Notes: generated by a model from the letters alone, not told the origin. A stretch of 64,000 nt of DNA from Fimbriimonadaceae bacterium (GCA_023957775.1 JAMLGR010000010.1:62001-126000), one strand, 5' to 3'; shown: positions 1-64,000, counted from the stretch's first letter. Made by a program: numbers and translations.

Positions 1-877
1 CGATCTCGCACCCCTCCCCGATGACCGTGCTCCCCTCGATGTTCGTCATCGGCTGGATCGTCGTGTCGGTGCCGATCTCCACGTCGAACCCGATGTAGGT
101 GTTCGTGGGGTCCACGATCGTGACCCCGTTGAGGGCGTGCTTGCGCAGGATGCGGCTTCGAAGGATCGCAGAAGCCTGGGCGAGCTGCCACCGGTCGTTG
201 ACCCCCAGCATGGTCTCCGCTTCCTCGAAGGCGTGCGTGGCCACACGTCCGCCGTCCTTGTACACGGCCCCGATCATGTCGGTGAGGTAGTACTCGCCCT
301 GCGCGTTGTCCGTGCTCAGCGTGGGCAGCAGCCGAAACAGGGTCGGACCCGAGAAGCAGTAGACGCTGACGCACACCTCCTTGAGCCGCCGCTGCTCGGG
401 TGTCGCGTCCTTCTCCTCGACGATCTGGCACGCCACGCCGTCGGAGTCGCGAAGGACGCGCCCGTATCCGGTGGGGTCCTCGAACGTGACGGTGGCCATG
501 GTGCACTCCGCGCCCTCGCGCAGGTGCGTCTCGATCAGGCCGTTCAAGGCCTCCGCCGTCAGCAGCGGCGTGTCGCCGGGCGTGACCACCACGGGGCCCA
601 CGTGGTGGGCCAAAACGTCCCGCGCCATCATCGCCGCGTGGCCGGTGCCCATCTGTTGCTCTTGGACCGCGTACTCGTAACGGTCGCCGAAGGCCTCGCG
701 AAGCAGTTCCCCGCGGTGACCCGTGATCACCACGGGACGGTCGATCCCCGCGCCGCGCATGGCCCGCCCGATCAGCTCGACCATCGGCACGCCGCAAGCC
801 GCGAACAGCCCCTTGGGCAAATCCGATTTCATGCGGGTGCCCTTGCCCGCGGCGAGGATGATTCCGGCGACTTTCAT
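1..877 (-). CDS. glmU: GlmU, bifunctional UDP-GlcNAc pyrophosphorylase / GlcN-1-P acetyltransferase (3' end cut by window)
   Basis: Makes UDP-N-acetylglucosamine for peptidoglycan and other envelope polymers in the cytoplasm. Only the first ~292 residues are present because the gene runs off the left edge. The start ATG at 877 gives MKVAGIILAAGKGTRMKSD, the nucleotidyltransferase signature with the G-x-G-T-R-M loop and the following Lys (LPK). Further uridyltransferase landmarks are QEQQMGTGHAAMMA (UTP/uracil binding region), TPGDTPLL (metal-binding Asp), NAQGEYYLTDMI and GVNDRWQLA, in the order expected for GlmU. The last visible residues (GVTIVDPTNTYIG, then TNIEGSTVIGEG) are the first hexapeptide turns of the left-handed beta-helix, so this is the two-domain GlmU and not a lone pyrophosphorylase. 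No strong ribosome binding site is seen upstream. Confidence 0.93.
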   Translation of the reverse strand, partial: MKVAGIILAAGKGTRMKSDLPKGLFAACGVPMVELIGRAMRGAGIDRPVVITGHRGELLREAFGDRYEYAVQEQQMGTGHAAMMARDVLAHHVGPVVVTPGDTPLLTAEALNGLIETHLREGAECTMATVTFEDPTGYGRVLRDSDGVACQIVEEKDATPEQRRLKEVCVSVYCFSGPTLFRLLPTLSTDNAQGEYYLTDMIGAVYKDGGRVATHAFEEAETMLGVNDRWQLAQASAILRSRILRKHALNGVTIVDPTNTYIGFDVEIGTDTTIQPMTNIEGSTVIGEGCEI

Positions 878-954
878 GGCGAGAGAGAACGAAACCCCCA
901 GCAACCCCGGGGCGCACTCATTCTGCCAGTTTTGGCGCACCCGGGGCAACCACC

Positions 955-975
955 CTCAACACTCAGCACTCAACG
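955..975. repeat. 7-bp tandem array, 3 units of CTCAACA type
   Basis: Three consecutive heptamers (CTCAACA, CTCAGCA, CTCAACG) fill the gap between the S41 peptidase stop and the glmU start. Same unit length as the other intergenic arrays in this window but a different sequence. Confidence 0.6.
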
Positions 976-977
976 CA

Positions 978-3900
978 CTACTTGATCTTCCCGAGGAGGA
1001 CCTCGATGGCTTTGTCGATCTGCGGGTCCTTCCCTGCGAAGAACTCCTCTGGCGTGATGTCCACCTTGAAGTCGGGCTCTTGCCCCATGTCCTCGAGCGG
1101 AGTCCCGTCCATCCGGTAGACGCCCGAGCCCGGCATGCGGGCGCTGGTGCCGTCCACCAGGCGGAAACCACCCGTCCAGATCACGTACCCGGGCGTGGGC
1201 ATGCCGACGAGCGTCGCGAGCCCGCGCGACTTCATCGCGTACGGGAACATCTCGGCGTTGCTGTAGCTCGTCTCCGCCGCCATCACGACCGTGGGTTTGC
1301 CCCACGTCTGGCCGGGCGCCAACTGAGGTTGCTCGTCGCGCGGCACGTAGTAGCTGTGGGGCCGGCGTTCGATGATGTCGATCAACTGGTCGCTGATGTT
1401 CCCGCCGCCGTTGTCGCGCACGTCGATGATCACCCCGTCCTTGCCCTGCGTGAGCTGCCAGAACTCGCGCTGGAACTGGTCGAAGTTTCCGCCGCCCATG
1501 CCGGCGATGTGCACGTACGTCAGCTTGCCGTTCGATTTCTCCTCGACGTACTTGCGGCGGGCCTCCAGCAGGTTGCGGCGCACGATGCCCGCGAACTCGC
1601 CGCCCGACAGGGCGCGGTACTTCACCGTCCGGGCATTGGTCTTGTTGGGAGTCGAATTCACCAGCAGCGTCAGGTCGCGGCCGGTCTGGTTGTTGAGCAC
1701 ATCGCGGAACAGGCTCTCGTCGGGACGCACGTCCACGCCGTTCACCTGAAGCACGTACTCGCCGGGGCGGATCCGGGTCTTCTCGTAAGACCCCGGGGCA
1801 CCGTCCGGCACGTCCTTGACCTTGATTCCCAATCCGCGATGGCTGTAGTCGATCGTGAAGCCCGGGTGCGCGGTGGTTTCGCCGCTGGGGTTCCCCGGCC
1901 CCGGACCCACCTCGGAGTGGCTGGACTCGAGTTCGCCCACCATCATGTTCAGCACGGTGGCCATCTCGTTGCGGTGGGCGACGCCGTCCAAAAGCGGCGC
2001 GTAGCGCTCGCGGATCGCGGCCCAGTCGCGGCCGTGGAAGTTGCCGTCGTAGAAACTCCGGTTGTACTCGCGCCAGAACTGATTGAACGCGGCCTTGCGC
2101 TCGAGCCGCACGTCGCGCCTCCAATCCGCGCGGAAGCTCACGCCCGTGACGGGCGTGTTGGGTTTGCGGATGTCGATCAGGCTCATCGCACCGCCCTTCA
2201 CCATCGCGATCTGGTTGCCGTCGGCGGAGAAGTCGAACCTCGTGAGGCCGCCGCCGTTGGTGAGCCGCTTGACCTCGGAACCGTCGTAGCTCGCCTTCCA
2301 GAGATCGCCCTCGCTGATGAAGTACAGGTCGCCCTTCTCGACGTCCGCCTCGACGCCGCTCTGCGGATCCTGGCTGACGAAACGCCGCACGCGATCCTCG
2401 ATCCGATCGAAGTCGATATCGACCTTCACCGGCCCCGTCGGCTTCTCGTACTTCAGCTCGGTGTCCTGACTACGGGCCTCCTCCTTCTGGAGGGGCACGA
2501 CGAACAGTCCGCCGCCGCCCGCCTGGCGGCCCCGGCCGCCCCCGCCTCCCGAGCGGTCGCTCCGGAAGTAGAGGTACTTGCCGTCGGGCGACCAGCCCGG
2601 ACTCGAGTTCGGGCCGTTCTCCTTCGTGATGTTCGTTCCGCGCTTCTCCACGGTGTCGTACACCCAGATGTTCGTGCCCGATTCCCAGTAGTAGTAGCCG
2701 CTGCGGTCCAACCGGTCCGTGTAGGCGATCCAGCGCCCGTCGGGACTCCACACCGCCTCGCGCGGCTCGCCTCCGGGCATCGCCATCACGAGTTCGGGCT
2801 TGGCATTCCCGTCGAGCGCCACCTTGTAAAGACCCCCCTGCGCGCCCGTCACCCAGAACGAGAGGGCCTTCTTGTCCGGCAGCAGTTGCAACTGGAACAC
2901 GTCGCTGTCGGCCGTCGTGATCTGCTCCGCCTTCTTGCTCTCCAGGTCGAGCCGGTACAGGTGGCGCGCTCCCTTCCGGTCGCTCACGAAGAACACCGAT
3001 TGCCCATCGGGAGCGTAGAGAGGCTGCTCGTCCAAGCCTTCCCACGTCGTGAGCTGCTCGGCGTCGTTCGCGTTGGGGCCCTTCTCCTTCTTGACCGGCA
3101 CGCTCCAAAGCTCGCTTCGAACCTGGAACACGAACCGGTCGGCCCTCGGGCTGAGCGTCGCGTCTTCGACTCCGTCGGTCAGGATCAGCCGCTCTTCATT
3201 GGTGACCTTGTCGTCGATCGTCGCGGTCAGCGCGATCTTCTGGGGCGCCGAACCGGGCTTCATGGTGTACACCGATCCGTCGACTTCGAAGGCCACGAGG
3301 TCCGCCTTGGCGTCCGCGGTCAGGAACCGCACGCCGCCTCCCACGAAATCGGTCAGCCGCCGCGCGCCGCCGCGGCCGTCGACGCGCACCACGTTGGGCG
3401 TCCTCGCGGCGTTGTCCGTGTTGCGTCCGTTCGATTTGCCGAGATTCGAGCTGCTGGGCGTCTTCTCCGAGACGGTCACGCACAAGACCGCGTTGTCCGC
3501 CGCAGGCGTGATCCACAGGTGCTGGAACCCGTTGTTCCGGATGGCCGTCCGCTTGCCCGTCGCCTCGTCGAAGCGCCAGATCTGCGCGGCGCCCGAGCCT
3601 TGGTAGCGCGCCCGGAACCAGGGAAAGCCCATTCGGTTGTAAACGATCGCCTTGCCGCCCTCGGCATAGTGCGGATTCCCGATCGTCATCATGTCCTCGA
3701 AGAGGGGTTGGAACGCGAGCGAGCGCACGTCGAGTTCGAAGACGCCGTTGTACGCATCGTCGCGGGTGCTGCGAAAGAGGATCTTGCGTCCGTCCGGCGA
3801 CCAGTCCGTCGGCACCTCGCTTCCGGAGAACCAGGTGAGCCGCCTCGCCGCGCCGCCCTCGGCGGGCACCGCGAAGATGCAGTTGCCGCCGAAGCGGTTG

Positions 3901-4163
3901 CTCGAGAAGGCGATCCACTTGCCGTCGGGCGACCAGACGGGGTTGTCGTCCATCTCCACGTGGTTCGTGACGGGCTCGGCCTTGCCCCCCGCGCTCGGGG
4001 CGACCCAGACGTCCCCGCGGTAGGTGAAGGCGAGCCGGCTCCCATCGGGACTCAAGGCGAGCGAGCGCGCCCCGATCAGAGGAAGCGGTTTGGGGTCTTC
4101 GAGCTGGGCGAACGCGGATCCCGCGCCCGCGAGGAGAACGAGGAGAAGGGGGAGGCGACGCAT
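978..4163 (-). CDS. Secreted tricorn-like S41 peptidase with beta-propeller
   Basis: A 1061-residue exported serine protease of the tricorn/S41 type. The start is set at MRRLPLLLVLLAGAGSAFA, a clear signal peptide, 25 codons inside the longest open frame. Residues ~30-620 carry repeated WD40/PD40 propeller blades (SPDGSRLAFTYRGDVW, SPDGKWIAFSSNR, SPDGRKILFRSTRDD, SPDGRWIAYTDR). A helical C1-like segment (~690-760, RADWRRDVRLERKAAFNQFW) and a PDZ domain (~790-850, GLGIKVKDV, VLQVNGVDV) precede the S41 core (VIIDVRDNGGG). The likely nucleophile is the Ser of YSNAEMFPYAMK near residue 968, which matches the tricorn position rather than the Ser-Lys of C-terminal processing proteases. The family degrades peptides and misfolded extracytoplasmic proteins. 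It ends 100 bp from glmU, with no sign of shared function. Confidence 0.9.
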   Translation of the reverse strand: MRRLPLLLVLLAGAGSAFAQLEDPKPLPLIGARSLALSPDGSRLAFTYRGDVWVAPSAGGKAEPVTNHVEMDDNPVWSPDGKWIAFSSNRFGGNCIFAVPAEGGAARRLTWFSGSEVPTDWSPDGRKILFRSTRDDAYNGVFELDVRSLAFQPLFEDMMTIGNPHYAEGGKAIVYNRMGFPWFRARYQGSGAAQIWRFDEATGKRTAIRNNGFQHLWITPAADNAVLCVTVSEKTPSSSNLGKSNGRNTDNAARTPNVVRVDGRGGARRLTDFVGGGVRFLTADAKADLVAFEVDGSVYTMKPGSAPQKIALTATIDDKVTNEERLILTDGVEDATLSPRADRFVFQVRSELWSVPVKKEKGPNANDAEQLTTWEGLDEQPLYAPDGQSVFFVSDRKGARHLYRLDLESKKAEQITTADSDVFQLQLLPDKKALSFWVTGAQGGLYKVALDGNAKPELVMAMPGGEPREAVWSPDGRWIAYTDRLDRSGYYYWESGTNIWVYDTVEKRGTNITKENGPNSSPGWSPDGKYLYFRSDRSGGGGGRGRQAGGGGLFVVPLQKEEARSQDTELKYEKPTGPVKVDIDFDRIEDRVRRFVSQDPQSGVEADVEKGDLYFISEGDLWKASYDGSEVKRLTNGGGLTRFDFSADGNQIAMVKGGAMSLIDIRKPNTPVTGVSFRADWRRDVRLERKAAFNQFWREYNRSFYDGNFHGRDWAAIRERYAPLLDGVAHRNEMATVLNMMVGELESSHSEVGPGPGNPSGETTAHPGFTIDYSHRGLGIKVKDVPDGAPGSYEKTRIRPGEYVLQVNGVDVRPDESLFRDVLNNQTGRDLTLLVNSTPNKTNARTVKYRALSGGEFAGIVRRNLLEARRKYVEEKSNGKLTYVHIAGMGGGNFDQFQREFWQLTQGKDGVIIDVRDNGGGNISDQLIDIIERRPHSYYVPRDEQPQLAPGQTWGKPTVVMAAETSYSNAEMFPYAMKSRGLATLVGMPTPGYVIWTGGFRLVDGTSARMPGSGVYRMDGTPLEDMGQEPDFKVDITPEEFFAGKDPQIDKAIEVLLGKIK

Positions 4164-4211
4164 GATACTGTGAAGATACCGGGACGACGTCGCTTGCTGT
4201 GGTGAATGCGC

Positions 4212-4232
4212 CGACAAACGACAAACGACAAA
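4212..4232. repeat. 7-bp tandem array, 3 units of CGACAAA
   Basis: Three perfect CGACAAA heptamers lie between the divergent S41 peptidase gene and the small zinc-ribbon gene. The unit is close to the TCGTTTG heptamers at 30171-30240 (reverse complement CAAACGA). Confidence 0.75.
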
Positions 4233-4259
4233 CCACATCGGGCGCGCCGCGCGCGCCCG

Positions 4260-4490
4260 ATGTACACTCCCCCCGTGGAGCGTCTCAACGCCGAAGCCAT
4301 CCCGCGAAGGTTGCTCATGCAGGCGCTTCTGGACAAGCGCCTGGTCCCGACGTTCCGCCGCATCGACCGGTGCCTGCTCTGCCGTCGCCCGGGGGTCAAC
4401 GAAGCGGCCCTGTGTTCGGTGTGCTGGGCGCTCCTCGAGGACGACGAGATGCGGCAGGCGCAGCGGTGGCTGAACGGGGGCGCGCCTTGA
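4260..4490 (+). CDS. Small protein with CxxC...CxxC zinc-knuckle motif
   Basis: A 76-residue cytoplasmic protein of unknown function. The ATG at 4260 (MYTPPVERLNAEAIPRRLL) is preferred to an earlier ATG that lies in the heptamer repeat. The centre carries CLLCRRPGVNEAALCSVCWA, a paired CxxC knuckle likely to bind zinc. The stop overlaps the TTG start of the next gene (TTGA), so the two are probably translationally coupled. No family could be named; the zinc binding is inferred from the cysteine spacing alone. Confidence 0.7.
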   Translation: MYTPPVERLNAEAIPRRLLMQALLDKRLVPTFRRIDRCLLCRRPGVNEAALCSVCWALLEDDEMRQAQRWLNGGAP

Positions 4491-5329
4491 TCGACTTTCT
4501 GGTCGGATTCGCCGCCGCCATCGCCCTGATGTGGCTCTTGCGACGCTTCTTCGTGCGCCGCAAGTACCTCGCGGCGTGCGAGTACTGGGTCTACCTCCCC
4601 GGTGAGACGATGCCGCCTCAGGACGAGGTCATGCAGCGCCTCCTGGGCTCCTTTTGGCGCGAACGGGGGTCGCAACCCGCTGCGATCCCCATCTCCGCCG
4701 CCGAGGGCCGGCTGCTGTCCGACGTCCGCCTCCACGTGGCGCTCATCCTTCGGTCGAAGAACCCGCACGTCTTCCGCCCCGACCTGTTTGGCGATACGGT
4801 CGTGCCCACGCCTTCCCTGCTCCGCGCCTTGGCGAACGCGAAGGCGCTCGCCAAGGTGCGCTTCGTCTCGGAAACGCCGCTTCAGGACCGGGTGCAACTG
4901 GCCTTCATTCCGGCCATGGCCGGGACCGTGGCGCACCTCGGCGGGTCGGAAGCGGTCTTCGACGTCGTCGGCGAAACGCTGCAGCCCGTCGAGGCGTTGG
5001 AGGATGCCCTCCAGGACCGCGCCCTCCTCGATACGGCGGAGTGGAACGCCCGGGTCGTCTGGATCGAGGGGACGGACGGCGGCCACGCCGAGACTCGCGG
5101 ACTGGTGAAGATCGGGCTTCCCGAAGTCTCGACGCACGACGCCCCCAACGACCATCGGGTGCTGGTGTGCCAGGTGATGGAAGCGGCCGTCCAGGAATTG
5201 TGGAAGGCGAGCGCGATCCCGCCCGAGCTCACGGTCGAAGCGTATGGGGACTCGTTTCGGCTCCTTTTCGCACAAGAGGCTCGCGGGCCGTGCCGGGTGC
5301 GGATCCAGCGGCTCCACGAGGCGGGGTAG
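4487..5329 (+). CDS. Hypothetical membrane-anchored protein
   Basis: A 280-residue protein read from a TTG start that overlaps the stop of the preceding small zinc-knuckle gene. The N-terminus (IDFLVGFAAAIALMWLLRRFFVRR) is one transmembrane helix followed by a basic stop-transfer stretch, so the remaining ~250 residues should face the cytoplasm. That part mixes alpha and beta segments (AIPISAAEGRLLSDVRLHVAL, RVQLAFIPAMAGTVAHLGG, YGDSFRLLFAQEARGPCRV) and contains no motif I recognise. The coupling suggests it works with the zinc-knuckle protein. A terminator-like repeat follows 75 bp after the stop. Confidence 0.75.
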   Translation: MIDFLVGFAAAIALMWLLRRFFVRRKYLAACEYWVYLPGETMPPQDEVMQRLLGSFWRERGSQPAAIPISAAEGRLLSDVRLHVALILRSKNPHVFRPDLFGDTVVPTPSLLRALANAKALAKVRFVSETPLQDRVQLAFIPAMAGTVAHLGGSEAVFDVVGETLQPVEALEDALQDRALLDTAEWNARVVWIEGTDGGHAETRGLVKIGLPEVSTHDAPNDHRVLVCQVMEAAVQELWKASAIPPELTVEAYGDSFRLLFAQEARGPCRVRIQRLHEAG

Positions 5330-5358
5330 GCAGCTCGCTACGCTCGCAGCCCCTCACC

Positions 5359-5436
5359 CCGGCCCTCTCCCCCGGAGGGGCGAGGGAGTGTTGTTTGAGT
5401 CACTCCGGCCCTCTCCCCCGGAGGGGCGAGGGAGTT
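5359..5436 (+). terminator. Duplicated GC-rich hairpin repeat, second copy a terminator
   Basis: A 31-bp element (5359-5389) is repeated almost exactly at 5405-5435. Each contains CCCTCTCCCC, a short loop and GGGGCGAGGG, giving a strong stem. The second copy is followed by six T residues, so it would stop transcription from the upstream plus-strand pair; it lies between convergent genes. This GC-rich palindrome type is common between genes in many GC-rich bacteria. Confidence 0.65.
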
Positions 5437-5438
5437 TT

Positions 5439-6227
5439 TTACGCCTCGAAGTAGTTCCGGAGTGCCTGCATCGGGGCGCCGGTCAGCGCCATAACGGGTC
5501 CGCGCGTCGGTCCTTGCGAGAGGTTGCGGGACTCGAGCGCGGCCTTCACGAGTCGGGCTCGCGAGAACATGCGCCCGAACTTGGTGAGCAGGTCCAGCGA
5601 CTCGTTCGAGCCGCCGACGATCTGGAGCATCTTCGCGGGCGCGATCGTCGCCAGCGGGGAGACCACCACCCCTTCGACCGCGAACTCGTCCGTTCCCGTT
5701 CGCCCCTCGAGTAAAGCGACCCTGCCCAGCCCCTTCTCCTCCAGGGGAACGGCCCACAGGAGGCTCGGGTTCTCCGCGCCTGCTGCGCGCACGTCCGGGG
5801 TGATCGAACCGAAGGGATCCACCACGACGACGGGAATGCCCGCATAACGCGACACCGCGGAGAACAAGCCCGAAACCTCCTCCTCGTCGTACCTGCCGTA
5901 GTAGGGCGGCATCAGCACCGCCGCGCGCGCCCCGTGCCGGCCCGCGTGCTGGGCCAGGTCCAGACTGACCGAAGTGCTGAGGCTGCTGACGTTCACCATC
6001 GCCTCGGCGCGCCCCCCGCACTCCCGCAGGACCAGCTCCAGCAGCGACTTGCGCTCCTGGATGCCGCACGCCCCGAATTCGCCCGTATCGGTCGCGACCA
6101 CCACCCCCGCGATGCCTTCGGTCAGCAGCGAGCGGATCTGCCTGGCCAGCCGCACCTCGCTCACCTGGTGGCCGTCGTCCGTGAAGGGCGTAGCCAGCGG
6201 CGCAAACAGTCCGGAGATTTTGAGCAT
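5439..6227 (-). CDS. Dihydrodipicolinate synthase/N-acetylneuraminate lyase family protein, catalytic Lys apparently missing
   Basis: A 262-residue TIM-barrel protein of the DapA/NanA class; these enzymes do pyruvate-dependent aldol chemistry through a Schiff base. The start MLKISGLFAPLATPFTDDG is the classic N-terminal strand (F-A-P-L-A-T-P-F). VVATDTGEFGACGIQERKSLLE corresponds to the G-T-T-G-E region, altered to TDTGE. The Tyr segment MPPYYGRYDEEEV is kept. In the strand that normally reads G-I-K-E, this protein reads LLWAVPLEEK, so the Schiff-base Lys seems replaced by Val (aligned by eye). It may be non-catalytic or use other chemistry, and no lysine-pathway partner is adjacent. It is slightly shorter than typical DapA (~290). 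Confidence 0.8.
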   Translation of the reverse strand: MLKISGLFAPLATPFTDDGHQVSEVRLARQIRSLLTEGIAGVVVATDTGEFGACGIQERKSLLELVLRECGGRAEAMVNVSSLSTSVSLDLAQHAGRHGARAAVLMPPYYGRYDEEEVSGLFSAVSRYAGIPVVVVDPFGSITPDVRAAGAENPSLLWAVPLEEKGLGRVALLEGRTGTDEFAVEGVVVSPLATIAPAKMLQIVGGSNESLDLLTKFGRMFSRARLVKAALESRNLSQGPTRGPVMALTGAPMQALRNYFEA

Positions 6228-6279
6228 TGGAACCCCACCCCAAGAGACGCGCCAAGCCTGCGATAGGCGTCGCCCCGCT

Positions 6280-6400
6280 AGCGGGATGCCGAAGAACGAC
6301 CTCGAAGTGGTCGCAGATGGTTGCCCGGGGTCGAACTGCAGCGAGACCCCGGGGCTCAAAGGACGCCCTGGCGCACCTGGAGCCGGGTGCTGAAATCGGC
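6280..6400. repeat. Dispersed GC-rich repeat, copy 1
   Basis: Shares an extended block with 59485-59600: GAAGAACGACCTCGAAG, GGTTGCCCGGGGTCG and GCAGCGAGACCCCGGG occur in the same order and spacing in both. CCCGGGGTCG...CGAGACCCCGGG is an inverted repeat that can form a hairpin. It lies between two minus-strand genes and encodes nothing convincing. Confidence 0.75.
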
Positions 6401-6403
6401 GCG

Positions 6404-7153
6404 CTAGCGGGCAAGCACGAGAAACTCGTGCAGATGGAACGTGAGGTGGGCGCCCTCGCCGTGCGGCCTGAGGTAGTCGCGCAGCCACCCCTCGGAGCCC
6501 GTGATCGTGCGGAGGACGTCCGCCTGCGCCGCGGCCCCGGCGCGCATCCGCTCGAGCCAGTCCACCGCGTTGATCGGTTTGGGAAGGCGGTCGATGGTCG
6601 CCAACTCGAATCCGGACTCGACGAGCCATCCGCGCCACTGCGTCTCGGTCCAGTTCCGGACGTGGGAGGGATCCCTCAGCCGCTCGATCCGGTCCAGCTC
6701 GTCGTCTGCCGCCGGGTCTTCGATGCCCACATTGTCCACGACGAGGAGCCATCCGCCGCGCCGAACGACCCTGCGGGCCTCGGCCACGAACCGGGCGGGG
6801 TTCTCGAAATGGTGGGCCGCCAGCCTGCACACCAGACCATCGAACGAGCCCGTTCCAAACGGCAGGTTCTCCGCATCGGCGTAGCATGGGGCGACGTTTC
6901 CGAGCGAACGCGCGGCGGCTTCGGCCTCGACGATCTCCAGCATGGACGGCGTGATGTCCGACGCGACGACGCGATCGACGTGGCGGGCGAAGGTGAAGGC
7001 CGCGTGCCCGGCGCCGGTGCCCACGTCCAGCACCAAGCCGCCGGACGGTTTGGCGACCTCCACGAGCCGCCGCAGGGAGGCCTCGTTCGAATGGACGCCG
7101 CTCGTGAGATAGGCCGACGCCACGGGTCCGAATTGGCTCTGCGCTGTTCTCAC
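6404..7153 (-). CDS. Class I SAM-dependent methyltransferase (Methyltransf_11 type)
   Basis: A 249-residue soluble methyltransferase. The GTG start (MRTAQSQFGPVASAYLTS) is chosen because it begins the conserved N-terminal FGPVASAYLTSGVH segment; the open frame extends far upstream through a neighbouring gene. SAM-binding motif I is VLDVGTGAGHAAFTFA (~residues 41-56), followed by the acidic VVASDITPSML, motif II (YADAENLPFGTGSFDGLVCR) and motif III (RRGGWLLVVDN). This is the layout of UbiE/Methyltransf_11 enzymes acting on small molecules. The substrate cannot be told. A 23-bp gap separates it from the upstream secreted protein gene. Confidence 0.85.
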   Translation of the reverse strand: MRTAQSQFGPVASAYLTSGVHSNEASLRRLVEVAKPSGGLVLDVGTGAGHAAFTFARHVDRVVASDITPSMLEIVEAEAAARSLGNVAPCYADAENLPFGTGSFDGLVCRLAAHHFENPARFVAEARRVVRRGGWLLVVDNVGIEDPAADDELDRIERLRDPSHVRNWTETQWRGWLVESGFELATIDRLPKPINAVDWLERMRAGAAAQADVLRTITGSEGWLRDYLRPHGEGAHLTFHLHEFLVLAR

Positions 7154-7176
7154 CGCTTGGCAGGGTACCTCCCGCT

Positions 7177-8412
7177 CTACGAGATGTGGATCCAGATCGT
7201 GTCCTTGACGTCGAGCAGACCGATCCTCGCCGATACCTTGATCGGGAACGACCCCTTGGCACCGGCCGGCGCGATCAGTTCGAGCGAGCGGCGGGAGCTG
7301 CCGCGCGAGTTGTAGATCAAAAACGAGCCACCCGAACCCGAGGCGATCGTCCACCCCGAGGGTGGCTCCGCCAAGAAGATGCCGTCGATCCGTTTGGCGG
7401 TGTGCGACTTCACATAGAGCGTGACGCGGATCTTCTGCTCTTCCGGTTTCGACTTCACTCCCTTGAGCGGAACCACGTCGAACGACACAGGCTCCGACAC
7501 CTGGTAGCTGCACTGGATCTGCGACACGCGGCCGTTGGCGTCGGTGAGGGTGCCGCGCACAAGTCGGTAGCCCAGAGGCGCTTTGTCGTCGATCTTCGTG
7601 TCGTAATCGACGAACGCGCGCCCCTTGTTGTCGAAGTCGGGAAACGGCTGCTGCATGCCGAGCGCGTACTCCCGGCCAAGGCCCTCCGTGCGCACTTCGA
7701 TGCGCCGCAGGTTGAGGTCGTTCGACCCCGTGAACGTCAGGCGGATGCGGTTGGCGTCCCCCGGCACGACCGAGCGCGCCTGCAGCTCGGGTTTCCACTT
7801 CAGCCCCTCCGGCAGCCCGGAGTCGCGCTCCCACCCGAAGGCCACCTTGAACAGAGCCCTTGCCGTCAAGGGATCGACGGACGGGGAGGTCGCTGGCACC
7901 CCGTTGAGCCGCAGGGCGAAGGCCGGAACCGAACCCTCCGGAAACAGGTCGTGGCCGGCGTCGCCCAGGGTCAGCTCGACGGTCCAGTCTCCCCCGCTGG
8001 AGGCCGCTCCCACCAGCGCGGCGCCCTCCATGGCGGGGTCCTCCACCCATCGAGGCCCGGCGGCGTCCGTCGCGTCGAGAACCCGAACGTGGACCTTGGG
8101 CGAGCCTCCGTTCCAAGAAACGCGCGCCTCGATGTTGTCTTTGCCCACCAGCCAGCCGTCGCCCGAGACGTCGAAGCTCGCCACGAAATCCTGGCCCACC
8201 GGGAGTTTCGCTGCGGCGTGCAGCTCGCGAGGCTCCCACTGGAAGTAGGTCTGCACCCCGTCCACGACCGCGAACCGATCCCACTCCTCTTCCGAAGTGC
8301 GCCCGTCCAGCCGCGGCGTCAGGGGCATCCGCACCGTTTCCTGAACTCGGAGCGGCGAGGTGAACGCGGACGAACCCTGGAGGGCGACGAGGAGGGCAAG
8401 GCTGGTGAGCAT
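7177..8412 (-). CDS. Secreted protein with N-terminal CBM9-like domain
   Basis: A 411-residue exported protein. MLTSLALLVALQGSSAFT is a short signal peptide. The next ~190 residues (TPRLDGRTSEEEWDRFAVVDG, DFVASFDVSGDGWLVGKDNIEARVSWNG, WTVELTLGDAG) follow the CBM9/DOMON-like sandwich pattern often found on extracellular carbohydrate-binding or cytochrome-linked proteins. The C-terminal half is beta-rich with Ig-like or NEW3-like strands (PVSFDVVPLKGVK, RVTLYVKSHTAKRIDGIFLAEPPSGW, SLELIAPAGAKGSFPIKVSARIG). No enzymatic motif is seen. Likely a surface or periplasmic binding protein; the ligand is unknown. Confidence 0.75.
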   Translation of the reverse strand: MLTSLALLVALQGSSAFTSPLRVQETVRMPLTPRLDGRTSEEEWDRFAVVDGVQTYFQWEPRELHAAAKLPVGQDFVASFDVSGDGWLVGKDNIEARVSWNGGSPKVHVRVLDATDAAGPRWVEDPAMEGAALVGAASSGGDWTVELTLGDAGHDLFPEGSVPAFALRLNGVPATSPSVDPLTARALFKVAFGWERDSGLPEGLKWKPELQARSVVPGDANRIRLTFTGSNDLNLRRIEVRTEGLGREYALGMQQPFPDFDNKGRAFVDYDTKIDDKAPLGYRLVRGTLTDANGRVSQIQCSYQVSEPVSFDVVPLKGVKSKPEEQKIRVTLYVKSHTAKRIDGIFLAEPPSGWTIASGSGGSFLIYNSRGSSRRSLELIAPAGAKGSFPIKVSARIGLLDVKDTIWIHIS

Positions 8413-8467
8413 CTCACCAAAGAAGACGGACCACGCCCTCCGTCCGGATGTGGAAAACCCCCAAACG

Positions 8468-9679
8468 CTACCGCCGCCAGCGATGGACCAACCATCCGCC
8501 CAGCAGCACGATCGGCAGCCAGATCGGCGCGTAAACGAATACGAAGATCGCCGCGCGTCCCAAGGCGGTGAGGGCCGCGCCCAGTCCGTTGACCGCAGAG
8601 GACCACGTGTCGCCCGCCCAGCTCTTCGAGGGGGCGGGCTGGCCGACCGATTCCCGCTGTTCGAACGTGGCGACGATCGTCGACAACGCGGCCTGGTCGC
8701 GCATGACCTTGCGCTGGGCCTCGAGGCTCTCGATCTGCTGACGCACGTCCGAAAGGCGCTCCTTCACGGCCAGCACGTCCCCGATCTTCCTCGTCTCGCC
8801 TAGGATGGTCACGTACTGCTCCTCCTCGCCGCGCAGCACCCGGAGCCTCGCCTCGGTGTCGGCGACCACGCCGGTGACGTCGTCCCCGCTCGTGTGGCTC
8901 GAAAGCTCCTCGGCCCCCTCCTCGATGTGCCGGAGCCGGTCGAGCGCGGTTTCAAACTGCCGCGCGGGGACGCGCAGCGTCACCATCGCCACGGGCAACC
9001 CCCCGCGTCGCGTCGATTGACCGCTCGACTCCACGTAGCCTCCGAGCGCGGCGGCCATGTCGACGGCCCGCGCCTTGGCCTCGAGCGCATCGTCGACCCG
9101 GAGCGTCATGTCGCCGTTCTTGACCACGAGACGCTCGGCCTCGGGAGGGACCGGGGGTTGGGCCGCCTTGGCCCAATCGGCGTCCGCCGGGAGACGGCTC
9201 CCTTCGGCTGCCGCCGCTTTCTCGGCGTTCATCCCGTTGGACGGTGCGCCCGCCGCTGGAGCCGCCGGTTGTGCGCCATTCTCGTACGATAGGCCCGAAC
9301 TGTCCCGCAGCGCGCCCGCCGGCGCCTCTGCGGGAGCCACCATCGCCACCGTCGCCGCCGTGTCGCCTTCTTCGCGCATTTGCGCATAGAAGGGCGTGAC
9401 GACCGCGACGACCACGATTGCCGCCCCGAGCGTTGCCGCCACGGGAAGCGCGCGGCGCCACCAGGGGGTCCTCCTCCTCACGGCCGAGAGGGTCTTCTCG
9501 TACCCCTGCACGGCCGGATTCAGCGCGACTTCGCGGATGCCCTCGCCGATGGCGCGCAACGCCTCCAACTCTTCTCGAAGGGTGGGGTCCGACTCCAGGG
9601 CAGCGGCCACGATGGCGGCCCGCACCTCGGAGAGTTCGCCGTCCAGGTAAGCCTTCAGATCTTCGCGCACGTCGTTCAC
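8468..9679 (-). CDS. DUF4349-type anti-sigma factor, membrane protein
   Basis: A 403-residue inner-membrane regulator encoded directly after the ECF sigma factor, with a 4-bp overlap (ATGA). The N-terminus ([21 protein letters not shown]) is the anti-sigma helix that would hold the sigma factor. A transmembrane helix ([22 protein letters not shown], ~residues 72-93) leads into an Ala/Pro-rich linker and a DUF4349 domain ([48 protein letters not shown]) with a coiled coil ([21 protein letters not shown]). A C-terminal helix ([23 protein letters not shown]) re-enters the membrane. DUF4349 proteins often sit beside ECF sigma genes, so a role as envelope-stress sensor is likely; the signal is unknown. 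Confidence 0.85.
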
Positions 9680-10155
9680 GCCGTCCCCTCCTGGAGCGTT
9701 CGCCGCAGGTTCGCAAAGGCGTGGTGCAAACGCGATTTGATGGTTCCTGCGGGTACGCCGGCGACCATGCCTGCCTCCTCGTAGCTGAGTCCCTCCACCT
9801 CGTGGAGCAACACCGCCTCCCTATGTTCCGGGCTGAGCTTCGCCAAGGCCGTTCGCAGCGCTTGGCGGTCGATCAACTGGCCCTCTCGGTTCGGTTCGTG
9901 GTTCATCGCTTCCCCGCCCAACCACGCCTCGTCGAGACAGACCTCGCGCCGGTGCTTTCGCGACAGGTTCCGGCAATGGTTGTGGGCGATTCCAAAGAGC
10001 CAGGTGGAGAGGCACGATCGGCCGTCGAACTTGCGCATCGAGCGCTGGGCGGTCACGAAGGTTTCCTGCGCCGCGTCCTGGGCCAGTTCGGGGCCCACGC
10101 GCCTTGCGCAGAAGCGGTACACCGCGGCGTAGTGCTCGCGCACGATCGCCTCCAT
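9676..10155 (-). CDS. ECF-family RNA polymerase sigma factor
   Basis: A 159-residue extracytoplasmic-function sigma factor. Region 2 is [21 protein letters not shown], then [33 protein letters not shown], which includes the core-binding and -10 recognition helices. Region 4 is [40 protein letters not shown], the -35 recognition helix-turn-helix. Domain 3 is absent, as usual for ECFs. The next gene encodes a membrane anti-sigma factor and overlaps it by 4 bp, the standard arrangement for controlled release of the sigma factor. Divergent from yjbQ, with a heptamer repeat array between them. Confidence 0.92.
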
Positions 10156-10240
10156 CGCTTCGCCGTCTTGTCTCAGCCGATTCGCCTCCTTGGTGGCTCT
10201 TCGCAGGTATGTGTCGTCAGGGGTGGCGGGCGTTCACTCC

Positions 10241-10275
10241 TGGTTTGTGGTTTGTGGTTTGTGGTTTGTGGTTTG
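10241..10275. repeat. 7-bp tandem array, 5 units of TGGTTTG
   Basis: Five perfect TGGTTTG heptamers sit between the divergent sigma factor gene and yjbQ, ending 21 bp before the yjbQ ATG, so the array occupies the likely promoter region. Confidence 0.85.
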
Positions 10276-10296
10276 TCGGGGAGCATACTCATCGCC

Positions 10297-10707
10297 ATGA
10301 AGTCGATCACCGAATACCTCTGGTTCCAGACCGACCAGCGCGAGGAGTTTGTGTGCATCACCGACGAGGTGGCCCGCATCGTCGCGGCGTCGGGCATCGA
10401 GGAGGGGTTTTGCCTGGTCAGCGCGATGCACATCACAGCCGCTGTCTACGTGAATGACCTCGAGTACGGGCTCATCGAGGACATCAAGGAGTGGTTGCGC
10501 GGTCTGGCGCCCACCAAGAACAGCCGCCACCACCAAACCGGCGAGGACAACGGCGAGGCGCACCTGAAGAACCTGGTGATGCACCACCAGGTGATCCTCC
10601 CAATCACCGCGGGTGCGCTCGATCTCGGACCCTGGCAGCAGGTGTTCTATGCGGAGTTCGACGGCCGACGGCGCAAGCGCGTGGTGGTCAAGGCGATCGG
10701 AGAGTGA
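10297..10707 (+). CDS. YjbQ family protein (UPF0047, secondary thiamine-phosphate synthase type)
   Basis: A 136-residue compact beta-barrel protein of the YjbQ/UPF0047 family, whose E. coli member has weak thiamine-phosphate synthase activity in vivo. The family signature is complete: FVCITDEV near the N-terminus, [15 protein letters not shown] (the H-x-T-A-A-V-x-x-N segment), [26 protein letters not shown] and [25 protein letters not shown]. The ATG at 10297 matches the usual N-terminus (KSITEYLWF). It is followed after 6 bp by a vanZ-type gene and then trmFO, suggesting one transcript. The true physiological role of the family is uncertain. Confidence 0.88.
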
Positions 10708-10713
10708 GATTCG

Positions 10714-11124
10714 ATGTCCAAGCGCGCCTGGATTCCACCGGTTCTCTGCGCCGCGGTGATCACCGCGATGTCCAACGCGTTCATCAGCGCGACGTCGTTC
10801 AAGGGTGCCGTGGGCAAGCGGTTGCCCGTGCCCAACGGCCAGCAGTGGTTCGACGAGTTCTGGAGCCATTACTGGTGGCTCTTCGTCAAGGGCTTCCACT
10901 TCCTGGAGTTCGCGCTGCTGTTCTTCCTCTTGTGGGGCGCCCTGCGGCCGAGGCTGGGAATCGCGGCGCTGCTGGCGGCGCTCTTCGCGATGGTGGACGA
11001 ATACCACCAGTCGTTCATCTCCTTCCGTGGCGGGCGTTGGACCGATGTGCTGATCGACTGGGCGGGCGTCGCCACCTGCGCCGTGCTGGTGGCCGCTCTG
11101 GCGCGGAGGCATCGCGATGCCTGA
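10714..11124 (+). CDS. VanZ-family membrane protein
   Basis: A 136-residue integral membrane protein with about four helices (WIPPVLCAAVITAMSNAF, FHFLEFALLFFLLWGAL, GIAALLAALFAMVDEY, DWAGVATCAVLVAAL). The VanZ signature is present: an acidic-aromatic DEYHQSFISFRGGRWTDVL followed by D-W-A-G. VanZ proteins raise teicoplanin resistance in some hosts, but most members have no assigned function. Its 3' end overlaps the trmFO start by 8 bp, so the two are probably co-translated; the shared operon gives no obvious functional link. Confidence 0.85.
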   Translation: MSKRAWIPPVLCAAVITAMSNAFISATSFKGAVGKRLPVPNGQQWFDEFWSHYWWLFVKGFHFLEFALLFFLLWGALRPRLGIAALLAALFAMVDEYHQSFISFRGGRWTDVLIDWAGVATCAVLVAALARRHRDA

Positions 11125-12484
11125 GGCGATGATCACCGTCGTTGGCGCGGGGTTTGCGGGTGTGGAAGCCGCTTGGGCGGCGGCTTCGAAGGGTGTGCGC
11201 GTCCGCCTCTACGAGATGCGGCCCGGCAAACAGACCCCGGCGCACACCACGGGCTGGTTTGCCGAGTTGGTGTGCTCGAACTCCCTGAAGTCGAAGGCGC
11301 CCGACTCGCCCGCGGGACAGCTCAAGGCGGAGATGGAGGCCCTGGGCTCCATCGTCTTGAGGACGGCGCGGGCGCACGAGGTTCCGGGCGGGCAGGCGCT
11401 CGCCGTGGACCGGGACAAGTTTGGGCAGGCCATTACCGACGAGGTGGAGGCGCACCCCCTCATCGACGTGGTGCGGGAGGAGTTCCTGCCCGAGCACGCC
11501 AACCCCTCGCCCGCGCAGCCTCTTGTCGTGGCCACCGGCCCCCTGTCGAGCGACCCCGTCTCGCAGTGGCTAGCCGAGCTCACCGGCCGCAAACACCTCT
11601 ACTTCTACGATGCGGTGAGCCCCACCGTGGAAGCGTCGAGCATCGACACGACCGTCGCGTTCGCGCAGAGCCGCTACGACAAGGGCGGCGACGATTACCT
11701 GAACTGCCCGTTCGACCGCGACGAATACCAGGCCTTCGTTCAAGCGCTTGTGGGCGCCGAACGCGTGCCGATCCACGCGTTCGAATCGGGAGGAGTCAGA
11801 AAGGAGGGGGACTCCGGGGAGGGCGCCTTCCTCGAGAAGATCAAGTACTTCTCCGGCTGCACGCCCATCGAGGCGATCGCGGAAAAAGGCGAGCGCTCGC
11901 TGGCGTTCGGCAACTTCAAGCCCGTGGGCCTCACCGATCCCCGGACCGGGCGTCGCCCCCATGCGGCCCTGCAACTGAGGCCGGAAAACGCCGAGAAAAC
12001 GCTCTACTCGCTCGTCGCGTGCCAGAACCGGCTGAAGTGGGGCGAGCAAAAGCGCGTGTTCCGCATGGTGCCGGGACTGGAGCGGGCCGAGTTCGTTCGG
12101 TACGGGGTCATCCACCGGAACACCTACCTCGAGGCGCCGAGGTGCCTCCTGCCCGATCTTCAGCTTCGGGGCTACGCCGGGCTGTTCGTGGCGGGGCAGC
12201 TCACCGGGGTCGAAGGGTACGTGGAGTCCGCTGCCATGGGCATCCTTGCGGGTCTCCACGCGGCCGCGATGGTCCAGGGAACCAACCTCCCCCATCCGCC
12301 CCGGGCCACGGCCTACGGGGGCCTCCTCGCCCACCTGCAGGACGCCACTCCCCGCGAGTTCGCCCCGATGAACATCAACTGGGGCCTGTTCCCCGAGCCC
12401 GAAGAGCCGATGCGGGACAAGGGTCGGGTGCGGGCGTTCAAGATCGAACAGGCGCGCACCGCCTTGAACGCCTGGATGGCCTAG
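11117..12484 (+). CDS. trmFO: TrmFO, folate/FAD-dependent tRNA m5U54 methyltransferase
   Basis: A 455-residue flavoprotein that methylates U54 in the tRNA T-loop using methylenetetrahydrofolate and FADH2. The N-terminal dinucleotide-binding motif is VVGAGFAGVEAAWAAASKGVRVRLYEMRP. The TrmFO-specific segment FAELVCSNSLKSKAPDSPAGQLKAEME follows. Later markers include YYDAVSPTVEASSIDTTVAF-type strands (FYDAVSPTVEASSIDTT), NCPFDRDEYQAFVQAL, SGCTPIEAIAEKGERSLAFGN, GVEGYVESAAMG and the C-terminal MNINWGLFPEPE. Length matches the family (~440-460). TrmFO replaces the SAM-dependent TrmA in many non-proteobacterial lineages. Confidence 0.96.
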   Translation: MPEAMITVVGAGFAGVEAAWAAASKGVRVRLYEMRPGKQTPAHTTGWFAELVCSNSLKSKAPDSPAGQLKAEMEALGSIVLRTARAHEVPGGQALAVDRDKFGQAITDEVEAHPLIDVVREEFLPEHANPSPAQPLVVATGPLSSDPVSQWLAELTGRKHLYFYDAVSPTVEASSIDTTVAFAQSRYDKGGDDYLNCPFDRDEYQAFVQALVGAERVPIHAFESGGVRKEGDSGEGAFLEKIKYFSGCTPIEAIAEKGERSLAFGNFKPVGLTDPRTGRRPHAALQLRPENAEKTLYSLVACQNRLKWGEQKRVFRMVPGLERAEFVRYGVIHRNTYLEAPRCLLPDLQLRGYAGLFVAGQLTGVEGYVESAAMGILAGLHAAAMVQGTNLPHPPRATAYGGLLAHLQDATPREFAPMNINWGLFPEPEEPMRDKGRVRAFKIEQARTALNAWMA

Positions 12485-12498
12485 CGATGGGCGGCTGC

Positions 12499-13197
12499 CT
12501 ATAAACCCAGACTTGTCATCACATGGCGGGCGACCATCTCGTAGGCGTTCCCCCAGGCCTCGTGGCGGAAGAAGGTCGTCGGCTCAGCGGGGTTGCCGAT
12601 GAACGGTCTCAGCACCCAGCCCATCTGGATTCCCACGAACGCGAAGATCCCCAACCATGCGCGCATCATCGCCCGATGCCGCGGATCACGCCGGATCAAG
12701 GGCCTGTACAGCCGCCTCAGCACCTGCTGGACGGAGAGGCTGGCCACTCCGAACATCGCGGCGTTCAGCAGAAGCGATCCGCTGTAGTCCGCGCTGGACG
12801 CATACCAGAGCAGCGTGAGCGGAGCGAACGAGGCGAGCACGATCGCGAGCGCCGCTTGCGTGGCCATCAACGCCCGAAGACAAACGGCGAAGTCGTTGCG
12901 CAGTCCCATCAGCGTCATCGTCACAAAGAACGTCGGAACGCTGAGGGCGAAGGTCACCCCCAGCAGCAGCGGCACCTTCAACGCGGAGTAGAGCATCTGC
13001 TGGACCCTTGGACCCGCGTCCCCGCCGAAGGAGCCCATCACCGCCCCATAAAACGCGCCGAACACCACGAGGATCGCGACGAGGCGCCGAAGGGTAAACG
13101 ACCCCAGGGTCTCGGGACCGACGGCGAGCAAGCCTTCGACGCCCGAGAGCAGACGCTTCGCCCGAGCCAAGGGTCCCGACGCGGTGTGCGATGTCAA
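12499..13197 (-). CDS. Multi-pass membrane protein, paralogue of the next gene
   Basis: A 232-residue integral membrane protein with roughly five helices (LVAILVVFGAFYGAVMGSF, VPLLLGVTFALSVPTFFVTM, LMATQAALAIVLASFAPLTLLWY, LLLNAAMFGVASLSV, RAWLGIFAFVGIQMGWVLRPF). It shares a layout and the sequence G-x-Q-M-x-W-V-L-R-P-F-x-G-x-P with the gene 4 bp upstream, so the two arose by tandem duplication. The final helix and this motif lie near the C-terminus. I do not recognise the family; no enzymatic or transport signature is visible. The tight spacing suggests one operon and possibly a heteromeric complex. Confidence 0.75.
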   Translation of the reverse strand: MTSHTASGPLARAKRLLSGVEGLLAVGPETLGSFTLRRLVAILVVFGAFYGAVMGSFGGDAGPRVQQMLYSALKVPLLLGVTFALSVPTFFVTMTLMGLRNDFAVCLRALMATQAALAIVLASFAPLTLLWYASSADYSGSLLLNAAMFGVASLSVQQVLRRLYRPLIRRDPRHRAMMRAWLGIFAFVGIQMGWVLRPFIGNPAEPTTFFRHEAWGNAYEMVARHVMTSLGL

Positions 13198-13201
13198 CGG
13201 C

Positions 13202-14002
13202 TCAACCGCCTCCCAACACCGTCTGGATCATGTGGAAGACGGCCACGAAGAAGTTGTCCTCCTTGGGGCGGAACCACTCGAATGGGAGGTTGGGGCTTCC
13301 GACAAACGGACGCAAAACCCAACTCATCTGTGCGCCTACGAGCGAAAAGACCAACACCCAGATTCGAAACACGCTCCGGGCATCGGCCCGTTCGGCAAGG
13401 CCGTCGGCTTCCAGTGCACCAGGCTTGGCCGGGATGGCGACCTTCGGGAGCGGTGGCGGCCGGTCTCCGACCGGTTCCGGTTCGCGCTCGGTCCTTGCGT
13501 GCGCCAGGCGGTTAAGCGTCCGGAACAGGAACTTGAGACCCAACGTGCCTGCCACCGTCGCCGCCACCACGTTGAGAAGCACCATGAACGGATGACTCGT
13601 GGTGCTCAGCGAGAAGAAGACGACGATCGGTCCCAGGGAAGCCAGCACCGCGACGATGACGGCAAGGCTCGCCACCAGGAGATTCACCACCGAGAGAAGG
13701 CTCAAGCGCGCGCCGACCAGGGTGTTGAACACGTACAGAGACGGCAGGGTCACCACCAAAGTGAGGAAGAACAGCAGGGGCAGCTTGATCGTCGAGGCAA
13801 GCATCTGCAGCCAGCCGTCCACGCTTCCGCCCGACCGCATCACGGCAAAGAGGCTCATGCAGATGCCATAGGCTCCGGCAAGGAGCACTGAGGCCGTGAG
13901 AATCCCCCTTGCGGGAAACTCGATCTTCCCGGTCTGAAGGGCGTCCGGTTGGGTCGCCTCTCCACGGAGCAGCTTGTCGAGCTGCCGCATCCATCGCATC
14001 AT
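13202..14002 (-). CDS. Multi-pass membrane protein, paralogue of the preceding gene
   Basis: A 266-residue integral membrane protein, the first gene of a two-gene paralogous operon. Helices are seen at GILTASVLLAGAYGICMSLF, LPLLFFLTLVVTLPSLYVFN, VVNLLVASLAVIVAVLASLGPIVVFF, MVLLNVVAATVAGTLGLKF and RIWVLVFSLVGAQMSWVLRPF. A charged loop of ~50 residues (RTEREPEPVGDRPPPLPK...) splits helices 4 and 5 and is shorter in the paralogue. The C-terminal GAQMSWVLRPFVGSPNLPFEWFR matches the GIQMGWVLRPFIGNP of its neighbour. Function unknown. Confidence 0.75.
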   Translation of the reverse strand: MMRWMRQLDKLLRGEATQPDALQTGKIEFPARGILTASVLLAGAYGICMSLFAVMRSGGSVDGWLQMLASTIKLPLLFFLTLVVTLPSLYVFNTLVGARLSLLSVVNLLVASLAVIVAVLASLGPIVVFFSLSTTSHPFMVLLNVVAATVAGTLGLKFLFRTLNRLAHARTEREPEPVGDRPPPLPKVAIPAKPGALEADGLAERADARSVFRIWVLVFSLVGAQMSWVLRPFVGSPNLPFEWFRPKEDNFFVAVFHMIQTVLGGG

Positions 14003-14102
14003 CAGCGTGACTCCCGGCCCGTCGGAGGGCCTCTTGTGCTAAGGACGCTTCTACGCGCCCGTTACGGATCGCAACATTGGCTTGTCGAGAACCGTTCCCC
14101 GT

Positions 14103-14855
14103 TCACTCCTCCACGCGGGCCACCGGATAGACCCGAACGTCCACTCCTTCGCTGAAACAGACGTGCTCCCAGGGGCCCGCCGCGATTCCCGCCCGTGCCA
14201 AGAGCTGCTCGGAGCAGGAAGCCACGGAGGCGGACCTCAGCGCGTAAGGCTCGTGGGCCACGCGTCCGGTCACCATCGAACCACGGTGCATCGAATAGAG
14301 CAGGTAGCGCTCGACGAGAAAGAACTCGAACGATCCGGGTTCTGGTTGCGGCAGACGAGGGCCAAGGACCGCTTCGATGGCGAGCTCCGCCGGCTTGGGC
14401 GCCTCCAGGCGGCGTCCGCGGTAAGTGATGCGATCCCCCTCTCTCGACACCTGCATCCGGGCGTGCCTGTAGTTCAACCCGAACGTGGCCCGCGCGAAGC
14501 GGCACGCCAGCCACCGGGCGGCTTCGAGGGAGAAGAACCAGACCCCGGGGTCTCGGCCGTTCCGGTGGACATAGGTGCGCACATTCGTTTCGGGAAAGGC
14601 GCTGAGCCACGGCAGCGCGGGCAGGCCGCGCGGCCGAATCCCGCTCATTCGAAACGGAACCAAACCCACCCACGCCTTCTCGCGCCCCTCCGCATCGGGA
14701 TACGTGTCCAAATCCAACCCCGCGGGAAGCAACGGGCGCACGACCTCGGGCTCGAGCGACGCATGCAGAAACAACAGGTCGGTCCACCGTTGGTGCATCA
14801 ACGGAGGACCCGCGGGAGTCTCGCGCATCCTCAGGTACTCGTCCGGCGCGACCAT
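14103..14855 (-). CDS. DUF2071 (YqjF-type) family protein
   Basis: A 250-residue protein of the DUF2071/YqjF family, related to the acetoacetate-decarboxylase-like beta-barrel fold. Family landmarks are MHQRWTDLLFLHASLEPEVVRPLLPAGLDLDTYPD at the N-terminus, AWVGLVPFRMSGIRPRGLPALPWLSAFPETNVRTYVH and GVWFFSLEAARWLACRFARATFGLNYRHARM. The ATG at 14855 is taken because it starts 16 residues before the conserved HQRW segment. Biochemical function is unknown for the family. Divergent from sodC with only 36 bp between starts, so promoters must overlap. Confidence 0.85.
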   Translation of the reverse strand: MVAPDEYLRMRETPAGPPLMHQRWTDLLFLHASLEPEVVRPLLPAGLDLDTYPDAEGREKAWVGLVPFRMSGIRPRGLPALPWLSAFPETNVRTYVHRNGRDPGVWFFSLEAARWLACRFARATFGLNYRHARMQVSREGDRITYRGRRLEAPKPAELAIEAVLGPRLPQPEPGSFEFFLVERYLLYSMHRGSMVTGRVAHEPYALRSASVASCSEQLLARAGIAAGPWEHVCFSEGVDVRVYPVARVEE

Positions 14856-14891
14856 GCGACGATTCTGACTGGAATCGGCATACTGGGGGCT

Positions 14892-15449
14892 ATGGAAGTC
14901 ACCAAAGCAGTCTCGACATCGATCGCCGTCCTCGCGGTCGCCGTCATCGGATGGCAGGCCCACGCCCAGAACCCCGCTGCGGCGCCCACCCCGCAAATCG
15001 GGCGCGCCGTCGCCGTCGTGCAGCCGACCGCCGGAAACCAAGTGAAGGGCATCGTCACCTTTACCGTGGGCGCGCACGGCGTGCTCGTCCATGCGGAAGT
15101 GACGGGGCTCCCACCCAACTCCACCCACGGTTTCCACATCCACGAGTTCGGGGATCTCCGCTCGGACGATGGGAAGAGTCTGGGCGGGCACTACAATCCC
15201 GGGGGGCACATGCACGCGCTTCCCACGACCTCCATGCGGCACGCGGGCGATCTGGGCAACCTCAAGGCCGACGCGAAGGGGGTCGCCACACTCAACCAGG
15301 AGTTCGACACCTTCACGATCGACGGTGAAAAGGCGCCCATCCTCGGTCGCGGCCTCGTGATCCACGCCCTTCCCGACGACGGCGGGCAGCCCACCGGCAA
15401 CGCTGGAGGCCGCATCGCGGTCGGCGTGATCGGAGTCGCGGGAAGCTAA
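14892..15449 (+). CDS. sodC: Secreted Cu/Zn superoxide dismutase lacking the disulfide cysteines
   Basis: A 185-residue exported enzyme that converts superoxide to hydrogen peroxide and oxygen outside the cytoplasm. A signal peptide (VSTSIAVLAVAVIGWQAHA) ends near residue 26. The copper ligands are H-x-H in THGFHIHEFGD, the bridging His in GGHYNPGGHMH, and His in LVIHALPDD; zinc ligands include the later His residues and Asp of MRHAGDLGN. The two cysteines that normally form the subunit disulfide are absent: the loop reads GDLRSDDGKSLGGH where most family members have GDC, and GGRIAVGVIG replaces GGRIACGVIG. All metal ligands are kept, so activity is expected. Confidence 0.92.
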   Translation: MEVTKAVSTSIAVLAVAVIGWQAHAQNPAAAPTPQIGRAVAVVQPTAGNQVKGIVTFTVGAHGVLVHAEVTGLPPNSTHGFHIHEFGDLRSDDGKSLGGHYNPGGHMHALPTTSMRHAGDLGNLKADAKGVATLNQEFDTFTIDGEKAPILGRGLVIHALPDDGGQPTGNAGGRIAVGVIGVAGS

Positions 15450-15569
15450 TCCTCGCGAATCCGGTATTCCTAACGTAGCGCCCCCCTGCTCGGCGATCCG
15501 ACATGAGAACTAGCTCGGCAGATTGCCAGCCCGCACGGAAGCGGGCCTTGTGCCGGGCAGGGGCAAAGG

Positions 15570-15782
15570 ATGGCAAAGCGACAGTTGAAGATCGTGCGTC
15601 TGCTCGAACCGGAGATGTGTTTGGATTGCCGGTTCGCCAAGATGGCAGACGTGGAGAACGCGGAAGGGGTCGTGCAACGCATGATCTACTGTCGCCGGCT
15701 CGACTGCGACAACTGGGACTTCTCCTCCGCCGAAACCGCGAAGAGCGTCCACACGGACGACGAGGACACGGAGGCGGCGTAG
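15570..15782 (+). CDS. Small cysteine-containing hypothetical protein
   Basis: A 70-residue soluble protein. It carries CLDCRFAKM and YCRRLDCDNWD, four cysteines in a CxxC...CxxxxC pattern that could bind a metal, then an acidic tail (HTDDEDTEAA). No family is recognised. A start at the ATG of MAKRQLKIVRLLEPEMC has a plausible upstream purine run (GGGGCAAAGG). It is followed immediately by a long heptamer repeat array and a convergent gene. Confidence 0.65.
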   Translation: MAKRQLKIVRLLEPEMCLDCRFAKMADVENAEGVVQRMIYCRRLDCDNWDFSSAETAKSVHTDDEDTEAA

Positions 15783-15785
15783 GGT

Positions 15786-15891
15786 TGGGCCTTGGGCCTT
15801 GGGCCTTGGGCCTTGGGCCTTGGGCCTTGGGCTTTGGGCTTTGGGCCTTGGGCCTTGGGCTTTGGGCTTTGGGCCTTGGGCCTTGGGCTTC
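15786..15891. repeat. 7-bp tandem array, about 15 units of TTGGGCC/TTGGGCT
   Basis: About fifteen contiguous heptamers (GGGCCTT with GGGCTTT variants) fill the space between convergent genes. Because 7 is not a multiple of 3, every frame reads through as a seven-residue peptide repeat, which makes spurious open frames here. It is followed at 15900-15927 by three TTTGCGTNN 9-mers. The same GGCCTTG unit recurs at 30815-30856. Confidence 0.9.
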
Positions 15892-15927
15892 TGGTCCCCC
15901 TTTGCGTCCTTTGCGTTCTTTGCGTGA

Positions 15928-16545
15928 CTAACCCCCAAACTTCCGCGGCTTGCACTCTTGCCACGAACGGTGCGGCAGGGGCTTCTTCAGGGCCTTTCGC
16001 AGCCGCTCCATGTACGCCCCGTGCGGGACCTCGAAGGCGCCTAGAGACGCGAGGTGCGGGTTCATCACCTGCGCGTCGAAGAGGGTGAACCCCTCCTCCC
16101 GGCAACGCTCGACCAGCGCCCACAATGCCGCTTTCGACGCGTCGGTCACCCGGTGGAACATCGACTCGGCGCAGAAGCACGAGCCCACTTGCAGGCCGTA
16201 CACCCCGCCCACGAGTTTCCCATCGAGCCACGCCTCGGAGCAGTGCGCCCAACCGAGGCGGTGGACCTCGCCGTAAACCCTGATGAACGCCTCGCTGATC
16301 CAGTTGTCGTCCGGCCGGAGGCACCCCCGCATCACGCTCTCGAAAGACGTGTCGAAACGGAACTCGAATCGCCCGGAGCGCAACGTCCGCTTGAGCGAGC
16401 GAGACACGTGGATTCCCTCGATGGCGAAGAGCGCGCGCCGGATGGGCTGAAACCAACCCACCGATCCATCGTCCAGCGTCATCGGAAATGCGCCCTGCTC
16501 GTACGCGTGCCGCAGGAGGAAGGGCGTCAGCTCGTCGCTGTTCAC
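15928..16545 (-). CDS. aat: Leucyl/phenylalanyl-tRNA-protein transferase
   Basis: A 205-residue enzyme of the bacterial N-degron pathway: it adds Leu or Phe from aminoacyl-tRNA to N-terminal Arg/Lys of proteins, marking them for ClpS/ClpAP. The GTG start overlaps the stop of the upstream methyltransferase gene (GTGA), so the two are coupled. The family pattern is clear: HAYEQGAFPMTLDDGSVGWFQPIRRALF, VSRSLKRTLRSGRFEFRFDTSFESVMRGC, WISEAFIRVYGEVHRLGWAHCSEAWLDG, LVGGVYGLQVGSCFCAESMFH and FDAQVMNPHLASLGAFEVP. Length is slightly under E. coli Aat (234). Confidence 0.93.
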   Translation of the reverse strand: MNSDELTPFLLRHAYEQGAFPMTLDDGSVGWFQPIRRALFAIEGIHVSRSLKRTLRSGRFEFRFDTSFESVMRGCLRPDDNWISEAFIRVYGEVHRLGWAHCSEAWLDGKLVGGVYGLQVGSCFCAESMFHRVTDASKAALWALVERCREEGFTLFDAQVMNPHLASLGAFEVPHGAYMERLRKALKKPLPHRSWQECKPRKFGG

Positions 16546-17264
16546 GGAGCCTTCTCCCACTCCAACACATGGAAGTAGGGGACTCGCCAAAAGTGGTCCC
16601 ACTCCGGGTGCGCGGCCCGCAGGTCGTCGGGCGGCGCGGGTTCGAGATACTGCTTGAGCGTCAGGCCGCAAGTCAAGAACGCGCCCATCGTCGCACTCAT
16701 CGGCCGGTGCCAGTTCTCGACGGAGATTCCTTTCCACGCGACGCGGTTGGGGCGCTCCTCAAGGTAGCGATCGACGGGAAAGTGCAGCTTGTTCCCCGCC
16801 TCGTCGTGGAGCCAACCTCGCGGATCGGCCGTGCAGAACGCGTTGATGTTCGCGACGACCAGCCGCCCCCCCTTCCGCAGCGCGCGCGCCATCTCCGCGA
16901 TCGCGGCCCGGAAATCCGGAATATCGATCAGGGTGAGATACGAGACGACCAGATCGAACGCTCCATCGCACACCGGAAGCTGTTCTCCGCTGCCTCGGAG
17001 GTAGAAGCCGGCCCGATCCCTGGCCGAGGCCTCTTGGACGAGCCGCGGGATCGGATCGACGCCGAGCACCCACGCGCCCCGTTCGCGCAGCATCCTCGCG
17101 AAACGCCCCTCGCCGCAACCGACATCGAGCACTCTCCGCCCCTCCAGCGAGCCGCAAACGTCCAGCATGACGCGGTCGAGCAGGACCGTTCGGCTCGGGT
17201 CCCCCTCATCGACCGAGGCTATCCACGCATCGGCCGAATCGCTCCAGCCGCCATCTCCCCTCAC
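16542..17264 (-). CDS. Class I SAM-dependent methyltransferase
   Basis: A 240-residue soluble methyltransferase coupled to aat by a 4-bp overlap. Motif I is VLDVGCGEGRFARMLRERG (~residues 45-63), followed by VLGVDPIPRLV with the SAM-ribose acidic residue, GSGEQLPVCDGAFDLVVSY and RKGGRLVVANINAF. The C-terminal part (KLHFPVDRYLEERPNRVAWKGISVENWHRPMS) resembles small-molecule methyltransferases of the Methyltransf_11/25 type. Substrate unknown. Divergent from a DinB-fold gene 58 bp away. Confidence 0.85.
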   Translation of the reverse strand: MRGDGGWSDSADAWIASVDEGDPSRTVLLDRVMLDVCGSLEGRRVLDVGCGEGRFARMLRERGAWVLGVDPIPRLVQEASARDRAGFYLRGSGEQLPVCDGAFDLVVSYLTLIDIPDFRAAIAEMARALRKGGRLVVANINAFCTADPRGWLHDEAGNKLHFPVDRYLEERPNRVAWKGISVENWHRPMSATMGAFLTCGLTLKQYLEPAPPDDLRAAHPEWDHFWRVPYFHVLEWEKAP

Positions 17265-17322
17265 CCCAAGAGTCTAACCCTCTTGCCCAAAACGCGTATC
17301 GTCGGGAGGCTAGAATCGGGAC

Positions 17323-17742
17323 ATGACCGCTTCCGAGCTCCTCGCCTGGCAAATCGACGACGTGGGAAACCAAATTCTGAAGACGCTCGAGAACCTTCCC
17401 GCCGAGCATCGGGACGCGCGGGTCGTGCCCGGTGCGATGAGTCCCAACGACGTGATCGAGCATCTTTGCGAATGCTATGAGGCGGCAGCCGCCGTGGCGG
17501 AGGGACGCAAGCACCCGTGGGGCAGGTTCGCCTTCTCCGGGGAGACCTGGGAGGAGCGTCTCGCGCGGTGGAGGGAACTTCGATCGCGAGCGAAGGCGCT
17601 GGTCACCGGAGGCGACGACCCGAAGCGGCTCACGGAAGGGTACGAGTACATCGTCGGCCACGATGCGTACCACGTGGGCCAATTGTGCCAGCTCCGCCTG
17701 CACCTCGATCCCAAGTGGGACTCGATGAGCATCTACGGCTAG
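17323..17742 (+). CDS. DinB-fold protein
   Basis: A 139-residue four-helix-bundle protein of the DinB/YfiT type. The helices are TASELLAWQIDDVGNQILKTLENL, NDVIEHLCECYEAAAAVAEG, TWEERLARWRELRSRAKALV and HDAYHVGQLCQLRLHLD. Conserved metal-site positions of DinB proteins are two His in the last helix (H-D-A-Y-H-x-G-Q) and one His in helix 2 (I-E-H-L), all present here. Members often act in thiol-dependent transferase chemistry, but no substrate can be deduced. Its stop codon overlaps that of the convergent hydrolase gene. Confidence 0.82.
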   Translation: MTASELLAWQIDDVGNQILKTLENLPAEHRDARVVPGAMSPNDVIEHLCECYEAAAAVAEGRKHPWGRFAFSGETWEERLARWRELRSRAKALVTGGDDPKRLTEGYEYIVGHDAYHVGQLCQLRLHLDPKWDSMSIYG

Positions 17743-18587
17743 GTGCGTCCGTGGACGGACTCCCAGACGTCGGCAAGGTGCCGCGCGTGCGTCATGTGCG
17801 CCTGGGCGTCCTCGCCGCCGTATCCCCACAGATGCGCCCCGCCCGCATCGGCGCGCTCGAGCAGCGGAAACTGCGCATCCAGCGTCGCGGACAGGGTCCC
17901 CCGCTCCACCGGCTCCATCGCCATCCCGGCCGCGCGGGCAAGCGCGCGCGCACATGCGGTGCTGTTCGCATACGTGTCGGTCGGCACCTGGGAGTAGGTG
18001 AACACGAACGTTCGCTCGCCCGCCATGGCCGAGTGCACAAAGGGCAGCCAGACGTCGATTTGGCTGGGTTCCGGTACCTTCTCGTCCGCCGCGTAGGATG
18101 CGTACATCGAGTCGAGGAGCAGGATGCAGCGCACGCGTTTCCACTGCTCCGGGTCCCGCACGATCTCACGCACCGCGCCGTACCCGGCGCTGAAGCTGGT
18201 GATCGAGACGGTTCGCACCCGGTAGTCGCGGCGCCCGCGCGCCCGCACCGCCTCCTCGACCAGGCGTATCCAACGCGCCAGCCGCGTCCGATCCTCGAAC
18301 GGAGCGCGGTAGACGCTCGAGCCTTGCCCGTTGTTGAACACGATCAGCGGCCCGCGCAACTCTCGCGCGACGTGCTCGTCGATCGCGAACCAGGCCGCGC
18401 CGTGGAAGTGGATGGCCAGATCTTCGTCCGGTTCGCCATCGGGGATCAGCAGTTGGAACGAGACCTCTCGATCTTGGATCGTGAGCGTCTTCGCCGCGAC
18501 ATCCCAACCTGGCCCGATGTCCCGGTGGAACATCGGCGGAGGAATGGGCGGCGCGAGCAACAAGAGACAGGCGAGGGCCGTGACCAT
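17739..18587 (-). CDS. Secreted alpha/beta-hydrolase-like protein
   Basis: A 282-residue exported protein. The start MVTALACLLLLAPPIPPP gives a short signal peptide; an upstream in-frame ATG would add a charged stretch that spoils it. Core features fit an alpha/beta hydrolase: strand LAIHFHGAAWF (oxyanion H-G), the nucleophile elbow VSITSFSAGYGAVREI (S-F-S-A-G), the acidic strand CILLLDSMYASY and a late His (AHMTHARHLADVW). Conserved residues suggest an esterase or peptidase-like enzyme. Its stop overlaps the convergent DinB-fold gene by 4 bp. Confidence 0.75.
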   Translation of the reverse strand: MVTALACLLLLAPPIPPPMFHRDIGPGWDVAAKTLTIQDREVSFQLLIPDGEPDEDLAIHFHGAAWFAIDEHVARELRGPLIVFNNGQGSSVYRAPFEDRTRLARWIRLVEEAVRARGRRDYRVRTVSITSFSAGYGAVREIVRDPEQWKRVRCILLLDSMYASYAADEKVPEPSQIDVWLPFVHSAMAGERTFVFTYSQVPTDTYANSTACARALARAAGMAMEPVERGTLSATLDAQFPLLERADAGGAHLWGYGGEDAQAHMTHARHLADVWESVHGRT

Positions 18588-18658
18588 GCGTTTCCGTTCG
18601 ACCCCGATGGCGCGTTTCCCTGCGGACACCGGGCGGACCGAGCGGTATAACGAGCGTC

Positions 18659-19927
18659 ATGGCAGACGCCCGCCCACCGGCGCGAACGTCCCGCTGGATC
18701 CTCATCGGGGGGCCGCTCGGGTTGGCGCTCGGATTCGCGATCGGCTCCTTCGCGGACACCTCCTCCCTGCTGCCGATCTTCCAGCCGATCGGCGCGCTCT
18801 GGATGAACGCGATGCGGGTCGCCGTGGTGCCGCTCACCGTGTGCCTGCTGGTCCTCGGCGTCTGCTCGCTGCCGCGCGGAAAGGACCTCGGCCGGTGGGG
18901 GAGCGCGATGTTCGCCTGCTTCCTCGCCTTGCTCGTCGCCGGCGCCGCGATCACGCTCCTGATCGGAGTTCCCTACCTCGCCGCCTACGGTCCCGCTCCC
19001 ATCGATCTGCCGCAGATCGCGGGCAGGGTTCCCGCGGAGACGCCGCCCGCGAAGCCCTGGACCGACATCCTGCTTCCGTCCAACCTCTTCGCCGCGGCGG
19101 CGAGCGGCGAGCTGCTCTCGCTCTGCGTTCTTGCGATCCTGTTCGGGTTCGCGGTCAGGTCGCTCCCTTTGGAGAGCCGCAGACCGCTCGAGCTCCTGTT
19201 CGCCTCGCTGCGGGACGCGACCCTGACGTTCGTGCGGTGGACCGTCGCCCTGCTGCCCATCGGCGCCTTCTCGCTCGCGCTGGCCTTCGGTGCGAGCTCG
19301 GGCTTCCGGGTAGCGCGCGAGATCGTGCATTTCACTGTCTTCGCCACCGCGCTGATGCTCCTTCTGTGCCTTTTGGTGATGATCGCGACGCGATTGGCGG
19401 GACGGCTGCGATGGGCCGACTACTTCCGGGTGATCCTCCCCATTCAGGCCGTCGCCGTCGGAACGCGATCGTCGATCGCGACCCTGCCTTCGGTCATCGA
19501 AGGAGCCCAGCGACTCGGCTTGCCGGAGCCGGCCATCGACCTGGTCGTGCCCGGCTCCTCGAGTCTGTTCAAGGCCAACCGCATCGTCTCGTCGACCGCG
19601 AAAGTGCTGTTCATGGCCGCCCTGTTTCACGTGACCCTCGACCCCGCCACGATCGCCGTGTTTCTCGGAACGATCGCGATTCTCGCGTTCGCCTCCCCCG
19701 GGATTCCCAGCGTCGCCACGGGCTCGACGTTCGGCGCGTACCTCGCCGCGGGTATTCCGGCCGAGGGCATCGTGATGTTCGAGGTCGCCAACTCGCTGAC
19801 CGATTTCGCCAAGACCGCGCTCAACGTGACCGCCAACCTGGCCGTAGCGGTGCTCGCGTCCCGGTGGGTCGCGCGAAGCGAAGCGAAGGCCGCGTCGGGA
19901 CGCCCCCTTCAGTCCAGCCCGATCTGA
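18659..19927 (+). CDS. Dicarboxylate/amino acid:cation symporter (DAACS family)
   Basis: A 422-residue inner-membrane transporter that takes up dicarboxylates or acidic amino acids with Na+ or H+. Eight or more hydrophobic segments are visible (WILIGGPLGLALGFAIGSF, MFACFLALLVAGAAITLLIG, LLSLCVLAILFGFAVR and others). Diagnostic motifs are GTRSSIATLPSVIEGAQRLGLPE (the Ser-rich re-entrant loop HP1, with RSSIATLP in place of the usual SSSATLP), PGSSSLFKANRIVSS and SPGIPSVATGSTFGAYLAAGIPAEGI (HP2). The substrate cannot be fixed from sequence. Its 3' end overlaps the convergent ATP-grasp gene by 19 bp. Confidence 0.9.
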   Translation: MADARPPARTSRWILIGGPLGLALGFAIGSFADTSSLLPIFQPIGALWMNAMRVAVVPLTVCLLVLGVCSLPRGKDLGRWGSAMFACFLALLVAGAAITLLIGVPYLAAYGPAPIDLPQIAGRVPAETPPAKPWTDILLPSNLFAAAASGELLSLCVLAILFGFAVRSLPLESRRPLELLFASLRDATLTFVRWTVALLPIGAFSLALAFGASSGFRVAREIVHFTVFATALMLLLCLLVMIATRLAGRLRWADYFRVILPIQAVAVGTRSSIATLPSVIEGAQRLGLPEPAIDLVVPGSSSLFKANRIVSSTAKVLFMAALFHVTLDPATIAVFLGTIAILAFASPGIPSVATGSTFGAYLAAGIPAEGIVMFEVANSLTDFAKTALNVTANLAVAVLASRWVARSEAKAASGRPLQSSPI

Positions 19928-20835
19928 AACGCGAGGGGAGCGCCCGCAAGGTCGAGCCCGGCGAGGAGATCTTGAAACGCGGCCTTTCGCCTCGGCCTCA
20001 TGATGCGGCGCGCGCGCGTCCGAGAGAACCAGCGGCGCTTGAAGAAGGTGGTCCCCATCGACGGATTGTCGTTGATCTCCCACACCTGGACCCGACCCTC
20101 CTTGAGGGCATAGTCCATCCGGCCGTACTCCAAACGCGCGACTTGGAACGCGGCCAGGACCTGGTCGCGCTCGGCAAAGCTCTGGAGCCACTCGACTTCG
20201 CGACTTCCGACCAGATCGCGCCGATCCGATTCGCGCTTGGCGTTCCAACCGACCGAAGCGAACATGTGGCCCGCCACCACGTGGGGGCCGAAGCGGAACG
20301 CCCCATACTTGGCGAACACGCCCTCAGGGTCGGACGTGTCGAGGTACTCGACGGCCAGGAGGCGGTCGATCGGATGGCCCGCTTCCACGAGCTCCGACAG
20401 TGCCGCGTCCAGCTCGGCACGGGAGTGCAATAGGGACGTCAACGGACCGATGTGTCGATCCGTGTAGCGAAGGAACGCGGGATAGCGCATCTCCTCGCCA
20501 ACCTCCGACGCCCGATAGACGTTGAAGTCGTTCACACCTGCCTCGTAGAGGGTTCGCAGCAGTTCGAACCGCTTGAGGTGGTCCGTGGGGTGGTTCAAGG
20601 TGCGGACCGCCCCTTCGTGGGCTTGGAGCACGCCGTGCAGTTTGACGGCGAGGCGCGTCTCCTCCGACGTGGCCCGCTCCATGTCGGTGAACAGGTAGAG
20701 TCCCCGAGGCCACGACGATCGCTCGGGAATCTGACGGTACTGGACGACTTCGATCGCGCTCCCCAGGGGTTGGGAGCGGTCCGAGACGTGCGCGAGCGTC
20801 CTGCGCCCCGCCTCCGTAGCCAAGTGCACGATCAC
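19909..20835 (-). CDS. ATP-grasp-like protein
   Basis: A 308-residue protein with an ATP-grasp-style core. After a phosphate-binding-like stretch (HPTDHLKRFELLRTLYEAGVNDFNVY) it has the acidic strands AVEYLDTSDPEGVF and the metal-site signature YGRMDYALKEGRVQVWEINDNPSMG, where Asp, Glu and Asn would bind Mg2+ (D...E-x-N-x-x-P). This resembles enzymes that form amide bonds or phosphorylate small molecules, such as RimK or D-Ala ligase relatives, but no specific subfamily is recognised. It stands alone between a convergent transporter and a terminator pointing towards it. Confidence 0.75.
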   Translation of the reverse strand: MIVHLATEAGRRTLAHVSDRSQPLGSAIEVVQYRQIPERSSWPRGLYLFTDMERATSEETRLAVKLHGVLQAHEGAVRTLNHPTDHLKRFELLRTLYEAGVNDFNVYRASEVGEEMRYPAFLRYTDRHIGPLTSLLHSRAELDAALSELVEAGHPIDRLLAVEYLDTSDPEGVFAKYGAFRFGPHVVAGHMFASVGWNAKRESDRRDLVGSREVEWLQSFAERDQVLAAFQVARLEYGRMDYALKEGRVQVWEINDNPSMGTTFFKRRWFSRTRARRIMRPRRKAAFQDLLAGLDLAGAPLAFQIGLD

Positions 20836-20866
20836 GAGGGAAGTCTACTTGGCGGGCCTCGGCAGC

Positions 20867-20893
20867 AAAAAAAAGCCCCGCCTTTGGCGGGGC
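20867..20893 (-). terminator. Rho-independent terminator, minus strand
   Basis: On the minus strand an 8-bp stem GCCCCGCC/GGCGGGGC with a 3-base loop is followed by eight U residues. No minus-strand protein gene lies upstream of it within the neighbouring 200 bp or beyond (the next genes are all plus-strand), so it must end a short, independent transcript. Confidence 0.85.
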
Positions 20894-20984
20894 AGGCGGA
20901 GGCGCCTGGCCTCCCTTATTGAGCTCCTTGCGGTTGTCCGCTCGTTGGCGGACGGGTTCTTCCGTGCCTTCTCATTCAAGGCAC
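20867..20984 (-). ncRNA. Candidate structured small RNA
   Basis: Four stem-loops in a row on the minus strand: TGCCTT/AAGGCA (20965-20983), GTCCGC/GCGGAC (20936-20953), GGAGG/CCTCC (20898-20914) and the terminator stem. The 5' end and promoter are not identified. A 19-codon frame also exists here on the minus strand (MRRHGRTRPPTSGQPQGAQ) but lacks a ribosome binding site. No known RNA family was recognised. Confidence 0.4.
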
Positions 20985-21095
20985 TTAGTGGAAGATACGC
21001 TATCTTGGACGCAAGAAGTTTCCCAAAGATTCGACTGATTCGAAAGACCTAGCAAGAAGTGCCCCGAAACCTGTCCGCCCGCTGCCCCGTCGTTC

Positions 21096-21575
21096 ATGGG
21101 GATGGGTGATTTGCGCAACGATTACCAGGAGGAGGATGTCGAGGAGATCCTCAGGCGCGCGGCACGCATCGAGTCTGCGGGAGCGCGCCGCGAGCGCGAG
21201 ACGCTCGTCCGCACGGCGGCCGAAATCGGAATCAGCGAAGAGTCCCTGGCTCTGGCCGAGGCGGAGTACGCCAAGGATCGGTCCCACCTCGGGCTGGAGG
21301 ACGCGTATCGCACCGAGCAGCGGCGCGAGTTCTTCGAGCACTTGTCGGCCTATGTGGGCGTCAACGCCTTCCTCATCGCGATCAACCTGCTCCGGTTTCA
21401 CGGCTCGTTCTGGGCGATCTGGCCCTTGCTCGGATGGGGCCTCGGGCTCTATTTCCACGCGATGCGTGCGCTCAACCCCAACAACAGCGAATACCAGGCT
21501 GGATTGAGGCGGTACCTCAAGCGAAAGGGCCGCAAGGCGCGCGAGGCGCCGCATCCAGAGTCCCCACAGGTATAA
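21096..21575 (+). CDS. 2TM-domain membrane protein
   Basis: A 159-residue protein. The N-terminal ~75 residues are charged and helical ([47 protein letters not shown]), resembling a SHOCT-like or regulatory helical hairpin. The C-terminal part has two transmembrane helices ([18 protein letters not shown] and [21 protein letters not shown]), the 2TM-domain pattern (F-x-x-H-l-x-x-Y-v-x-V-N). It lies 107 bp upstream of rpsB on the same strand. No specific function is known. Confidence 0.78.
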
Positions 21576-21621
21576 TTCCCTCCGTTACGAACGACGCACG
21601 GGCTCGGCAGCGCAGCCAGGT

Positions 21622-21635
21622 CCCCGGAAACGGGG
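21622..21635 (+). promoter_or_regulatory. rpsB leader hairpin with GAAA tetraloop
   Basis: CCCCG-GAAA-CGGGG in the 107-bp rpsB leader forms a stable hairpin 47 bp before the start codon, inside a larger partly self-complementary stretch. Ribosomal protein S2 regulates its own leader in many bacteria; whether this hairpin takes part is an inference. Confidence 0.4.
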
Positions 21636-21682
21636 TTGCCGCGCAAATCCAACCGGCCCGGAGGAACAACCTGGAGGAAACC

Positions 21683-22504
21683 ATGGCTCAGCTCAGCATG
21701 AAGGAGCTGCTTGAATCCGGCGTGCATTTCGGGCACCAGACCCGACGCTGGAATCCGAAGATGAAGCGCTATATCTATGGCGCGCGGAACGGCATCTACA
21801 TCGTCGACCTGCACCAGACGATCAAGCTCTTCGAAGAGGCGCTCGACTACGTCAAGAAGGTCGCCGAGGACGGCGGCACGGTACTGTTCGTCGGCACGAA
21901 GAAGCAGGCGCAGGCGGCGGTGAAGGAAGCCGCGCAGCGCTCGGGACAGTTCTTCGTCTGCGAGCGCTGGCTCGGCGGCACGCTGACCAACTGGAAGACG
22001 ATCCAGCAGCGCATCGGCCGGCTCAAGGAGCTCGACCGGATGGAAGCAGACGGCTATTTCGACCGGCTCCCCAAGAAGGAGATGCTCAAGCGACGCGAAG
22101 AGCGCGAGAAGCTGAACCGCTATCTCGAAGGGATCCGCGATCTGCCGGGGATGCCCGCGGCGATGTTCGTCGTGGACCTCAACAAGGAGGCCATCGCGGT
22201 CGCCGAGGCGCGCAAGATGAACATCCCGATCGTCGCGATCGTGGACACGAACTGCGACCCCGACATGGCGGAGTACGTGATCCCCGGCAACGACGACGCG
22301 ATCCGCGCGATCCGGCTGGTCACCAGCAAGATGGCCGAGGCGATCCTCGAGGCGCGCCCGTTGGACGAGTCCGTCACGGAAGGCACGCTCACCGAAGAGG
22401 GCGAGATCGCCGAGGATGGAGCGGAGTCGTACGGCGCGGTGGACGAAGAGCTGCTGCGCGCGTTCTCGGTCGATGACGAGTTGGATACGGAGGAGAAAGT
22501 CTAA
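21683..22504 (+). CDS. rpsB: 30S ribosomal protein S2
   Basis: A 273-residue ribosomal protein that joins the 30S subunit late and helps dock S1. The ATG at 21683 follows a good ribosome binding site (GGAGGA, 7 bp). [41 protein letters not shown] is the universally conserved N-terminus, and [17 protein letters not shown] and [14 protein letters not shown]-type strands ([26 protein letters not shown]) complete the family pattern. The C-terminal ~40 residues are acidic and longer than in E. coli. First gene of an overlapping operon with tsf, pyrH, frr and uppS. Confidence 0.98.
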
Positions 22505-23352
22505 TGGCGTTCAGCGCATCTGACGTAATGAGGCTTCGCAACGAGACCGATGCCCCGATGATGGAGTGCAAGGCCGCGCTGGCCGAAGCCGGCGGCGATT
22601 TCGAGAAGGCGAAGGCGCTCCTGCGCGAAAAGGGGAAAGCCGCGGCCGCCAAGCGCGCCGACCGGTCCACCGCGGCGGGCGTCGTCGCGTTCGCCTCGAG
22701 CCCCGACGGGAAGACCGTGGGCGGCTTGGTCCTTGAGTCCGAGACGGACTTCGTGGCCAAGAACGAGATGTTCATCGAGGCGGCCCAGAAGCTTGCCGAG
22801 ATGTTCCGCGACAACGATCCCGGGCAGGACCCCTACGCCGTGTCCGCCCAGGGCACCACGGTGCGGGACATCGTGGACGAGCTGGTCGGCAAGATCCGAG
22901 AGAACATCCAGGTCACCCGGGCCATCCGCCTGACGGGCTCCAACCCCATCGCGACCTACGTGCATCACGACAAGACCAAGGGCGCAGCCGTCGAGCTGGC
23001 CGGCGATGCCTCCAACGCGCTGGACGCGGGCTTCAAGGTCGCGGTCCAGACCGTGTCGAACCCGCCGCAGTTCATCGCGAAGGACGAGGTGCCGCAGGAG
23101 AAGATCGATCGCGAGATGGAGATCGAGGTTCAACGCGCGCTCAACGAGGGCAAGCCCGAGAACATTGCAAAGAACATCGCCATGGGCCGCATCAACAAGG
23201 AGTACCTCAAACAGGTGGTCCTGCTCGAACAGCCGTTCTATGCGGACGCCGCCAAATCGGTCGCGCAGTACCTCCAGGAGGAGGCCAAGGCCGGCGGCGG
23301 ATCGTTGAGTGTGAAGTCGTTCACCTATCTCGCCGTCGGCGGAGGGTCTTAA
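22504..23352 (+). CDS. tsf: Elongation factor Ts
   Basis: A 282-residue nucleotide-exchange factor that reloads EF-Tu with GTP. Its ATG overlaps the rpsB stop by one base (TAATG). The N-terminal UBA-like part reads SASDVMRLRNETDAPMMECKAALAEAGGDFEKAKALLREKG, and the exchange motif LESETDFVAKNEMF (T-D-F-V) is intact. The core and C-terminal helices (VEIQRALNEGKPENIAK-like, QVVLLEQPFYADAAKSVAQYL) match the usual order. Length is typical. Confidence 0.98.
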   Translation: MAFSASDVMRLRNETDAPMMECKAALAEAGGDFEKAKALLREKGKAAAAKRADRSTAAGVVAFASSPDGKTVGGLVLESETDFVAKNEMFIEAAQKLAEMFRDNDPGQDPYAVSAQGTTVRDIVDELVGKIRENIQVTRAIRLTGSNPIATYVHHDKTKGAAVELAGDASNALDAGFKVAVQTVSNPPQFIAKDEVPQEKIDREMEIEVQRALNEGKPENIAKNIAMGRINKEYLKQVVLLEQPFYADAAKSVAQYLQEEAKAGGGSLSVKSFTYLAVGGGS

Positions 23353-23359
23353 TCCTCCG

Positions 23360-24085
23360 ATGATCGAGCGTCGCCCCTTCAAGCGCGTGCTCGTCAAGCT
23401 CAGCGGCGAAGCCCTCGCGGGCGGTCTGGGCGCGGGTCTCGACTCGGAGACCCTGGCCTACATCGCCCGCGAACTGGCCTCCGTCCACTCGAAGGGCGTG
23501 GAGGTGGCGGTCGTGGTCGGGGGCGGCAACTTCATCCGTGGAGACGTGTTCTCCTCGGAGGGAGGCATCGACCGCACCGTCGCCGACCAGATGGGCATGC
23601 TCGGCACCCTGATCAACGCCCTGGCCCTCCAATCGGCGATCGAGAGCGCGGGGGTCCCCACGCGGGTCCAGTCGGCGATCGAGGTGAGCCAGGTCGCGGA
23701 GAGCTTCATCCGCAGGCGCGCGATCCGCCACCTCGAAAAGGGCCGCGTCGTCGTGTTCGCGGCCGGAACGGGCAACCCATACTTCACCACGGATACCGCG
23801 GCGGTCCTGCGGGCCCTCGAGATCGAGGCGGGTTGCCTCATCAAGGCCACGAAGGTGGACGGCGTGTACGACAAGGACCCGAACAAGCACGAGGGGGCGA
23901 CCCGGTTCGAGACCGTGCAGTTCACCGAGGCGATCAGCCGCCGCCTGGCGGTGATGGACCAGACCGCTTTCACGATGTGCCGGGAGCACCGCCTTCCGAT
24001 CATCGTGTTAGACTTCAACACTCCCGGATCCATGGTCCGGGCCGTCCAGGGAGAGCCTGTGGGCACTCTCGTAGGGGGTGAATGA
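23360..24085 (+). CDS. pyrH: UMP kinase
   Basis: A 241-residue hexameric kinase that phosphorylates UMP to UDP, the first committed step towards UTP and CTP after OMP decarboxylation. Key segments: VLVKLSGEALAGGL (phosphate-binding), VVVGGGNFIRG, DRTVADQMGMLGTLINALAL (UMP site), GTGNPYFTTDTAAVLRALEIEA, ATKVDGVYDKDPNKH and the late VLDFNTPGSMVRAVQGEPVGTLV. Seven bp after tsf; overlaps frr by 4 bp (ATGA), so translation is coupled. Confidence 0.97.
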   Translation: MIERRPFKRVLVKLSGEALAGGLGAGLDSETLAYIARELASVHSKGVEVAVVVGGGNFIRGDVFSSEGGIDRTVADQMGMLGTLINALALQSAIESAGVPTRVQSAIEVSQVAESFIRRRAIRHLEKGRVVVFAAGTGNPYFTTDTAAVLRALEIEAGCLIKATKVDGVYDKDPNKHEGATRFETVQFTEAISRRLAVMDQTAFTMCREHRLPIIVLDFNTPGSMVRAVQGEPVGTLVGGE

Positions 24086-24645
24086 TGACGCCAGATCAGA
24101 TGCTGAAAGATGGAGACCACCGCATGCAGCAAGCCATCGAGGCGATGCTGCACGACTTCGCGAGCTACCGCACCGGACGGGCGAATCCCGCCGTCCTCGA
24201 GCGCGTTCACGTCGAGTACTACGGCGTCGAGACGCCGATGAACCAGATCGCCAACATCAGCATCCCCGAGCCGCGCCAACTGATGATCACGCCGTACGAC
24301 AAGTCGTCGCTCGCCAACATCGAGCGGGCGATCCTCAAGAGCGATCTCGGCATCAACCCGACCAACGACGGCCAGAACATCCGCCTCAACTTCCCCGCAA
24401 TGACCGAGGAGCGGCGCAAGGAGATGGTCAAACAGGTCAACACGCGCTCGGAACAGGCGTGCGTCGCCATCCGCAACGTCCGCCGCGACGTCATCGAGCA
24501 CCTCAAAGCCGCTGAGAAGGAGAAGGAGCTCAGCGAGGACCAGCTCCGCTCGTACGAACACAAGGTCCAAGAACTCACCGACAAGCACGTCGCCCACGTC
24601 CACGAGCTTCAAAAGCAGAAGGACGCGGAATTGATGGAAGTTTAG
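24082..24645 (+). CDS. frr: Ribosome recycling factor
   Basis: A 187-residue L-shaped factor that splits post-termination ribosomes with EF-G. Conserved features are the helical domain with ASYRTGRANPAVLERVHVEYYGVETPMNQIANI, the beta domain PEPRQLMITPYDKSSLANIERAILKSDLGINPTNDGQNIRLNFPAMTEERRKEMVKQV, and the C-terminal helices VRRDVIEHLKAAEKEKELSEDQLRSYEHKVQELTDKHV. All are in the normal order and length. Overlaps pyrH at its start and is followed after 4 bp by uppS. Confidence 0.98.
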   Translation: MMTPDQMLKDGDHRMQQAIEAMLHDFASYRTGRANPAVLERVHVEYYGVETPMNQIANISIPEPRQLMITPYDKSSLANIERAILKSDLGINPTNDGQNIRLNFPAMTEERRKEMVKQVNTRSEQACVAIRNVRRDVIEHLKAAEKEKELSEDQLRSYEHKVQELTDKHVAHVHELQKQKDAELMEV

Positions 24646-24649
24646 GGGA

Positions 24650-25354
24650 GTGTCGACACTCGACACTCTCCCCAAGCATGTTGGGATCATCATGGACGGC
24701 AACGGCCGATGGGCGCGGTCGCGCGGCCTCGGGAGGCTGTTGGGCCATCGAGAAGGCTACAAGACGCTGCGAGGCGTGCTGCTCGACGCCTCCGAGCTGG
24801 GCATCCGCTACTTGACCGTGTACGCCTTCTCCGCCGAAAACTGGCGCCGCCCAGAGGAGGAGGTGTCCGGCCTCATGAAGCTGATCGAACGCGCCGCGCG
24901 CGACGAGCTGCGCATGATGCACCAGAACGGGGTTCGGGTCGAGGCGACCGGGCGGATCCACGAGCTGCCGTCCGGACTCCAGGAGGCGCTTCGCGAAGGC
25001 ATCGAGACCACCCGCCACAACACAGGGATCACCTTCACCCTCGCGGTGAACTACGGCGGACGCGCGGAGATCGTCGATGCGGTGCGCACGTTGATCCACG
25101 ACGGCGTGGAGGAAGAGGACGTCGACGAGGGCGCGATCTCCGAACGCCTCTACCACCCCGAACATCCGGAGCCCGACCTGATCATCCGCACGGCGGGCGA
25201 GATGCGCACGAGCAACTTCCTGCTCTGGCAGGCCGCCTACGCCGAACTCTACGTGACCGACACCCCGTGGCCCGAGTTCGGCAGAAAGGAGCTGGAAGCC
25301 GCTCTCGAGGCCTACGCCAAACGCACGCGCAAGTTCGGCGCCGTCGTGGAGTAA
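24650..25354 (+). CDS. uppS: Undecaprenyl diphosphate synthase
   Basis: A 234-residue cis-prenyltransferase that makes the C55 lipid carrier for cell-wall synthesis. The catalytic Asp lies in HVGIIMDGNGRWARSRG; other motifs are GHREGYKTLR, LTVYAFSAENWRRPEEEV (Asn/Arg/Glu), AVNYGGRAEIVDA and PDLIIRTAGEMRTSNFLLWQAAYAELYVTDTPWPEF. The last is the diphosphate-binding region, with Ala where most family members have Ser (R-T-A-G-E). The GTG start sits inside two CGACACT heptamers, which make up codons 2-6. Last gene of the translation/cell-wall operon. Confidence 0.96.
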   Translation: MSTLDTLPKHVGIIMDGNGRWARSRGLGRLLGHREGYKTLRGVLLDASELGIRYLTVYAFSAENWRRPEEEVSGLMKLIERAARDELRMMHQNGVRVEATGRIHELPSGLQEALREGIETTRHNTGITFTLAVNYGGRAEIVDAVRTLIHDGVEEEDVDEGAISERLYHPEHPEPDLIIRTAGEMRTSNFLLWQAAYAELYVTDTPWPEFGRKELEAALEAYAKRTRKFGAVVE

Positions 25355-25357
25355 CCG

Positions 25358-25371
25358 ATTCCCGATTCCCG
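25358..25371. repeat. 7-bp tandem array, 2 units of CGATTCC
   Basis: CGATTCC CGATTCC lies just after the uppS stop, between convergent genes. The unit is the same as in the array at 32622-32656. Confidence 0.55.
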
Positions 25372-25402
25372 GGTGCCACGCCCGCCAGACGGGCGTGCCA
25401 TC

Positions 25403-26209
25403 CTACCCCCCGAACACCATGGCCGATCCGAAGTGGCCGGTCGCTCCCACCAGAAACGAAGCCAGGGCCAGCAACAGCCAATAGCCCCGGCTCGACAACG
25501 GACCGCGACGTCGCCACAGCACCACACCCGCCATCGTGGCCGTCGCGGCCAAGGCCAGCGTCACGTGGACGCGAACGAAGTCGAAGCTGAACCCGAGTCG
25601 AAGGAATGCCGCCAATCCGGTGGGCACCACGACCGCCGTGGCCAACGATCCGCCCACCATGTTCCAGAAGCCGGCTTGTCGCAGCGTCGGGTTCCGTCGA
25701 CCGGCGCCGAGCGCATCGAGGAGCGCTCCGAACAGGAAGAGGGCGATCGGAAAGTGCACCAGCGCCGGGTGGAACGAGTGCGGCGGAATGAGAGGCGGCG
25801 GAGCGCTGGGAGTGGCCCTTGGGGCCGGAGTCGGCGGGGCGACCGTCGTCGAATCGGCGGGAGGGTCCCAAGGGGGCGTTTCCGGATGGCTCTCAGGATC
25901 GCCGGGAAGGGTGCCCTGACGAATCTCGTCCCCGTTCAACCAGCCATCCTGATCCGAGTCCTTCGACTCGATCGACGCGAGCATCGCGACGGTCAGCTCT
26001 CTCGTGTTGTTCGCGCGAAGTGCCGCCTTGAGGTCGAGCCCATAGCTGTTGTGCTGAGGAGGCGTCGTGTGGCAGATGCGGCACGCCGCCGCGCCGGTGG
26101 CACTATCCGCCGAGACCTTGTAATGCTCGACGAAAAGCGCGAGAAACTTCGGGCGGGCGTGAACCTGGCCAAACGCGGCAAGCAACGCGATGGTGAGAAA
26201 GACCCGCAT
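25403..26209 (-). CDS. Cytochrome c-like / EF-hand / DUF2231 membrane fusion protein
   Basis: A 268-residue exported protein with three parts. A signal peptide (MRVFLTIALLAAFGQVHA) is followed by a single haem-attachment motif CRICH (residues ~43-47) in a short cytochrome-like segment. Next comes an EF-hand-like calcium or dockerin-style loop, DSDQDGWLNGDEI (~85-97), and a Pro-rich linker (PPWDPPADSTTVAPPTPAPR). The rest is a four-helix DUF2231 domain (HPALVHFPIALFLFGALLDALG, MVGGSLATAVVVPTGLAAF, VTLALAATATMAGVVLW, WLLLALASFLVGATGHFGSAM). DUF2231 proteins contain His residues that suggest haem or electron-transfer use. The fusion implies an electron-transfer role at the membrane, unproven. 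Confidence 0.75.
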   Translation of the reverse strand: MRVFLTIALLAAFGQVHARPKFLALFVEHYKVSADSATGAAACRICHTTPPQHNSYGLDLKAALRANNTRELTVAMLASIESKDSDQDGWLNGDEIRQGTLPGDPESHPETPPWDPPADSTTVAPPTPAPRATPSAPPPLIPPHSFHPALVHFPIALFLFGALLDALGAGRRNPTLRQAGFWNMVGGSLATAVVVPTGLAAFLRLGFSFDFVRVHVTLALAATATMAGVVLWRRRGPLSSRGYWLLLALASFLVGATGHFGSAMVFGG

Positions 26210-26275
26210 GGTGCCGCCCGGATTGGAGGGTGAGCGGGGTGCAACGTCGAGGCACCCCGCTCGGGACCCGGGAGG

Positions 26276-26854
26276 CTATTTGCCGCCGGCGCGAATCGCG
26301 GCGGGCGTCTTCACCGACTTGGCGACGCCCTTGGCGTACTCGGCTTCCTTCCCTTTGAAGGAGCCTTCGCAATCGGCGCAGCAGATGTAGTAGCGCACCC
26401 CGTTGAAATCCGCGTAGAGACCCGCCTTGTCATAGTTGGCGATCGTCTCGTGGGACACCGGGCAGACCAAGGACTCCTTGGCCGGTACGGCCGCATACTT
26501 CTTCATGTTCTTGTCGAAGGTGGCCTTGTTGGCTGCGGTCTCGAAGTAGTAGCGCTGGCCGCCGAACTCGCTCATCCCCTTCGCCTTCATCGCCTCGATG
26601 CGGTGGTGGGACACGGGGTCGAACAGGAACACCCCGACCGTCTTGCCTTGGATCTTCTCCGCTTTAAGGGCGCCTGCCGGGTCCTTCTGGAACGTCGCAT
26701 CGCAACCCGCGCAGCAGAACTCGTACTTGGATCCCGCGAATTCGACCACCGGTCCCTCTTTCGCAGCGGGTCCTCCCATGATCGGGCACATCGTCGGTTT
26801 GGCGTCTTGCCCGGGCGCAAGCATGATGAGCGTGGCAAATAATGTGGTTAGCAT
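26276..26854 (-). CDS. Secreted YHS/TRASH-domain protein with three repeats
   Basis: A 192-residue exported protein (signal MLTTLFATLIMLAPG). It has three YHS-like units: MCPIMGG...YEFCCAGCDATFQKDP, FDPVSHHRI...YYFETAANKATFDKN and VCPVSHETI...YYICCADCEGSFKGKE. Units 1 and 3 keep the Cys residues likely to bind a heavy metal; unit 2 has lost all of them (F-E-T-A-A-N-K) and may be structural. YHS/TRASH proteins bind metals such as copper or mercury and often serve as chaperones or sensors. Near the cytochrome-like gene on the same strand, which may share an exported redox/metal function. Confidence 0.8.
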   Translation of the reverse strand: MLTTLFATLIMLAPGQDAKPTMCPIMGGPAAKEGPVVEFAGSKYEFCCAGCDATFQKDPAGALKAEKIQGKTVGVFLFDPVSHHRIEAMKAKGMSEFGGQRYYFETAANKATFDKNMKKYAAVPAKESLVCPVSHETIANYDKAGLYADFNGVRYYICCADCEGSFKGKEAEYAKGVAKSVKTPAAIRAGGK

Positions 26855-26937
26855 TCCTCGTCTCCCTCGGCACAAGTCCGTGCCAATGCCTATTCTAACC
26901 CTCTCCGAGCGCGGATTGTTCCGGCGGCCTTCAAGAG

Positions 26938-27837
26938 TCACCCGACTTGCATCGTTGCGGCGAGCCTGCGGCAGAACTCCTCGAGCGACTCGCGAACCGG
27001 TCGCATCGGAGCGATCCCAAGCTCGATGAGCTTCTCCGTGGACAACACGCTGTACGCCGGTCTGGGTGCAGCCGTGGGCCACTCCGACGATTCGATGGGC
27101 TCGATCGCGACCTCGACTTCGCGCTGTTGGAGCATCTTCGCGTAGGCGGCCACGGTGAGGACCGCGAACTGGTGCCAGCTCAGTTCCTCCGGTCCCACCG
27201 CGTGGAGAACCCCTCCTTCGGGGTCCCGCTCGAGAAGATCGGCCAGCACGCGCGCAAGATCCACGGTCGAGGTCGGCGAGCCGATCTGATCGGCCACGAC
27301 GCGAAGGGACTTGCCGCCCAACCAAGCCCGGAGGATCGCTTTGGGGAACGAGTGGCCTCCGGTCCCGTACAGCCAGGCCGTCCGCACGACGAGATGACGG
27401 GGGTCGGCGGCAAGCACCGCCTCTTCGCCCAGCCGCTTCGATCGGCCGTACACGCCCAGGGGATGCGTGGGCGCGTCTTCGTCGTACGGGACGCTCGACC
27501 GACCGTCGAACACGAAGTCGGTGCTCACGTGCAGCAGGCGCATTCCGGCGAGCGTGCACGCCCGCGCCAAGTAGCTGGGAGCGAGGGCGTTGAGCTCCAT
27601 CGCGAGGTCCGTCTCCTGCTCGGCGCGATCGACCTGCGTGTAGGCCGCGCAGTTCACGCACCAAGTTCCCTTCCAGCGCCCGGTCGCGATCTGCGCCACC
27701 GATTCGGGGTTGCGAAGATCGAGCTGCGTGGGCGTGGGCGCCTCGACCCGGTAGCCCCTGGCTTCGAACTCTCGAGCGACATCTTGCCCCAACATGCCGG
27801 AGGCGCCGACGAGCACGACCGCGAGGGGATTCTCCAT
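26938..27837 (-). CDS. rfbD: dTDP-4-dehydrorhamnose reductase
   Basis: A 299-residue short-chain dehydrogenase that makes dTDP-L-rhamnose, a sugar donor for surface polysaccharide. The NADPH-binding motif is VLVGASGMLGQDVAREF. Other landmarks: DLRNPESVAQI, VNCAAYTQVDRAEQE, LLHVSTDFVFDGRSSVPYDEDAPTHPLGVYGRSKRLGEE (with the catalytic Thr and Y-x-x-x-K), VVRTAWLYG and GGVLHAVGPEELSWHQFA. Other rhamnose genes (rfbA-C) are not adjacent. The stop lies 3 bp before the next gene's start on the same strand, so it is probably co-transcribed with the dehydrogenase upstream. Confidence 0.93.
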   Translation of the reverse strand: MENPLAVVLVGASGMLGQDVAREFEARGYRVEAPTPTQLDLRNPESVAQIATGRWKGTWCVNCAAYTQVDRAEQETDLAMELNALAPSYLARACTLAGMRLLHVSTDFVFDGRSSVPYDEDAPTHPLGVYGRSKRLGEEAVLAADPRHLVVRTAWLYGTGGHSFPKAILRAWLGGKSLRVVADQIGSPTSTVDLARVLADLLERDPEGGVLHAVGPEELSWHQFAVLTVAAYAKMLQQREVEVAIEPIESSEWPTAAPRPAYSVLSTEKLIELGIAPMRPVRESLEEFCRRLAATMQVG

Positions 27838-27839
27838 CG

Positions 27840-28865
27840 TCAGCTCGTCACCGCTTCCCCGGCGTAGGCGATGACCGCCTGGGCGAATTCAAGCGTCGTC
27901 GCCTGGCCGCCCAAGTCGACGGTCAGGGTTTTGGACTCCCTGCACACCCGCAGTACGGCCGCCGAGATCCGGTCCGCCATGTCGGCCTCCCCCAGGTGGC
28001 GCAACATGAGAACGGCGCTCAGCAGCAGGGCCGTCGGGTTGGCGATTCCCTTCCCGGCGATGTCGGGGGCCGACCCGTGCACGGCCTCGAACACCGCGCA
28101 GTCGGTTCCGATGTTCGCCCCCGGCGCGAGGCCCAGGCCGCCGACCAGGCCCGCGCACAAATCGCTGACGATGTCGCCGTAGAGGTTCTCGGTCACCAGC
28201 ACGTCGAAGCGCTCGGGGCGGATGACCAGTTGCATGCAGCAGTTGTCGACGATGACGTCGTCCACCTGAAGGTTCGAATAATCGCGCGCCACATCATAGA
28301 ACTCCTGGAGGAACATGCCGTCCGTGAGCTTCATGATGTTGGCCTTGTGCACGGCCGTGACGCGTTTGCGGCCCTGTCGGATCGCCATGTCGAAGCTGTA
28401 CTTGGCGAGGCGCCGGCATCCCGGCCGCGTCACCACCTTGACGGCCTGCGCCATGTCGGGATGGGGCTGGAACTCGATGCCCGAATAGAGCCCCTCCGTG
28501 TTCTCGCGGACGATGACGAGGTCGATCTCTTTGTTCTCGAACGGGCCCTTGACTCCCGGGATCGTGCGCGCGGGACGAACGTTGGCGAAGAGGTCGAGCG
28601 CCCGGCGCAGGGTCACATTGGCGCTGGAGTGGCCGCCTCCGCTGGGCGTGGTGGTCGGGCCCTTGAGCGCCACGCCGATTTCGCGAATCGCATCGATGGT
28701 CTCGGGCGGGACGGGAGGTTTCCCCTTCTCGATGGCCGCCAAACCCGCATCGAGGCGGACCCAATCCGCCTGGAAACCGACCGCCTCGAGGATCTCCACC
28801 GTCGCCGCGGTGATCTCGGGTCCGATGCCGTCTCCGGGAAGCAGGGCGATACGCCGTTTGGTCAT
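27840..28865 (-). CDS. Isocitrate/isopropylmalate dehydrogenase family, NAD-isocitrate dehydrogenase type
   Basis: A 341-residue soluble beta-decarboxylating dehydrogenase. LLPGDGIGPEIT is the family start. The substrate helix SSANVTLRRALDLFANVRPARTIPGVKG carries the S-x-N-x-x-L-R signature of isocitrate-specific members, unlike the isopropylmalate pattern, and VIVRENTEGLYSGIEF follows. Tyr/Lys catalytic residues and metal Asp are in YSFDMAIRQGRKRVTAVHKANIMKLTDGMF and DDVIVDNCCMQLVIRPERFDVLVTENLYGDIVSDL. The coenzyme loop VHGSAPDIAGKGIANPTA suggests NAD. Start ATG chosen at 28865 because it begins MTKRRIALLPGDG. Upstream of rfbD by 3 bp. Confidence 0.9.
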   Translation of the reverse strand: MTKRRIALLPGDGIGPEITAATVEILEAVGFQADWVRLDAGLAAIEKGKPPVPPETIDAIREIGVALKGPTTTPSGGGHSSANVTLRRALDLFANVRPARTIPGVKGPFENKEIDLVIVRENTEGLYSGIEFQPHPDMAQAVKVVTRPGCRRLAKYSFDMAIRQGRKRVTAVHKANIMKLTDGMFLQEFYDVARDYSNLQVDDVIVDNCCMQLVIRPERFDVLVTENLYGDIVSDLCAGLVGGLGLAPGANIGTDCAVFEAVHGSAPDIAGKGIANPTALLLSAVLMLRHLGEADMADRISAAVLRVCRESKTLTVDLGGQATTLEFAQAVIAYAGEAVTS

Positions 28866-28984
28866 CGTGTGATTCTGGCGGATTTCCCCATTTCCAAGCG
28901 ATGAGCGGGCACGATGGCTTGGGCGAAACCGCGGGAATTCCGGCGCGTCCCTTATAATGAACGTATCGCAACGAGGCGAAGACC

Positions 28985-30166
28985 ATGAAACTACTTCGAA
29001 CAACCGCCATTATCGGGTGCCTGGCCATGCTGTGCTCGGGTTCCATGGCCCAGGGTGGGCTTCTCGGCAAAGACAAGGGGAAGGGGAATCCGCCTCAGAA
29101 GTCTTCGCCCCCCCAGAAGTCGCCTCCGCAGAGATCTTCGCCCCCTGAGAAGGCCCCGCCGCAGCGCTCCTCGCCACCGCAGAAAGCGCCGCCCCGCAAC
29201 GATCCGCCGCCAAGAGGCAACCCTCCTCAGCGCAACGATCCGCCGATCCAGGTCGGCAATTCGGGCCGGGGCGATCGGGGCAACCCGCCGCTGGGACGCA
29301 TCGATCGCGGCCAAGCCGACACGACTCCGCCCCGAAACATCGGGAACGACGACCTCCTTGGACGGCGCAACGACGATTCGCGAAGCGGCCGGGTCAGCTA
29401 TGGCACGGTGAACAACGTCAACGTCCGCAATGCGAACCCGCAGTCGTACCGTGGCGGCAGCAGCACGATCATCGACGTCCGCTCGGGTTCGCTCGAGTTC
29501 CAGGTTCGGCGGGAAGACAACGTCCGCTACGCCCACCGGTATCGCTCCGGGTACGTCCAGTACGACTCGCGCTGGTGCGACGACTTCTTCTACTACCCGT
29601 ACTACTCGTTCAACCCGATTCCCAACCAGTGCGTCATCTCGCCCTGGTACTACTATCCGCAGTTGCCGGGCTACCTGTCGTACAACCGGATCATGGTCAT
29701 CAACACGAGGCCGTGCGTGTTCATCGGCAACGTCTACAACTGGTCGCGTCCGGCGCGATACGGCGACAACTACGGATACGGATACGGCTCGACCCGCTCC
29801 GACCTCGACTACGCGTTGGATGACCTGGTGAGCGCCTTCGAGCGCAGCGACCGGCGCGCCATCGGACGCCTGGTGCCCTATCGCGGTCGGATCGACATCG
29901 CCCTCGAGGGTCAGTTCGCCTACTCGTTGAACGCCGACGACTTCTACGACATGTATCTCGACCTCGTGCTGTCCACGAGGACCCTCAGCTACGATATCCT
30001 CGACGTGCGAACCTATCGCGACGAGGTGACGGTGCTGGCTCGGCACGACTACGTGGATCCGTGGGGACGCAACGACCGCGTGTACCACTACTACCGGCTC
30101 CGGCGGGATCGAAACGCCTACTTCATCAGCGAGTTCGGCACCAGCCAGAACCGGTTCAACTACTAA
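28985..30166 (+). CDS. Secreted Pro-rich low-complexity protein with C-terminal NTF2-like domain
   Basis: A 393-residue exported protein. A signal peptide (KLLRTTAIIGCLAMLCSGSMA) is followed by ~100 residues of near-repeats built on PPQKS, PPQRS and PPEKA, then RNDPP, which are disordered and very basic/Pro-rich. The middle part is Tyr-rich with aromatic repeats (FFYYPYYSFNPIPNQ, SPWYYYPQLPGYL). The C-terminus (~residues 265-393) has the pattern of an NTF2-like or SnoaL-like fold: DLDYALDDLVSAFERSDRRAIGRLVPY and DILDVRTYRDEVTVLARHDYVD. A role in the cell surface or matrix is suggested; no catalytic motif is seen. GC-rich and without a family name. Confidence 0.7.
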   Translation: MKLLRTTAIIGCLAMLCSGSMAQGGLLGKDKGKGNPPQKSSPPQKSPPQRSSPPEKAPPQRSSPPQKAPPRNDPPPRGNPPQRNDPPIQVGNSGRGDRGNPPLGRIDRGQADTTPPRNIGNDDLLGRRNDDSRSGRVSYGTVNNVNVRNANPQSYRGGSSTIIDVRSGSLEFQVRREDNVRYAHRYRSGYVQYDSRWCDDFFYYPYYSFNPIPNQCVISPWYYYPQLPGYLSYNRIMVINTRPCVFIGNVYNWSRPARYGDNYGYGYGSTRSDLDYALDDLVSAFERSDRRAIGRLVPYRGRIDIALEGQFAYSLNADDFYDMYLDLVLSTRTLSYDILDVRTYRDEVTVLARHDYVDPWGRNDRVYHYYRLRRDRNAYFISEFGTSQNRFNY

Positions 30167-30170
30167 CGTC

Positions 30171-30240
30171 GTTTGTCGTTGATCGTTGGTCGTTTGTCGT
30201 TCCGGACGATGGACGACAAACGATCAACGATAAACGACTC
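30171..30240. repeat. Inverted heptamer array forming a ~35-bp hairpin
   Basis: Five TCGTT-based heptamers (TCGTTTG, TCGTTGA, TCGTTGG, TCGTTTG, TCGTTCC) are followed directly by their near reverse complement (GGACGAT through AAACGAC). The two arms pair over about 30 of 35 positions. The structure lies between convergent genes, so it could act as a two-way transcription stop. Confidence 0.8.
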
Positions 30241-30715
30241 AGTGCATTTCCTTGTCGCCGTACAGCGTCTGGACGTACGCGATCTGGCCTTGGTGGTACA
30301 CGAAGTTCCACCGCGGATAATCCATCATCTCGGGCATCGTGAAGTCCCGGCCGCCATCGTAGGGCAGCCACTTCGTCTCCGCCAACTTTGAATCCGGCAT
30401 CGACCGGAACATCGCGAAGAGACTCTCGAGGCGGCGGTCACACTCTGCCTTGCAGTCGGCCACGGTCTTCCACTGCTCCTGCTCGCGCTTGATCGCCGCG
30501 AACGTCTCCTCGTTCCACTCCGGTTGCTCTTTCCCTTCGATGATGTCTTGGCACCACGTGGGGCACATCGCAAGCTCGCGCGCCTGGTCCAGCACCGAGC
30601 GGCCGACTTCCAACGGCGCCCAATCCACCTTGTCCTCGGGGACGGCGGCGGCGTAGCGGAAGGCCTCATCGGCCGCCTTCCGCGTCGCATCGATCATATA
30701 GTCTTGAAGTCTCAA
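30239..30715 (-). CDS. DinB-fold protein
   Basis: A 158-residue helical-bundle protein. The N-terminal helix MRLQDYMIDATRKAADEAFRYAAAVPEDKVDWAPLEVGRSVLDQARELA has the DinB start pattern (P-x-D-K-x-x-W-x-P). Three His are not clearly conserved; the last helix reads FVYHQGQIAYVQTLYGD, the H-x-G-Q motif of the family, while helix 2 has a Cys-rich ELAMCPTWCQ segment in place of a metal-binding His. Function unknown; second DinB-type protein in this window. The stop lies at the edge of the inverted heptamer array. Confidence 0.8.
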   Translation of the reverse strand: MRLQDYMIDATRKAADEAFRYAAAVPEDKVDWAPLEVGRSVLDQARELAMCPTWCQDIIEGKEQPEWNEETFAAIKREQEQWKTVADCKAECDRRLESLFAMFRSMPDSKLAETKWLPYDGGRDFTMPEMMDYPRWNFVYHQGQIAYVQTLYGDKEMH

Positions 30716-30793
30716 GGGATTCCCTCCTTCACGTGCATAGACGTGTGTCTACTATCATAGAGGAACGCCGCCAAGGGAGTCAAGGCCCTGTTG

Positions 30794-30856
30794 GTCCTTC
30801 GTCCTTCGTCCTTAGGCCTTGGGCCTTGGGCCTTGGGCCTTGGGCCTTGGGCCTTG
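30794..30856. repeat. 7-bp tandem array, 9 units (GTCCTTC then GGCCTTG)
   Basis: Three GTCCTTM heptamers run straight into six GGCCTTG heptamers, so the two unit types are linked by point changes within one array. A second, more irregular repeat follows (30875-30960) with GCCTCTGCG and TTGCGTGAAAC elements repeated two or three times. Nothing in 30716-30982 looks coding. Confidence 0.85.
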
Positions 30857-30982
30857 GAAGGGCCCCACTCCGCGCCTCTGCGCCTCTGCGTGAAACCCCT
30901 CCCCTTGCGCCCTTTGCGTTCCTTGCGTGAAACTCCCCCGCGCCTCAGCGTGTGCGTGAAACCCACTCCGCGGGCGGCCCCC

Positions 30983-31825
30983 CTAGAGCTCGATGCCCAG
31001 CACGTCGCAGAGCCTCGACAGATCCTCTTCCGAGTAGAACGGAACGACGATCGAGCCTCCGCGCTCGTCGCCGGTGAGGCGCACGGGGGTTCCGAGCCGC
31101 TCGGAGAGCGCTTCCCTTACCGCGCGCCAACTTGGATCCACATCCGCAAGCTCCGCGGCCTTCTTGCGCGGCTTGGTGGCCGTCTTGGGGCGAGACGCTT
31201 CCTCGGTCTGCCGCACGGAGAGCCCGCGGCTCACCACCTGGTCGAACACCGCCAGGCGCTGGGCGTCGTTGTCGAGCTGGAGCAGCGCTCGGGCGTGACC
31301 CTCGGAGATCGTTCCCTTCTCCAGTCCCTCGAGGATCCGCTTGGGGAGGCGCAGGAGGCGCAGGGTGTTGGCGATGGCGGGCCGGGACTTGCCCACCCGG
31401 TCCGCAATCTGCTCCTGGGTGAGACCAAACTCCGCGACCAGCTGCTGGTACGCCTTCGCGCACTCCAGCGCGGAGATGTCTTCCCGCTGGACGTTCTCGA
31501 TGAGCGCGAGTTCGAGGCTGGTCTTGGCTCCCGCCGAGCGCACCACGATCGGCACGGTCTTGAGGCCCGCCATCTGCGCGGCGCGCAACCTTCGCTCGCC
31601 CGCGATCAGCTCGTAGCGTCCCTCGGACAAGGGGCGCACCAACAGCGGCTGCAGGACACCCACTTCGCGGATCGAGGCGGCCAGCTCCTCGAGCGCCGTG
31701 TCGTCGAAGTGCGTTCGCGGTTGGCGCGAGTTCGGCACGATCGCGTCCAGGGGCGCCTCGGCCGTCGTGGGATCGGTCTGCTCGCCGATCAGTTGTGAGA
31801 GTCCCTTCCCTAACGCGCGACGCAT
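30983..31825 (-). CDS. parB: ParB, chromosome partitioning protein
   Basis: A 280-residue CTP-dependent clamp that binds parS and loads on DNA near the origin, working with ParA. The start MRRALGKGLSQLIGEQTD is typical, and the CTP-binding region reads NSRQPRTHFDDTALEELAASIREVGVLQPLLVRP, then YELIAGERRLRAAQMAGLKTVPIVVR and ELALIENVQREDISALECAKAYQQL. The DNA-binding helix-turn-helix is LTQEQIADRVGKSRPAIANTLRLLRLP, and the C-terminal dimer domain (GSIVVPFYSEEDLSRLCDVLG) is present. Overlaps the parA 3' end by 16 bp, so the genes form one operon. Confidence 0.96.
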   Translation of the reverse strand: MRRALGKGLSQLIGEQTDPTTAEAPLDAIVPNSRQPRTHFDDTALEELAASIREVGVLQPLLVRPLSEGRYELIAGERRLRAAQMAGLKTVPIVVRSAGAKTSLELALIENVQREDISALECAKAYQQLVAEFGLTQEQIADRVGKSRPAIANTLRLLRLPKRILEGLEKGTISEGHARALLQLDNDAQRLAVFDQVVSRGLSVRQTEEASRPKTATKPRKKAAELADVDPSWRAVREALSERLGTPVRLTGDERGGSIVVPFYSEEDLSRLCDVLGIEL

Positions 31826-32619
31826 GCTTCCAACACCTCGTCCACCAATGCTTGGTACGCCTCCGCACCCTTCGAATCCGGAAATCGAGTCAGCGCCGGT
31901 TCGCCGAAACTGGGCGATTCGCTGATCCGAACGTTGCGCGGAATCACTGCCGCCGCCACCTTCTCCCCAAAATACTCCCGAACCTCTTGCGACACCTGCT
32001 GCGAGAGCCGGTTCCGGGAATCGTGCATCGTCAGCAGCACCGGCCCGACTTCGAGGGCGGGGTTGATCCGACGCCGTACCATCTCCACGGTCTTCAAGAG
32101 TTGGCTGAGGCCCTCCAACGCGTAGAACTCGCACTGCACCGGCACCAGCACCCGCTCCACGGCGGCGAGAATGTTGATCGTCAGCAACCCCAAACTCGGG
32201 GGCGCGTCGATCACGATCCACTCGTAACGATCGCGCAAGGGCGAAAGGGCGTCGCGGAGGATCAGCTCTTTGCCGACGGCGCCCAGAAGGACGGGCTCGG
32301 CGCCCGCGAGGTCGAGCGTCGCGGGAATGAGGTCCAGATTCTCCGACACGTGCACCAGCGCCTTCTCGGCTGCATCGGTGCCATCGGGCTCTTCCACCGA
32401 AGCGCACAGCACCTCGTAAAGCGTCGACTCGACGGCCTGCTTGTCCACCCCGAGACCCGTGGTGGCGTTTCCCTGGGGATCGGCGTCGACGAGGAGCGTC
32501 TTGCGGCCGCGACCGGCGAGCCCGGCGGCGAGATTGACCGCCGTCGTCGTCTTCCCGACGCCCCCTTTCTGATTGACCACACCCCACACCGGCACAAGGT
32601 CTTCATTATGGCCGGTCAA
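31810..32619 (-). CDS. parA: ParA-family chromosome partitioning ATPase
   Basis: A Walker-type ATPase that segregates chromosomes with ParB. The deviant Walker A is VNQKGGVGKTTTAVNLAAGLA; LLVDADPQGNAT, IVIDAPPSLGLLTINIL (Walker B) and VLLTMHDSRNRLSQQVSQEV follow. The longest frame begins with a TTG whose codon is two bases from a CCCGATT heptamer array, leaving no room for a ribosome binding site. A GTG at 32595 (MPVWGVVNQKGG) gives a more usual ParA N-terminus and may be the true start. Length is then ~261 residues. Confidence 0.95.
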   Translation of the reverse strand: MTGHNEDLVPVWGVVNQKGGVGKTTTAVNLAAGLAGRGRKTLLVDADPQGNATTGLGVDKQAVESTLYEVLCASVEEPDGTDAAEKALVHVSENLDLIPATLDLAGAEPVLLGAVGKELILRDALSPLRDRYEWIVIDAPPSLGLLTINILAAVERVLVPVQCEFYALEGLSQLLKTVEMVRRRINPALEVGPVLLTMHDSRNRLSQQVSQEVREYFGEKVAAAVIPRNVRISESPSFGEPALTRFPDSKGAEAYQALVDEVLEACVAR

Positions 32620-32621
32620 GC

Positions 32622-32656
32622 CCCGATTCCCGATTCCCGATTCCCGATTCCCGATT
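32622..32656. repeat. 7-bp tandem array, 5 units of CCCGATT
   Basis: Five perfect CCCGATT heptamers lie two bases upstream of the longest parA frame. They fill the space where the ribosome binding site and probably the promoter should be. Confidence 0.9.
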
Positions 32657-32671
32657 CCCGGCTCCCGTCAC

Positions 32672-32705
32672 GAAAAAGAGCCCCCGCGAGAATCGCGAGG
32701 GCGAG
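32672..32705 (-). terminator. Flagellin gene terminator
   Basis: On the minus strand CCCTCGCGA-TTC-TCGCGGGGG forms a strong hairpin followed by CTCTTTTTC, 29 bp after the flagellin stop codon. Confidence 0.8.
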
Positions 32706-32733
32706 TATTTGGAGAGGGTTGGGGTGAAAAGCG

Positions 32734-34182
32734 TTAACCCCGGAGCAAATTCAGCACGTTCTGGGGCTGCTGGTTGGCCTGCGCCAACACGGACATACCC
32801 GTCTGCTGGAGAATCTGAAGCCGGGTCATCTGGGTGACCTCGGACGCCACGTCCGCATCGCGGATCTGGCTCTCGGAAGCGGTCAGGTTCTCCTGGGCGA
32901 CCCCGAGCGACCTCAGGTTCGACTCGAGGAAGTTCTTCTGGAACGACCCTAGTTCGCCGCGATGCTGCGCCAACTGCCGGACCGCCTCGTCGATGATCTG
33001 CATCGCCTCTTGCGCGCCGGTGGACGTGGTGATATCGATGTCGGCCAACGACTTGCCGGTGACGGCCCCGGTCCCCAGTCGGTTGGCGAACACGATCGGC
33101 ATCGAGTACTGCACGGACTGGTTGCTGTTGCCCCCGATCTGGAACCGCACCGCCGACGCGGTGAGAACGCCGACCTGCGAAGTCGCGGCCGAGTTGTTTC
33201 CGTTTTCCGTGAGGAGCAGGCTGTTGCCGTAGTTGTCCGACAGGCGAAGGCCCGACTCGCCGGGTCCGCGGCCGCCGGTGAACGTCACCGTCTGCACGCC
33301 CCCCGTGGTCGTCAGCGCCACGTCGAACACCGCATCCACACCCGTGCTCGAAGCGCTCGAGGCGTTGTGCAGGATGTTCAGCGGATCGAAATAGGTGATC
33401 GAGTGCTGCGCGCCGAACGTGTTCTGGTTGAGCACCACGGAAACCGGGCCGCTGCCGCTGAGCTGCGCGGTCACACCGGTCGTCGAGGACATCTCGTTGA
33501 TCTTCGACACGAGCGTCTGCACGGTCTCGGTTCCGTTGGAGTTGAACGAGTAACCGTTGATCACGAACGAACCCGTCGTCGTCACGATCGCGTTCCCGTC
33601 TGCGAAGGAGTTGCCAAGCGTGGTGCTGGCGCGCGTGCCCTGGGTGACACGGGTCATCGTGATCGGGCCGCTCACCACAGGCTGGTTGTTGAACGTGCCG
33701 CCCACGTAGATGCTCGAAACGAGGTTGGGCGCGGTCACGTTGGCCAGCGCGCCGGCGGTCCCGTCGAGCAGCTTCTTCGTGCCGAACTGGGTCTGGTTCG
33801 CGATGCGGTCGATGGACTGGAGCGACGATCGGATCTGCGTCTGGTTCGCCTGGAGGGTCGCCGTATCGACGACCGCCGTGTTCGCGGAGTAGACCGCGAG
33901 GCCGCGCATGTCGCGAATCAGGCGCTGGATCTCTTCGAGGGCCCCTTCCGCGGTCTTGGACATGTTGACGGCGTCCTGCGAATTGCGGACGGCCTGCTCG
34001 ATGCCCTTGATCTGCGTGCGCATGCCTTCGCTGACGATCAGACCCGCGGGGTCGTCGGCCGCGCTGTTGATGCGCAAGCCCGTCGCAAGGCGACCCACGA
34101 CGCCGGCCATCTCATCCGACGTGTTCTGCAGATGGCGCAAGGCGTTCATCGCAGAAATGTTGGTGTTGATTCTCAGACTCAA
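32734..34182 (-). CDS. Flagellin
   Basis: A 482-residue flagellar filament protein. A TTG start is used: MSLRINTNISAMNALRHLQNTSDEMAGVVGRLATGLRINSAADDPAGLIVSEGMR is the standard D0/D1 N-terminus and begins right there. QAVRNSQDAVNMSKTAEGALEEIQRLIRDMRGLAVYSANT completes the N-terminal coil. The middle (~residues 180-370) is a variable Ser/Thr/Gly-rich surface region. The C-terminal D1/D0 (LGSFQKNFLESNLRSLGVAQENLTASESQIRDADVASEVTQMTRLQILQQTGMSVLAQANQQPQNVLNLLRG) is intact, including the Gln/Asn/Leu-rich tail. No other flagellar gene is nearby. A terminator follows; the gene is expected to have its own sigma-dependent promoter. Confidence 0.95.
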   Translation of the reverse strand: MSLRINTNISAMNALRHLQNTSDEMAGVVGRLATGLRINSAADDPAGLIVSEGMRTQIKGIEQAVRNSQDAVNMSKTAEGALEEIQRLIRDMRGLAVYSANTAVVDTATLQANQTQIRSSLQSIDRIANQTQFGTKKLLDGTAGALANVTAPNLVSSIYVGGTFNNQPVVSGPITMTRVTQGTRASTTLGNSFADGNAIVTTTGSFVINGYSFNSNGTETVQTLVSKINEMSSTTGVTAQLSGSGPVSVVLNQNTFGAQHSITYFDPLNILHNASSASSTGVDAVFDVALTTTGGVQTVTFTGGRGPGESGLRLSDNYGNSLLLTENGNNSAATSQVGVLTASAVRFQIGGNSNQSVQYSMPIVFANRLGTGAVTGKSLADIDITTSTGAQEAMQIIDEAVRQLAQHRGELGSFQKNFLESNLRSLGVAQENLTASESQIRDADVASEVTQMTRLQILQQTGMSVLAQANQQPQNVLNLLRG

Positions 34183-34402
34183 GGGTTCGTCTCCATCCTT
34201 CCCAGACTGGCGCAACCTCTTGTCGCGCGCTCTGTGTGGAATCTTCGGCGGAATGTGGAACAAACCTCAGGAAGAGTCTCTGCACGGTTGTTGGTTGGTG
34301 GTTGGTGGGAGCAAGAAACCGGCAATTGCCCGCATGCGATTCCGGAGCAAGGCGTGGAACGCACCCTTTGGACGGACGTTGCGGCGCGCCCCGGAGAGAA
34401 CC

Positions 34403-35101
34403 ATGAAACGTCATCAGCCCCCCTTCTTCCTCGCCTTGCTCGCGGCCCTTTCCCTTGGGGGGGTCGCTTCGGCGCAAGGACCCGTACCCGTACCGTTGGC
34501 GGGCCCTTCCTCGATTCGCCCCGTCTCCCTGTCTGGAACCTGGAAGCTCCTGCTCACCGACGACTTGCAACGAATCGCGGACCAAGTCAACCTAGGCTCG
34601 GTGACGGCTGAGATTTCGTTCCAACCCGAAGGGACCTTCCGCTACGTGGCCCAAGGGTCGCGCAAGGCCGTCTTCCAGGGCAAGTACGAGATCCGAGGCA
34701 ACGAGTTCCTGCTTGAGCGCCTTCGCCCCAACGACCCTTGGCCGGAAGGGTGGCCCGCCGCCGCCCGCGGCACGATCGACGGAGTCGGACGACTGACGCT
34801 CGAAGGACTCGGGTTCGAACGGTCGTTGACGGAGTTGTTTGTAGGGAGTTGGGTTCTGGACGGCGACAAGGGCACCCGATTCGAGCTGAAGAAGGATGGG
34901 ACCTTCCTCTTCCGCTCCATCGGCTCCCGGGCCGAATCCCGCGGCAAGTGGGAGGTGCACGGCACTTCGCTCAATATCCGCTACACCGAGATCGACGGCG
35001 AGAAGGTCACGTTTGACATGCGGAACACCGCGTCGGTGTCCGACGCTGGGGACTCGTTCCTGGTCGCCGGGAGGTTTCGATATGTCCGCATCGTGGGCTG
35101 A
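34403..35101 (+). CDS. Secreted protein with two lipocalin-like repeats
   Basis: A 232-residue exported protein. Signal peptide MKRHQPPFFLALLAALSLGGVASAQ. The mature part holds two halves with a shared pattern: LSGTWKLLLTDD...EISFQPEGTFRYVAQG...GKYEIRGNEFLLERL and FVGSWVLDGDKGTRFELKKDGTFLFRS...GKWEVHGTSLNIRYTEI. Each half looks like the G-x-W and strand pattern of lipocalin-like or DUF-type beta barrels. No catalytic residues are seen. Ends 8 bp from the convergent metallopeptidase gene; its upstream region is empty apart from flagellin promoter DNA. Confidence 0.75.
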   Translation: MKRHQPPFFLALLAALSLGGVASAQGPVPVPLAGPSSIRPVSLSGTWKLLLTDDLQRIADQVNLGSVTAEISFQPEGTFRYVAQGSRKAVFQGKYEIRGNEFLLERLRPNDPWPEGWPAAARGTIDGVGRLTLEGLGFERSLTELFVGSWVLDGDKGTRFELKKDGTFLFRSIGSRAESRGKWEVHGTSLNIRYTEIDGEKVTFDMRNTASVSDAGDSFLVAGRFRYVRIVG

Positions 35102-35109
35102 CGTCCGGC

Positions 35110-37320
35110 TCACAACCTCGCCGTCAAGAACCCGCCCGTCTTCGGCTCGGTCACACCCGCCAGAAACCGGCCGTTCTCGTCGAACAGCGCGAGACGGGCC
35201 CGCCCAGTCTCCGGGGCCAGACGCGTCTTGCCCAGGGCGATCGTGCACGTCTTCCCGCTGCCAAGGTCCACGACGGCCATCGCGCCGCCGCGATCGAGGT
35301 CCACGGTCGTCCCGTTCCACGTGAGCTTGTTCCCCGCCACGACGAAACCCGCCTTGGCGCAGAGGGCGCCCATCGCGGGCAACGATTCCGGCGAACCGAT
35401 GATCAGGGTGTCCGAGAGGTCCTCGGGGAGTTCCTTGAGCCCCGGACCGCTTCGCCGTCCGCCAAGCTCGGCCATCCAATCGGGGTGCGCCGGATCGCGA
35501 TACCGCTTGTTGGGCATGTGGTTGCGGAGCTGGACCGGTGTCTCGTCCGCTTCGGCCCGCCGCAGCAGCCGCTGCCAGGGGTCGAACGAGACGAGCGCCG
35601 GCTTGTCTGCAGCCGGGATGCGGATCGTTCCGCCCGCGGCCGGGACGACGACCCGCGTGAACCTCCGCGCGCCGAGGGGGGACTCCAGCATTGTCTCGAG
35701 CGTCAGCCGGTATCCCGGACCCTTGAACACCACGTTTCCGACAACCGCCGAGCCGTCCCAGCGCACATCGGTCACGTCGAAATCGGCCCATCCGGTGCGG
35801 CGAATCCACTGGTCGAAGAACCATTTGTGGTCGCCTGCAACCTGGGCGACCACCTTCTCGAAATCCTCCCACTCGCCGACTTGCGGCCGCTTGTGCCGGG
35901 CCACCCAAGTGCGGCACGCCTCGACCATCTTGTCGGTGCCGATCTCGTTCTCGAGCATCTGGAGCACCATGCCGCCCTTGCCGTAGCCCAGCGCACTCGC
36001 CGCGGGGCCGACCGAAGCGCCCCCATCGGCGCAGGAGGCGGTCAAGTAGGCGGGATTGGGCTCCGCGTCCTGAACAAAGGCGAGGCGTTTCGCCTCGCGA
36101 TCGCCCGCACCACCTTCCCGATGGAACAGTCCGTCGCTGAACACGGCGAAGCTCTCGTTCCACAGCGAGCGCAGGTACGTGTTGGGGATCATCCCGCCCC
36201 ACCATGTGTGGGCGGGCTCGTGCGCGTCCTGGTCCGGCAACCAGCCGGTGCCGTACGTGGCATAGCTGTAGGCCTCCAGCGCCCCGCCGCCGTAGACGTC
36301 GCTCACCACGGCCCCGTAGCCGTTGAATGGCGACTTCCCAAAGGAGCGTTCGTAGAACTCGAACACCGGCGCGAACAGCTCGGTCTGGAGCTTCATCTCC
36401 TCGGGCTCCATCACCATGCTCCAGACGCTGTACACGTGGCCTCGGATCGTCTGGCGATACTCTTTGAAGGGGGCCGCCGAAAGGCTGAAGTAGACGATGG
36501 GAAGGTCCATGCGCCACTTCGTGACCTTCTCGTTCGCGCCCTCGACGATGGAGACCCGTTCGCCCTGCGCCACGGCTATCCAATCTTTGGGGTGATGCAC
36601 GGTGACGGAGTACGGCGAGGCCTGCCTGGCGATCATGGGGTACCAGTAGTCGTTGGCCAACAGGACCTCTTTGTCGCTCACGCTGCCCGCGTAGCGGGGC
36701 AGGTCCACCACGCCCGCATAGCGCAGGGTGTAGGTAAAGGGCGCGTTTCCTGTGGGCGCGGGCAGCGACACCACGCCGCCGGCTTGGGCGAACCGCACGG
36801 GCTTCCCCTTGGCATCCGCGACCGCGCCGACGCGGAACCACGGACACATGCGGACGAGGAAGCTGCCTCCGCTTCCCTTCTCCCTGCGGAAGGTGGCCGT
36901 ATCGGTGACGATCGCCTTCTTCGCAGGCAGATCGAACCGGACGTCCAGGTCGTGGCGTTCGACCCGGAATCCAAGGGAATCGAGCTCGGGGACGGAGGCG
37001 TCGAGCTTCCCGTTGCGCCACCGGAACACCTGTTCGCCGATGTCCTCGCTGGTGAGCTTGGTGGAGAACACCACGAACACGCCCGGCCCCGCCGCATCCT
37101 TCAGTTCGATCGCACGCCACCCGAAGCGGCCGGTGTCGTACGCGCCGTTGTGCTTGAGGAAGTCGAGCGCCTTGGACGCGACCACCGCCGGCGAACTCCA
37201 CTTTGCCAACCCGGCAACATCGCGCTTCTGCGCCAAAGCGTCCAGTTGGGCGATGGGTGCCTGCGGCTGCAGGAGAAGGAGCGTGACCAGAGCGAGCATG
37301 CGTTGAGTATGAACGCCCAT
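35110..37320 (-). CDS. Secreted M1-family (gluzincin) metallopeptidase
   Basis: A 736-residue exported zinc peptidase. The ATG at 37320 is used because longer frames run into the tRNA gene; a second ATG 21 bp later is also possible. The N-terminus MLALVTLLLLQPQAPIA is a signal peptide. The zinc site is HEPAHTWWGG (HExxH) with the third ligand Glu in LWNESFAVFSDG, 18 or so residues further; upstream GGGALEAYSY corresponds to the substrate-binding GAMEN-like motif. Aminopeptidase N-type domains lie on both sides. The C-terminal third (KRYRDPAHPDWMAELGGRRS...) is unusual for M1 and beta-rich. Adjacent to the tRNA-Met. Confidence 0.85.
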   Translation of the reverse strand: MGVHTQRMLALVTLLLLQPQAPIAQLDALAQKRDVAGLAKWSSPAVVASKALDFLKHNGAYDTGRFGWRAIELKDAAGPGVFVVFSTKLTSEDIGEQVFRWRNGKLDASVPELDSLGFRVERHDLDVRFDLPAKKAIVTDTATFRREKGSGGSFLVRMCPWFRVGAVADAKGKPVRFAQAGGVVSLPAPTGNAPFTYTLRYAGVVDLPRYAGSVSDKEVLLANDYWYPMIARQASPYSVTVHHPKDWIAVAQGERVSIVEGANEKVTKWRMDLPIVYFSLSAAPFKEYRQTIRGHVYSVWSMVMEPEEMKLQTELFAPVFEFYERSFGKSPFNGYGAVVSDVYGGGALEAYSYATYGTGWLPDQDAHEPAHTWWGGMIPNTYLRSLWNESFAVFSDGLFHREGGAGDREAKRLAFVQDAEPNPAYLTASCADGGASVGPAASALGYGKGGMVLQMLENEIGTDKMVEACRTWVARHKRPQVGEWEDFEKVVAQVAGDHKWFFDQWIRRTGWADFDVTDVRWDGSAVVGNVVFKGPGYRLTLETMLESPLGARRFTRVVVPAAGGTIRIPAADKPALVSFDPWQRLLRRAEADETPVQLRNHMPNKRYRDPAHPDWMAELGGRRSGPGLKELPEDLSDTLIIGSPESLPAMGALCAKAGFVVAGNKLTWNGTTVDLDRGGAMAVVDLGSGKTCTIALGKTRLAPETGRARLALFDENGRFLAGVTEPKTGGFLTARL

Positions 37321-37359
37321 TGCACCACCCACGCAGACACAGCCATAATAGGCCCGTTC

Positions 37360-37436
37360 GGCGGAGTAGCTCAGTTGGTTAGAGCACACGGTTCATACCC
37401 GTGGTGTCGGCGGTTCAAGTCCGCCCTCCGCTACCA
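37360..37436 (+). tRNA. tRNA-Met (CAT), elongator type, CCA encoded
   Basis: Cloverleaf: acceptor GGCGGAG/CTCCGCT (first pair G-U), D stem GCTC/GAGC with loop AGTTGGTTA, anticodon stem CACGG/CCGTG with loop TTCATAC (anticodon CAT at 37394-37396), variable GTGTC, T stem GGCGG/CCGCC with loop TTCAAGT, discriminator A and genomic CCA. It lacks the initiator features (mismatched first pair, three G-C pairs next to the anticodon loop). tRNA-Ile with a modified CAT anticodon cannot be excluded. The 3' end abuts a tyrosine recombinase gene, marking a likely integration site. Confidence 0.93.
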
Positions 37437-37492
37437 GAACTCTCTCTTGAACTCAGATTCGGCCTCAAACAACCTTGAGAGGCAAATCTGAA

Positions 37493-38410
37493 ATGGTATT
37501 TGACAACACGGTTCAGCACTCGGCTGAACTCAATCTCGATCTCCAGATCGAAGACTTCATCCTGCATCACGAAAGCTGCAGGCACTCTCCCCACACGATC
37601 CTTCATTACAGGACCTCGCTCAACCACTTGGCGACCTTCACGAAGGGGTTGGGTAAGGCCAACGTGGACGAACTCGATGCTAGATCCATCCGGATCTTCC
37701 TCGGAGATCTCCAACAGAGGTTCAAGCCCAAGACCGTCCACGGCATTGCTTCGGACATCCGGGCCTTCCTGCACTTCCTCGTTTCTGAGGGTTCCTTGGC
37801 GAAGAGCCCGATGGACAACGTCCCGATGCCGAAGTTGGACAAGACGATCCTCCCGGCGTTCACCTTGGACGAGATCAAGACCTTGCTCAAGGCCACTTCG
37901 GGCAAGAGCCCGGTCCAAGTGAGGGACCGAGCCATCATCTTGACGCTACTCGATTCCGGTTTGCGCGTCAGCGAACTGTTAGGAATGAAGGTGGGTGACC
38001 TCGATCAGGCTACAGGGAGATTCAAGGTGACGGGCAAGGGCCATAAGGAGCGTGTCTGCCAACTCTCGCCCACGAGCCTGAGGTCGTTTCTCCAGTACTC
38101 CCGCTTGCGACGCGGTCAAGCTGGAGAGCCCCTCTGGTGCGGAGCTCGTGGAGCGCTCACGCGTAATGGCGTGAGTCAGATCCTCGGGAGAATCGGAGAA
38201 CGCACCGGTCTCCACGTGCATCCGCACAAGTTCCGGAGGACGTGTGCGTTGATGATGCTTCGAAATGGGGCCGACGTCTTCAGCGTCCAGTATCTCCTCG
38301 GGCACTCCGACCTCACGGTCTTGAAGCGGTACCTCCAGCAAACCCAGGTCGATTACCTCGAGTCCCACAGGCTCAACAGCCCCGTATCGGGGATCTCAAC
38401 CTCGAACTGA
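37493..38410 (+). CDS. Tyrosine recombinase/integrase
   Basis: A 305-residue site-specific recombinase, 57 bp downstream of a tRNA gene. The N-terminal SAM-like core-binding domain is IEDFILHHESCRHSPHTILHYRTSLNHLATFTK. The catalytic domain has Arg in LDSGLRVSELLGMKVGDL, Lys near VTGKGHKERVCQL, H-x-x-R in HPHKFRRTCALMM, and H/W-type region LLGHSDLTVLKRYLQQTQ with the nucleophile Tyr in RYLQQ. All five active residues are present. The tRNA location marks it as the integrase of a chromosomal island; the far attachment repeat is not in this window. Confidence 0.92.
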   Translation: MVFDNTVQHSAELNLDLQIEDFILHHESCRHSPHTILHYRTSLNHLATFTKGLGKANVDELDARSIRIFLGDLQQRFKPKTVHGIASDIRAFLHFLVSEGSLAKSPMDNVPMPKLDKTILPAFTLDEIKTLLKATSGKSPVQVRDRAIILTLLDSGLRVSELLGMKVGDLDQATGRFKVTGKGHKERVCQLSPTSLRSFLQYSRLRRGQAGEPLWCGARGALTRNGVSQILGRIGERTGLHVHPHKFRRTCALMMLRNGADVFSVQYLLGHSDLTVLKRYLQQTQVDYLESHRLNSPVSGISTSN

Positions 38411-38470
38411 GCCTGATTCTCAAGGAACCGTCCCGACGCCTGGAAATCGGGTGTATCATAGGGACGAAAC

Positions 38471-38538
38471 GAGGGCTGGAGAAGCCAGGAAACGACGCCA
38501 CTTCAAGTGGGGTTTATCCTGGATTTCTCCAGCCCCTC
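38471..38538 (+). terminator. Hairpin after integrase gene
   Basis: GAGGGCTGGAGAA pairs with TTTCTCCAGCCCCTC across an inner GCCAGGA/TCCTGGA pairing, a long imperfect hairpin ~60 bp after the integrase stop. No clear T-run follows, so it may be structural. Confidence 0.5.
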
Positions 38539-38630
38539 ATTGTTTGTACGGATACCCACACGGATTGGCAAGGACGGAAGAACGAACATGTGTATTGCCC
38601 AGAACGAAGTGAGACAAACGCCCCTCGCTT

Positions 38631-39614
38631 CTAACTGACACCTGCCGTCTCGTTCCGCCGCCAGTAGTCCGCACGCGCTTCGGCGGATGCGCGCACGTAG
38701 GCTTCCCGTTGCGCCAGGGCCGCTTCGGGATCGCCGTAGTGGTAGACGGCCGGCGGAAGTCCTTGGAGGCTCCCATGCGGCCGTTCCCAGTTGTAGATTC
38801 GCGCCCAGTCCTGCATCTCCTGGTTGGCGCGCTCGACGCTCCAATCGTCGGTGCTCACGAGAGCCTCGCGACGATGGCTACGGTGAAGCCGCTCGATCAG
38901 GCCGTTGGATTCTGGGTGCGCCACGCGCGTTCGCACGTCGCGGATCTCGTGGTATCGCACAAACGCCGCCCACTCCTTGCTCTGGAACTGGGAGCCGCGG
39001 TCGCGCACGATCGCGACCTTCGGAAAGCCCTGCATCTCCAGGGCCTCGAGCGTGGTCATCGTCACGGTGAAGTCCTCCATCGTCGGGTTGAGCGTCCAGT
39101 GCACCAAGAAGCGGCTGTATGCGTCGATGATGTCCACCAGATACATCCAGCGCCCCGACAGCCTCACGTACATGAGGTCGATGTGCCAGATCTGGTTGGG
39201 GCGGTCCGCAGGAGCGGGCCGGTTCAGCGTCGGATCGCGCGGAGGATCGGGTTTCACCAAACCTTCCTCGCGAAGGACGTCCAGAACCTGGTACCGCTTG
39301 AGGCCGACGATCTCGTCGTTTGCCAGGCGGTCGCCCAGCCGTTTGTAGCCTGTGAACGGCTCCTTGGAGGCGTGCTCGCACACCAGCCGCTTCTCGTCCG
39401 GAGTGGGTGCCGGCACCCGCTTGCCGCGCGGTCCCCGCGGAGCCGGTTCGGCCTTGCGCCGATAGCGATAGTAGCTGGCGGCGGGAACCCCGATCTGCTC
39501 CAAGATCTTGCGCACAGGCATATGAGTGCGCTTCCTCGCGAGCTGGACCGCCTCGACGATGCGGGAGCGCTGCTCGGCGGTTTTGCAGCTTCCAGGAGCT
39601 AGGGCCAGAGCCCC
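38631..39614 (-). CDS. IS3-family transposase orfB (DDE)
   Basis: About 327 codons that must be translated by -1 frameshifting from orfA. DDE residues are visible: D in NQIWHIDLMYVRLSG, D in VAIVRDRGSQFQSKEW, and E in ESNGLIERLHRSHRREAL; the helix-turn-helix and rve-type core lie between (VPAASYYRYRRK, FTGYKRLGDRLANDEIVGLKRYQVLDVLREEGLV). It catalyses cut-and-paste or circle-mediated transposition of the IS. The stop codon lies within the inner inverted repeat. Confidence 0.85.
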   Translation of the reverse strand, partial: GALALAPGSCKTAEQRSRIVEAVQLARKRTHMPVRKILEQIGVPAASYYRYRRKAEPAPRGPRGKRVPAPTPDEKRLVCEHASKEPFTGYKRLGDRLANDEIVGLKRYQVLDVLREEGLVKPDPPRDPTLNRPAPADRPNQIWHIDLMYVRLSGRWMYLVDIIDAYSRFLVHWTLNPTMEDFTVTMTTLEALEMQGFPKVAIVRDRGSQFQSKEWAAFVRYHEIRDVRTRVAHPESNGLIERLHRSHRREALVSTDDWSVERANQEMQDWARIYNWERPHGSLQGLPPAVYHYGDPEAALAQREAYVRASAEARADYWRRNETAGVS

Positions 39615-39901
39615 TTTTTTAGCTTCAGGTTCTCCTCCGCAATCTCCGCGATGATCCCCTTGAGTCGCTGGATCTCCGCCTCCGCATTCGTTGGATCCTT
39701 CGATTGGGGGCGGCGTTGCTTCTGGGGAGTCAGGGCCTCCACCGCCGCCTGTTTGATCTTGTTCTCCCACTCGTAGAACAGCGTCGGGGCAATGTCGTGC
39801 TTGCGGCACACGCCGCTCACCGACGCGCCCCCCTTGCGCACCTCGTCCACGATCGCCAATTTCTGCTGCGCCGTCCAGCGCCGCCTCGAGTCCTTCGACA
39901 T
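39599..39901 (-). CDS. IS3-family transposase orfA
   Basis: A 100-residue DNA-binding subunit. MSKDSRRRWTAQQKLAIVDEVRKGGASVSGVCRKHDIAPTLFYEWENKI is a Tnp_1-type helix-turn-helix, followed by a leucine-zipper-like helix (AEAEIQRLKGIIAEIAEENLKLKKG). Near its end the mRNA contains A-AAA-AAG (39614-39620), a classic -1 slippery site; slipping there joins KLKKK-GALAL to orfB. The fused transposase is the active product. Confidence 0.88.
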   Translation of the reverse strand: MSKDSRRRWTAQQKLAIVDEVRKGGASVSGVCRKHDIAPTLFYEWENKIKQAAVEALTPQKQRRPQSKDPTNAEAEIQRLKGIIAEIAEENLKLKKGLWP

Positions 39902-40095
39902 CCTTGCACCTGCCTTGCTTCATTTTGCCCTCTCGGGCGTCAGTTAGCTGGGAAGGCAAACTGTCTCATCTCGACTTGGGCAATACAAGGGCTGTCTTCT
40001 TTGGAGCGCAGCCTGTATAGGCGTGGAAGGCAAAGAACGTATGATCAACCGAACGTGAATTGCGCACCGACCTCGCTGCATGTACGAGAGAAGAA

Positions 40096-40671
40096 ATGAG
40101 GATCAGTCTTTCGGGCAGGCAGTTCGCGTTTCCCCCTTCGTGCGCCTGTTGCGGCGGCTTTCCCCTCACCTACGTGACGGTTAGCGGTGCCGAGAAGAAC
40201 AAGCTGGCAAGGACTGCTGGTTGGACATGGGACATCCCACACTGTAAGGCCTGCAAGCGCCACATCAAGGCTGCGGACCGCCTTTACTTGTTTGGCATCA
40301 TCATGCTTGCGCTCTCCGTCGCCGGTGGGGCATTCGGGTTCATCACCAGTCAGCGACCGAGTTTCGGGTGGGAAGTAACCCTTTCTCTAATTGCCTCTAG
40401 CGCCGCTGTGTTCTGGCTTCTTGACCTGGTGGTCCGCCGAGGCACCTCTCCTCGTTGCCACGGCGTGACCCGATCGGTTCGGTATCTGGGATCCAATGGC
40501 AGCTGCCACACCTTCGATTTCCGATCCGGTGTCTATGCCGCCGAGTTCGCAAGGGCCAACGAGCGCAAACTCGTCAATGTCAGCCCCATCGTCGCATCAT
40601 TGGTCCGCAACGCGCTTTCCAGCAAGCAACAACTACCTCGACGGATCGTCAAGAGGCGGAACCCACGTTGA
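40096..40671 (+). CDS. Hypothetical membrane protein with N-terminal zinc-ribbon
   Basis: A 191-residue protein. The N-terminal ~65 residues carry CACCGGFPL (CxxC) and HCKACKRH (CxxC), a likely zinc ribbon facing the cytoplasm. Two hydrophobic helices (YLFGIIMLALSVAGGAFGFIT and WEVTLSLIASSAAVFWLLDLVV) follow; the C-terminal ~70 residues are charged (FDFRSGVYAAEFARANERKLV). No family is recognised. It stands in the island between an IS3 element and a small convergent gene, so cargo or accessory function is possible. Confidence 0.65.
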   Translation: MRISLSGRQFAFPPSCACCGGFPLTYVTVSGAEKNKLARTAGWTWDIPHCKACKRHIKAADRLYLFGIIMLALSVAGGAFGFITSQRPSFGWEVTLSLIASSAAVFWLLDLVVRRGTSPRCHGVTRSVRYLGSNGSCHTFDFRSGVYAAEFARANERKLVNVSPIVASLVRNALSSKQQLPRRIVKRRNPR

Positions 40672-40692
40672 CCAGCGCAGAGGGGAACTCGG

Positions 40693-40935
40693 TCAGACCG
40701 TTGCCTTTGAGGATGCCTTCTTACTGGGTTCGCGTCGGACTTCCACCAACTGACAATTCTTGTCATAGACGAAGGTGGCCCAAACTCCTTCCCCACCCTG
40801 CTTGGTAGGTGGAGAAACCTTGTCTCGATTCAACAGCAGGCCAAGGACAGCCGCCGGTGCGAGGATCAGGGCCCCGAGGAGACCCCTCCGGCTGACCTTA
40901 TTTTGTACGCGTTCAGAATTCAGGTCCATCTTCAT
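40693..40935 (-). CDS. Small protein with twin-Arg-like signal
   Basis: An 80-residue protein (start ATG at 40935, preceded by GGAGAGGG). VSRRGLLGALILAPAAVLGLLLNRD is a short Tat-like or membrane-anchor N-terminus with S-R-R-G followed by a hydrophobic helix. The remainder (VWATFVYDKNCQLVEVRREPSK) is a short exported domain. Its start region is divergent from the RiPP-like peptide gene. No family is recognised. Confidence 0.6.
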   Translation of the reverse strand: MKMDLNSERVQNKVSRRGLLGALILAPAAVLGLLLNRDKVSPPTKQGGEGVWATFVYDKNCQLVEVRREPSKKASSKATV

Positions 40936-41208
40936 CACCCTCTCCGGTCGGCAAGATTCCGTTTGGACCAACTCACCACACTTCAGGCTAGTCCGTTCTC
41001 GTTGCTGATACAACTCTACGGCAGAAGAGCCCGGTAATGCAAGAGCTGGTTATGCAGGGGGACCCGGGAGCTTGGACGGAGTCGTCTGGCACGGGTCGGC
41101 CACGTTCCCGGCAAACGGAGAGTCTCTGTGCCCCAGCAAGGGAACGCACCTAAGAAACAAACCCTTGGTTCTTGCGACAACGCGCCGTACCATGTCTCTG
41201 GAGGCACC

Positions 41209-41394
41209 ATGGATCGACACAAGTCTTCAAAAGCCGTCACTCCCGATCGCGATGGCGACCAGATCAAGGTCGGTGAGGAAGCGATTCAGGGCGTCATTGC
41301 CCGCAGGCTCAAGCGCAGCGGATCGTCAACCGCCTGGGACGACTGGCTCGACAGCGACGACCATGAGGACACAGACGATGACGATCACGACTAG
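41209..41394 (+). CDS. Putative RiPP precursor peptide (Asp-rich C-terminus)
   Basis: A 61-residue peptide with a good ribosome binding site (GGAGG, 4 bp upstream). The N-terminal ~40 residues (DRHKSSKAVTPDRDGDQIKVGEEAIQGVIARRLKRSG) look like a charged leader; the end STAWDDWLDSDDHEDTDDDDHD is short and highly acidic. Two aromatic-x-acid triplets (W-D-D and W-L-D) lie in tandem. A radical SAM/SPASM enzyme starts 17 bp downstream. The size, leader/core split and neighbour fit a ribosomally made, post-translationally modified peptide. The modification type is inferred. Confidence 0.6.
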   Translation: MDRHKSSKAVTPDRDGDQIKVGEEAIQGVIARRLKRSGSSTAWDDWLDSDDHEDTDDDDHD

Positions 41395-41411
41395 GAGCAA
41401 CTGAGCACCCC

Positions 41412-42509
41412 ATGCGGATCGTCCCGATTATCAAGGCGGTCGGTATAGCGTGTAACCTCAAGTGCCGCTATTGCTGGTTCAATCCGCTCGATCAGACAAA
41501 GATCGAGGTGATGACCCTCGACTTGCTTGAGAAACTTGTCCGGGACTATGCCATAGCAGACGACTCGGGCTCGTACCAGTTCATCTGGCACGGGGGCGAA
41601 CCCCTTCTGGCCGGCGTCGAGTTCTTCCAATCCGCTCTCAAGCTCCAAAAGCTGTTCATGGCTGAGAACAGGGTCAAGAACGTCATCCAAACGAATGGAA
41701 CCCTCCTCTCACCCGCCTGGGTCCGGTTCTTCTTTGAGAACGACTTCAAGGTCGGCATCAGTCTGGATGGTCAAAAAGAGTTGCACGACGCGTTCCGTGT
41801 CAATCGAAGAGGCCGAGGCTCCCATGATCGGATCATGGCAAACCTGGTCCAAGCTCGAGAGCTGGGCCTCAAGTTCTCCGTCATCGCCACGATCAGCAGC
41901 GCCAACGTCCATGCAGCCGACGAGATCTTTCGGTTCTTCGTCGACAACGGCATCACGAGCTTCGGCTTCAACATGGTGTTCGAGCGTGGGCCAGACGGCA
42001 AGCCGCTCCCCTTCTCGATCACGAACGAGCAGTACGCCGAGTTCCAATGTCGGATCTTCGACCTCTGGCTTGAGCGAAATGACCGAGGCTTAAGGATTCG
42101 CGAATTCGACATCTTGGTTCAGGGCTTGCTCGGCCTGCCGGTCAGGAGCTGCCACCATGCCGGCACCTGCGAGCGGTTTATCAATGTCGGCAGCAACGGC
42201 GATGTCTTTCCGTGCGAGCGCTTGACGGATGCGCCAAGGCTTGGCAACCTGCGCGACTCACCACTTGGCGAGATCCTCGAGCAAGAGCCATACACTCGGC
42301 ATTGCCAAACAACCCAGAGTCTTCCGCAAGATTGTAGGGAGTGTCGGTTCCTCCAAGTCTGTCACAACGGCTGCACCCACCATCGCGTGGATGGCAAGCT
42401 CCACTTTTGCGAAGCGAGAAAGACCGTGTTTCGGCACGTCGAGTCGAGGCTCGAAGCGATCCTCGGCGCAAATCCTGGTCTTAGGCCGCTGCGAGTAGTT
42501 TCAGCTTGA
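41412..42509 (+). CDS. Radical SAM/SPASM peptide maturase-like enzyme
   Basis: A 365-residue cytoplasmic enzyme. The cluster motif is IACNLKCRYCWFNP (CxxxCxxC), followed by the SAM-binding HGGEPLLAG and GISLDGQKELHDAFR. The C-terminal SPASM region carries auxiliary-cluster cysteines: SCHHAGTCERFINVGSNGDVFPCERLTD, then DCRECRFLQVCHNGCTHH and FCEARK, matching anaerobic sulfatase-maturase-like and cyclophane/thioether RiPP enzymes. It sits 17 bp after the acidic small peptide gene and shares an operon with it. No dedicated peptide exporter or protease is adjacent. Its 3' end overlaps the convergent ART-like gene by 29 bp. Confidence 0.85.
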   Translation: MRIVPIIKAVGIACNLKCRYCWFNPLDQTKIEVMTLDLLEKLVRDYAIADDSGSYQFIWHGGEPLLAGVEFFQSALKLQKLFMAENRVKNVIQTNGTLLSPAWVRFFFENDFKVGISLDGQKELHDAFRVNRRGRGSHDRIMANLVQARELGLKFSVIATISSANVHAADEIFRFFVDNGITSFGFNMVFERGPDGKPLPFSITNEQYAEFQCRIFDLWLERNDRGLRIREFDILVQGLLGLPVRSCHHAGTCERFINVGSNGDVFPCERLTDAPRLGNLRDSPLGEILEQEPYTRHCQTTQSLPQDCRECRFLQVCHNGCTHHRVDGKLHFCEARKTVFRHVESRLEAILGANPGLRPLRVVSA

Positions 42510-43038
42510 CGCCATCGCCAATCAGGCCATCGAGATCCTGGCCGCTGGCGAAGACGACCGCAAGAGGCTCGATGGGCACATTGGCAATCCATTCCATGGG
42601 GTCCTTCTGCTCAAAGTCGTTCTTCTTGAGTAGATAGATGTTGGTCGGCTGGCGCAAGGCCCTCATCGCCTCGAACAGGTTGGGTTCGGCCCGAAGCGTG
42701 ATTCCGCCTTTGCCGACCGTGAAGCCATGTTTCTTACCTCTCTGGTTGCCATCCACTCGCTTGGCGGTCCTAGCCAGTGCGTGAAAGACGGCGATGATCG
42801 CGAACTCCGTGGCGAAGACGCGCTGGGGTCGCGCCCTTCCACCGTGATTGCGCGTGAAGGCAGGCTCGAGCAAATCGGTGATTGTGTCTGAGCCGTGGAA
42901 GAGATATTTGTTCTGACTTTGGAGCTCACGTAGGAGTTGGGCGGTGGGTGAGGCGATCCGGCCTCCTTTCAGATTGGCATTGTAGCAAGGTGACCAAGCT
43001 TGTAAAGGCCGGTCGCCGATCGGTCCTCCGAACTCCAT
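42481..43038 (-). CDS. ART-fold-like hypothetical protein
   Basis: A 185-residue soluble protein. YLFHGSDTITDLLEPAFTRNHGGRARPQRVFATEFAIIAVFHALA resembles the H-G-S start of PARP/ADP-ribosyltransferase folds, with the later VFAT-x-x-x-x-A strand where a Tyr-based NAD contact is normally placed; no clear catalytic Glu was identified. LRAEPNLFEAMRALRQPTNIYLLKKNDFEQ could be a second strand set. Also possible is an unrelated phage or defence protein. It overlaps the radical SAM gene at its 3' end and is divergent from a helix-turn-helix gene. Confidence 0.45.
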   Translation of the reverse strand: MEFGGPIGDRPLQAWSPCYNANLKGGRIASPTAQLLRELQSQNKYLFHGSDTITDLLEPAFTRNHGGRARPQRVFATEFAIIAVFHALARTAKRVDGNQRGKKHGFTVGKGGITLRAEPNLFEAMRALRQPTNIYLLKKNDFEQKDPMEWIANVPIEPLAVVFASGQDLDGLIGDGVKLKLLAAA

Positions 43039-43077
43039 TTGCCAGCGATCTTGGAAGCGCTTACGCTGCGGTCAGAG

Positions 43078-43521
43078 ATGACAAGTCCCAACCGCAGCGC
43101 GAGCGCTGCCACGATATCCCACAACCGAATCGCCGCCATCATGGTGCACATCACCCGCTACAGTTTCCGCGGAACCTCCAGGCTTGCCCATGACGCTGGC
43201 GTCGCCAAGTCCACGATCAGTCACCTAATCCGCGGGCTGGGCAATCCCATGTATATCACGGCTCGCCGCGTCGTCAAGTGCCTTGAGCATCACCTGGGCC
43301 GCAGGCTCCACCCCGATGAGGTGTTTTCACCCGATGGAACTTATCCCACCCTCTCTGTTTGCAGGCTCTGCGGCTGCCACGGCTGCCTGCCGGACTGCAT
43401 CTTTCGCGATGACGGCTCAAGACGAACCGAACACGACGACATCGTTCCGGGCCACTGGACCGGCGACGTCGAAGAGTTCCAAATCGCTTCGAAGACCGAT
43501 GAAGAGGTTGGCACGCAATGA
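43078..43521 (+). CDS. Helix-turn-helix protein with cysteine cluster
   Basis: A 147-residue (or 126, if the ATG at 43141 is used) DNA-binding-like protein. The helix-turn-helix is YSFRGTSRLAHDAGVAKSTISHLIRGLGNPMYITARRVVKCLEHHLGR, an XRE/Cro-type fold. A Cys-rich loop (CRLCGCHGCLPDC) follows and could bind zinc. The acidic C-terminus overlaps the next gene by 4 bp (ATGA). As the first of four closely packed genes it may regulate the set. Confidence 0.7.
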   Translation: MTSPNRSASAATISHNRIAAIMVHITRYSFRGTSRLAHDAGVAKSTISHLIRGLGNPMYITARRVVKCLEHHLGRRLHPDEVFSPDGTYPTLSVCRLCGCHGCLPDCIFRDDGSRRTEHDDIVPGHWTGDVEEFQIASKTDEEVGTQ

Positions 43522-44240
43522 GAGCTCTCAGGCACGCTCGCAGGAGCGACAGCAGCAGCAGCAGCCGCAACAGCAACAGCGCATTATTAGATCTGGAAGC
43601 ACAACTCGAGCATCTCCCCTTTGACCGGTTTCAGTGCCTCGCCTTGCTTTGGCTCGGCGCCCAAGGCTTTCGACACATCGAATCGCTCGGTCGCCGGTAC
43701 CGCCGTGGCCGACGGTCCAGGGGCGGAGCAGACTTCATCGCCCAGATGCCTGGATCCCGTGTGAGGGTGGCGATCCAAGTTCGGCACTGGCGCTCTCCGA
43801 TTCAACGACGGGTTGTCGACGAACTCTGGGGGTTCATGCTTCGCCAAAACTTACCGGCCGGCCTGATCTTGACGAACTCGACACTGTCAAGGAAGTCCAT
43901 CACAGTGTCCGAAGAGTATCCCGGCCGCCCGATTCAGTTGGCATCTCGGTCCGATCTGGCCGATTCGATGATCGTCCATGGTTTGGGAGTCGAGGACTCG
44001 CCAGACGGACCCCGCCTTGACGAGTCGTTCTTTCGTTCACTGAACTCCCTCCGAGTTGCCCGCTCTCTCCAGCGAAACAACTTCGACGGCCTCGGCAAAC
44101 AACGAAGGGTGCCCCGGCTCAGCACAGCTCCAAATGGCGAGTCAGCCTCTAGCCTGACTCAGGCAGCGCTCGTCGCTGTGGGCCTGGGCATCTTGTTCCT
44201 GATCCTGATCTGGCTAGCCGCCGGCGGAGGCCGACCATGA
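43518..44240 (+). CDS. Membrane-anchored Mrr-like restriction endonuclease-fold protein
   Basis: A 240-residue protein coupled by a 4-bp overlap to an HTH gene and by another to the next gene. The middle part fits the Mrr/PD-(D/E)xK pattern: RRSRGGADFIAQMPGSRVRVAIQVRHWRSPIQRRVVDELWGFMLRQNL; in typical Mrr nucleases the catalytic triad is D...Q-x-K, and here the last is Arg (Q-V-R). The C-terminus (ALVAVGLGILFLILIWLAA) is a transmembrane helix. A membrane-anchored nuclease-like protein that may be inactive or bind DNA only. Confidence 0.65.
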   Translation: MRALRHARRSDSSSSSRNSNSALLDLEAQLEHLPFDRFQCLALLWLGAQGFRHIESLGRRYRRGRRSRGGADFIAQMPGSRVRVAIQVRHWRSPIQRRVVDELWGFMLRQNLPAGLILTNSTLSRKSITVSEEYPGRPIQLASRSDLADSMIVHGLGVEDSPDGPRLDESFFRSLNSLRVARSLQRNNFDGLGKQRRVPRLSTAPNGESASSLTQAALVAVGLGILFLILIWLAAGGGRP

Positions 44241-44530
44241 ACGAGCTTCGCCCGATCTCGGAGATGCTACCCAGACCTCGCCGGCGCCGATCAACCAAAG
44301 GGCTCTCCCCAGACGATGCCTCTCTGAGCGAGCGAGACGAATTGGTGCTCGAACTGGTGCAGGTGGGAATTGGTGTCCGTAAGGCCGAGAGTCTTGTTTC
44401 CAGCTACCCGCACGACCAGATCCGCCAGCAGCTTCGTTGGCTGCCGTTTCGGGCCGCTCGAAGACGGGCTTCCCTACTCATTGCCTCGATCGAAAACAAC
44501 TATGACGAACCGCCTTATGCTGCGGACTAG
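44237..44530 (+). CDS. Replication-associated small protein (phage/ICE type)
   Basis: A 97-residue protein overlapping its neighbours on both sides. DELVLELVQVGIGVRKAESLVSSYPHDQIRQQLRWLPFRAARRRASLLIASIENNYDEPPYA resembles the C-terminal segment of phage and integrative-element replication proteins (L-v-x-x-G-I-x-x-x-x-A-x-x-L-v...I-x-x-q-l-x-w-l-p). On its own this would be a truncated or split replication factor. Function inferred. Confidence 0.55.
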   Translation: MNELRPISEMLPRPRRRRSTKGLSPDDASLSERDELVLELVQVGIGVRKAESLVSSYPHDQIRQQLRWLPFRAARRRASLLIASIENNYDEPPYAAD

Positions 44531-45014
44531 ACTCAAGCTCGGTGCAACCCGTGGCGGAACGACCCCCTTTCCCAATCTGCTTCTCGACAGGCTCATGCCA
44601 CGATTGACGGACACCCAGTGGCGGTTGCTCTGCGTCATTGTTCGGCAAACGTACGGTTGGAGCAATCCTGACGGAACGCGCAAGACTTCCGATTGGATGT
44701 CCCACTTCCAGCTCAAGCGAAGAACCGGACGTCAGAGTGCCGCGATCAGCAGAGCCATCGAGTCCCTGGTTCTCGGCCGATTGATCGTTGTTCGGGATTT
44801 GTACGGCAGGCCACTACTCTCAGCTTCGATCCGGCGACGTTCGCATCAGCACCTGTGCTTCAGCCTCCACCCGCGTCTGATGAGCACCTCCCTCATCGCA
44901 CCTGAGAATGCTCGACCGCGAAATTCCAAAAGCGAAAACAACAAAAGAAAAGTTTACAAAACAAAACAACAACAGCTTGATCTGCAACATGAGGAAAGAC
45001 ACTCGGGTCAATGA
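44502..45014 (+). CDS. Replication protein O-like (winged helix)
   Basis: A 170-residue basic protein. TPFPNLLLDRLMPRLTDTQWRLLCVIVRQTYGWSNPDGTRKTSDWMSHFQLKRRTGRQSAAISRAIESLVLGRLIVVRD follows the N-terminal Rep_O pattern (p-N-x-x-l-d-x-l...l-t-x-x-q...R-x-T-y-G-W-x...T-G-x-s...v-s-r-a-I-x-x-L). The C-terminal ~50 residues are very basic (KSENNKRKVYKTKQQQ). Such proteins recruit replicative helicase in phages and integrative elements, suggesting the island has its own replication function. Confidence 0.65.
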   Translation: MTNRLMLRTRLKLGATRGGTTPFPNLLLDRLMPRLTDTQWRLLCVIVRQTYGWSNPDGTRKTSDWMSHFQLKRRTGRQSAAISRAIESLVLGRLIVVRDLYGRPLLSASIRRRSHQHLCFSLHPRLMSTSLIAPENARPRNSKSENNKRKVYKTKQQQLDLQHEERHSGQ

Positions 45015-45217
45015 GGTTTTGTCCTTTGGTCGGGTTCGATCAAGACACGCTTCTGGTAGCTCAGGGCGTACCAGACGCATTGAAAGAAGAGCTCTGGCTC
45101 ATCGAAAGATCCCGACTTGATCAGGATGGGTTCGTCACCCGATTGCTGAACGAGATCGACGATCTCGGGCACGGTCTTCTCGACGGCTTGCGCCATTCCG
45201 ACTGGGATTCGATTCAT
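45008..45217 (-). CDS. Small hypothetical protein
   Basis: A 69-residue protein, MNRIPVGMAQAVEKTVPEIVDLVQQSGDEPILIKSGSFDEPELFFQCVWYALSYQKRVLIEPD. Balanced composition and a protein-like strand/helix pattern support a real gene over the overlapping plus-strand frame, but there is no clear ribosome binding site. No family is recognised. Confidence 0.4.
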   Translation of the reverse strand: MNRIPVGMAQAVEKTVPEIVDLVQQSGDEPILIKSGSFDEPELFFQCVWYALSYQKRVLIEPDQRTKPH

Positions 45218-45261
45218 CTACCGAGCGTAACAAAGAGCCAACTCGCGGGCAAGGCTTAGTC

Positions 45262-45432
45262 ATGTACTTGCCCGTTCCGAACGACAAGGAAGTTCAGCGT
45301 TTCAAGCTCTTGTACAAGGAGCGGTTTTCTGTCACGTTGACGGATGCAGAGGCGCTGGACACTGCCACGCGCCTACTTCAACTCTTCTATCTAACAAGTC
45401 ATGCGATATATTCTCTACGCAAGGAAAAGTAG
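45262..45432 (+). CDS. MYLP-PN small protein, upstream partner of serine recombinase
   Basis: A 56-residue protein whose end overlaps the recombinase start by 32 bp. MYLPVPNDKEVQRFKLLYKERFSVTLTDAEALDTATRLLQLFYLTSH belongs to a set of four related small proteins in this window (others at 47360, 48950 and 54256, minus strand), with shared M-x-L-P-x-x-N, acidic E-V, T-D-x-E-A and A-T-R-L-L motifs. Similar short frames sit before large serine recombinase genes elsewhere by my recollection. Function unknown; helper or regulator of recombination is inferred from context. Confidence 0.7.
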   Translation: MYLPVPNDKEVQRFKLLYKERFSVTLTDAEALDTATRLLQLFYLTSHAIYSLRKEK

Positions 45433-47047
45433 CGAGTCCGAGGACCGCCAGGTCCAGAGCATCGACGATCAGCTTCGAGTCCTTCGCGAGTTCGCGGTTC
45501 GGGCGAAACTGAATGTGGTCTGCGAGCTTATCGAAGCCAGGTCAGCCAAGGCTCCGGGGACACGCCCGGTCTTTGCCGATCTTCTGGGTCGAATCCAGCG
45601 TGGGGAGGCCGACGCCGTTCTATGTTGGAGCATCAACCGTTTGGCCAGAAACCCAGTTGATTCCGGACAACTAAGTTGGATGCTCCAGGAGGGAACCCTC
45701 AAGTCCATCCGGACCGTTGATCGTGAGTTCCTCCCCGAAGACAATGTTCTGCTGATGGCGGTCGAGTCCGGCGTCGCCAACCAATACATCCTGGATCTTC
45801 GCAAGGCCGTCATCCGGGGGATGGAGGGCAAGGCAGCCCGCGGCTGGTACCCCAACCGCCCGCCGCAGGGCTACCGGGTCAACCCGGAAACCAAGGAGAT
45901 CGAGCCCGTCGAGCCTCAATTCGGCTTGCTCAGGCGAGCCTGGGACCTGCTTCTCTCGGGCGCATTCAACGTCACCCAGATCCGGCAGAAGCTGATCGAC
46001 TGGGGCTACCCGTATCCGAAACGCGGCTCGCTCGGCAGCCGGCTCTTCTCCGAATCTCACCTCTACCGCATCTTCGACAACCGCTTCTATTGCGGGACGT
46101 TCACATTCCGAAACCAGACCTTCGAGGGCAGACATCAAGCGATGGTTGACCCAACCGAGTTCGAGAAGGCCCAGCTCATTTTGCACAAAGGCCTCACGAG
46201 ACAGCCGAGGAAGCACGAGTTCGCCTTCACAGGACTGATTCGTTGTGGAGGCTGTGGCTGTTTCATCACGGCCGAGTGCAAGACCAAGCACTACAAGACG
46301 ACCGATCGAACGGCTGCTTACGAATACTACCGATGCACCCGGCGCAGGGGCCCTTGCCACGAACCAAGCGTTACGGGAGCGTTTGTGGAAGCCAGTATCG
46401 CCGAGGAAGTCGACAAGCTCAGCATCGACGCTGACTTCGGTCGCTGGCTGCTCGATGCCCTTGAGCGAGATTGGTTTGAAACTCCCGAGCGAGAAGCAAA
46501 CCACGTCGCCAAACTCGAGGCCCAGATTCAAGCCGGAGAGCAGCGCGTCGCCCGTCTCGTCGAACTCCGAGTCGCGGGTGAGCTGGAGTCCAGCGAGTTC
46601 GCAGAGCTGAGAGCTTCGGCACAGGAAGAACTTCTACGCTTGCGCACTCGGCTAAGCGCAATGACCGATCGTGAGGAGACAGTCCGAAAGGCATTGGTCA
46701 ACGCAGTTCGGTTCAGTTTGGACTCCAAACGGCGTATTGCAGAGGATGATCCGCAGATCAAGCGTGCGGTCGCAACTACCTTTGGGATTCGCTACGTTCT
46801 CACTCTGGGACAGCTTCAAATCACGCCCCATCCGCTCTTAGCGCGCTTCTCTGAGTTAGAACCTCCAAAACCACCGCGTCAACGGGTTGGAGCGAGGGCT
46901 TTGCAGCCCGGCGCTCCCCTTCGGTGGGCCTTTCGGGACCAGATTCGAACTCTGATAGCAGGTTTGTCTGACGAGGATCTCAGTTTTCCGGATCAAACTC
47001 CATTTGCACCGAACGCTGACTTGCCCGAAGTTGGGAGGGCAGCATGA
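45401..47047 (+). CDS. Large serine recombinase
   Basis: A 548-residue site-specific recombinase. The resolvase domain (residues ~1-145) begins MRYILYARKSSESEDRQVQSIDDQLR with catalytic Ser in RKSSES and conserved Arg in SINRLARN. The Recombinase domain (~150-260) reads GWYPNRPPQGYRVNPETKEIEPVEPQF...YRIFDNRFYCGTF. A zinc ribbon (CGGCGC...YYRCTRRRGPC) and a long coiled coil (LEAQIQAGEQRVARLVELR...AQEELLRLRTRLSAM) follow. The last ~40 residues (WAFRDQIRTLIAGLSDEDLSF) are encoded by a repeat present twice more downstream. Overlaps the stand-alone Recombinase-domain gene by 4 bp. Confidence 0.9.
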   Translation: MRYILYARKSSESEDRQVQSIDDQLRVLREFAVRAKLNVVCELIEARSAKAPGTRPVFADLLGRIQRGEADAVLCWSINRLARNPVDSGQLSWMLQEGTLKSIRTVDREFLPEDNVLLMAVESGVANQYILDLRKAVIRGMEGKAARGWYPNRPPQGYRVNPETKEIEPVEPQFGLLRRAWDLLLSGAFNVTQIRQKLIDWGYPYPKRGSLGSRLFSESHLYRIFDNRFYCGTFTFRNQTFEGRHQAMVDPTEFEKAQLILHKGLTRQPRKHEFAFTGLIRCGGCGCFITAECKTKHYKTTDRTAAYEYYRCTRRRGPCHEPSVTGAFVEASIAEEVDKLSIDADFGRWLLDALERDWFETPEREANHVAKLEAQIQAGEQRVARLVELRVAGELESSEFAELRASAQEELLRLRTRLSAMTDREETVRKALVNAVRFSLDSKRRIAEDDPQIKRAVATTFGIRYVLTLGQLQITPHPLLARFSELEPPKPPRQRVGARALQPGAPLRWAFRDQIRTLIAGLSDEDLSFPDQTPFAPNADLPEVGRAA

Positions 47048-47313
47048 CCGAGCAGAGCCAAGCCATGACGGAATACTTCCAATTTCTCTCAGCGAAGGGC
47101 AAGCACGCTCGACAGGCAAAGAAGGAACAAGGCGAGGCCACGAGTAAGCCTCCCTTTGGATTCAGGAACGTCAGAGCCGATGGAAAGCTAAGACTCTCTC
47201 CGGATCCAGTTACCTTCCCTCAGGCGATGATGGCTCTCCAGATGAGACGGGATGGCTCCACCCTCCGAGAGATCTGCACGTTCATGGGCAAGAGGGGCAT
47301 GGTGTCCAGAAAC
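46924..47313 (+). repeat. Recombinase 3'-end repeat, copy 1 (reference copy)
   Basis: This block holds the final ~40 codons of the serine recombinase and most of the Recombinase-domain gene. Copies at 50241 and 54737 start at the same base, GTGGGCCTTTCGGGACC, while sequences to the left of each copy are unrelated. The edge contains ATTCGAACTCTG, which resembles a tRNA T-loop. Confidence 0.85.
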
Positions 47314-47430
47314 GGCAAAATGATCCGCGAGAACGGTATGCACAAGATCCTGAAGACGTTCAGTCGAATTGTCGATACAGTTCTTGGAGATCAGGACTCG
47401 TCAGAACCACAAGTTGTAACAGGCGAGTAG
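47044..47430 (+). CDS. Stand-alone Recombinase-domain protein (no catalytic domain)
   Basis: A 128-residue protein coupled to the recombinase by a 4-bp overlap. YFQFLSAKGKHARQAKKEQGEATSKPPFGFRNVRADGKLRLSPDPVTFPQAMMALQMRRDGSTLREICTFMGKRGMVSRNGKMIRENGMHKILKTF matches the linker helix plus Recombinase (PF07508) domain of large serine recombinases (G-x-x-P-x-G-y...l-x-x-d-p...G-x-t-l-x-e-I), with no resolvase domain in front. It should be a DNA binder that could compete for or modify attachment sites. Two other copies downstream are truncated or broken. Confidence 0.75.
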   Translation: MTEQSQAMTEYFQFLSAKGKHARQAKKEQGEATSKPPFGFRNVRADGKLRLSPDPVTFPQAMMALQMRRDGSTLREICTFMGKRGMVSRNGKMIRENGMHKILKTFSRIVDTVLGDQDSSEPQVVTGE

Positions 47431-47533
47431 CTCCGTCATGAGCTTCCGCGTCGGTCATTTCCAATCCCAGTAGCTCTTTGGCTAGCTTCTTGAGCCCTTC
47501 GACTTCCTTCCCATTAGGCGTTGGTAAGTACAT
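47360..47533 (-). CDS. MYLP-PN small protein, paralogue 2
   Basis: A 57-residue protein from the ATG at 47533 (MYLPTPNGKEVEGLKKLAKELLGLEMTDAEAHDGATRLLQLVVLTSPDLQELYRQFD). A longer frame adds 17 residues not shared with the other copies. Convergent with, and overlapping, the stand-alone Recombinase-domain gene by 71 bp at its 3' end. Confidence 0.65.
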   Translation of the reverse strand: MYLPTPNGKEVEGLKKLAKELLGLEMTDAEAHDGATRLLQLVVLTSPDLQELYRQFD

Positions 47534-48057
47534 ATCGATTACGATATCTGCTCCGACTCCTACTTTAAACTCAACCCATTTCATGCAGCAATGACACTAA
47601 TTGACGAGCCGACTTGAACCCGGTAAAATGGTTGCATCATCGGCGCGAACACTGCGCTTCGACAAATACTGAACTGCTAAACAGACGGCAGGTAGGTACC
47701 CCATAAGGGGAGTCGAGACCGTTAATAAGTCTGCCGATGGAGACAATAATGAATTCAAACATTATCTGTCGACCCTTCATTACATTACGTAATGGGGTAG
47801 TGCTATACGCACGAGACTGTGGGAAAACAGCTTTCTGTTTTCCAGCAGACCCATCGTATTGGAGAAGAAGGACACAAAAGGAAAAAGCGCCAACCCTCAA
47901 GGAAGACGCTTAGACCTTGACGGAAACGCCCGCAGCAATGCGGGTGTTTCTAATTCAAATCACAAAATGCAGGATAAAGAGTTCCGCCGGTTCCATCAAC
48001 CCTTCCCACTGCATATTCTTAGACTATAGCATTGCAGTTTTGCGTCAAGTGGACAGT
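47534..48057. other. Gene-free lower-GC gap
   Basis: No convincing gene. It contains a T-arm-like GGGTTCAAGTC on the minus strand (about 47600-47625) and a hairpin GAAACGCCCGCA/TGCGGGTGTTTC at 47923-47950. A minus-strand frame of 87 codons (47637-47900) lacks features of a real gene. Confidence 0.6.
47923..47950. terminator. Hairpin with 12-bp stem, terminator-like
   Basis: GAAACGCCCGCA-GCAA-TGCGGGTGTTTC, in the gap between the small protein and a membrane protein gene. The T-run is weak on both strands. Confidence 0.45.
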
Positions 48058-48636
48058 TTACACTATGGGTACATCAACTATTGTTACTTGACCAGTCGAT
48101 CTTGAAAGGGCTTCTATCCTCAGAATGTTTTGAGGTCTTACGCGAACAACAAATCGCTTTCTAACCGATTTACCCAATAGGTCAATTCGTAAAAGGCACT
48201 TGTAGTTACCCGCCTTCAACGAAATCGGACTCCAACTGTCTCTTGGCTCAAGTTCGAGATTGTAGCGAACAATTTGCCCTCGTCTAATGGTTCTATCCTC
48301 GCGTGAAGGGAACCGATAAACGGCATCGTGTGACTCTTGAAAGAACTGACGAAATACGAAGCGTCCTACACCTGAAATCAGGATTGTTGAGTTATTGAAT
48401 GTGGTATTCTCGCTGGTTTTAAGAATGACCTGTAAGTGGATCTTGTAAATCTTGCCATCACTAGAAACCACGAAGCCGAGGGCATTCATTGGAGATGCCA
48501 GAAATGAGACATTCCTAGTTGGGAAGAACTCTGCCTCTATCCAATCATAAAACCGAAGGTGTTTTACCTTAAGTAGAGTCAGGCAGTAGAGGAATACTAG
48601 CAGGACCACGAGTATGATAACGATCTCGATTAGCAT
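48058..48636 (-). CDS. Hypothetical single-pass membrane protein (cargo)
   Basis: A 192-residue protein with an N-terminal transmembrane helix (IEIVIILVVLLVFLYCLTLLKVKHL) and a beta-rich outer or cytoplasmic part (GFVVSSDGKIYKIHLQVILKTSENTTFNNSTILISG, YNLELEPRDSWSPISLKAGNYKCLLRIDLLGKSVRKRFVVRV) that looks like an Ig-like sandwich. No family is recognised. AT-richer than the backbone. It lies as cargo between two decayed recombinase-module remnants. Confidence 0.65.
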   Translation of the reverse strand: MLIEIVIILVVLLVFLYCLTLLKVKHLRFYDWIEAEFFPTRNVSFLASPMNALGFVVSSDGKIYKIHLQVILKTSENTTFNNSTILISGVGRFVFRQFFQESHDAVYRFPSREDRTIRRGQIVRYNLELEPRDSWSPISLKAGNYKCLLRIDLLGKSVRKRFVVRVRPQNILRIEALSRSTGQVTIVDVPIV

Positions 48637-48759
48637 GTCTCGATACTCGTATAAATCCTCCGAGATGTCTATACCGCAAAGGCACCCAGAGGAAATTTCA
48701 CTTTATAGAAAGCAACTCCAACAGGTTGAAGTATTTCCCCTTGAGTGGACCTGCCGGGA

Positions 48760-48984
48760 ATCTTGCAGGTGTTCAGTGCACGGCAAGTCCACCATCGCTC
48801 CGGATCCAGAAACCTTCCCCTAGTTGATGCTGGCTTCCAAATGCTACAGGACTGCTGCACATTGCGAGAGGTTTGTTCGCTCATGGCCAAAAAGAGCCTA
48901 CTATCGAAACGGGGCAAACCACTTCAGCCGAACAGGATGGACAAGGCTCTCAAGACGTTTGCTCATGTTGTTGGAAGAGCTTGA
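48760..48984 (+). pseudogene. Decayed Recombinase-domain gene remnant
   Basis: Two fragments in different frames match the stand-alone Recombinase-domain protein: GKSTIAPDPETFP (then a stop) and TLREVCSLMAKKSLLSKRGKPLQPNRMDKALKTFAHVV. A frameshift near 48815 separates them. More diverged than the other copies, so an older insertion remnant. Confidence 0.7.
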
Positions 48985-49122
48985 GAATCTCTGGACTCGT
49001 GAGAACAAAGACGTGAAGCAGACGGGTCGCGCTTCTTTGTCCGTCACCTCCATCCCAAAGCGTTCATTGACAAGCTTCTTCATCTCCTGAACCTCTTTGT
49101 CGTTTGATGTAGGCAAACGCAT
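48950..49122 (-). pseudogene. MYLP-PN small protein, paralogue 3 (frameshifted)
   Basis: MRLPTSNDKEVQEMKKLVNERFGMEVTDKEA matches the family, but the rest (ATRLLHVFVLTSPEILKLFQQHEQ) is found in another frame, so a one-base indel breaks the gene. It is convergent with and overlaps the decayed Recombinase-domain remnant, repeating the layout at 47044-47533. Confidence 0.75.
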
Positions 49123-49330
49123 GTAATATTAGTAACATGGCCTGCGATTAGCTGCCCAGATCCGTTGACTACCTCCTAGCTCTCTGCTACGATGCGCGTG
49201 TTCATTAACAAGTCTTTGAGACGAGCTTTTTGGGAGCAAGGATTGTTTCCAGGAAGCTCATCTCAATTTTAGGGATAGCTCGCATTCAGCGACACTGAAC
49301 TCTCTTGAATTCCTAGGAGGGGATCAAGCA

Positions 49331-50089
49331 ATGCTAAACTCAGATTTCAAACCCGTTCCGCTAGGTCGAGCCATCGAGCTCCTGGGAGCTAATAGGGTCG
49401 TGACCGCAGAGCAAGCCAGCAAGGCCTGGGGACGCAAGGTAGTTGAAGCCGACTCTGGCAATTTAAGGCTCAGCGAAGACGTCATTCGAGACGCCGCAGA
49501 ATCGAACAGGGCCGGAGACAGCGATTATCTATTGATCTACTGCTTGGGCCTTTCTTTGCGCGAGCAACGAGAGTCCCTGGGGTCCGACAGAGAACGTCAA
49601 CCGTGCTTTTTCGATCAAGGCGATTGGTGGATGGATCCGGAAGACGATGAGTGGGCAACCATTAAGCCGCAGCCAGGCTATCGACTTCTTGACTACAAGC
49701 TCAAATACCTCAACTTGAGCTGGCAAGCGCAGGAAAATGAGATCGCAAGGCTTGGGCAAGGATTCTCTCGGGCTCACGAAACCGATGTTGCTGGAGGATG
49801 TCTAAGCTACTATAAGGTTATGAGCGAGAATGTGTTGGAGAGGAGGCATCAAGATTCGGACTCGTTTCAACTTGAGCACTGCCTGAACATTGCGAGCGAG
49901 CTGAGAGAGGATTGGTATGTCCCACGTCTGTTGGAGGAGGGGCTTCATTGGGGATGTTCGCAATCCAGTTCGCAGGACCTCATTGTTCGTGTCGGGGTTG
50001 GACAGTTCCGGGAACCTGGCCTCGTAGTCGGTGGGGCTCACGAGAACACTTCCGGCCCCTACTGCGGAGTTGTCATTGAACGTACCTAA
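49331..50089 (+). CDS. Hypothetical protein (cargo)
   Basis: A 252-residue soluble protein with a preceding ribosome binding site (AGGAGGGG about 9 bp upstream of the ATG). MLNSDFKPVPLGRAIELLGANRVVTAEQASKAWGRKV could be a DNA- or peptide-binding helical start. The middle part (QPCFFDQGDWWMDPEDDEWATIKPQPGYRLLDYKLKYLNLSW) and the C-terminal QDLIVRVGVGQFREPGLVVGGAHENTSGPYCGVVIERT do not match a family I know. It lies between two recombinase-module copies and ends before a rho-independent terminator. Confidence 0.65.
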   Translation: MLNSDFKPVPLGRAIELLGANRVVTAEQASKAWGRKVVEADSGNLRLSEDVIRDAAESNRAGDSDYLLIYCLGLSLREQRESLGSDRERQPCFFDQGDWWMDPEDDEWATIKPQPGYRLLDYKLKYLNLSWQAQENEIARLGQGFSRAHETDVAGGCLSYYKVMSENVLERRHQDSDSFQLEHCLNIASELREDWYVPRLLEEGLHWGCSQSSSQDLIVRVGVGQFREPGLVVGGAHENTSGPYCGVVIERT

Positions 50090-50124
50090 CAGCCTTGTAC
50101 CTTCTCATCTGGTACAACAGCGTC

Positions 50125-50154
50125 AAGACCGGCGTTTCAGCGTCGGTCTTTTTT
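50125..50154 (+). terminator. Rho-independent terminator
   Basis: AAGACCG/CGGTCTT stem followed by six T residues, 36 bp after the stop of the 49331-50089 gene. Confidence 0.85.
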
Positions 50155-50183
50155 AGTCCTATTCTGGTCCGTGTACACCTAAC

Positions 50184-50235
50184 GAGAACGCTCTCCCTGT
50201 TAGAGGTTCTAACAACAGGTTTGGTGAGCGTTCTC
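50184..50235. repeat. Long hairpin just left of recombinase repeat copy 2
   Basis: GAGAACGCTC pairs with GAGCGTTCTC over 10 perfect base pairs, with an inner CTGTTAGA.../TAACA.CAG pairing. It ends five bases before the repeat edge at 50241. Confidence 0.7.
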
Positions 50236-50240
50236 TTTCA

Positions 50241-50626
50241 GTGGGCCTTTCGGGACCAGATTCGAACTCTGATAGCAGGTTTGACTGATGAAGAGCTCAG
50301 TTTTCCCGATCAAACTCCATTGCACCGAACGCTGACCTGCCCGAAGTTGGGAGGGCAGCATGACGGAGCAAAGCCAAGCCATGACGGAATACTTCCAATT
50401 CCTCTCAGCGAAGGGCAAGCACGCTCGACAAGCAAAGAAGGAACGAGGCGAGGCCACGTGTAAGCCTCCCTTTGGATTCCAGAACGTCAGAGGCGATGGA
50501 AAGCTAAGGCTCTCGCCTGATCCAGTTACCTTCCCTCAAGCGATGATGGCGCTCCACATGAGACGAGATGGCTCTACCCTCAAGGAGATTTGCAAGTTCA
50601 TGGCCAAGCGAGGCATGCTGTCCAGA
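50241..50626 (+). repeat. Recombinase 3'-end repeat, copy 2
   Basis: Near-identical to 46924-47313. It begins exactly at GTGGGCCTTTCGGGACC and ends where the Recombinase-domain gene is cut (CTGTCCAGA). Confidence 0.85.
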
Positions 50627-50653
50627 GGGAGCGGCATCGTAGCGATCGTCTGA
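50360..50653 (+). pseudogene. Truncated stand-alone Recombinase-domain gene
   Basis: MTEQSQAMTEYFQFLSAKGKHARQAKKERGEATCKPPFGFQNVRGDGKLRLSPDPVTFPQAMMALHMRRDGSTLKEICKFMAKRGMLSRG, then a new non-homologous tail and stop. It lacks the last ~30 residues of the intact protein at 47044. The remaining gap to 50810 holds nothing recognisable. Confidence 0.75.
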
Positions 50654-50810
50654 CATGTGAAGGCCAGGCACGTGTCCGATAAACCGTACTGGGGCAGGTT
50701 TTCGCCACAGTCGGCCATCAGCTGAACATCCCCAACCCATTCATCACTTAGACCGAGATCGGTGAACCGGGAACGTCGATAGGAGCTATCTTCGGACTCG
50801 AATTCAGGAG

Positions 50811-53800
50811 TTAGGGACTAGCCACAACATTGAGCGGAATCTGGTGTACCTCATACAGGAACGTCTCCGTACCTCCCATGAGCTCAAGTTGCGCGGACGA
50901 TGCTGACGACTTCGAGACACCGGGTTGAACCAACCACATCGTGAAATCGGGCCGCAAGAGGCGTGCCGCATTCCTCAGTTCAATGAGCTTGTTTTTGTCG
51001 CCTTTCATGAGGCGAGAGACACCCGATTGAGCTACAGATTTGTCCTCACGAGCGAGAAGGCGAACGATCATTTTTTCCATTTCATCCCTCCATTTGATCG
51101 CTTTCTGTGCCTGACCGCAAACTTCGTACAAGTCTTCAACACGGCTGCCGGGTTGAGCGCCGTGGGAATATTTGCAATGGACCAGGGCCACCTTCAACAG
51201 GTCGTCTTGCCGTTTGAGGCAAATGATGTCTGCAACTTCGTTCGGGCCGTCATCGTCAAACACGATCTCCCATGACGCGTCAGCAAGGAACTCCTGAACA
51301 GCGCGGTACTGGATCGAATCTGATTCCCGTGTTGCCCCTTGGGACTCCTTCCTTAGGTCCGTTCCAGTCCAATTCCACTCGATGATCTTCGTGCGATCAT
51401 ACGAAGAGCGACTTCCTTTCTTTGGCTGGACCAGCAAACCGCCCTCAAGAACCGCTTCGGCTTCGAAGTAGATGATCGGAGGGTAATTCTCGAACTCATC
51501 GATCAGCCTTGAAGTAGCCGTGCCGATCCTGATCGAGGCGACGTCCCCTTCCAATTGCTCGTACCTCACCTCCCTGTTCTCGAACTTGATTTTGAACACT
51601 GCACGTTTATTGTTTACTTGCACTGCAAACTTCAAAGAGTCAGTTATTGCGGTTGGCACAACTTCGATGGAGGCATCAAAGACGGCGCACTCGGAGTTGC
51701 CGATTCGAATGAAAGCCCTTCTTTCGAGTTCGATGAAGAACTGATCATGCCAATCGACCGACAGGGCCATTAGGCCCGGACGCTCAGAGAGCTCCTGTGG
51801 CACCACGAACCAATCGTTGATCTTCGCGATTGTGATCGTCTCATCCAAGAGCTTCTTGCCAACGTGCTTGCACCATGCAACCCAGTGAGAGATGTCGTCA
51901 GCAACAAGATATGACCAAAGTCGGCCACGAATAGAGCAGCCCATGGTCGCCCGTTCTCCATCCTCGTAGCCATGGGCAAAAAGATTTGTCTTCGTGCGAG
52001 TGCCAGCCTGTGCTACCGTGATTCCCTCAAGAACGTCGGAGCCAGCCAACATCGTAAATCGCACGTTTCGTCCTGTAACGTGCTTGAGCCCAAGATTGAA
52101 GAGCACAAGTCGGTTGATTCCGTACACTGCCCGATAGATGTCTTCGCCCTGTATCCGCTCAACGTCATCACCGCAGACTAGGGAGGCCAAGTCCTTTTGA
52201 AAGCCTCGGTTGTCGGTGCTGTTGATAAAGAGGAGCTGTCGCTCCTTGTCCCAATGTAGCAGGAAGAGCGCATAGTAGACGTCCAGGGCATCCTTTGCGA
52301 GCCCCCATTCGACATCGGATGCCTCCATGACCACATAGAACGCCGTCTGGTGCTCATCACTGATAGAGGGGCCCGCGAACACCTGGGCTTTTTCTAACCA
52401 CTTTTCGAGTGCCTTTGGGGTCCATTCGTCGCACTTCGTCCGGTAAACAACTGTGCTCATCTTCGGCTGGATGTTCTCGGGAGGAAAGTCGACACCATAT
52501 GGTTTGAATGTGGCGGAAAACTCAGTCCGCTTCACCTTCGAACCGATGGTCTGGTCTGCCATCTCCTGGATCAGGCGGTTCCAGTCGGCATCTTGGGCGT
52601 AGAGGTCTCTCAGTTCATCGCCGATGCCAGACAGGGCGGCATTGGCGATCATCGTTGCCGGCCCCAGCGTGGTGTCCAAGCTAGTCCTAGTAAAGCGCCC
52701 GGTGAATTGCAACGTGATTGCGAGGCTCTTGTGAAGATCGTGGAGCGCAGCAACCTTCAACTGAGCGTAGTCGAACCCCTCACCAAGCATATTGTCGCAA
52801 AGGATCACGCGAGACTTGCCCGTCTTCATTGAATCTAGGGCGAGCTTGCGGTCAGCCTGGGACATTTGAGAGTGAATGATTACTGGATTTAGGTCTGCTG
52901 CTTGACTCGTGTAGGTCGGCAGGATCTGCTTCAGTCGTTCAATCGGGTGGGCACGAGCCATAAGGACGTGGTCGTACCCATCCTTTAGGTCCTCCCGAAG
53001 TTGCTTCACGGCTGCATCCGCGATTGCTTGGTCCGAGAGTTCGGGACGGAATTGGAAGATCGGCTTGTATTGAATTGGCTTGAAGTAGCCCTGCTCTTGC
53101 GCCTTCCGAAGAGGAAATGAATAGATCACCTTGCCGTCAACTCGCTTTCCGTCGTTGCGGTAGGGAGTAGCAGTGAACTGAAGGACGTGCTTATGCAGAA
53201 ACTGTGCCTTTAGATGCGACCAGGTGCGTGCCGGAACATGATGAGCTTCATCAATGAACAAGTGGCTGCAAGATTCTGCGATCCGCGCGATGGCGTCTTC
53301 GCTACTTGCCACGACTGAGTTAATAACAGCCACGATCACGTTAGCAGGTCCAAACAACTCATCTACGGCAGCGGTCGTCTGAAGGCTTGATCTCATAAGG
53401 GCAACGACCGGGCACTGGGCACTCTGATTCAGGTTTGTTAGCTTTTTGAGGAGCCCCAGGCTCGCAAACTTTCCAAATAGCTGATCTCGCAAGACTACGC
53501 TCGGGACGATTACCATCACGCGATCGCAGCGCTCACTCACAAGTGTAGCAAGCATGGTTTCGGTCTTGCCTGTCCCAGTAGGCATAACAATCGTGGCTGG
53601 CTCGTCCGATACCGTCCAATGAGCATGAATAGCGTGAAGAGCTCCGATTTGAGGTGGCCGCAAGCCGGGTCGACCAAGAGTCTGGTCCTCACGGCAGAAT
53701 CTGAATGCTTCCTTCCACGAATCCAGCGCATCCTGGCGACACGAAGGTTGTGGTTTGAGAATCCTTACGTTTTCCCACTTGAGTTTTGTGCCCGACCGGC

Positions 53801-54050
53801 GAAGGAATGGTTCAGTGGAGGTCGAGCGTGCGCCGCTCTCATATACTCGAACCATCCGGCCGACGGGCAGATTAAGCTCTGTCCACGACTCTGTGCCGCT
53901 AGACACTGTCTGCGTTTCGGCAGCCCCCTCATAGCCCTCGAAACTAAGCTGGAACAGCTTGCTCTTCCCGACGTGTGCCTCAAGGTGAGTGGCCGCTGGG
54001 ATCTTGACGCTGGGTACCTTTTCTGTGAATAGCCCTTCCTGACGAGACAT
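50811..54050 (-). CDS. SF2 helicase-nuclease fusion, defence-type cargo
   Basis: A 1079-residue protein. The helicase core has RPPQIGALHAIHAHW (Q-like), VMPTGTGKTETMLATL (Walker A), LFIDEAHHVPA (DEAH), QFTATPYRND (motif III), and QFTGRFTRT (motif VI). The C-terminal ~180 residues contain SWEIVFDDDGPNEVADIICLKRQDDLLKVALVHCKYSHG, where D...(E)VADI and H-C-K fit a PD-(D/E)xK nuclease. Its architecture resembles helicase-nuclease components of phage-defence systems. It is cargo between recombinase-module copies 2 and 3. Confidence 0.8.
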   Translation of the reverse strand: MSRQEGLFTEKVPSVKIPAATHLEAHVGKSKLFQLSFEGYEGAAETQTVSSGTESWTELNLPVGRMVRVYESGARSTSTEPFLRRSGTKLKWENVRILKPQPSCRQDALDSWKEAFRFCREDQTLGRPGLRPPQIGALHAIHAHWTVSDEPATIVMPTGTGKTETMLATLVSERCDRVMVIVPSVVLRDQLFGKFASLGLLKKLTNLNQSAQCPVVALMRSSLQTTAAVDELFGPANVIVAVINSVVASSEDAIARIAESCSHLFIDEAHHVPARTWSHLKAQFLHKHVLQFTATPYRNDGKRVDGKVIYSFPLRKAQEQGYFKPIQYKPIFQFRPELSDQAIADAAVKQLREDLKDGYDHVLMARAHPIERLKQILPTYTSQAADLNPVIIHSQMSQADRKLALDSMKTGKSRVILCDNMLGEGFDYAQLKVAALHDLHKSLAITLQFTGRFTRTSLDTTLGPATMIANAALSGIGDELRDLYAQDADWNRLIQEMADQTIGSKVKRTEFSATFKPYGVDFPPENIQPKMSTVVYRTKCDEWTPKALEKWLEKAQVFAGPSISDEHQTAFYVVMEASDVEWGLAKDALDVYYALFLLHWDKERQLLFINSTDNRGFQKDLASLVCGDDVERIQGEDIYRAVYGINRLVLFNLGLKHVTGRNVRFTMLAGSDVLEGITVAQAGTRTKTNLFAHGYEDGERATMGCSIRGRLWSYLVADDISHWVAWCKHVGKKLLDETITIAKINDWFVVPQELSERPGLMALSVDWHDQFFIELERRAFIRIGNSECAVFDASIEVVPTAITDSLKFAVQVNNKRAVFKIKFENREVRYEQLEGDVASIRIGTATSRLIDEFENYPPIIYFEAEAVLEGGLLVQPKKGSRSSYDRTKIIEWNWTGTDLRKESQGATRESDSIQYRAVQEFLADASWEIVFDDDGPNEVADIICLKRQDDLLKVALVHCKYSHGAQPGSRVEDLYEVCGQAQKAIKWRDEMEKMIVRLLAREDKSVAQSGVSRLMKGDKNKLIELRNAARLLRPDFTMWLVQPGVSKSSASSAQLELMGGTETFLYEVHQIPLNVVASP

Positions 54051-54255
54051 CTCTTTCGGGTTACTTTAAGGTGTGATAGAAGTAGACCGTCATGGCGTCG
54101 GAGCGGACACATGACCGTATGAGGGAGGCAATCCCGCGAGTGACTCGAATCGTCTTGTTTGACATAGTTTTGTCTACCGACAGTATAGTCCTCTCGATGC
54201 CGTTAGTCGACCCCTGGTCGCAGGTCAAAGCCAAGATTCACTTGAACCGAGCTTG

Positions 54256-54549
54256 CTAATCGTACGATTCGTAGTGAATCGGGACGATTAGGCGTCTCGA
54301 GCGAGGGGAATGACGTCGGTACGCGTGGATTGTCGGGCTGCGGAACGGTATGCGGCTGAGGTCGTCGATCCGCTTGTCGTACGATCTTCTCGGTCGTCTG
54401 ATGACGCCTCCGGAGGTCAGGCAGGTGAGATGGACGACGCACCACGCCACATCTTTCGCCTCTTCGGTACTGACCCTTACGCCAGTTCGGTCTTCAAAGA
54501 TCTCAGCGAACTCCTTGATTTCGGCCTCGTTGGGAAAAGGAAGTCGCAT
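54256..54549 (-). CDS. MYLP-PN small protein, paralogue 4 (extended)
   Basis: A 97-residue protein: MRLPFPNEAEIKEFAEIFEDRTGVRVSTEEAKDVAWCVVHLTCLT is the family part, followed by ~50 basic residues not found in the others. The most divergent paralogue. It lies between the helicase gene and repeat copy 3. Confidence 0.6.
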   Translation of the reverse strand: MRLPFPNEAEIKEFAEIFEDRTGVRVSTEEAKDVAWCVVHLTCLTSGGVIRRPRRSYDKRIDDLSRIPFRSPTIHAYRRHSPRSRRLIVPIHYESYD

Positions 54550-54655
54550 TTGCTTACAGGTGTAGCACGTCTGAACCCGAATGGGAATCGAACTCCACTT
54601 AACAGGGGTAGAACCAAAATGTTGCGCGGAAGAAACTAAAAGTTAGAACTTCTTT

Positions 54656-54718
54656 ACAGGTAGGGCAATTCCGAACCCAACGCGAGTTCGGACCCCATTT
54701 GGACCTGTCACTTCGCTT
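54656..54718. repeat. Long imperfect hairpin just left of recombinase repeat copy 3
   Basis: ACAGGT...ACCTGT outer stem, GGG/CCC and CCGAAC/GTTCGG inner stems. It ends 19 bp left of the repeat edge at 54737. Confidence 0.6.
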
Positions 54719-54736
54719 TTAGCAGGTATGTATTGA

Positions 54737-55058
54737 GTGGGCCTTTCGGGACCAGATTCGAACTCTGATAGCAGGTTTGTCTGATAAAGAGCTCAGTTTT
54801 CCCGATCAAACTCCATTTGCAGCAAACGCTGAACTGCCCGAAGTTGGGAGGACAGCATGACCAAGCAGAGCCAAGCCATGACGGAATACTTCCAATTCCT
54901 CTCAGCGAAGGGCAAGCACGCTCGACAGGCAAAGAAGGAGCGGGGCGAGGCGACGATCAGATTCAGGAACGTCAGAGTCGATGGAAAGCTAAGACTCTCT
55001 CCCGATCCAGTTACCTTCCCTCAAGCCTTGATGGCGCTCCAGATGAGACGGGACGGTT
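54737..55058 (+). repeat. Recombinase 3'-end repeat, copy 3 (left part)
   Basis: Starts at GTGGGCCTTTCGGGACC. It continues after the IS3 insertion at 56284-56375, where AAGTTCATGGCCAAGAGAGG resumes the homology. Confidence 0.85.
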
Positions 55059-55129
55059 GTGGTCTTCCCCCCAAAAAGTAGGCCATTCTAAACTAGAGAC
55101 TCCGGTGCCCTGAAAGGGCAAGGAGTGTC

Positions 55130-55432
55130 ATGAAGAAATCGAAGTTCAGCGAGGAGCAGGTGGTGAGGATCCTGCAGGAGGCCGCATCGGGCAAGCCGGT
55201 GCGCGAGGTGTGCACGGCGCACGGGGTGAGTGAGGCCACGTTCTACGTGTGGCGCCGCAAGTACGGAGGCATGGAGACTCAAGACGTCAAACGCCTGCGC
55301 GATCTCGAAGCTGAGAACGCTGCGCTCAAACGGATCGTGGCGGACCAGGCGCTCGTGATCGACGCGACCGGGAAACTGCTTCGAAAAAATGGCGTAGCGC
55401 TTCCGACCGCCGCACGGGAGCGCGGATACTGA
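55130..55432 (+). CDS. IS407-type transposase orfA
   Basis: A 100-residue helix-turn-helix protein: KFSEEQVVRILQEAASGKPVREVCTAHGVSEATFYVWRRKYGGMETQDVKRLRDLEAENAALKRIVADQALV, typical of IS3/IS407 orfA. Ends at the orfB start with a one-base overlap. Confidence 0.9.
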   Translation: MKKSKFSEEQVVRILQEAASGKPVREVCTAHGVSEATFYVWRRKYGGMETQDVKRLRDLEAENAALKRIVADQALVIDATGKLLRKNGVALPTAARERGY

Positions 55433-56247
55433 TGGACCACGGCCTTTCGCAGCGGCAGGCCAGCTCGCTCATGGGGATCTCCAGACGGGCGCTCACCATG
55501 CAGCCGGCACCGGACAAGGACGTCGCACTTCGCGAGCGTCTGAGGGCCGTGTGGAGGCCCAACATGGGCTACCGCATGGCTCACTCGCTCATCCGCCTGG
55601 AGAACGAGCCCCTCAACGTCAAGCGCGTGCACCGCGTGTGGAAGGAGGAAAAGCTCGGACGGATGAAGCGCTACCGCAAAAAGCGCACCGGAGGCTCGGT
55701 GCCTCTGGCCGCGGAAGGCCCCAACCACGTTTGGTGCGTCGACTTCTGCTTCGACTGGGCCGAGAACCGCTCAAAGCTCAAGGTGCTCGCCATCCAGGAC
55801 GAGTTCACCAAGGAGATCCTGGCGCTCGAGGTCGCGACGAGCATTCGGTCGCTGCACCTGCAAGAGGTCCTGTCCCGGATCATGCGCGAGCGCGGGGCTC
55901 CGCAGTTCCTGCGCTCAGACAACGGACCCGAGTTCATCTCGCGTTCGCTCGCCGTGATGCTGGCCAAGGCCGGTACAGAGAGCCGCTTCATCAAGCCTGG
56001 ATCTCCATGGCAGAACGGCTTTGCGGAGAGCTTGGTTTCCAGGCTCCGAGATGAGATCCTCGGCGTCGAGGTGTTTCACAATCTGGCCGACGCGCAACTC
56101 AAGCTCGCGATCTACCGCCGCTACTACAACGAAGTGCGGCCCCATTCGTCGCTCGGCCGAGTCCCACCCGTCGTGGCTGCACGAAGACGGGAGCAACTCG
56201 CCCACTGTCCGCCTTCCAATGCGTCAATATCTGAGGGAAGTCTCTAG
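55432..56247 (+). CDS. IS407-type transposase orfB
   Basis: A 271-residue DDE integrase core: D in NHVWCVDFCFDWAENRSKLK, D in FLRSDNGPEFIS, and E in WQNGFAESLVSRLRDE. MGYRMAHSLIRLE and the C-terminal YNEVRPHSSLGRVPP complete the IS3 pattern. Intact, so the element may still be mobile. Confidence 0.9.
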   Translation: MDHGLSQRQASSLMGISRRALTMQPAPDKDVALRERLRAVWRPNMGYRMAHSLIRLENEPLNVKRVHRVWKEEKLGRMKRYRKKRTGGSVPLAAEGPNHVWCVDFCFDWAENRSKLKVLAIQDEFTKEILALEVATSIRSLHLQEVLSRIMRERGAPQFLRSDNGPEFISRSLAVMLAKAGTESRFIKPGSPWQNGFAESLVSRLRDEILGVEVFHNLADAQLKLAIYRRYYNEVRPHSSLGRVPPVVAARRREQLAHCPPSNASISEGSL

Positions 56248-56400
56248 TTATGAGTGGCCTACCCAAAGGGGGCATGTCAGTTGCCCTCAAGGAGATCGGT
56301 AAGTTCATGGCCAAGAGAGGCATGGTGTCAAGAAACGGCAAAGTGATCCGAGAGAACGGAATGCAATAAGATCTTGAACACGTTCAGGCTCTTCGTTGAT

Positions 56401-56636
56401 AGATCCCGTACGGCTCCGGGCACGCTAGAATGAGGCAACGGGGACACGAAATTGCTTTGCTCACTCTTACCAATCGAAACACTCCCAAATCAAATGCACC
56501 AACGTTCCCAATAGTAGCCTGCCGTGTTCTTGAGAAACGTTCAACATACAGGAACAAGGGAGCACGAGTGCTGGTGGATAAAGTAAAGATGGCCTCCTCT
56601 AGCAAGGATACTAATCGAGATACTCAAAAGAACGGA
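56401..56636. other. Short gene-free gap
   Basis: Lower-GC DNA between the broken Recombinase-domain gene and the PHP-ABC ATPase stop. I see no gene or structure in it. Confidence 0.5.
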
Positions 56637-59390
56637 TCAGAAACCGTACTTTGCTTTTCTCATCTTAAAGGCCTTCTCACCGCCTTCCATGATCCTAGTA
56701 ATGGCCTCACGAACTGGCTTCTTGTCGATTGCACCACTCGCATAGATTTCCCCAATGACACCTGCAGCGGTTGACGTTGACTCAAGGCATACAACAAGCT
56801 CTGCATCTCCATTTACTACAAGGTTCGCGTTGTGGCTCGCGAAGATCAACTGCCTCCCCTCCTTTGCCGACCATATCTTCTCGACGAGCGACGAAATGAA
56901 CTGACTATCGAGGTCATCTTCAGGCTGATCAATCAACAGTGGAGGCCCAACTTGGCCCAGCAATGCGGTGAGTAGAACGGATGCCTGCTGACCTGCGGAC
57001 GCCTTCCCAAAGGGGATTAAATCTCCAGTTTCAGTTCTAAACTGAAATACGACATCATCTTCCGGACAGGCTCCGATGATTGAAGCGTAGTCTTGGTACT
57101 TAAGCACCTCAGCAGCTCGGTCTATTTCTGTGTCTGAAAAGACCCCTCTGAGGCTTTGGAGGGTTAAGGATGTGATGTCGATGGCCTCATGCTTCGCCCC
57201 TATGACCTTGTCAAGGTCCTCAACGAAACCACGCCACAGTTGGATCCGATCGGTACTATCAGAAAAGCGTTGGGCCATCTCCTCAAACTTAGCCCCCCTG
57301 ATGTTTGATCCCTTCAGGACCTCCTGCAACTTCTCGATAAACGGCTGAATGTCCTCTGACACTCCAACATATACGCTGAATCGTTTATCGGTGGCTTGCT
57401 CCACACGCCGCGCTTCATCCTTGAGCAATTTCCCTCTCTGTCGTAAGAGACCTGCCCGTTGGTCTAGCAGTTTCGAAAACTCCGAACCAGCTTCTGCCAA
57501 AACCTTCACCCTTGCTTCGATAGCACTGAGACGCTGAAGAAGCTTCTTCTCCTCTACCTCAAGAAATCGTATTTGCTTGACTTGAGCCTCACTCTGTTTG
57601 CTCCGTTGTTCGAGCTGCACACCGCGTTTCTTGGCAGTTGCGATTTCGCCTCGAACGAGCGCTTCACTTGATGCGAACACGCCTTCGGCGTCGACAAGCT
57701 TCTTGAGGTGGACTCCTGCCATTTTTATAGCGTCAGAGGAGGACTTGATGGCGGATTGTGTGGCAGCCACGAGGTTCTCGATTGAGTCCTTGTGCGGGAG
57801 ATTGTCAAGCACCAATTCACCGTAGTCCGGCCAGGACCTCAGATTGCTATAGACTGTGCGAAGCGTAGAGACTATGCTTTCTAACTCAGATCGAAGCATA
57901 GCCAGCAATAACTCCTCTTCCTGGGTCTTGGAGGCTCTGGCCAACTCTGAGCGCTCTGAGTCGGAAAGGCCCTTGAGGCCCTTCCGCGCCTGCTCAAGTC
58001 GAGTGCGGATGGACGCAACTTGCTTTCGAGCTGAGGCTTGATCCGCTCTCGCCTGCCTAAGCTGCACCCATCGTGCGTGGGCGCTCGTAGCTGTAACCAA
58101 ATTCGCCTCTCGGGCTTCCCTCAGACGCTCCTGTTCGTTCTTGATATTTGAGTACAGAAAGGCTCGCACTTGGTCGGATTCGAGGGCAACGGTGCTTAGT
58201 TCCTTTTGGCCATATACAGCTATCGGTAGTAGCTCGCGGATCTCATCTTGTGTCGCAGCAAGAAACTCCCCATCTCCGATGCGAAGGTGAATAGCGCCCG
58301 AGGTGCTGTCACGCCGGACAGTGTGGAGCGTTCCATCAATCGTTACATCGACTGCGACCATGCCCTTGACGGGCTTAAGCGTGTCCTCAACGATATCTCG
58401 CTGCTGCGGGCCCGTTGGGCGGCGTGCTGAAGTCGCGGGCCGACACAAACACCAGCGAACATACTCAATGATTGTCGTCTTACCTGATCCTCTTCCCCCA
58501 ATTAGAGCGTTGAGCTGTGGGCTGAATTCCTGGTTTAGGTTTCCCAAGAAGGTGCTTGCAGTCAATGCCACCGAACTGATCCAGGTTCCTGTCATACGAG
58601 GATCGGTGGTAGAAATCCTGGATTCACATGCCAAACACGCCTGTCTCAGAGCTTCTGCCGTGGGCTCAGACCATTTGATCCAGCTGGGATGCTCACTCAG
58701 AGACTCTACGGTGTTTTCGCGGGAGTCATTGGTTTGGATGATAGCGATCTTCTTGTTACCGTAGGCCCTGTCTTTACCATTCAGTTTCTTTAGGTGACCA
58801 TCTCTCAGTTTTGAGGCGGAACCGTCAACGTATCCTCCAACGCACGGCATCTCTGTGTACTTGTTCGCGAAGCCAGCGCGTATCAGGGTGGACTGGCCGC
58901 CATCGCTGACGTTAGGCAAGACAATATAGCGTCCTTTGACACCAGGCACGCCGTCAAGTCGGGCAGAGAGGTCTGACAGTTTCTCAATGGGAAGACGCTT
59001 GACTGCAGGGCCCTTTGCAGGAATCTGGGCAGGCAGGGCCAGCCCAAGTGCGGTGTAGGCCTGGTCAAGAAGGGAGTCGGGTAACTCACTGTCAAAGAGG
59101 AGCAAGGCTTGACAGGGCACATCGAGGGTCAATTCCATTCCTGGCCAAACGACCAGAGCCTCATCAGCAAACTCCGAGGCGACGATGTGCCTGAGAAGCT
59201 TCACGAACTCCAGGTCATGATGGTCCGTAATAGCGACGGCATCAAGCCCGGCGGTCAAGCAATTTCTGACAAATTCTCGGACGAACTCCGTCCAATCACC
59301 CGTCGTTTTGAGAGTGGGTGTTCGATACCGCTCGTCTCGCGGGCTGTGCACCTGTAATGCACTCTTGTGGAATCTAGCACCAAGAGACAT
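56637..59390 (-). CDS. PHP-domain ABC/SMC-like ATPase (TrlF type), defence cargo
   Basis: A 917-residue protein. The N-terminal PHP phosphoesterase has ALQVHSPRDERY and AVAITDHHDLEFVKLL metal-site residues and WPGMELT. The ATPase has Walker A (GGRGSGKTTIIEYVR), a long coiled coil (~residues 400-700), an ABC-type signature (GKASAGQQASVLL), Walker B (PLLIDQPEDDLD) and a His switch (FASHNANLVV). PHP plus SbcC/RecN-like ATPase is the TrlF-type layout found in bacterial defence regions. Likely senses or processes nucleic acid; the target is unknown. It lies right after copy 3 of the recombinase repeat. Confidence 0.8.
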   Translation of the reverse strand: MSLGARFHKSALQVHSPRDERYRTPTLKTTGDWTEFVREFVRNCLTAGLDAVAITDHHDLEFVKLLRHIVASEFADEALVVWPGMELTLDVPCQALLLFDSELPDSLLDQAYTALGLALPAQIPAKGPAVKRLPIEKLSDLSARLDGVPGVKGRYIVLPNVSDGGQSTLIRAGFANKYTEMPCVGGYVDGSASKLRDGHLKKLNGKDRAYGNKKIAIIQTNDSRENTVESLSEHPSWIKWSEPTAEALRQACLACESRISTTDPRMTGTWISSVALTASTFLGNLNQEFSPQLNALIGGRGSGKTTIIEYVRWCLCRPATSARRPTGPQQRDIVEDTLKPVKGMVAVDVTIDGTLHTVRRDSTSGAIHLRIGDGEFLAATQDEIRELLPIAVYGQKELSTVALESDQVRAFLYSNIKNEQERLREAREANLVTATSAHARWVQLRQARADQASARKQVASIRTRLEQARKGLKGLSDSERSELARASKTQEEELLLAMLRSELESIVSTLRTVYSNLRSWPDYGELVLDNLPHKDSIENLVAATQSAIKSSSDAIKMAGVHLKKLVDAEGVFASSEALVRGEIATAKKRGVQLEQRSKQSEAQVKQIRFLEVEEKKLLQRLSAIEARVKVLAEAGSEFSKLLDQRAGLLRQRGKLLKDEARRVEQATDKRFSVYVGVSEDIQPFIEKLQEVLKGSNIRGAKFEEMAQRFSDSTDRIQLWRGFVEDLDKVIGAKHEAIDITSLTLQSLRGVFSDTEIDRAAEVLKYQDYASIIGACPEDDVVFQFRTETGDLIPFGKASAGQQASVLLTALLGQVGPPLLIDQPEDDLDSQFISSLVEKIWSAKEGRQLIFASHNANLVVNGDAELVVCLESTSTAAGVIGEIYASGAIDKKPVREAITRIMEGGEKAFKMRKAKYGF

Positions 59391-59975
59391 CGATCTTCCT
59401 CAATTTCCGCGAACCATACTCACAAGAAGCATACTCATTCAACCTGAAACGTACCACCTCGTGCTGAGGGGATCAAGCTACTAGCAGGGTGCTGAAGAAC
59501 GACCTCGAAGAGGTCGCCGACGGTTGCCCGGGGTCGCGCGCAGCGAGACCCCGGGTTCAAAGGGTTGCCCCGGAGCACCACAGCAGGGTGTGCTGAGTCT
59601 TGTGTCCATTGCTGAAGGCGATCTGAGACGGCCTCCTGTAGCCCCCTGTTGCGATAAAAGGAAGCGCACATTCTGCGCGTCCAAAATGCCGTGCCTAGAA
59701 TTCCAGCTCTACTTCCACGAACATTTGAGCCAGTTACCCTTTCGTCGAACTGTCATAACTGGCTGTCCCTTGTGAACTCGAGAACGGTATGTTGTCTTGG
59801 CAGGCACGCCAAGTTGTACCATAAACGAAAGGGCTCTTCGCAAGTAAGTAGGTCGTCCAGAGCGACGGTGTCCCGAATCTAGTTGAAAACTTAGTAGTAA
59901 GCCCCCTTCCAGGAGGGTAAACCCCCGGTTGAAAACAAGGAGGAACTCACTTGAGCAAAAGCTATCTGAGTACGG
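59391..59975. other. Non-coding gap with dispersed repeat copy 2
   Basis: No gene is supported. The block 59485-59600 matches 6280-6400; the rest, including ACCCCCGGTTGAAAACAAGG, has no recognised feature. Confidence 0.6.
59485..59600. repeat. Dispersed GC-rich repeat, copy 2
   Basis: Shares GAAGAACGACCTCGAAG, GGTTGCCCGGGGTCG and GCAGCGAGACCCCGGG in order with 6280-6400, more than 53 kb away. CCCGGGGTCG/CGAGACCCCGGG pairs as a hairpin. Confidence 0.75.
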
Positions 59976-60959
59976 TTAGGGACCAGTGGTCCAATTCACG
60001 GCGATCTTCGTGACGCTCCTGTTCAATCCGCAGTACAAAGCGCCCTCTCGATCGACATATGTGGCCGCAATGGAATGACCTGAAAACCGGAGAATCGATG
60101 AGTATCGACCAGTCGCAAGCACTACCTTCACAATCCGTTGGTTCTCCCAATCACTCCACGAGGAGGCAACGACCAACGCCTCGCGGTCTGCTAGGAACAA
60201 CACTTGAGTGATCAAGAGGTCCGTCTCGGTTGTGCCAATTACGCGCCCAGTCTTAGCATCCAATCTCGTTAGGTTTGACCGCTGGGCGGAATAGCGATTG
60301 GCCGCGTACAACAGCCGTTTGTGCTCCCTGTCTGTCCCTAGAGAACTTATCGGCTCACTCTCCTTATGGGCCCACCGCACTCGGCCAGACTCAACATCCC
60401 ACGCCATACAACCCGTTCCAGCGGCAACTATGGTGCTATCTTGACCAGCCCAGACGAGACCTCCGCCCACAGGAAGAGGGCATTGTAGGCGCCTAGAACT
60501 CTTCGGGTCGCCTACAGATCGGATAAGGATCGCCTCCCCCTCACTGTATTCAGCAAACCGGTCGCCGGATCGGGAGAAGGCAGCATTGTCGATGAATGCG
60601 TCCCCTTGCCACTCTCGGACGAGTTTCTTCGACACCGCATCCCACAAGGTCCATCGGTCATCGACGCCCAATGCAAGGACGAATCGTCCGTCACTCGATG
60701 AAGTCAAGCAAGTGATTCGTTCCCCATGGCGCCCCACTTCTACGGATGCCCCCTTGTCTGAATCCACCCGCATGATCCGGCCATCGCCGAAACTTAGGCC
60801 AGCGAACACCGTCCCAACGTCCTCCGACACCGTCAGACGAGAGAACTCACCTGAGCCAAGGCGCGCCACGACCCGACCAGGAACGGATTGCATTTCGCGC
60901 AACGCACAACCCAATAGCGTCAACCCGACCAAAACAGAGATCCAGATCTGTGCCCTCAA
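59976..60959 (-). CDS. Lipoprotein with WD40-like propeller
   Basis: A 327-residue lipoprotein: WISVLVGLTLLGCALREM has an L-x-G-C lipobox. The mature part contains WD-type strand repeats (ITCLTSSSDGRFVLALGVDDRWTLWDAVSKKLVREW, DNAAFSRSGDRFAEYSEGEAILIRS, GCMAWDVESGRVRWAHKE, LTRLDAKTGRVIGTTETDLL). Placed after the orphan RHS tip at 60971, it could be an immunity or accessory protein, but its propeller type is common and this is uncertain. Confidence 0.7.
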   Translation of the reverse strand: MRAQIWISVLVGLTLLGCALREMQSVPGRVVARLGSGEFSRLTVSEDVGTVFAGLSFGDGRIMRVDSDKGASVEVGRHGERITCLTSSSDGRFVLALGVDDRWTLWDAVSKKLVREWQGDAFIDNAAFSRSGDRFAEYSEGEAILIRSVGDPKSSRRLQCPLPVGGGLVWAGQDSTIVAAGTGCMAWDVESGRVRWAHKESEPISSLGTDREHKRLLYAANRYSAQRSNLTRLDAKTGRVIGTTETDLLITQVLFLADREALVVASSWSDWENQRIVKVVLATGRYSSILRFSGHSIAATYVDREGALYCGLNRSVTKIAVNWTTGP

Positions 60960-60970
60960 CGCCTCACGCC

Positions 60971-61921
60971 CTAAGCACCCTCCATCCCACGGAGATCATG
61001 AGTATACGTCAGACATTTTGTTAGTGCCTGAACAAATGTCGAATATTCGCTATTACTTATCGGCGGCATCTGATCGATTCCCCTCAATGGGACACAACGA
61101 TACGAACCCGAATCACTAACACCGCGCCATATCCCTCCTGGCGGACAAATGCTACACATGGGGTATGGAGTAGGCCAAGAACACCCAACCTTCAGAAAGT
61201 CCGCACACCTTATCTTCTGACCGAAGTAATCGATTTCACGATGTGCTTCGAAGAGATTATTGCACAGCAAGAGAAGAGTCGAAGGCTTAGTACAGAAATT
61301 CGAATAACCACACTTTGCAAAGCATGCGGTGTGGTCTTCAATCCAATCCTTGCACGTCAGCGGCAAGCCCCGACCGATCCTCTTCTTCAGTCGGTCCTGC
61401 AAACACTTTCGCGTACATGTCGCCACCGTGCTGTCTCCCGTATTCATGCACGCATAGAACGAGTTGCAGGCAAAAACGTATCCTTGCCGACACAGTTGCA
61501 AGTAGAAGGAACAATCCTTGTAGAGAGGCCCGCCTGAACCCGGGTACAAGCCCAATGGGTCCGCATCAGTGCTTGGCAGAGAGTTGGCATAGCCATACGC
61601 AGCCTGTTCTGGCCACAACAGATCCACGGTCATCCACCTGCCATCCTCCGGTGCCTCCACCCTGGCCCTCATATAGATGCCGCCATCGGCTTGTTCCCGG
61701 CATCCCAGCGTCCCGACGAAATTGTACTTGGTGGGCGTACTGCCGGTGCGGGTACGCGTCTCGCCATACGGCCAGTAGGTGAAGGAGTCGGTCTTGGTCA
61801 GACCGCTGTAGAGCGAAACCGTGCTGCCCAGGGCGTCCGAGGAGTAGAACTTGCGCGTTCCCGAGCGCTTCTCCGCCACCATCTGGCCGTTGATATTCGT
61901 GTAACGAACGCTCATTGCCAT
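60971..61921 (-). CDS. Orphan RHS C-terminal module 2 (core end plus Cys-rich tip)
   Basis: A 316-residue protein. MAMSVRYTNINGQMVAEKRSGTRKFYSSDALGSTVSLYSGLTKTDSFTYWPYGETRTRTGSTPTKYNFVGTLGCREQADGGIYMRARVEAPEDGRWMTVD is the RHS-associated core; the end of the core (PLGLYPGSGG) is followed by a variable tip with ~18 Cys (YLQLCRQGYVFACNSFYACMN...CSWPTPYPMCSICPPGG). It starts after GGGAGAAGTCTGA, the same restart sequence as the module at 62303. Such tips are polymorphic toxins; this one would be displaced and silent, or swappable. Confidence 0.75.
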   Translation of the reverse strand: MAMSVRYTNINGQMVAEKRSGTRKFYSSDALGSTVSLYSGLTKTDSFTYWPYGETRTRTGSTPTKYNFVGTLGCREQADGGIYMRARVEAPEDGRWMTVDLLWPEQAAYGYANSLPSTDADPLGLYPGSGGPLYKDCSFYLQLCRQGYVFACNSFYACMNTGDSTVATCTRKCLQDRLKKRIGRGLPLTCKDWIEDHTACFAKCGYSNFCTKPSTLLLLCNNLFEAHREIDYFGQKIRCADFLKVGCSWPTPYPMCSICPPGGIWRGVSDSGSYRCVPLRGIDQMPPISNSEYSTFVQALTKCLTYTHDLRGMEGA

Positions 61922-61952
61922 TTCAGACTTCTCCCATCATATCGGCCAGCAT

Positions 61953-62303
61953 CTAGCTGGACACCACGATCCGCTGCGCTTGTTCTTTCGAAGCGACACC
62001 CAAGTCCCTTAACACGCTTTGAAACTCAATCAAGCCCAAAACGCTGAGTCCAAATCCAACCGATAGAGAGGCTACTATGATCACCACTGCGATGGGACGC
62101 TTGGGTGGCCGTCCCCTACCCAAGCGAAGGAGCGCAAGCCCAGCTAGCAACGCTTGCCCAATGAGAAGGACCCACCTTGCAGGCGCGAGTTGGGGAATTG
62201 TCGTTACTAGTCCCAAAATGTAGGCGCCTTGGGCAAAGTAGAACAGGATGACGCCAATCAGTAACACCAGGATACTGGCTGGAAGTGGGCTCGGTCTTCC
62301 CAC
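61953..62303 (-). CDS. Small membrane protein, candidate RHS immunity protein
   Basis: A 116-residue protein with about three transmembrane helices (LPASILVLLIGVILFYFAQGAYILGLV, WVLLIGQALLAGLALL, IAVVIIVASLSVGFGLSVLGLI). It starts at the stop of the RHS tip (1-bp overlap), so it is co-translated. Immunity proteins follow toxin tips in this way; the membrane nature would fit a toxin that acts at the membrane. No family is recognised. Confidence 0.6.
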   Translation of the reverse strand: MGRPSPLPASILVLLIGVILFYFAQGAYILGLVTTIPQLAPARWVLLIGQALLAGLALLRLGRGRPPKRPIAVVIIVASLSVGFGLSVLGLIEFQSVLRDLGVASKEQAQRIVVSS

Positions 62304-63238
62304 TACATCGCTCCCCTTCTATTGAGGTCGTCAATAATGCGGATGACGTCCCCGGGGTCCCAGAGACCGAGAGTCGGAGAACCCATCGCACCACCATTAC
62401 AACAAGTCGATTGACCATAGGCCATTCTTGATCCCTCTGAGCCATCGAACGGAAATGGGAGTGGATTAATCCCTATCGGGTCTGGTAAAGGGGGAACACC
62501 GCCGGAGCAGTCCGACGCACACTCCTTCCCCAAACAACCAGTCAAAGTCTTTTGCTCGCAACGAATGTACCAATTGCATGGATCGCCTGAGAATAAGCAC
62601 TTATTGCACCCAGGGTCAACGGCGACGGACCAACATGGACTTGATCCTGAATATCTATCCTGGAAGTGATCGAACAGACACTTATTGATGCAATCGAAGC
62701 ACTTTCTTCCCGACGCATCCGTCCCCCACCCGCGGTCAATAGCTAATCTGCACATTATCCATGAGACCCGGCAGAAGCATCTGAGCGCATCGTTCGATGG
62801 ATCTTTCAATGACTCGTCACAGTACTTTCGCGTTCGATGCCGACAAGGACGCGGATCGACATCCAGACCACGGCGATCAGTATGAGTGACCGGGGAAGAA
62901 AGACAATATGCATAGGCACCCCCCATGGGCCAGTACGCATCCACGGTCATCCACCTTCCATCCTCAGGATCCTCGACTCTGGCCCTCATGTAGATGCTGC
63001 CATCGACTTGTTCGCGGCATCCCAGCGTCCCGACGAACTTGTACTTGGTCGGAGTCGAGCCGCTGCTGGTCCTGGTCTCGCCATACGGCCAGTAGGTGAA
63101 GGAGTCGGTCTTGGTGAGGCCGCTGTAGAGCGCCACGGTGCTGCCCAGGGCGTCCGATGAGTAGATCTTGCGCGTCCCCGAGCGCTTCTCGGCCACGATC
63201 TGGCCGTTGATATTCGTGTAGCGAACGCTCATTGCCAT
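62303..63238 (-). CDS. RHS C-terminal module 1 (core end plus Cys-rich tip)
   Basis: A 311-residue protein that begins MAMSVRYTNINGQIVAEKRSGTRKIYSSDALGSTVALYSG and reaches the RHS core end (GRWMTVDAYWP...THTDRRGL). The following tip (RKYCDESLKDPSNDALRCFCRVSWIMCRLAIDRGWGTD) is Cys-rich like the 60971 module but otherwise unrelated. The ATG has a ribosome binding site (GGGAG, 9 bp) that lies inside the end of the upstream RHS gene. It could be made as a separate product or by a +1 shift from the RHS. Confidence 0.75.
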   Translation of the reverse strand: MAMSVRYTNINGQIVAEKRSGTRKIYSSDALGSTVALYSGLTKTDSFTYWPYGETRTSSGSTPTKYKFVGTLGCREQVDGSIYMRARVEDPEDGRWMTVDAYWPMGGAYAYCLSSPVTHTDRRGLDVDPRPCRHRTRKYCDESLKDPSNDALRCFCRVSWIMCRLAIDRGWGTDASGRKCFDCINKCLFDHFQDRYSGSSPCWSVAVDPGCNKCLFSGDPCNWYIRCEQKTLTGCLGKECASDCSGGVPPLPDPIGINPLPFPFDGSEGSRMAYGQSTCCNGGAMGSPTLGLWDPGDVIRIIDDLNRRGAM

Positions 63239-63239
63239 C

Positions 63240-64000
63240 TCAGACTTCTCCCAACATGTCGTCGCCGTCCCAGATCAAGGTGACCATGGGCTTCTCTGGT
63301 TCGTGCTCGGTCCTCCTCAGACCATCACCAGCATAAGTGTAGCTCGCCAAGGTCTGGGAACCCGGGTCCGGATGAATCGCCACGACCTTCAAGCGGTTGG
63401 CGGGGTCGTAAGTGTTCGTGGTGGTTTGACCGGTCGCAGCTTTCTCATTTGTCCACAGCTCTACGGTCTTGTTGCCGTTGTCGTCGTATTCGTACGAATA
63501 GTTCGCGTTACCTTGGACCATCGTGACCAACCGATCCGCCGCATCGTAGGTGTAGGACCTGGGACTCGATCCCTCCTGGTGTTTGACCAAGATGTTGTCG
63601 GTGTCGTCGTAGACGAACGTAGCGGCCGCTCCCGAGAGTTGCTGGGCCGTCAAACGATCGCCATCGTCGTAGACGAAGGTCGCTGGCGAGCCGTTCTCGT
63701 TCCTCAGCGTTCGGTTGCCGACAGCGTCATACCCGTAGGTAAGCGTTGCCAGCACGCCAAGCAAGTTGGCATCGACCTGCGTAGTCGACCTACCAACGGA
63801 ATCGTAAGCGAACTTGCGCGTGATCGAGGAATCGATCATGGTCGTCAACCTGCTGTCAGCATCGTACTGCTGCGTCGTAACGATTCCATCCGGGTCTTTA
63901 GCACTGGAAGTACGGTTGAGCTCATCGTAGGTGTAGGTGAAGGTCCCGCCGTCGGGATCGACCAGAACCGTCCGGTTGCCGACCGCATCGTACGCATAGG
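63240..64000 (-). CDS. RHS repeat protein (C-terminal part; runs off window)
   Basis: The last ~250 residues of a large RHS/YD-repeat protein: LTYGYDAVGNRTLRNENG, FVYDDGDRLTAQQLSG, YTYDAADRLVTMVQGN, YEYDDNGNKTVEL, NTYDPANRLKVVAIH and AGDGLRRTEHEPEKP are YD-type repeats that form the spiral beta shell encasing toxin tips. It ends ...LIWDGDDMLGEV with a TGA, one base out of frame from the following module, which holds the core end. The start is beyond the window edge. Confidence 0.85.
   Translation of the reverse strand, partial: YAYDAVGNRTVLVDPDGGTFTYTYDELNRTSSAKDPDGIVTTQQYDADSRLTTMIDSSITRKFAYDSVGRSTTQVDANLLGVLATLTYGYDAVGNRTLRNENGSPATFVYDDGDRLTAQQLSGAAATFVYDDTDNILVKHQEGSSPRSYTYDAADRLVTMVQGNANYSYEYDDNGNKTVELWTNEKAATGQTTTNTYDPANRLKVVAIHPDPGSQTLASYTYAGDGLRRTEHEPEKPMVTLIWDGDDMLGEV

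What the first reader, a model, noticed from the sequence alone, without database searches (positions are those of the whole stretch)
45262..59390. Cassette-like array built around a large serine recombinase's own 3' end
The last ~40 codons of the serine recombinase plus the following Recombinase-domain gene occur three times (46924, 50241, 54737). All three copies share an identical left edge, GTGGGCCTTTCGGGACC, while the sequence to the left differs each time. Between copies lie unrelated cargo genes: a membrane protein and an unknown protein, then a helicase-nuclease, then a PHP-ABC ATPase. An older decayed remnant (48760-49122) suggests earlier rounds. A shared, sharp edge at one side fits site-specific insertion at a fixed site inside the recombinase gene's end better than random duplication. 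If right, this is a serine-recombinase cassette system that accretes defence-type cargo. The recombination reaction itself is inferred; cargo replacing lost recombinase genes is the alternative.
Basis: partly seen in the sequence, partly recalled or inferred. Interest (0 to 1): 0.87.

Follow-up and report, generated by a model that had tools for sequence, protein, structure and literature searches.

The report
Defence-gene cassettes beside a serine recombinase
A bacterial DNA-cutting-and-joining enzyme carries its own docking site in the end of its gene, and mobile blocks of mostly anti-phage genes appear to have been slotted in there one after another, in a way that resembles an integron but uses an unrelated kind of enzyme.

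Summary
Three copies of the recombinase's 3' end plus a small downstream gene start at exactly the same base (46924, 50241, 54737). Left of the edge the copies match at chance level; right of it they are 92-100% identical. In 33 recombinase loci of the same bacterial family (phylum Armatimonadota), 8 arrays carry 12 such repeats, all downstream on the same strand; 518 control windows gave one hit, on the opposite strand. A second family has three more arrays (5 copies). The edge falls on the same codons (TTTGGTGG-like). In the closest relative the same recombinase arm is joined, at the same bases, to a tmRNA gene; other relatives overlap tRNA 3' ends. The core is best read as an attachment site inside the recombinase's own 3' end.

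Cargo includes CBASS, a ubiquitin-like system, a TIR protein, TrlF/Ppl-type ATPase and a caspase-helicase found in 3 of 85 genomes, always inside an array.

Closest precedent: Dehalococcoides ssrA islands, whose recombinase also overlaps its att site. Here the anchor is the recombinase gene, and cassettes lack a recombinase. A new, integron-like variant. Excision and circles were not shown.

The parts
43039..43521 (+). Platform gene 1: HTH (repressor-like) protein
   Evidence: HTH_3 weak. An HTH homologue lies in 32 of 34 recombinase loci and in 25 of 26 recombinase-bearing genomes against 7 of 59 others (Fisher p 4e-14)
43518..44240 (+). Platform gene 2: Mrr-like restriction-endonuclease-fold protein
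   Evidence: Pfam Mrr_cat 2.5e-12; conserved in 32/34 loci
44237..44530 (+). Platform gene 3: conserved small protein X
   Evidence: tblastn homologues in 31/34 loci
44370..45014 (+). Platform gene 4: replication-initiator-like protein, conserved (family by eye only)
   Evidence: tblastn homologues in 31/34 loci; ORF
45401..47047 (+). Large serine recombinase (int), 548 aa; last ~40 codons lie right of the att edge
   Evidence: Resolvase, Recombinase, Zn_ribbon_recom; homologues in 26/85 family genomes at E<=1e-60
46889..46917 (+). Left arm of the recombinase's own att site: hairpin GGAGCGAGGGCTTTGCAGCCCGGCGCTCC
   Evidence: same hairpin in L017, left flank 69% identical over 300 bases
46924..46971 (+). 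att core 1, inside int codons 508 onward (GTGGGCCTTTCGGGACCAGATTCGAAC...)
   Evidence: 48-base exact match with copy 3, 43-base with copy 2
47044..47430 (+). Small solo Recombinase-domain gene (intact copy)
   Evidence: hhalign to recombinase DNA-binding domain 96.7% probability, E 3.4e-10; homologues between cores in other arrays
48058..48636 (-). Cassette cargo: predicted membrane protein, unknown family
   Evidence: no Pfam or PADLOC match
48738..49006 (+). Decayed cassette head: suggestive core at ~48742 plus remnant of the small gene (48795-49006)
   Evidence: remnant 67.9%, E 6e-12; core aligned but chance-level alone
49331..50089 (+). Cassette cargo: 252-aa protein, unknown family
   Evidence: no Pfam or PADLOC match
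50184..50235 (+). Hairpin just before core 2 (cassette end)
   Evidence: strand folding z -3.8
50241..50283 (+). att core 2
50360..50653 (+). Small gene copy 2, truncated (97 aa)
50811..54050 (-). Cassette cargo: DEAD/ResIII helicase, 1079 aa (nuclease part not confirmed here)
   Evidence: Pfam ResIII, Helicase_C; weak PADLOC PbeA 1.4e-11
54737..54784 (+). att core 3
54857..56387 (+). Small gene copy 3, split by an IS3-family element (~55067-56283)
   Evidence: HTH_Tnp_1 and rve domains
56637..59390 (-). Cassette cargo: TrlF/Ppl-type PHP-ATPase
   Evidence: NCBIfam NF045780 482.6 bits, cut-off 350; PADLOC Ppl 4.7e-47

Best explanation
This is a cassette array built by a large serine recombinase that uses the 3' end of its own gene as the docking site. 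The att core (GTGG.. here, TTTGGTGG.. in relatives) lies in the recombinase's last codons. A circular cassette carrying the right half of the site (the core, an in-frame copy of the recombinase's C-terminal tail, often a small solo DNA-binding-domain gene, then cargo) recombines at the core. The recombinase gene receives the newcomer's tail, and the old tail is pushed downstream at the head of the older cassette. Repetition gives recombinase-core-cassette-core-cassette. Cassettes carry no recombinase and would depend on the one at the left end, which sits behind a conserved HTH-Mrr-X-Rep platform. Cargo is largely anti-phage defence. The site descends from, or mimics, a tRNA/tmRNA 3' end, the target of related recombinases. 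Shown: repeats, sharp shared edges, orientation, conservation across lineages, the same arm joined to tmRNA in a relative, cargo. Inferred: recombination by this enzyme, circular intermediates, order of insertion, role of the small protein.
For: Edges: identity left of the edge averages 28%, right 83%, over 14 pairs including two weak ones. Position and strand: 12 copies in 8 of 33 loci, all downstream on the same strand; 1 hit in 518 control windows, reverse strand. Each array's cores match its own recombinase rather than other arrays'. DNA-level constraint: TTTGGTGG is read as V-W-W in one recombinase clade and F-G-G in another. Second family: three arrays with the edge at the same W codon. 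Partner swap: L017's recombinase (67% identical) has the same left arm and hairpin joined at GTGG to tmRNA; other relatives end in antisense tRNA genes. Tails kept in frame in copies detached from the recombinase (window copy 3; L136, L147; identical in L084). Cargo sharing: the caspase-helicase occurs in 3/85 genomes, always in an array. No outer att site left of the platform: none in the 45 kb upstream in the window, none elsewhere in G000.
Against: No excised circle, empty-versus-filled strain pair or activity was seen; only one genome per species is held. Most recombinase loci (25 of 33) show no detectable downstream repeat. The right end of this array has no recognisable core. In the loci with almost no gap between recombinase and the next conserved gene (L130, L135), recombinase alleles differ from those in filled loci, so they are not proven pre-insertion states. 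L141's copy lies only 82 bases away and may be a local tail duplication. Presence of arrays is scattered on the tree, which fits frequent gain and loss but also chance retention. The synonymous/non-synonymous counts on tails rest on few sites.
Confidence: 0.75

Rival explanations
1. Tandem accretion of ordinary genomic islands. Each unit was once a complete mobile element with its own serine recombinase at its right end, integrated beside the previous one at a tRNA/tmRNA-like site; most later lost their recombinase. The reaction is the same att x att recombination, but there is no dedicated capture platform.
For: Dehalococcoides ssrA islands do this: the recombinase DsiB overlaps attL at its 3' end and 15 of 31 tandem islands lack the integration module (PMC3146451). 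Relatives insert at tRNA/tmRNA 3' ends.
Against: No tRNA or tmRNA in 30 of 32 loci, and none near the array here; the host tmRNA is on another contig. No outer att left of the recombinase element. No second homologue of this recombinase found between cores in the confirmed arrays. The HTH-Mrr platform is always on the recombinase side.
Confidence: 0.2
2. Segmental duplication of the recombinase end and small gene, with cargo falling between copies and later decay; no site-specific reaction.
For: Copies 2 and 3 are partly degraded; duplications are common.
Against: Duplication ends do not fall on the same base in independent arrays of different genera and in a second family; left flanks unrelated.
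Confidence: 0.03
3. Cargo genes replaced lost recombinase genes by ordinary recombination, leaving the recombinase tails behind.
For: Tails remain in frame, as remnants of real genes would.
Against: Deletion ends would vary; the edge is fixed. Most other cassette ends carry a hairpin rather than a recombinase fragment.
Confidence: 0.02

Closest known systems
Dehalococcoides ssrA-specific genomic islands (recombinase DsiB; McMurdie et al. 2011, PMC3146451)
   Same: Large serine recombinase whose 3' end overlaps its att site; tandem units bounded by repeats of that site; about half the units lack a recombinase; the authors already speculated that the 3' fragment comes from the neighbouring island.
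   Different: Anchor there is ssrA; here it is the recombinase gene, with no tRNA/tmRNA in the array. Units here begin with an in-frame recombinase tail and often a solo DNA-binding-domain gene; cargo is defence, not dehalogenases; different accessory genes (HTH-Mrr-X-Rep).
Staphylococcal/enterococcal cassette chromosome (SCC, ECC; CcrAB/CcrC)
   Same: Serine recombinases moving cassettes into a fixed site at a gene's 3' end.
   Different: ccr genes travel inside the cassette and the site is in rlmH (PMC6222049); window recombinase scores 36 bits on CcrB against a cut-off of 900.
Integrons, especially sedentary chromosomal ones
   Same: Works alike: fixed recombinase next to its own receiving site, recombinase-less cassettes with att sites in one orientation.
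   Different: Serine, not tyrosine recombinase; site inside the recombinase coding sequence; multi-gene cassettes of about 1.5-5 kb with genes on both strands; no evidence for attC-type single-stranded sites.
SPbeta-type large serine integrases (YokA and relatives)
   Same: Same protein superfamily; best solved-structure match (9dxh, E 1.5e-13).
   Different: Those integrate a single prophage; no array (from general knowledge).

Membership tests
Large serine recombinases | Resolvase + Recombinase + zinc-ribbon domains in one protein of ~500-600 aa | tested here: met
   Three Pfam domains above cut-off in 548 aa
Large serine recombinases | Catalytic activity on att sites | not testable with these tools
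   Needs a bench assay; the YARKS-type serine motif and RLAR are present by eye
Dehalococcoides-type ssrA islands | Recombinase 3' end overlaps the att site | tested here: met
   Core starts at int codon 508 of 548
Dehalococcoides-type ssrA islands | Array anchored at ssrA (tmRNA) | tested here: not met
   tmRNA lies on contig C2, array on C10; met in relative L017
Dehalococcoides-type ssrA islands | dsiA-recF-parB-mom module beside the recombinase | tested here: inconclusive
   Not searched by profile; the genes found beside int are HTH, Mrr, X, Rep and a solo DNA-binding domain
SCC elements | CcrA/B/C recombinase above curated cut-off | tested here: not met
   CcrB 35.8 of 900 bits, CcrC 33.3 of 900, CcrA 25.5 of 700
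Integrons | Tyrosine recombinase IntI | tested here: not met
   Serine recombinase domains only
Integrons | Recombinase-less cassettes accumulating at a site beside a fixed recombinase | tested here: met
   Pattern in 8 arrays of the family plus 3 in a second family; fixedness inferred from the conserved platform
Integrons | attC sites recombined as folded single strands | not testable with these tools
   Hairpins precede many cores but lie outside the repeated core

The most novel reading that the evidence does not exclude
A 'serine integron': a sedentary chromosomal platform (HTH-Mrr-X-Rep-recombinase) that captures recombinase-less, mostly defence-carrying cassettes at a site inside its own recombinase gene, so that each capture also swaps the recombinase's C-terminal tail. 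It would be an independent invention of the integron principle with an unrelated enzyme class.
Probability: 0.5. Interest if true: 0.88.

Novelty: new variant of a known kind. Interest (0 to 1): 0.78.

Why it matters
It gives a defined mechanism for how some defence islands grow: by repeated capture at one site. The shared cores allow cassette ends to be read off directly, which makes these arrays a way to find new defence systems by position alone. It also makes an older guess testable (McMurdie et al. 2011, that the recombinase's end is supplied by the neighbouring unit), and gives a set of recombinases with naturally matched att sites. If cassettes move without the platform, the integron principle arose twice.

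Tried and rejected
tRNA or tmRNA gene at the array itself: none; host tmRNA elsewhere. Core at the right array end: not found. Generic att pattern (TTTGGTGG...) across 85 genomes: 12 hits, 0 in the reversed control, 10 of them known cores; no clear recombinase-less array. Counting bare TTTGGTGG downstream was too noisy to use alone. Empty versus filled comparison at the conserved locus (L135/L130 vs others): flanks conserved, but recombinase alleles differ, so not a clean test. L137 versus L138 (near-identical recombinases): their difference lies inside a coding region, not at a core. Plasmids: no relative at E<=1e-30; phages: distant only. Viral contigs: one weak relative. A search with the small-protein alignment could not be run. 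Hairpins before cores as simple terminators of cassette genes: rejected as the only role, since several lie upstream of minus-strand cargo.

Full report
What is there. The window lies in contig C10 of a 3.5 Mb genome. Its phylum is Armatimonadota: another genome of the same phylum, G135, holds a contig of 144,429 bases whose recombinase tail is identical to that of JAFAZD010000348.1, an 'Armatimonadetes bacterium' contig of the same length. Family-level naming (Fimbriimonadaceae) is a guess from memory and untested. A serine recombinase gene (45401-47047) follows HTH, Mrr-like, X and Rep-like genes, all on +. Its last codons and the next small gene recur at 50241 and 54737, all starting at GTGGGCCTTTCGGGACC. 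Nothing else in the genome carries that string.

Edges. Copies 1-2 share 43 exact bases and copies 1-3 share 48 from the edge rightward; left of the edge they match at chance (33%, 20% over 60 bases). A fourth, decayed small gene is at 48795-49006. A core-like string sits before it, convincing in alignment but chance-level alone. The third small gene is cut by an IS3 element.

The same thing elsewhere. Homologues of the recombinase occur in 26 of 85 genomes of the family. I fetched the DNA around them and asked whether the recombinase's 3' end recurs in the locus. In 8 of 33 loci it does, 12 copies in all, every one downstream and on the same strand; 518 control windows from the recombinase body and upstream gave one hit, in reverse. 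The eight are the window, L083, L084, L134, L136, L141, L144 and L147 (six genera); L145 is a ninth, weaker case. L141's copy is only 82 bases away and may be a local duplication. Aligned, the edges fall at the same codons, TTTGGTGG or a close variant, and sequence left of the edge is unrelated. In one recombinase clade TTTGGTGG is read as Val-Trp-Trp, in another as Phe-Gly-Gly, so it is the DNA that is conserved. A generic pattern of the site gave 12 hits in 85 genomes and none in the reversed control. In a second family of the phylum, genome G114 holds three more arrays (L200, L202, L203; five copies), again with the edge at the Trp codon.

Where the site comes from. A scan of named genomes found 66 relatives, mostly in Patescibacteria. 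Their recombinase C-termini read like translated antisense tRNA (..RRGWDSNPRP), and ARAGORN finds tRNA genes of many kinds overlapping the recombinase's 3' end on the opposite strand, with a tmRNA in L047. The closest relative, L017 (67% identical), ends in an antisense tmRNA (Rfam RF00023, 9522-9908). The window and L017 share the recombinase's left arm (69% over 300 bases, with the same hairpin) up to GTGG, while beyond the first ~15 bases the right sides are unrelated: tmRNA there, cassette tail here. That is the same arm joined to different partners at one point. L017 also keeps pieces of the platform (HTH 68% identical) and is the window's sister on the tree (support 100). The array itself has no tRNA or tmRNA, and the host's tmRNA is on another contig.

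Platform and cassettes. HTH, Mrr, X and Rep homologues lie upstream of the recombinase in 31-32 of 34 loci; HTH and Mrr are missing only in L121 and in L128, a 4.7-kb contig. HTH occurs in 25 of 26 recombinase-bearing genomes and 7 of 59 others (p 4e-14). So the module belongs with the recombinase. Cassettes start with the core and an in-frame recombinase tail: the reading frame is kept in detached copies (window copy 3; two copies in L147; L136; identical in L084). A small gene often follows. It is a solo Recombinase DNA-binding domain and lies between cores in L083, L136, L144 and L147 too, and just after the core in L084. Many cassettes end in a strong hairpin 10-20 bases before the next core, even where the cargo is on the minus strand, so it is not simply that gene's terminator. 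Its role is unknown.

Cargo. Window: TrlF/Ppl-type PHP-ATPase (482.6 bits, cut-off 350), a DEAD/ResIII helicase and unknowns. G082: a CBASS pair (SMODS cyclase and SAVED-HNH effector), a pentapeptide and caspase-helicase cassette, and a ubiquitin-like/E2/ThiF set. G023: a caspase-helicase and a STAND-like ATPase. L123: a TIR protein between recombinase and a core-like site. The caspase-helicase occurs in 3 of 85 genomes, and in all three it lies inside one of these arrays (intact in G023 and G082, a remnant in G031).

How it works, and what is not shown. The simplest account is site-specific capture of recombinase-less cassettes at the recombinase's own 3' end. Recombination, circles, order of insertion and the small protein's role are inferred. 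Most loci show no repeat, which may mean empty, decayed or cut by contig ends. Two comparisons intended as empty-site tests were not clean.

Known precedent. McMurdie et al. 2011 (PMC3146451) describe tandem islands at ssrA in Dehalococcoides, with a serine recombinase (DsiB) that always overlaps attL at its 3' end, and 15 of 31 islands lacking the integration module. They suggested that DsiB might need a 3' fragment from a neighbouring island. The present system is akin to that but anchored on the recombinase gene. No paper found in the open library describes such recombinase-anchored cassette arrays; preprints and subscription papers were not searchable. I therefore rate it a new variant of a known kind, with an integron-like reading as the novel case.

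Noticed in passing
L017-L082 (e.g. L018 9564-9637, L021 9567-9654): In Patescibacteria and others, relatives of this recombinase end inside antisense tRNA genes of many isotypes (His, Trp, Gln, Asn, Ser, Pro, Arg and more); the annotated C-termini (DSNPRP-like) are translated tRNA.
   Followed up: partly
L017 7000-9908: A Berkelbacteria MAG contig carries a window-type recombinase with HTH and Rep fragments at its tmRNA: horizontal transfer across phyla, or misbinning.
   Followed up: partly
L083 8520-11528; L173 11482-14610: Caspase fused to a HamB-like DEAD helicase, a candidate defence gene found only in these arrays in the family.
   Followed up: partly
L173 15438-18923: Ubiquitin-like, E2-like, ThiF and APH/TCAD9-domain genes as one cassette; PADLOC profiles matched only the ThiF-domain gene.
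   Followed up: no
L126, L142, L146 and others, downstream of the recombinase: A conserved ArdC-like gene lies in 15 recombinase loci (14 downstream, at 0.1 to 27 kb), often near a DprA-like gene; in some of these the flanks are ~80% identical while the recombinases are very different, suggesting replacement of the recombinase gene itself.
   Followed up: partly
window 50184-50235; L147 (oriented) about 9465-9505; L145 (oriented) about 7890-7920: Strong hairpins just before cores regardless of cargo orientation; function unknown.
   Followed up: partly
window 59976-63848: WD40-like and RHS/YD-repeat genes right of the array, not obviously part of it.
   Followed up: no
L138 10664-12226: A second, different serine recombinase a few kb downstream of the first.
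   Followed up: no
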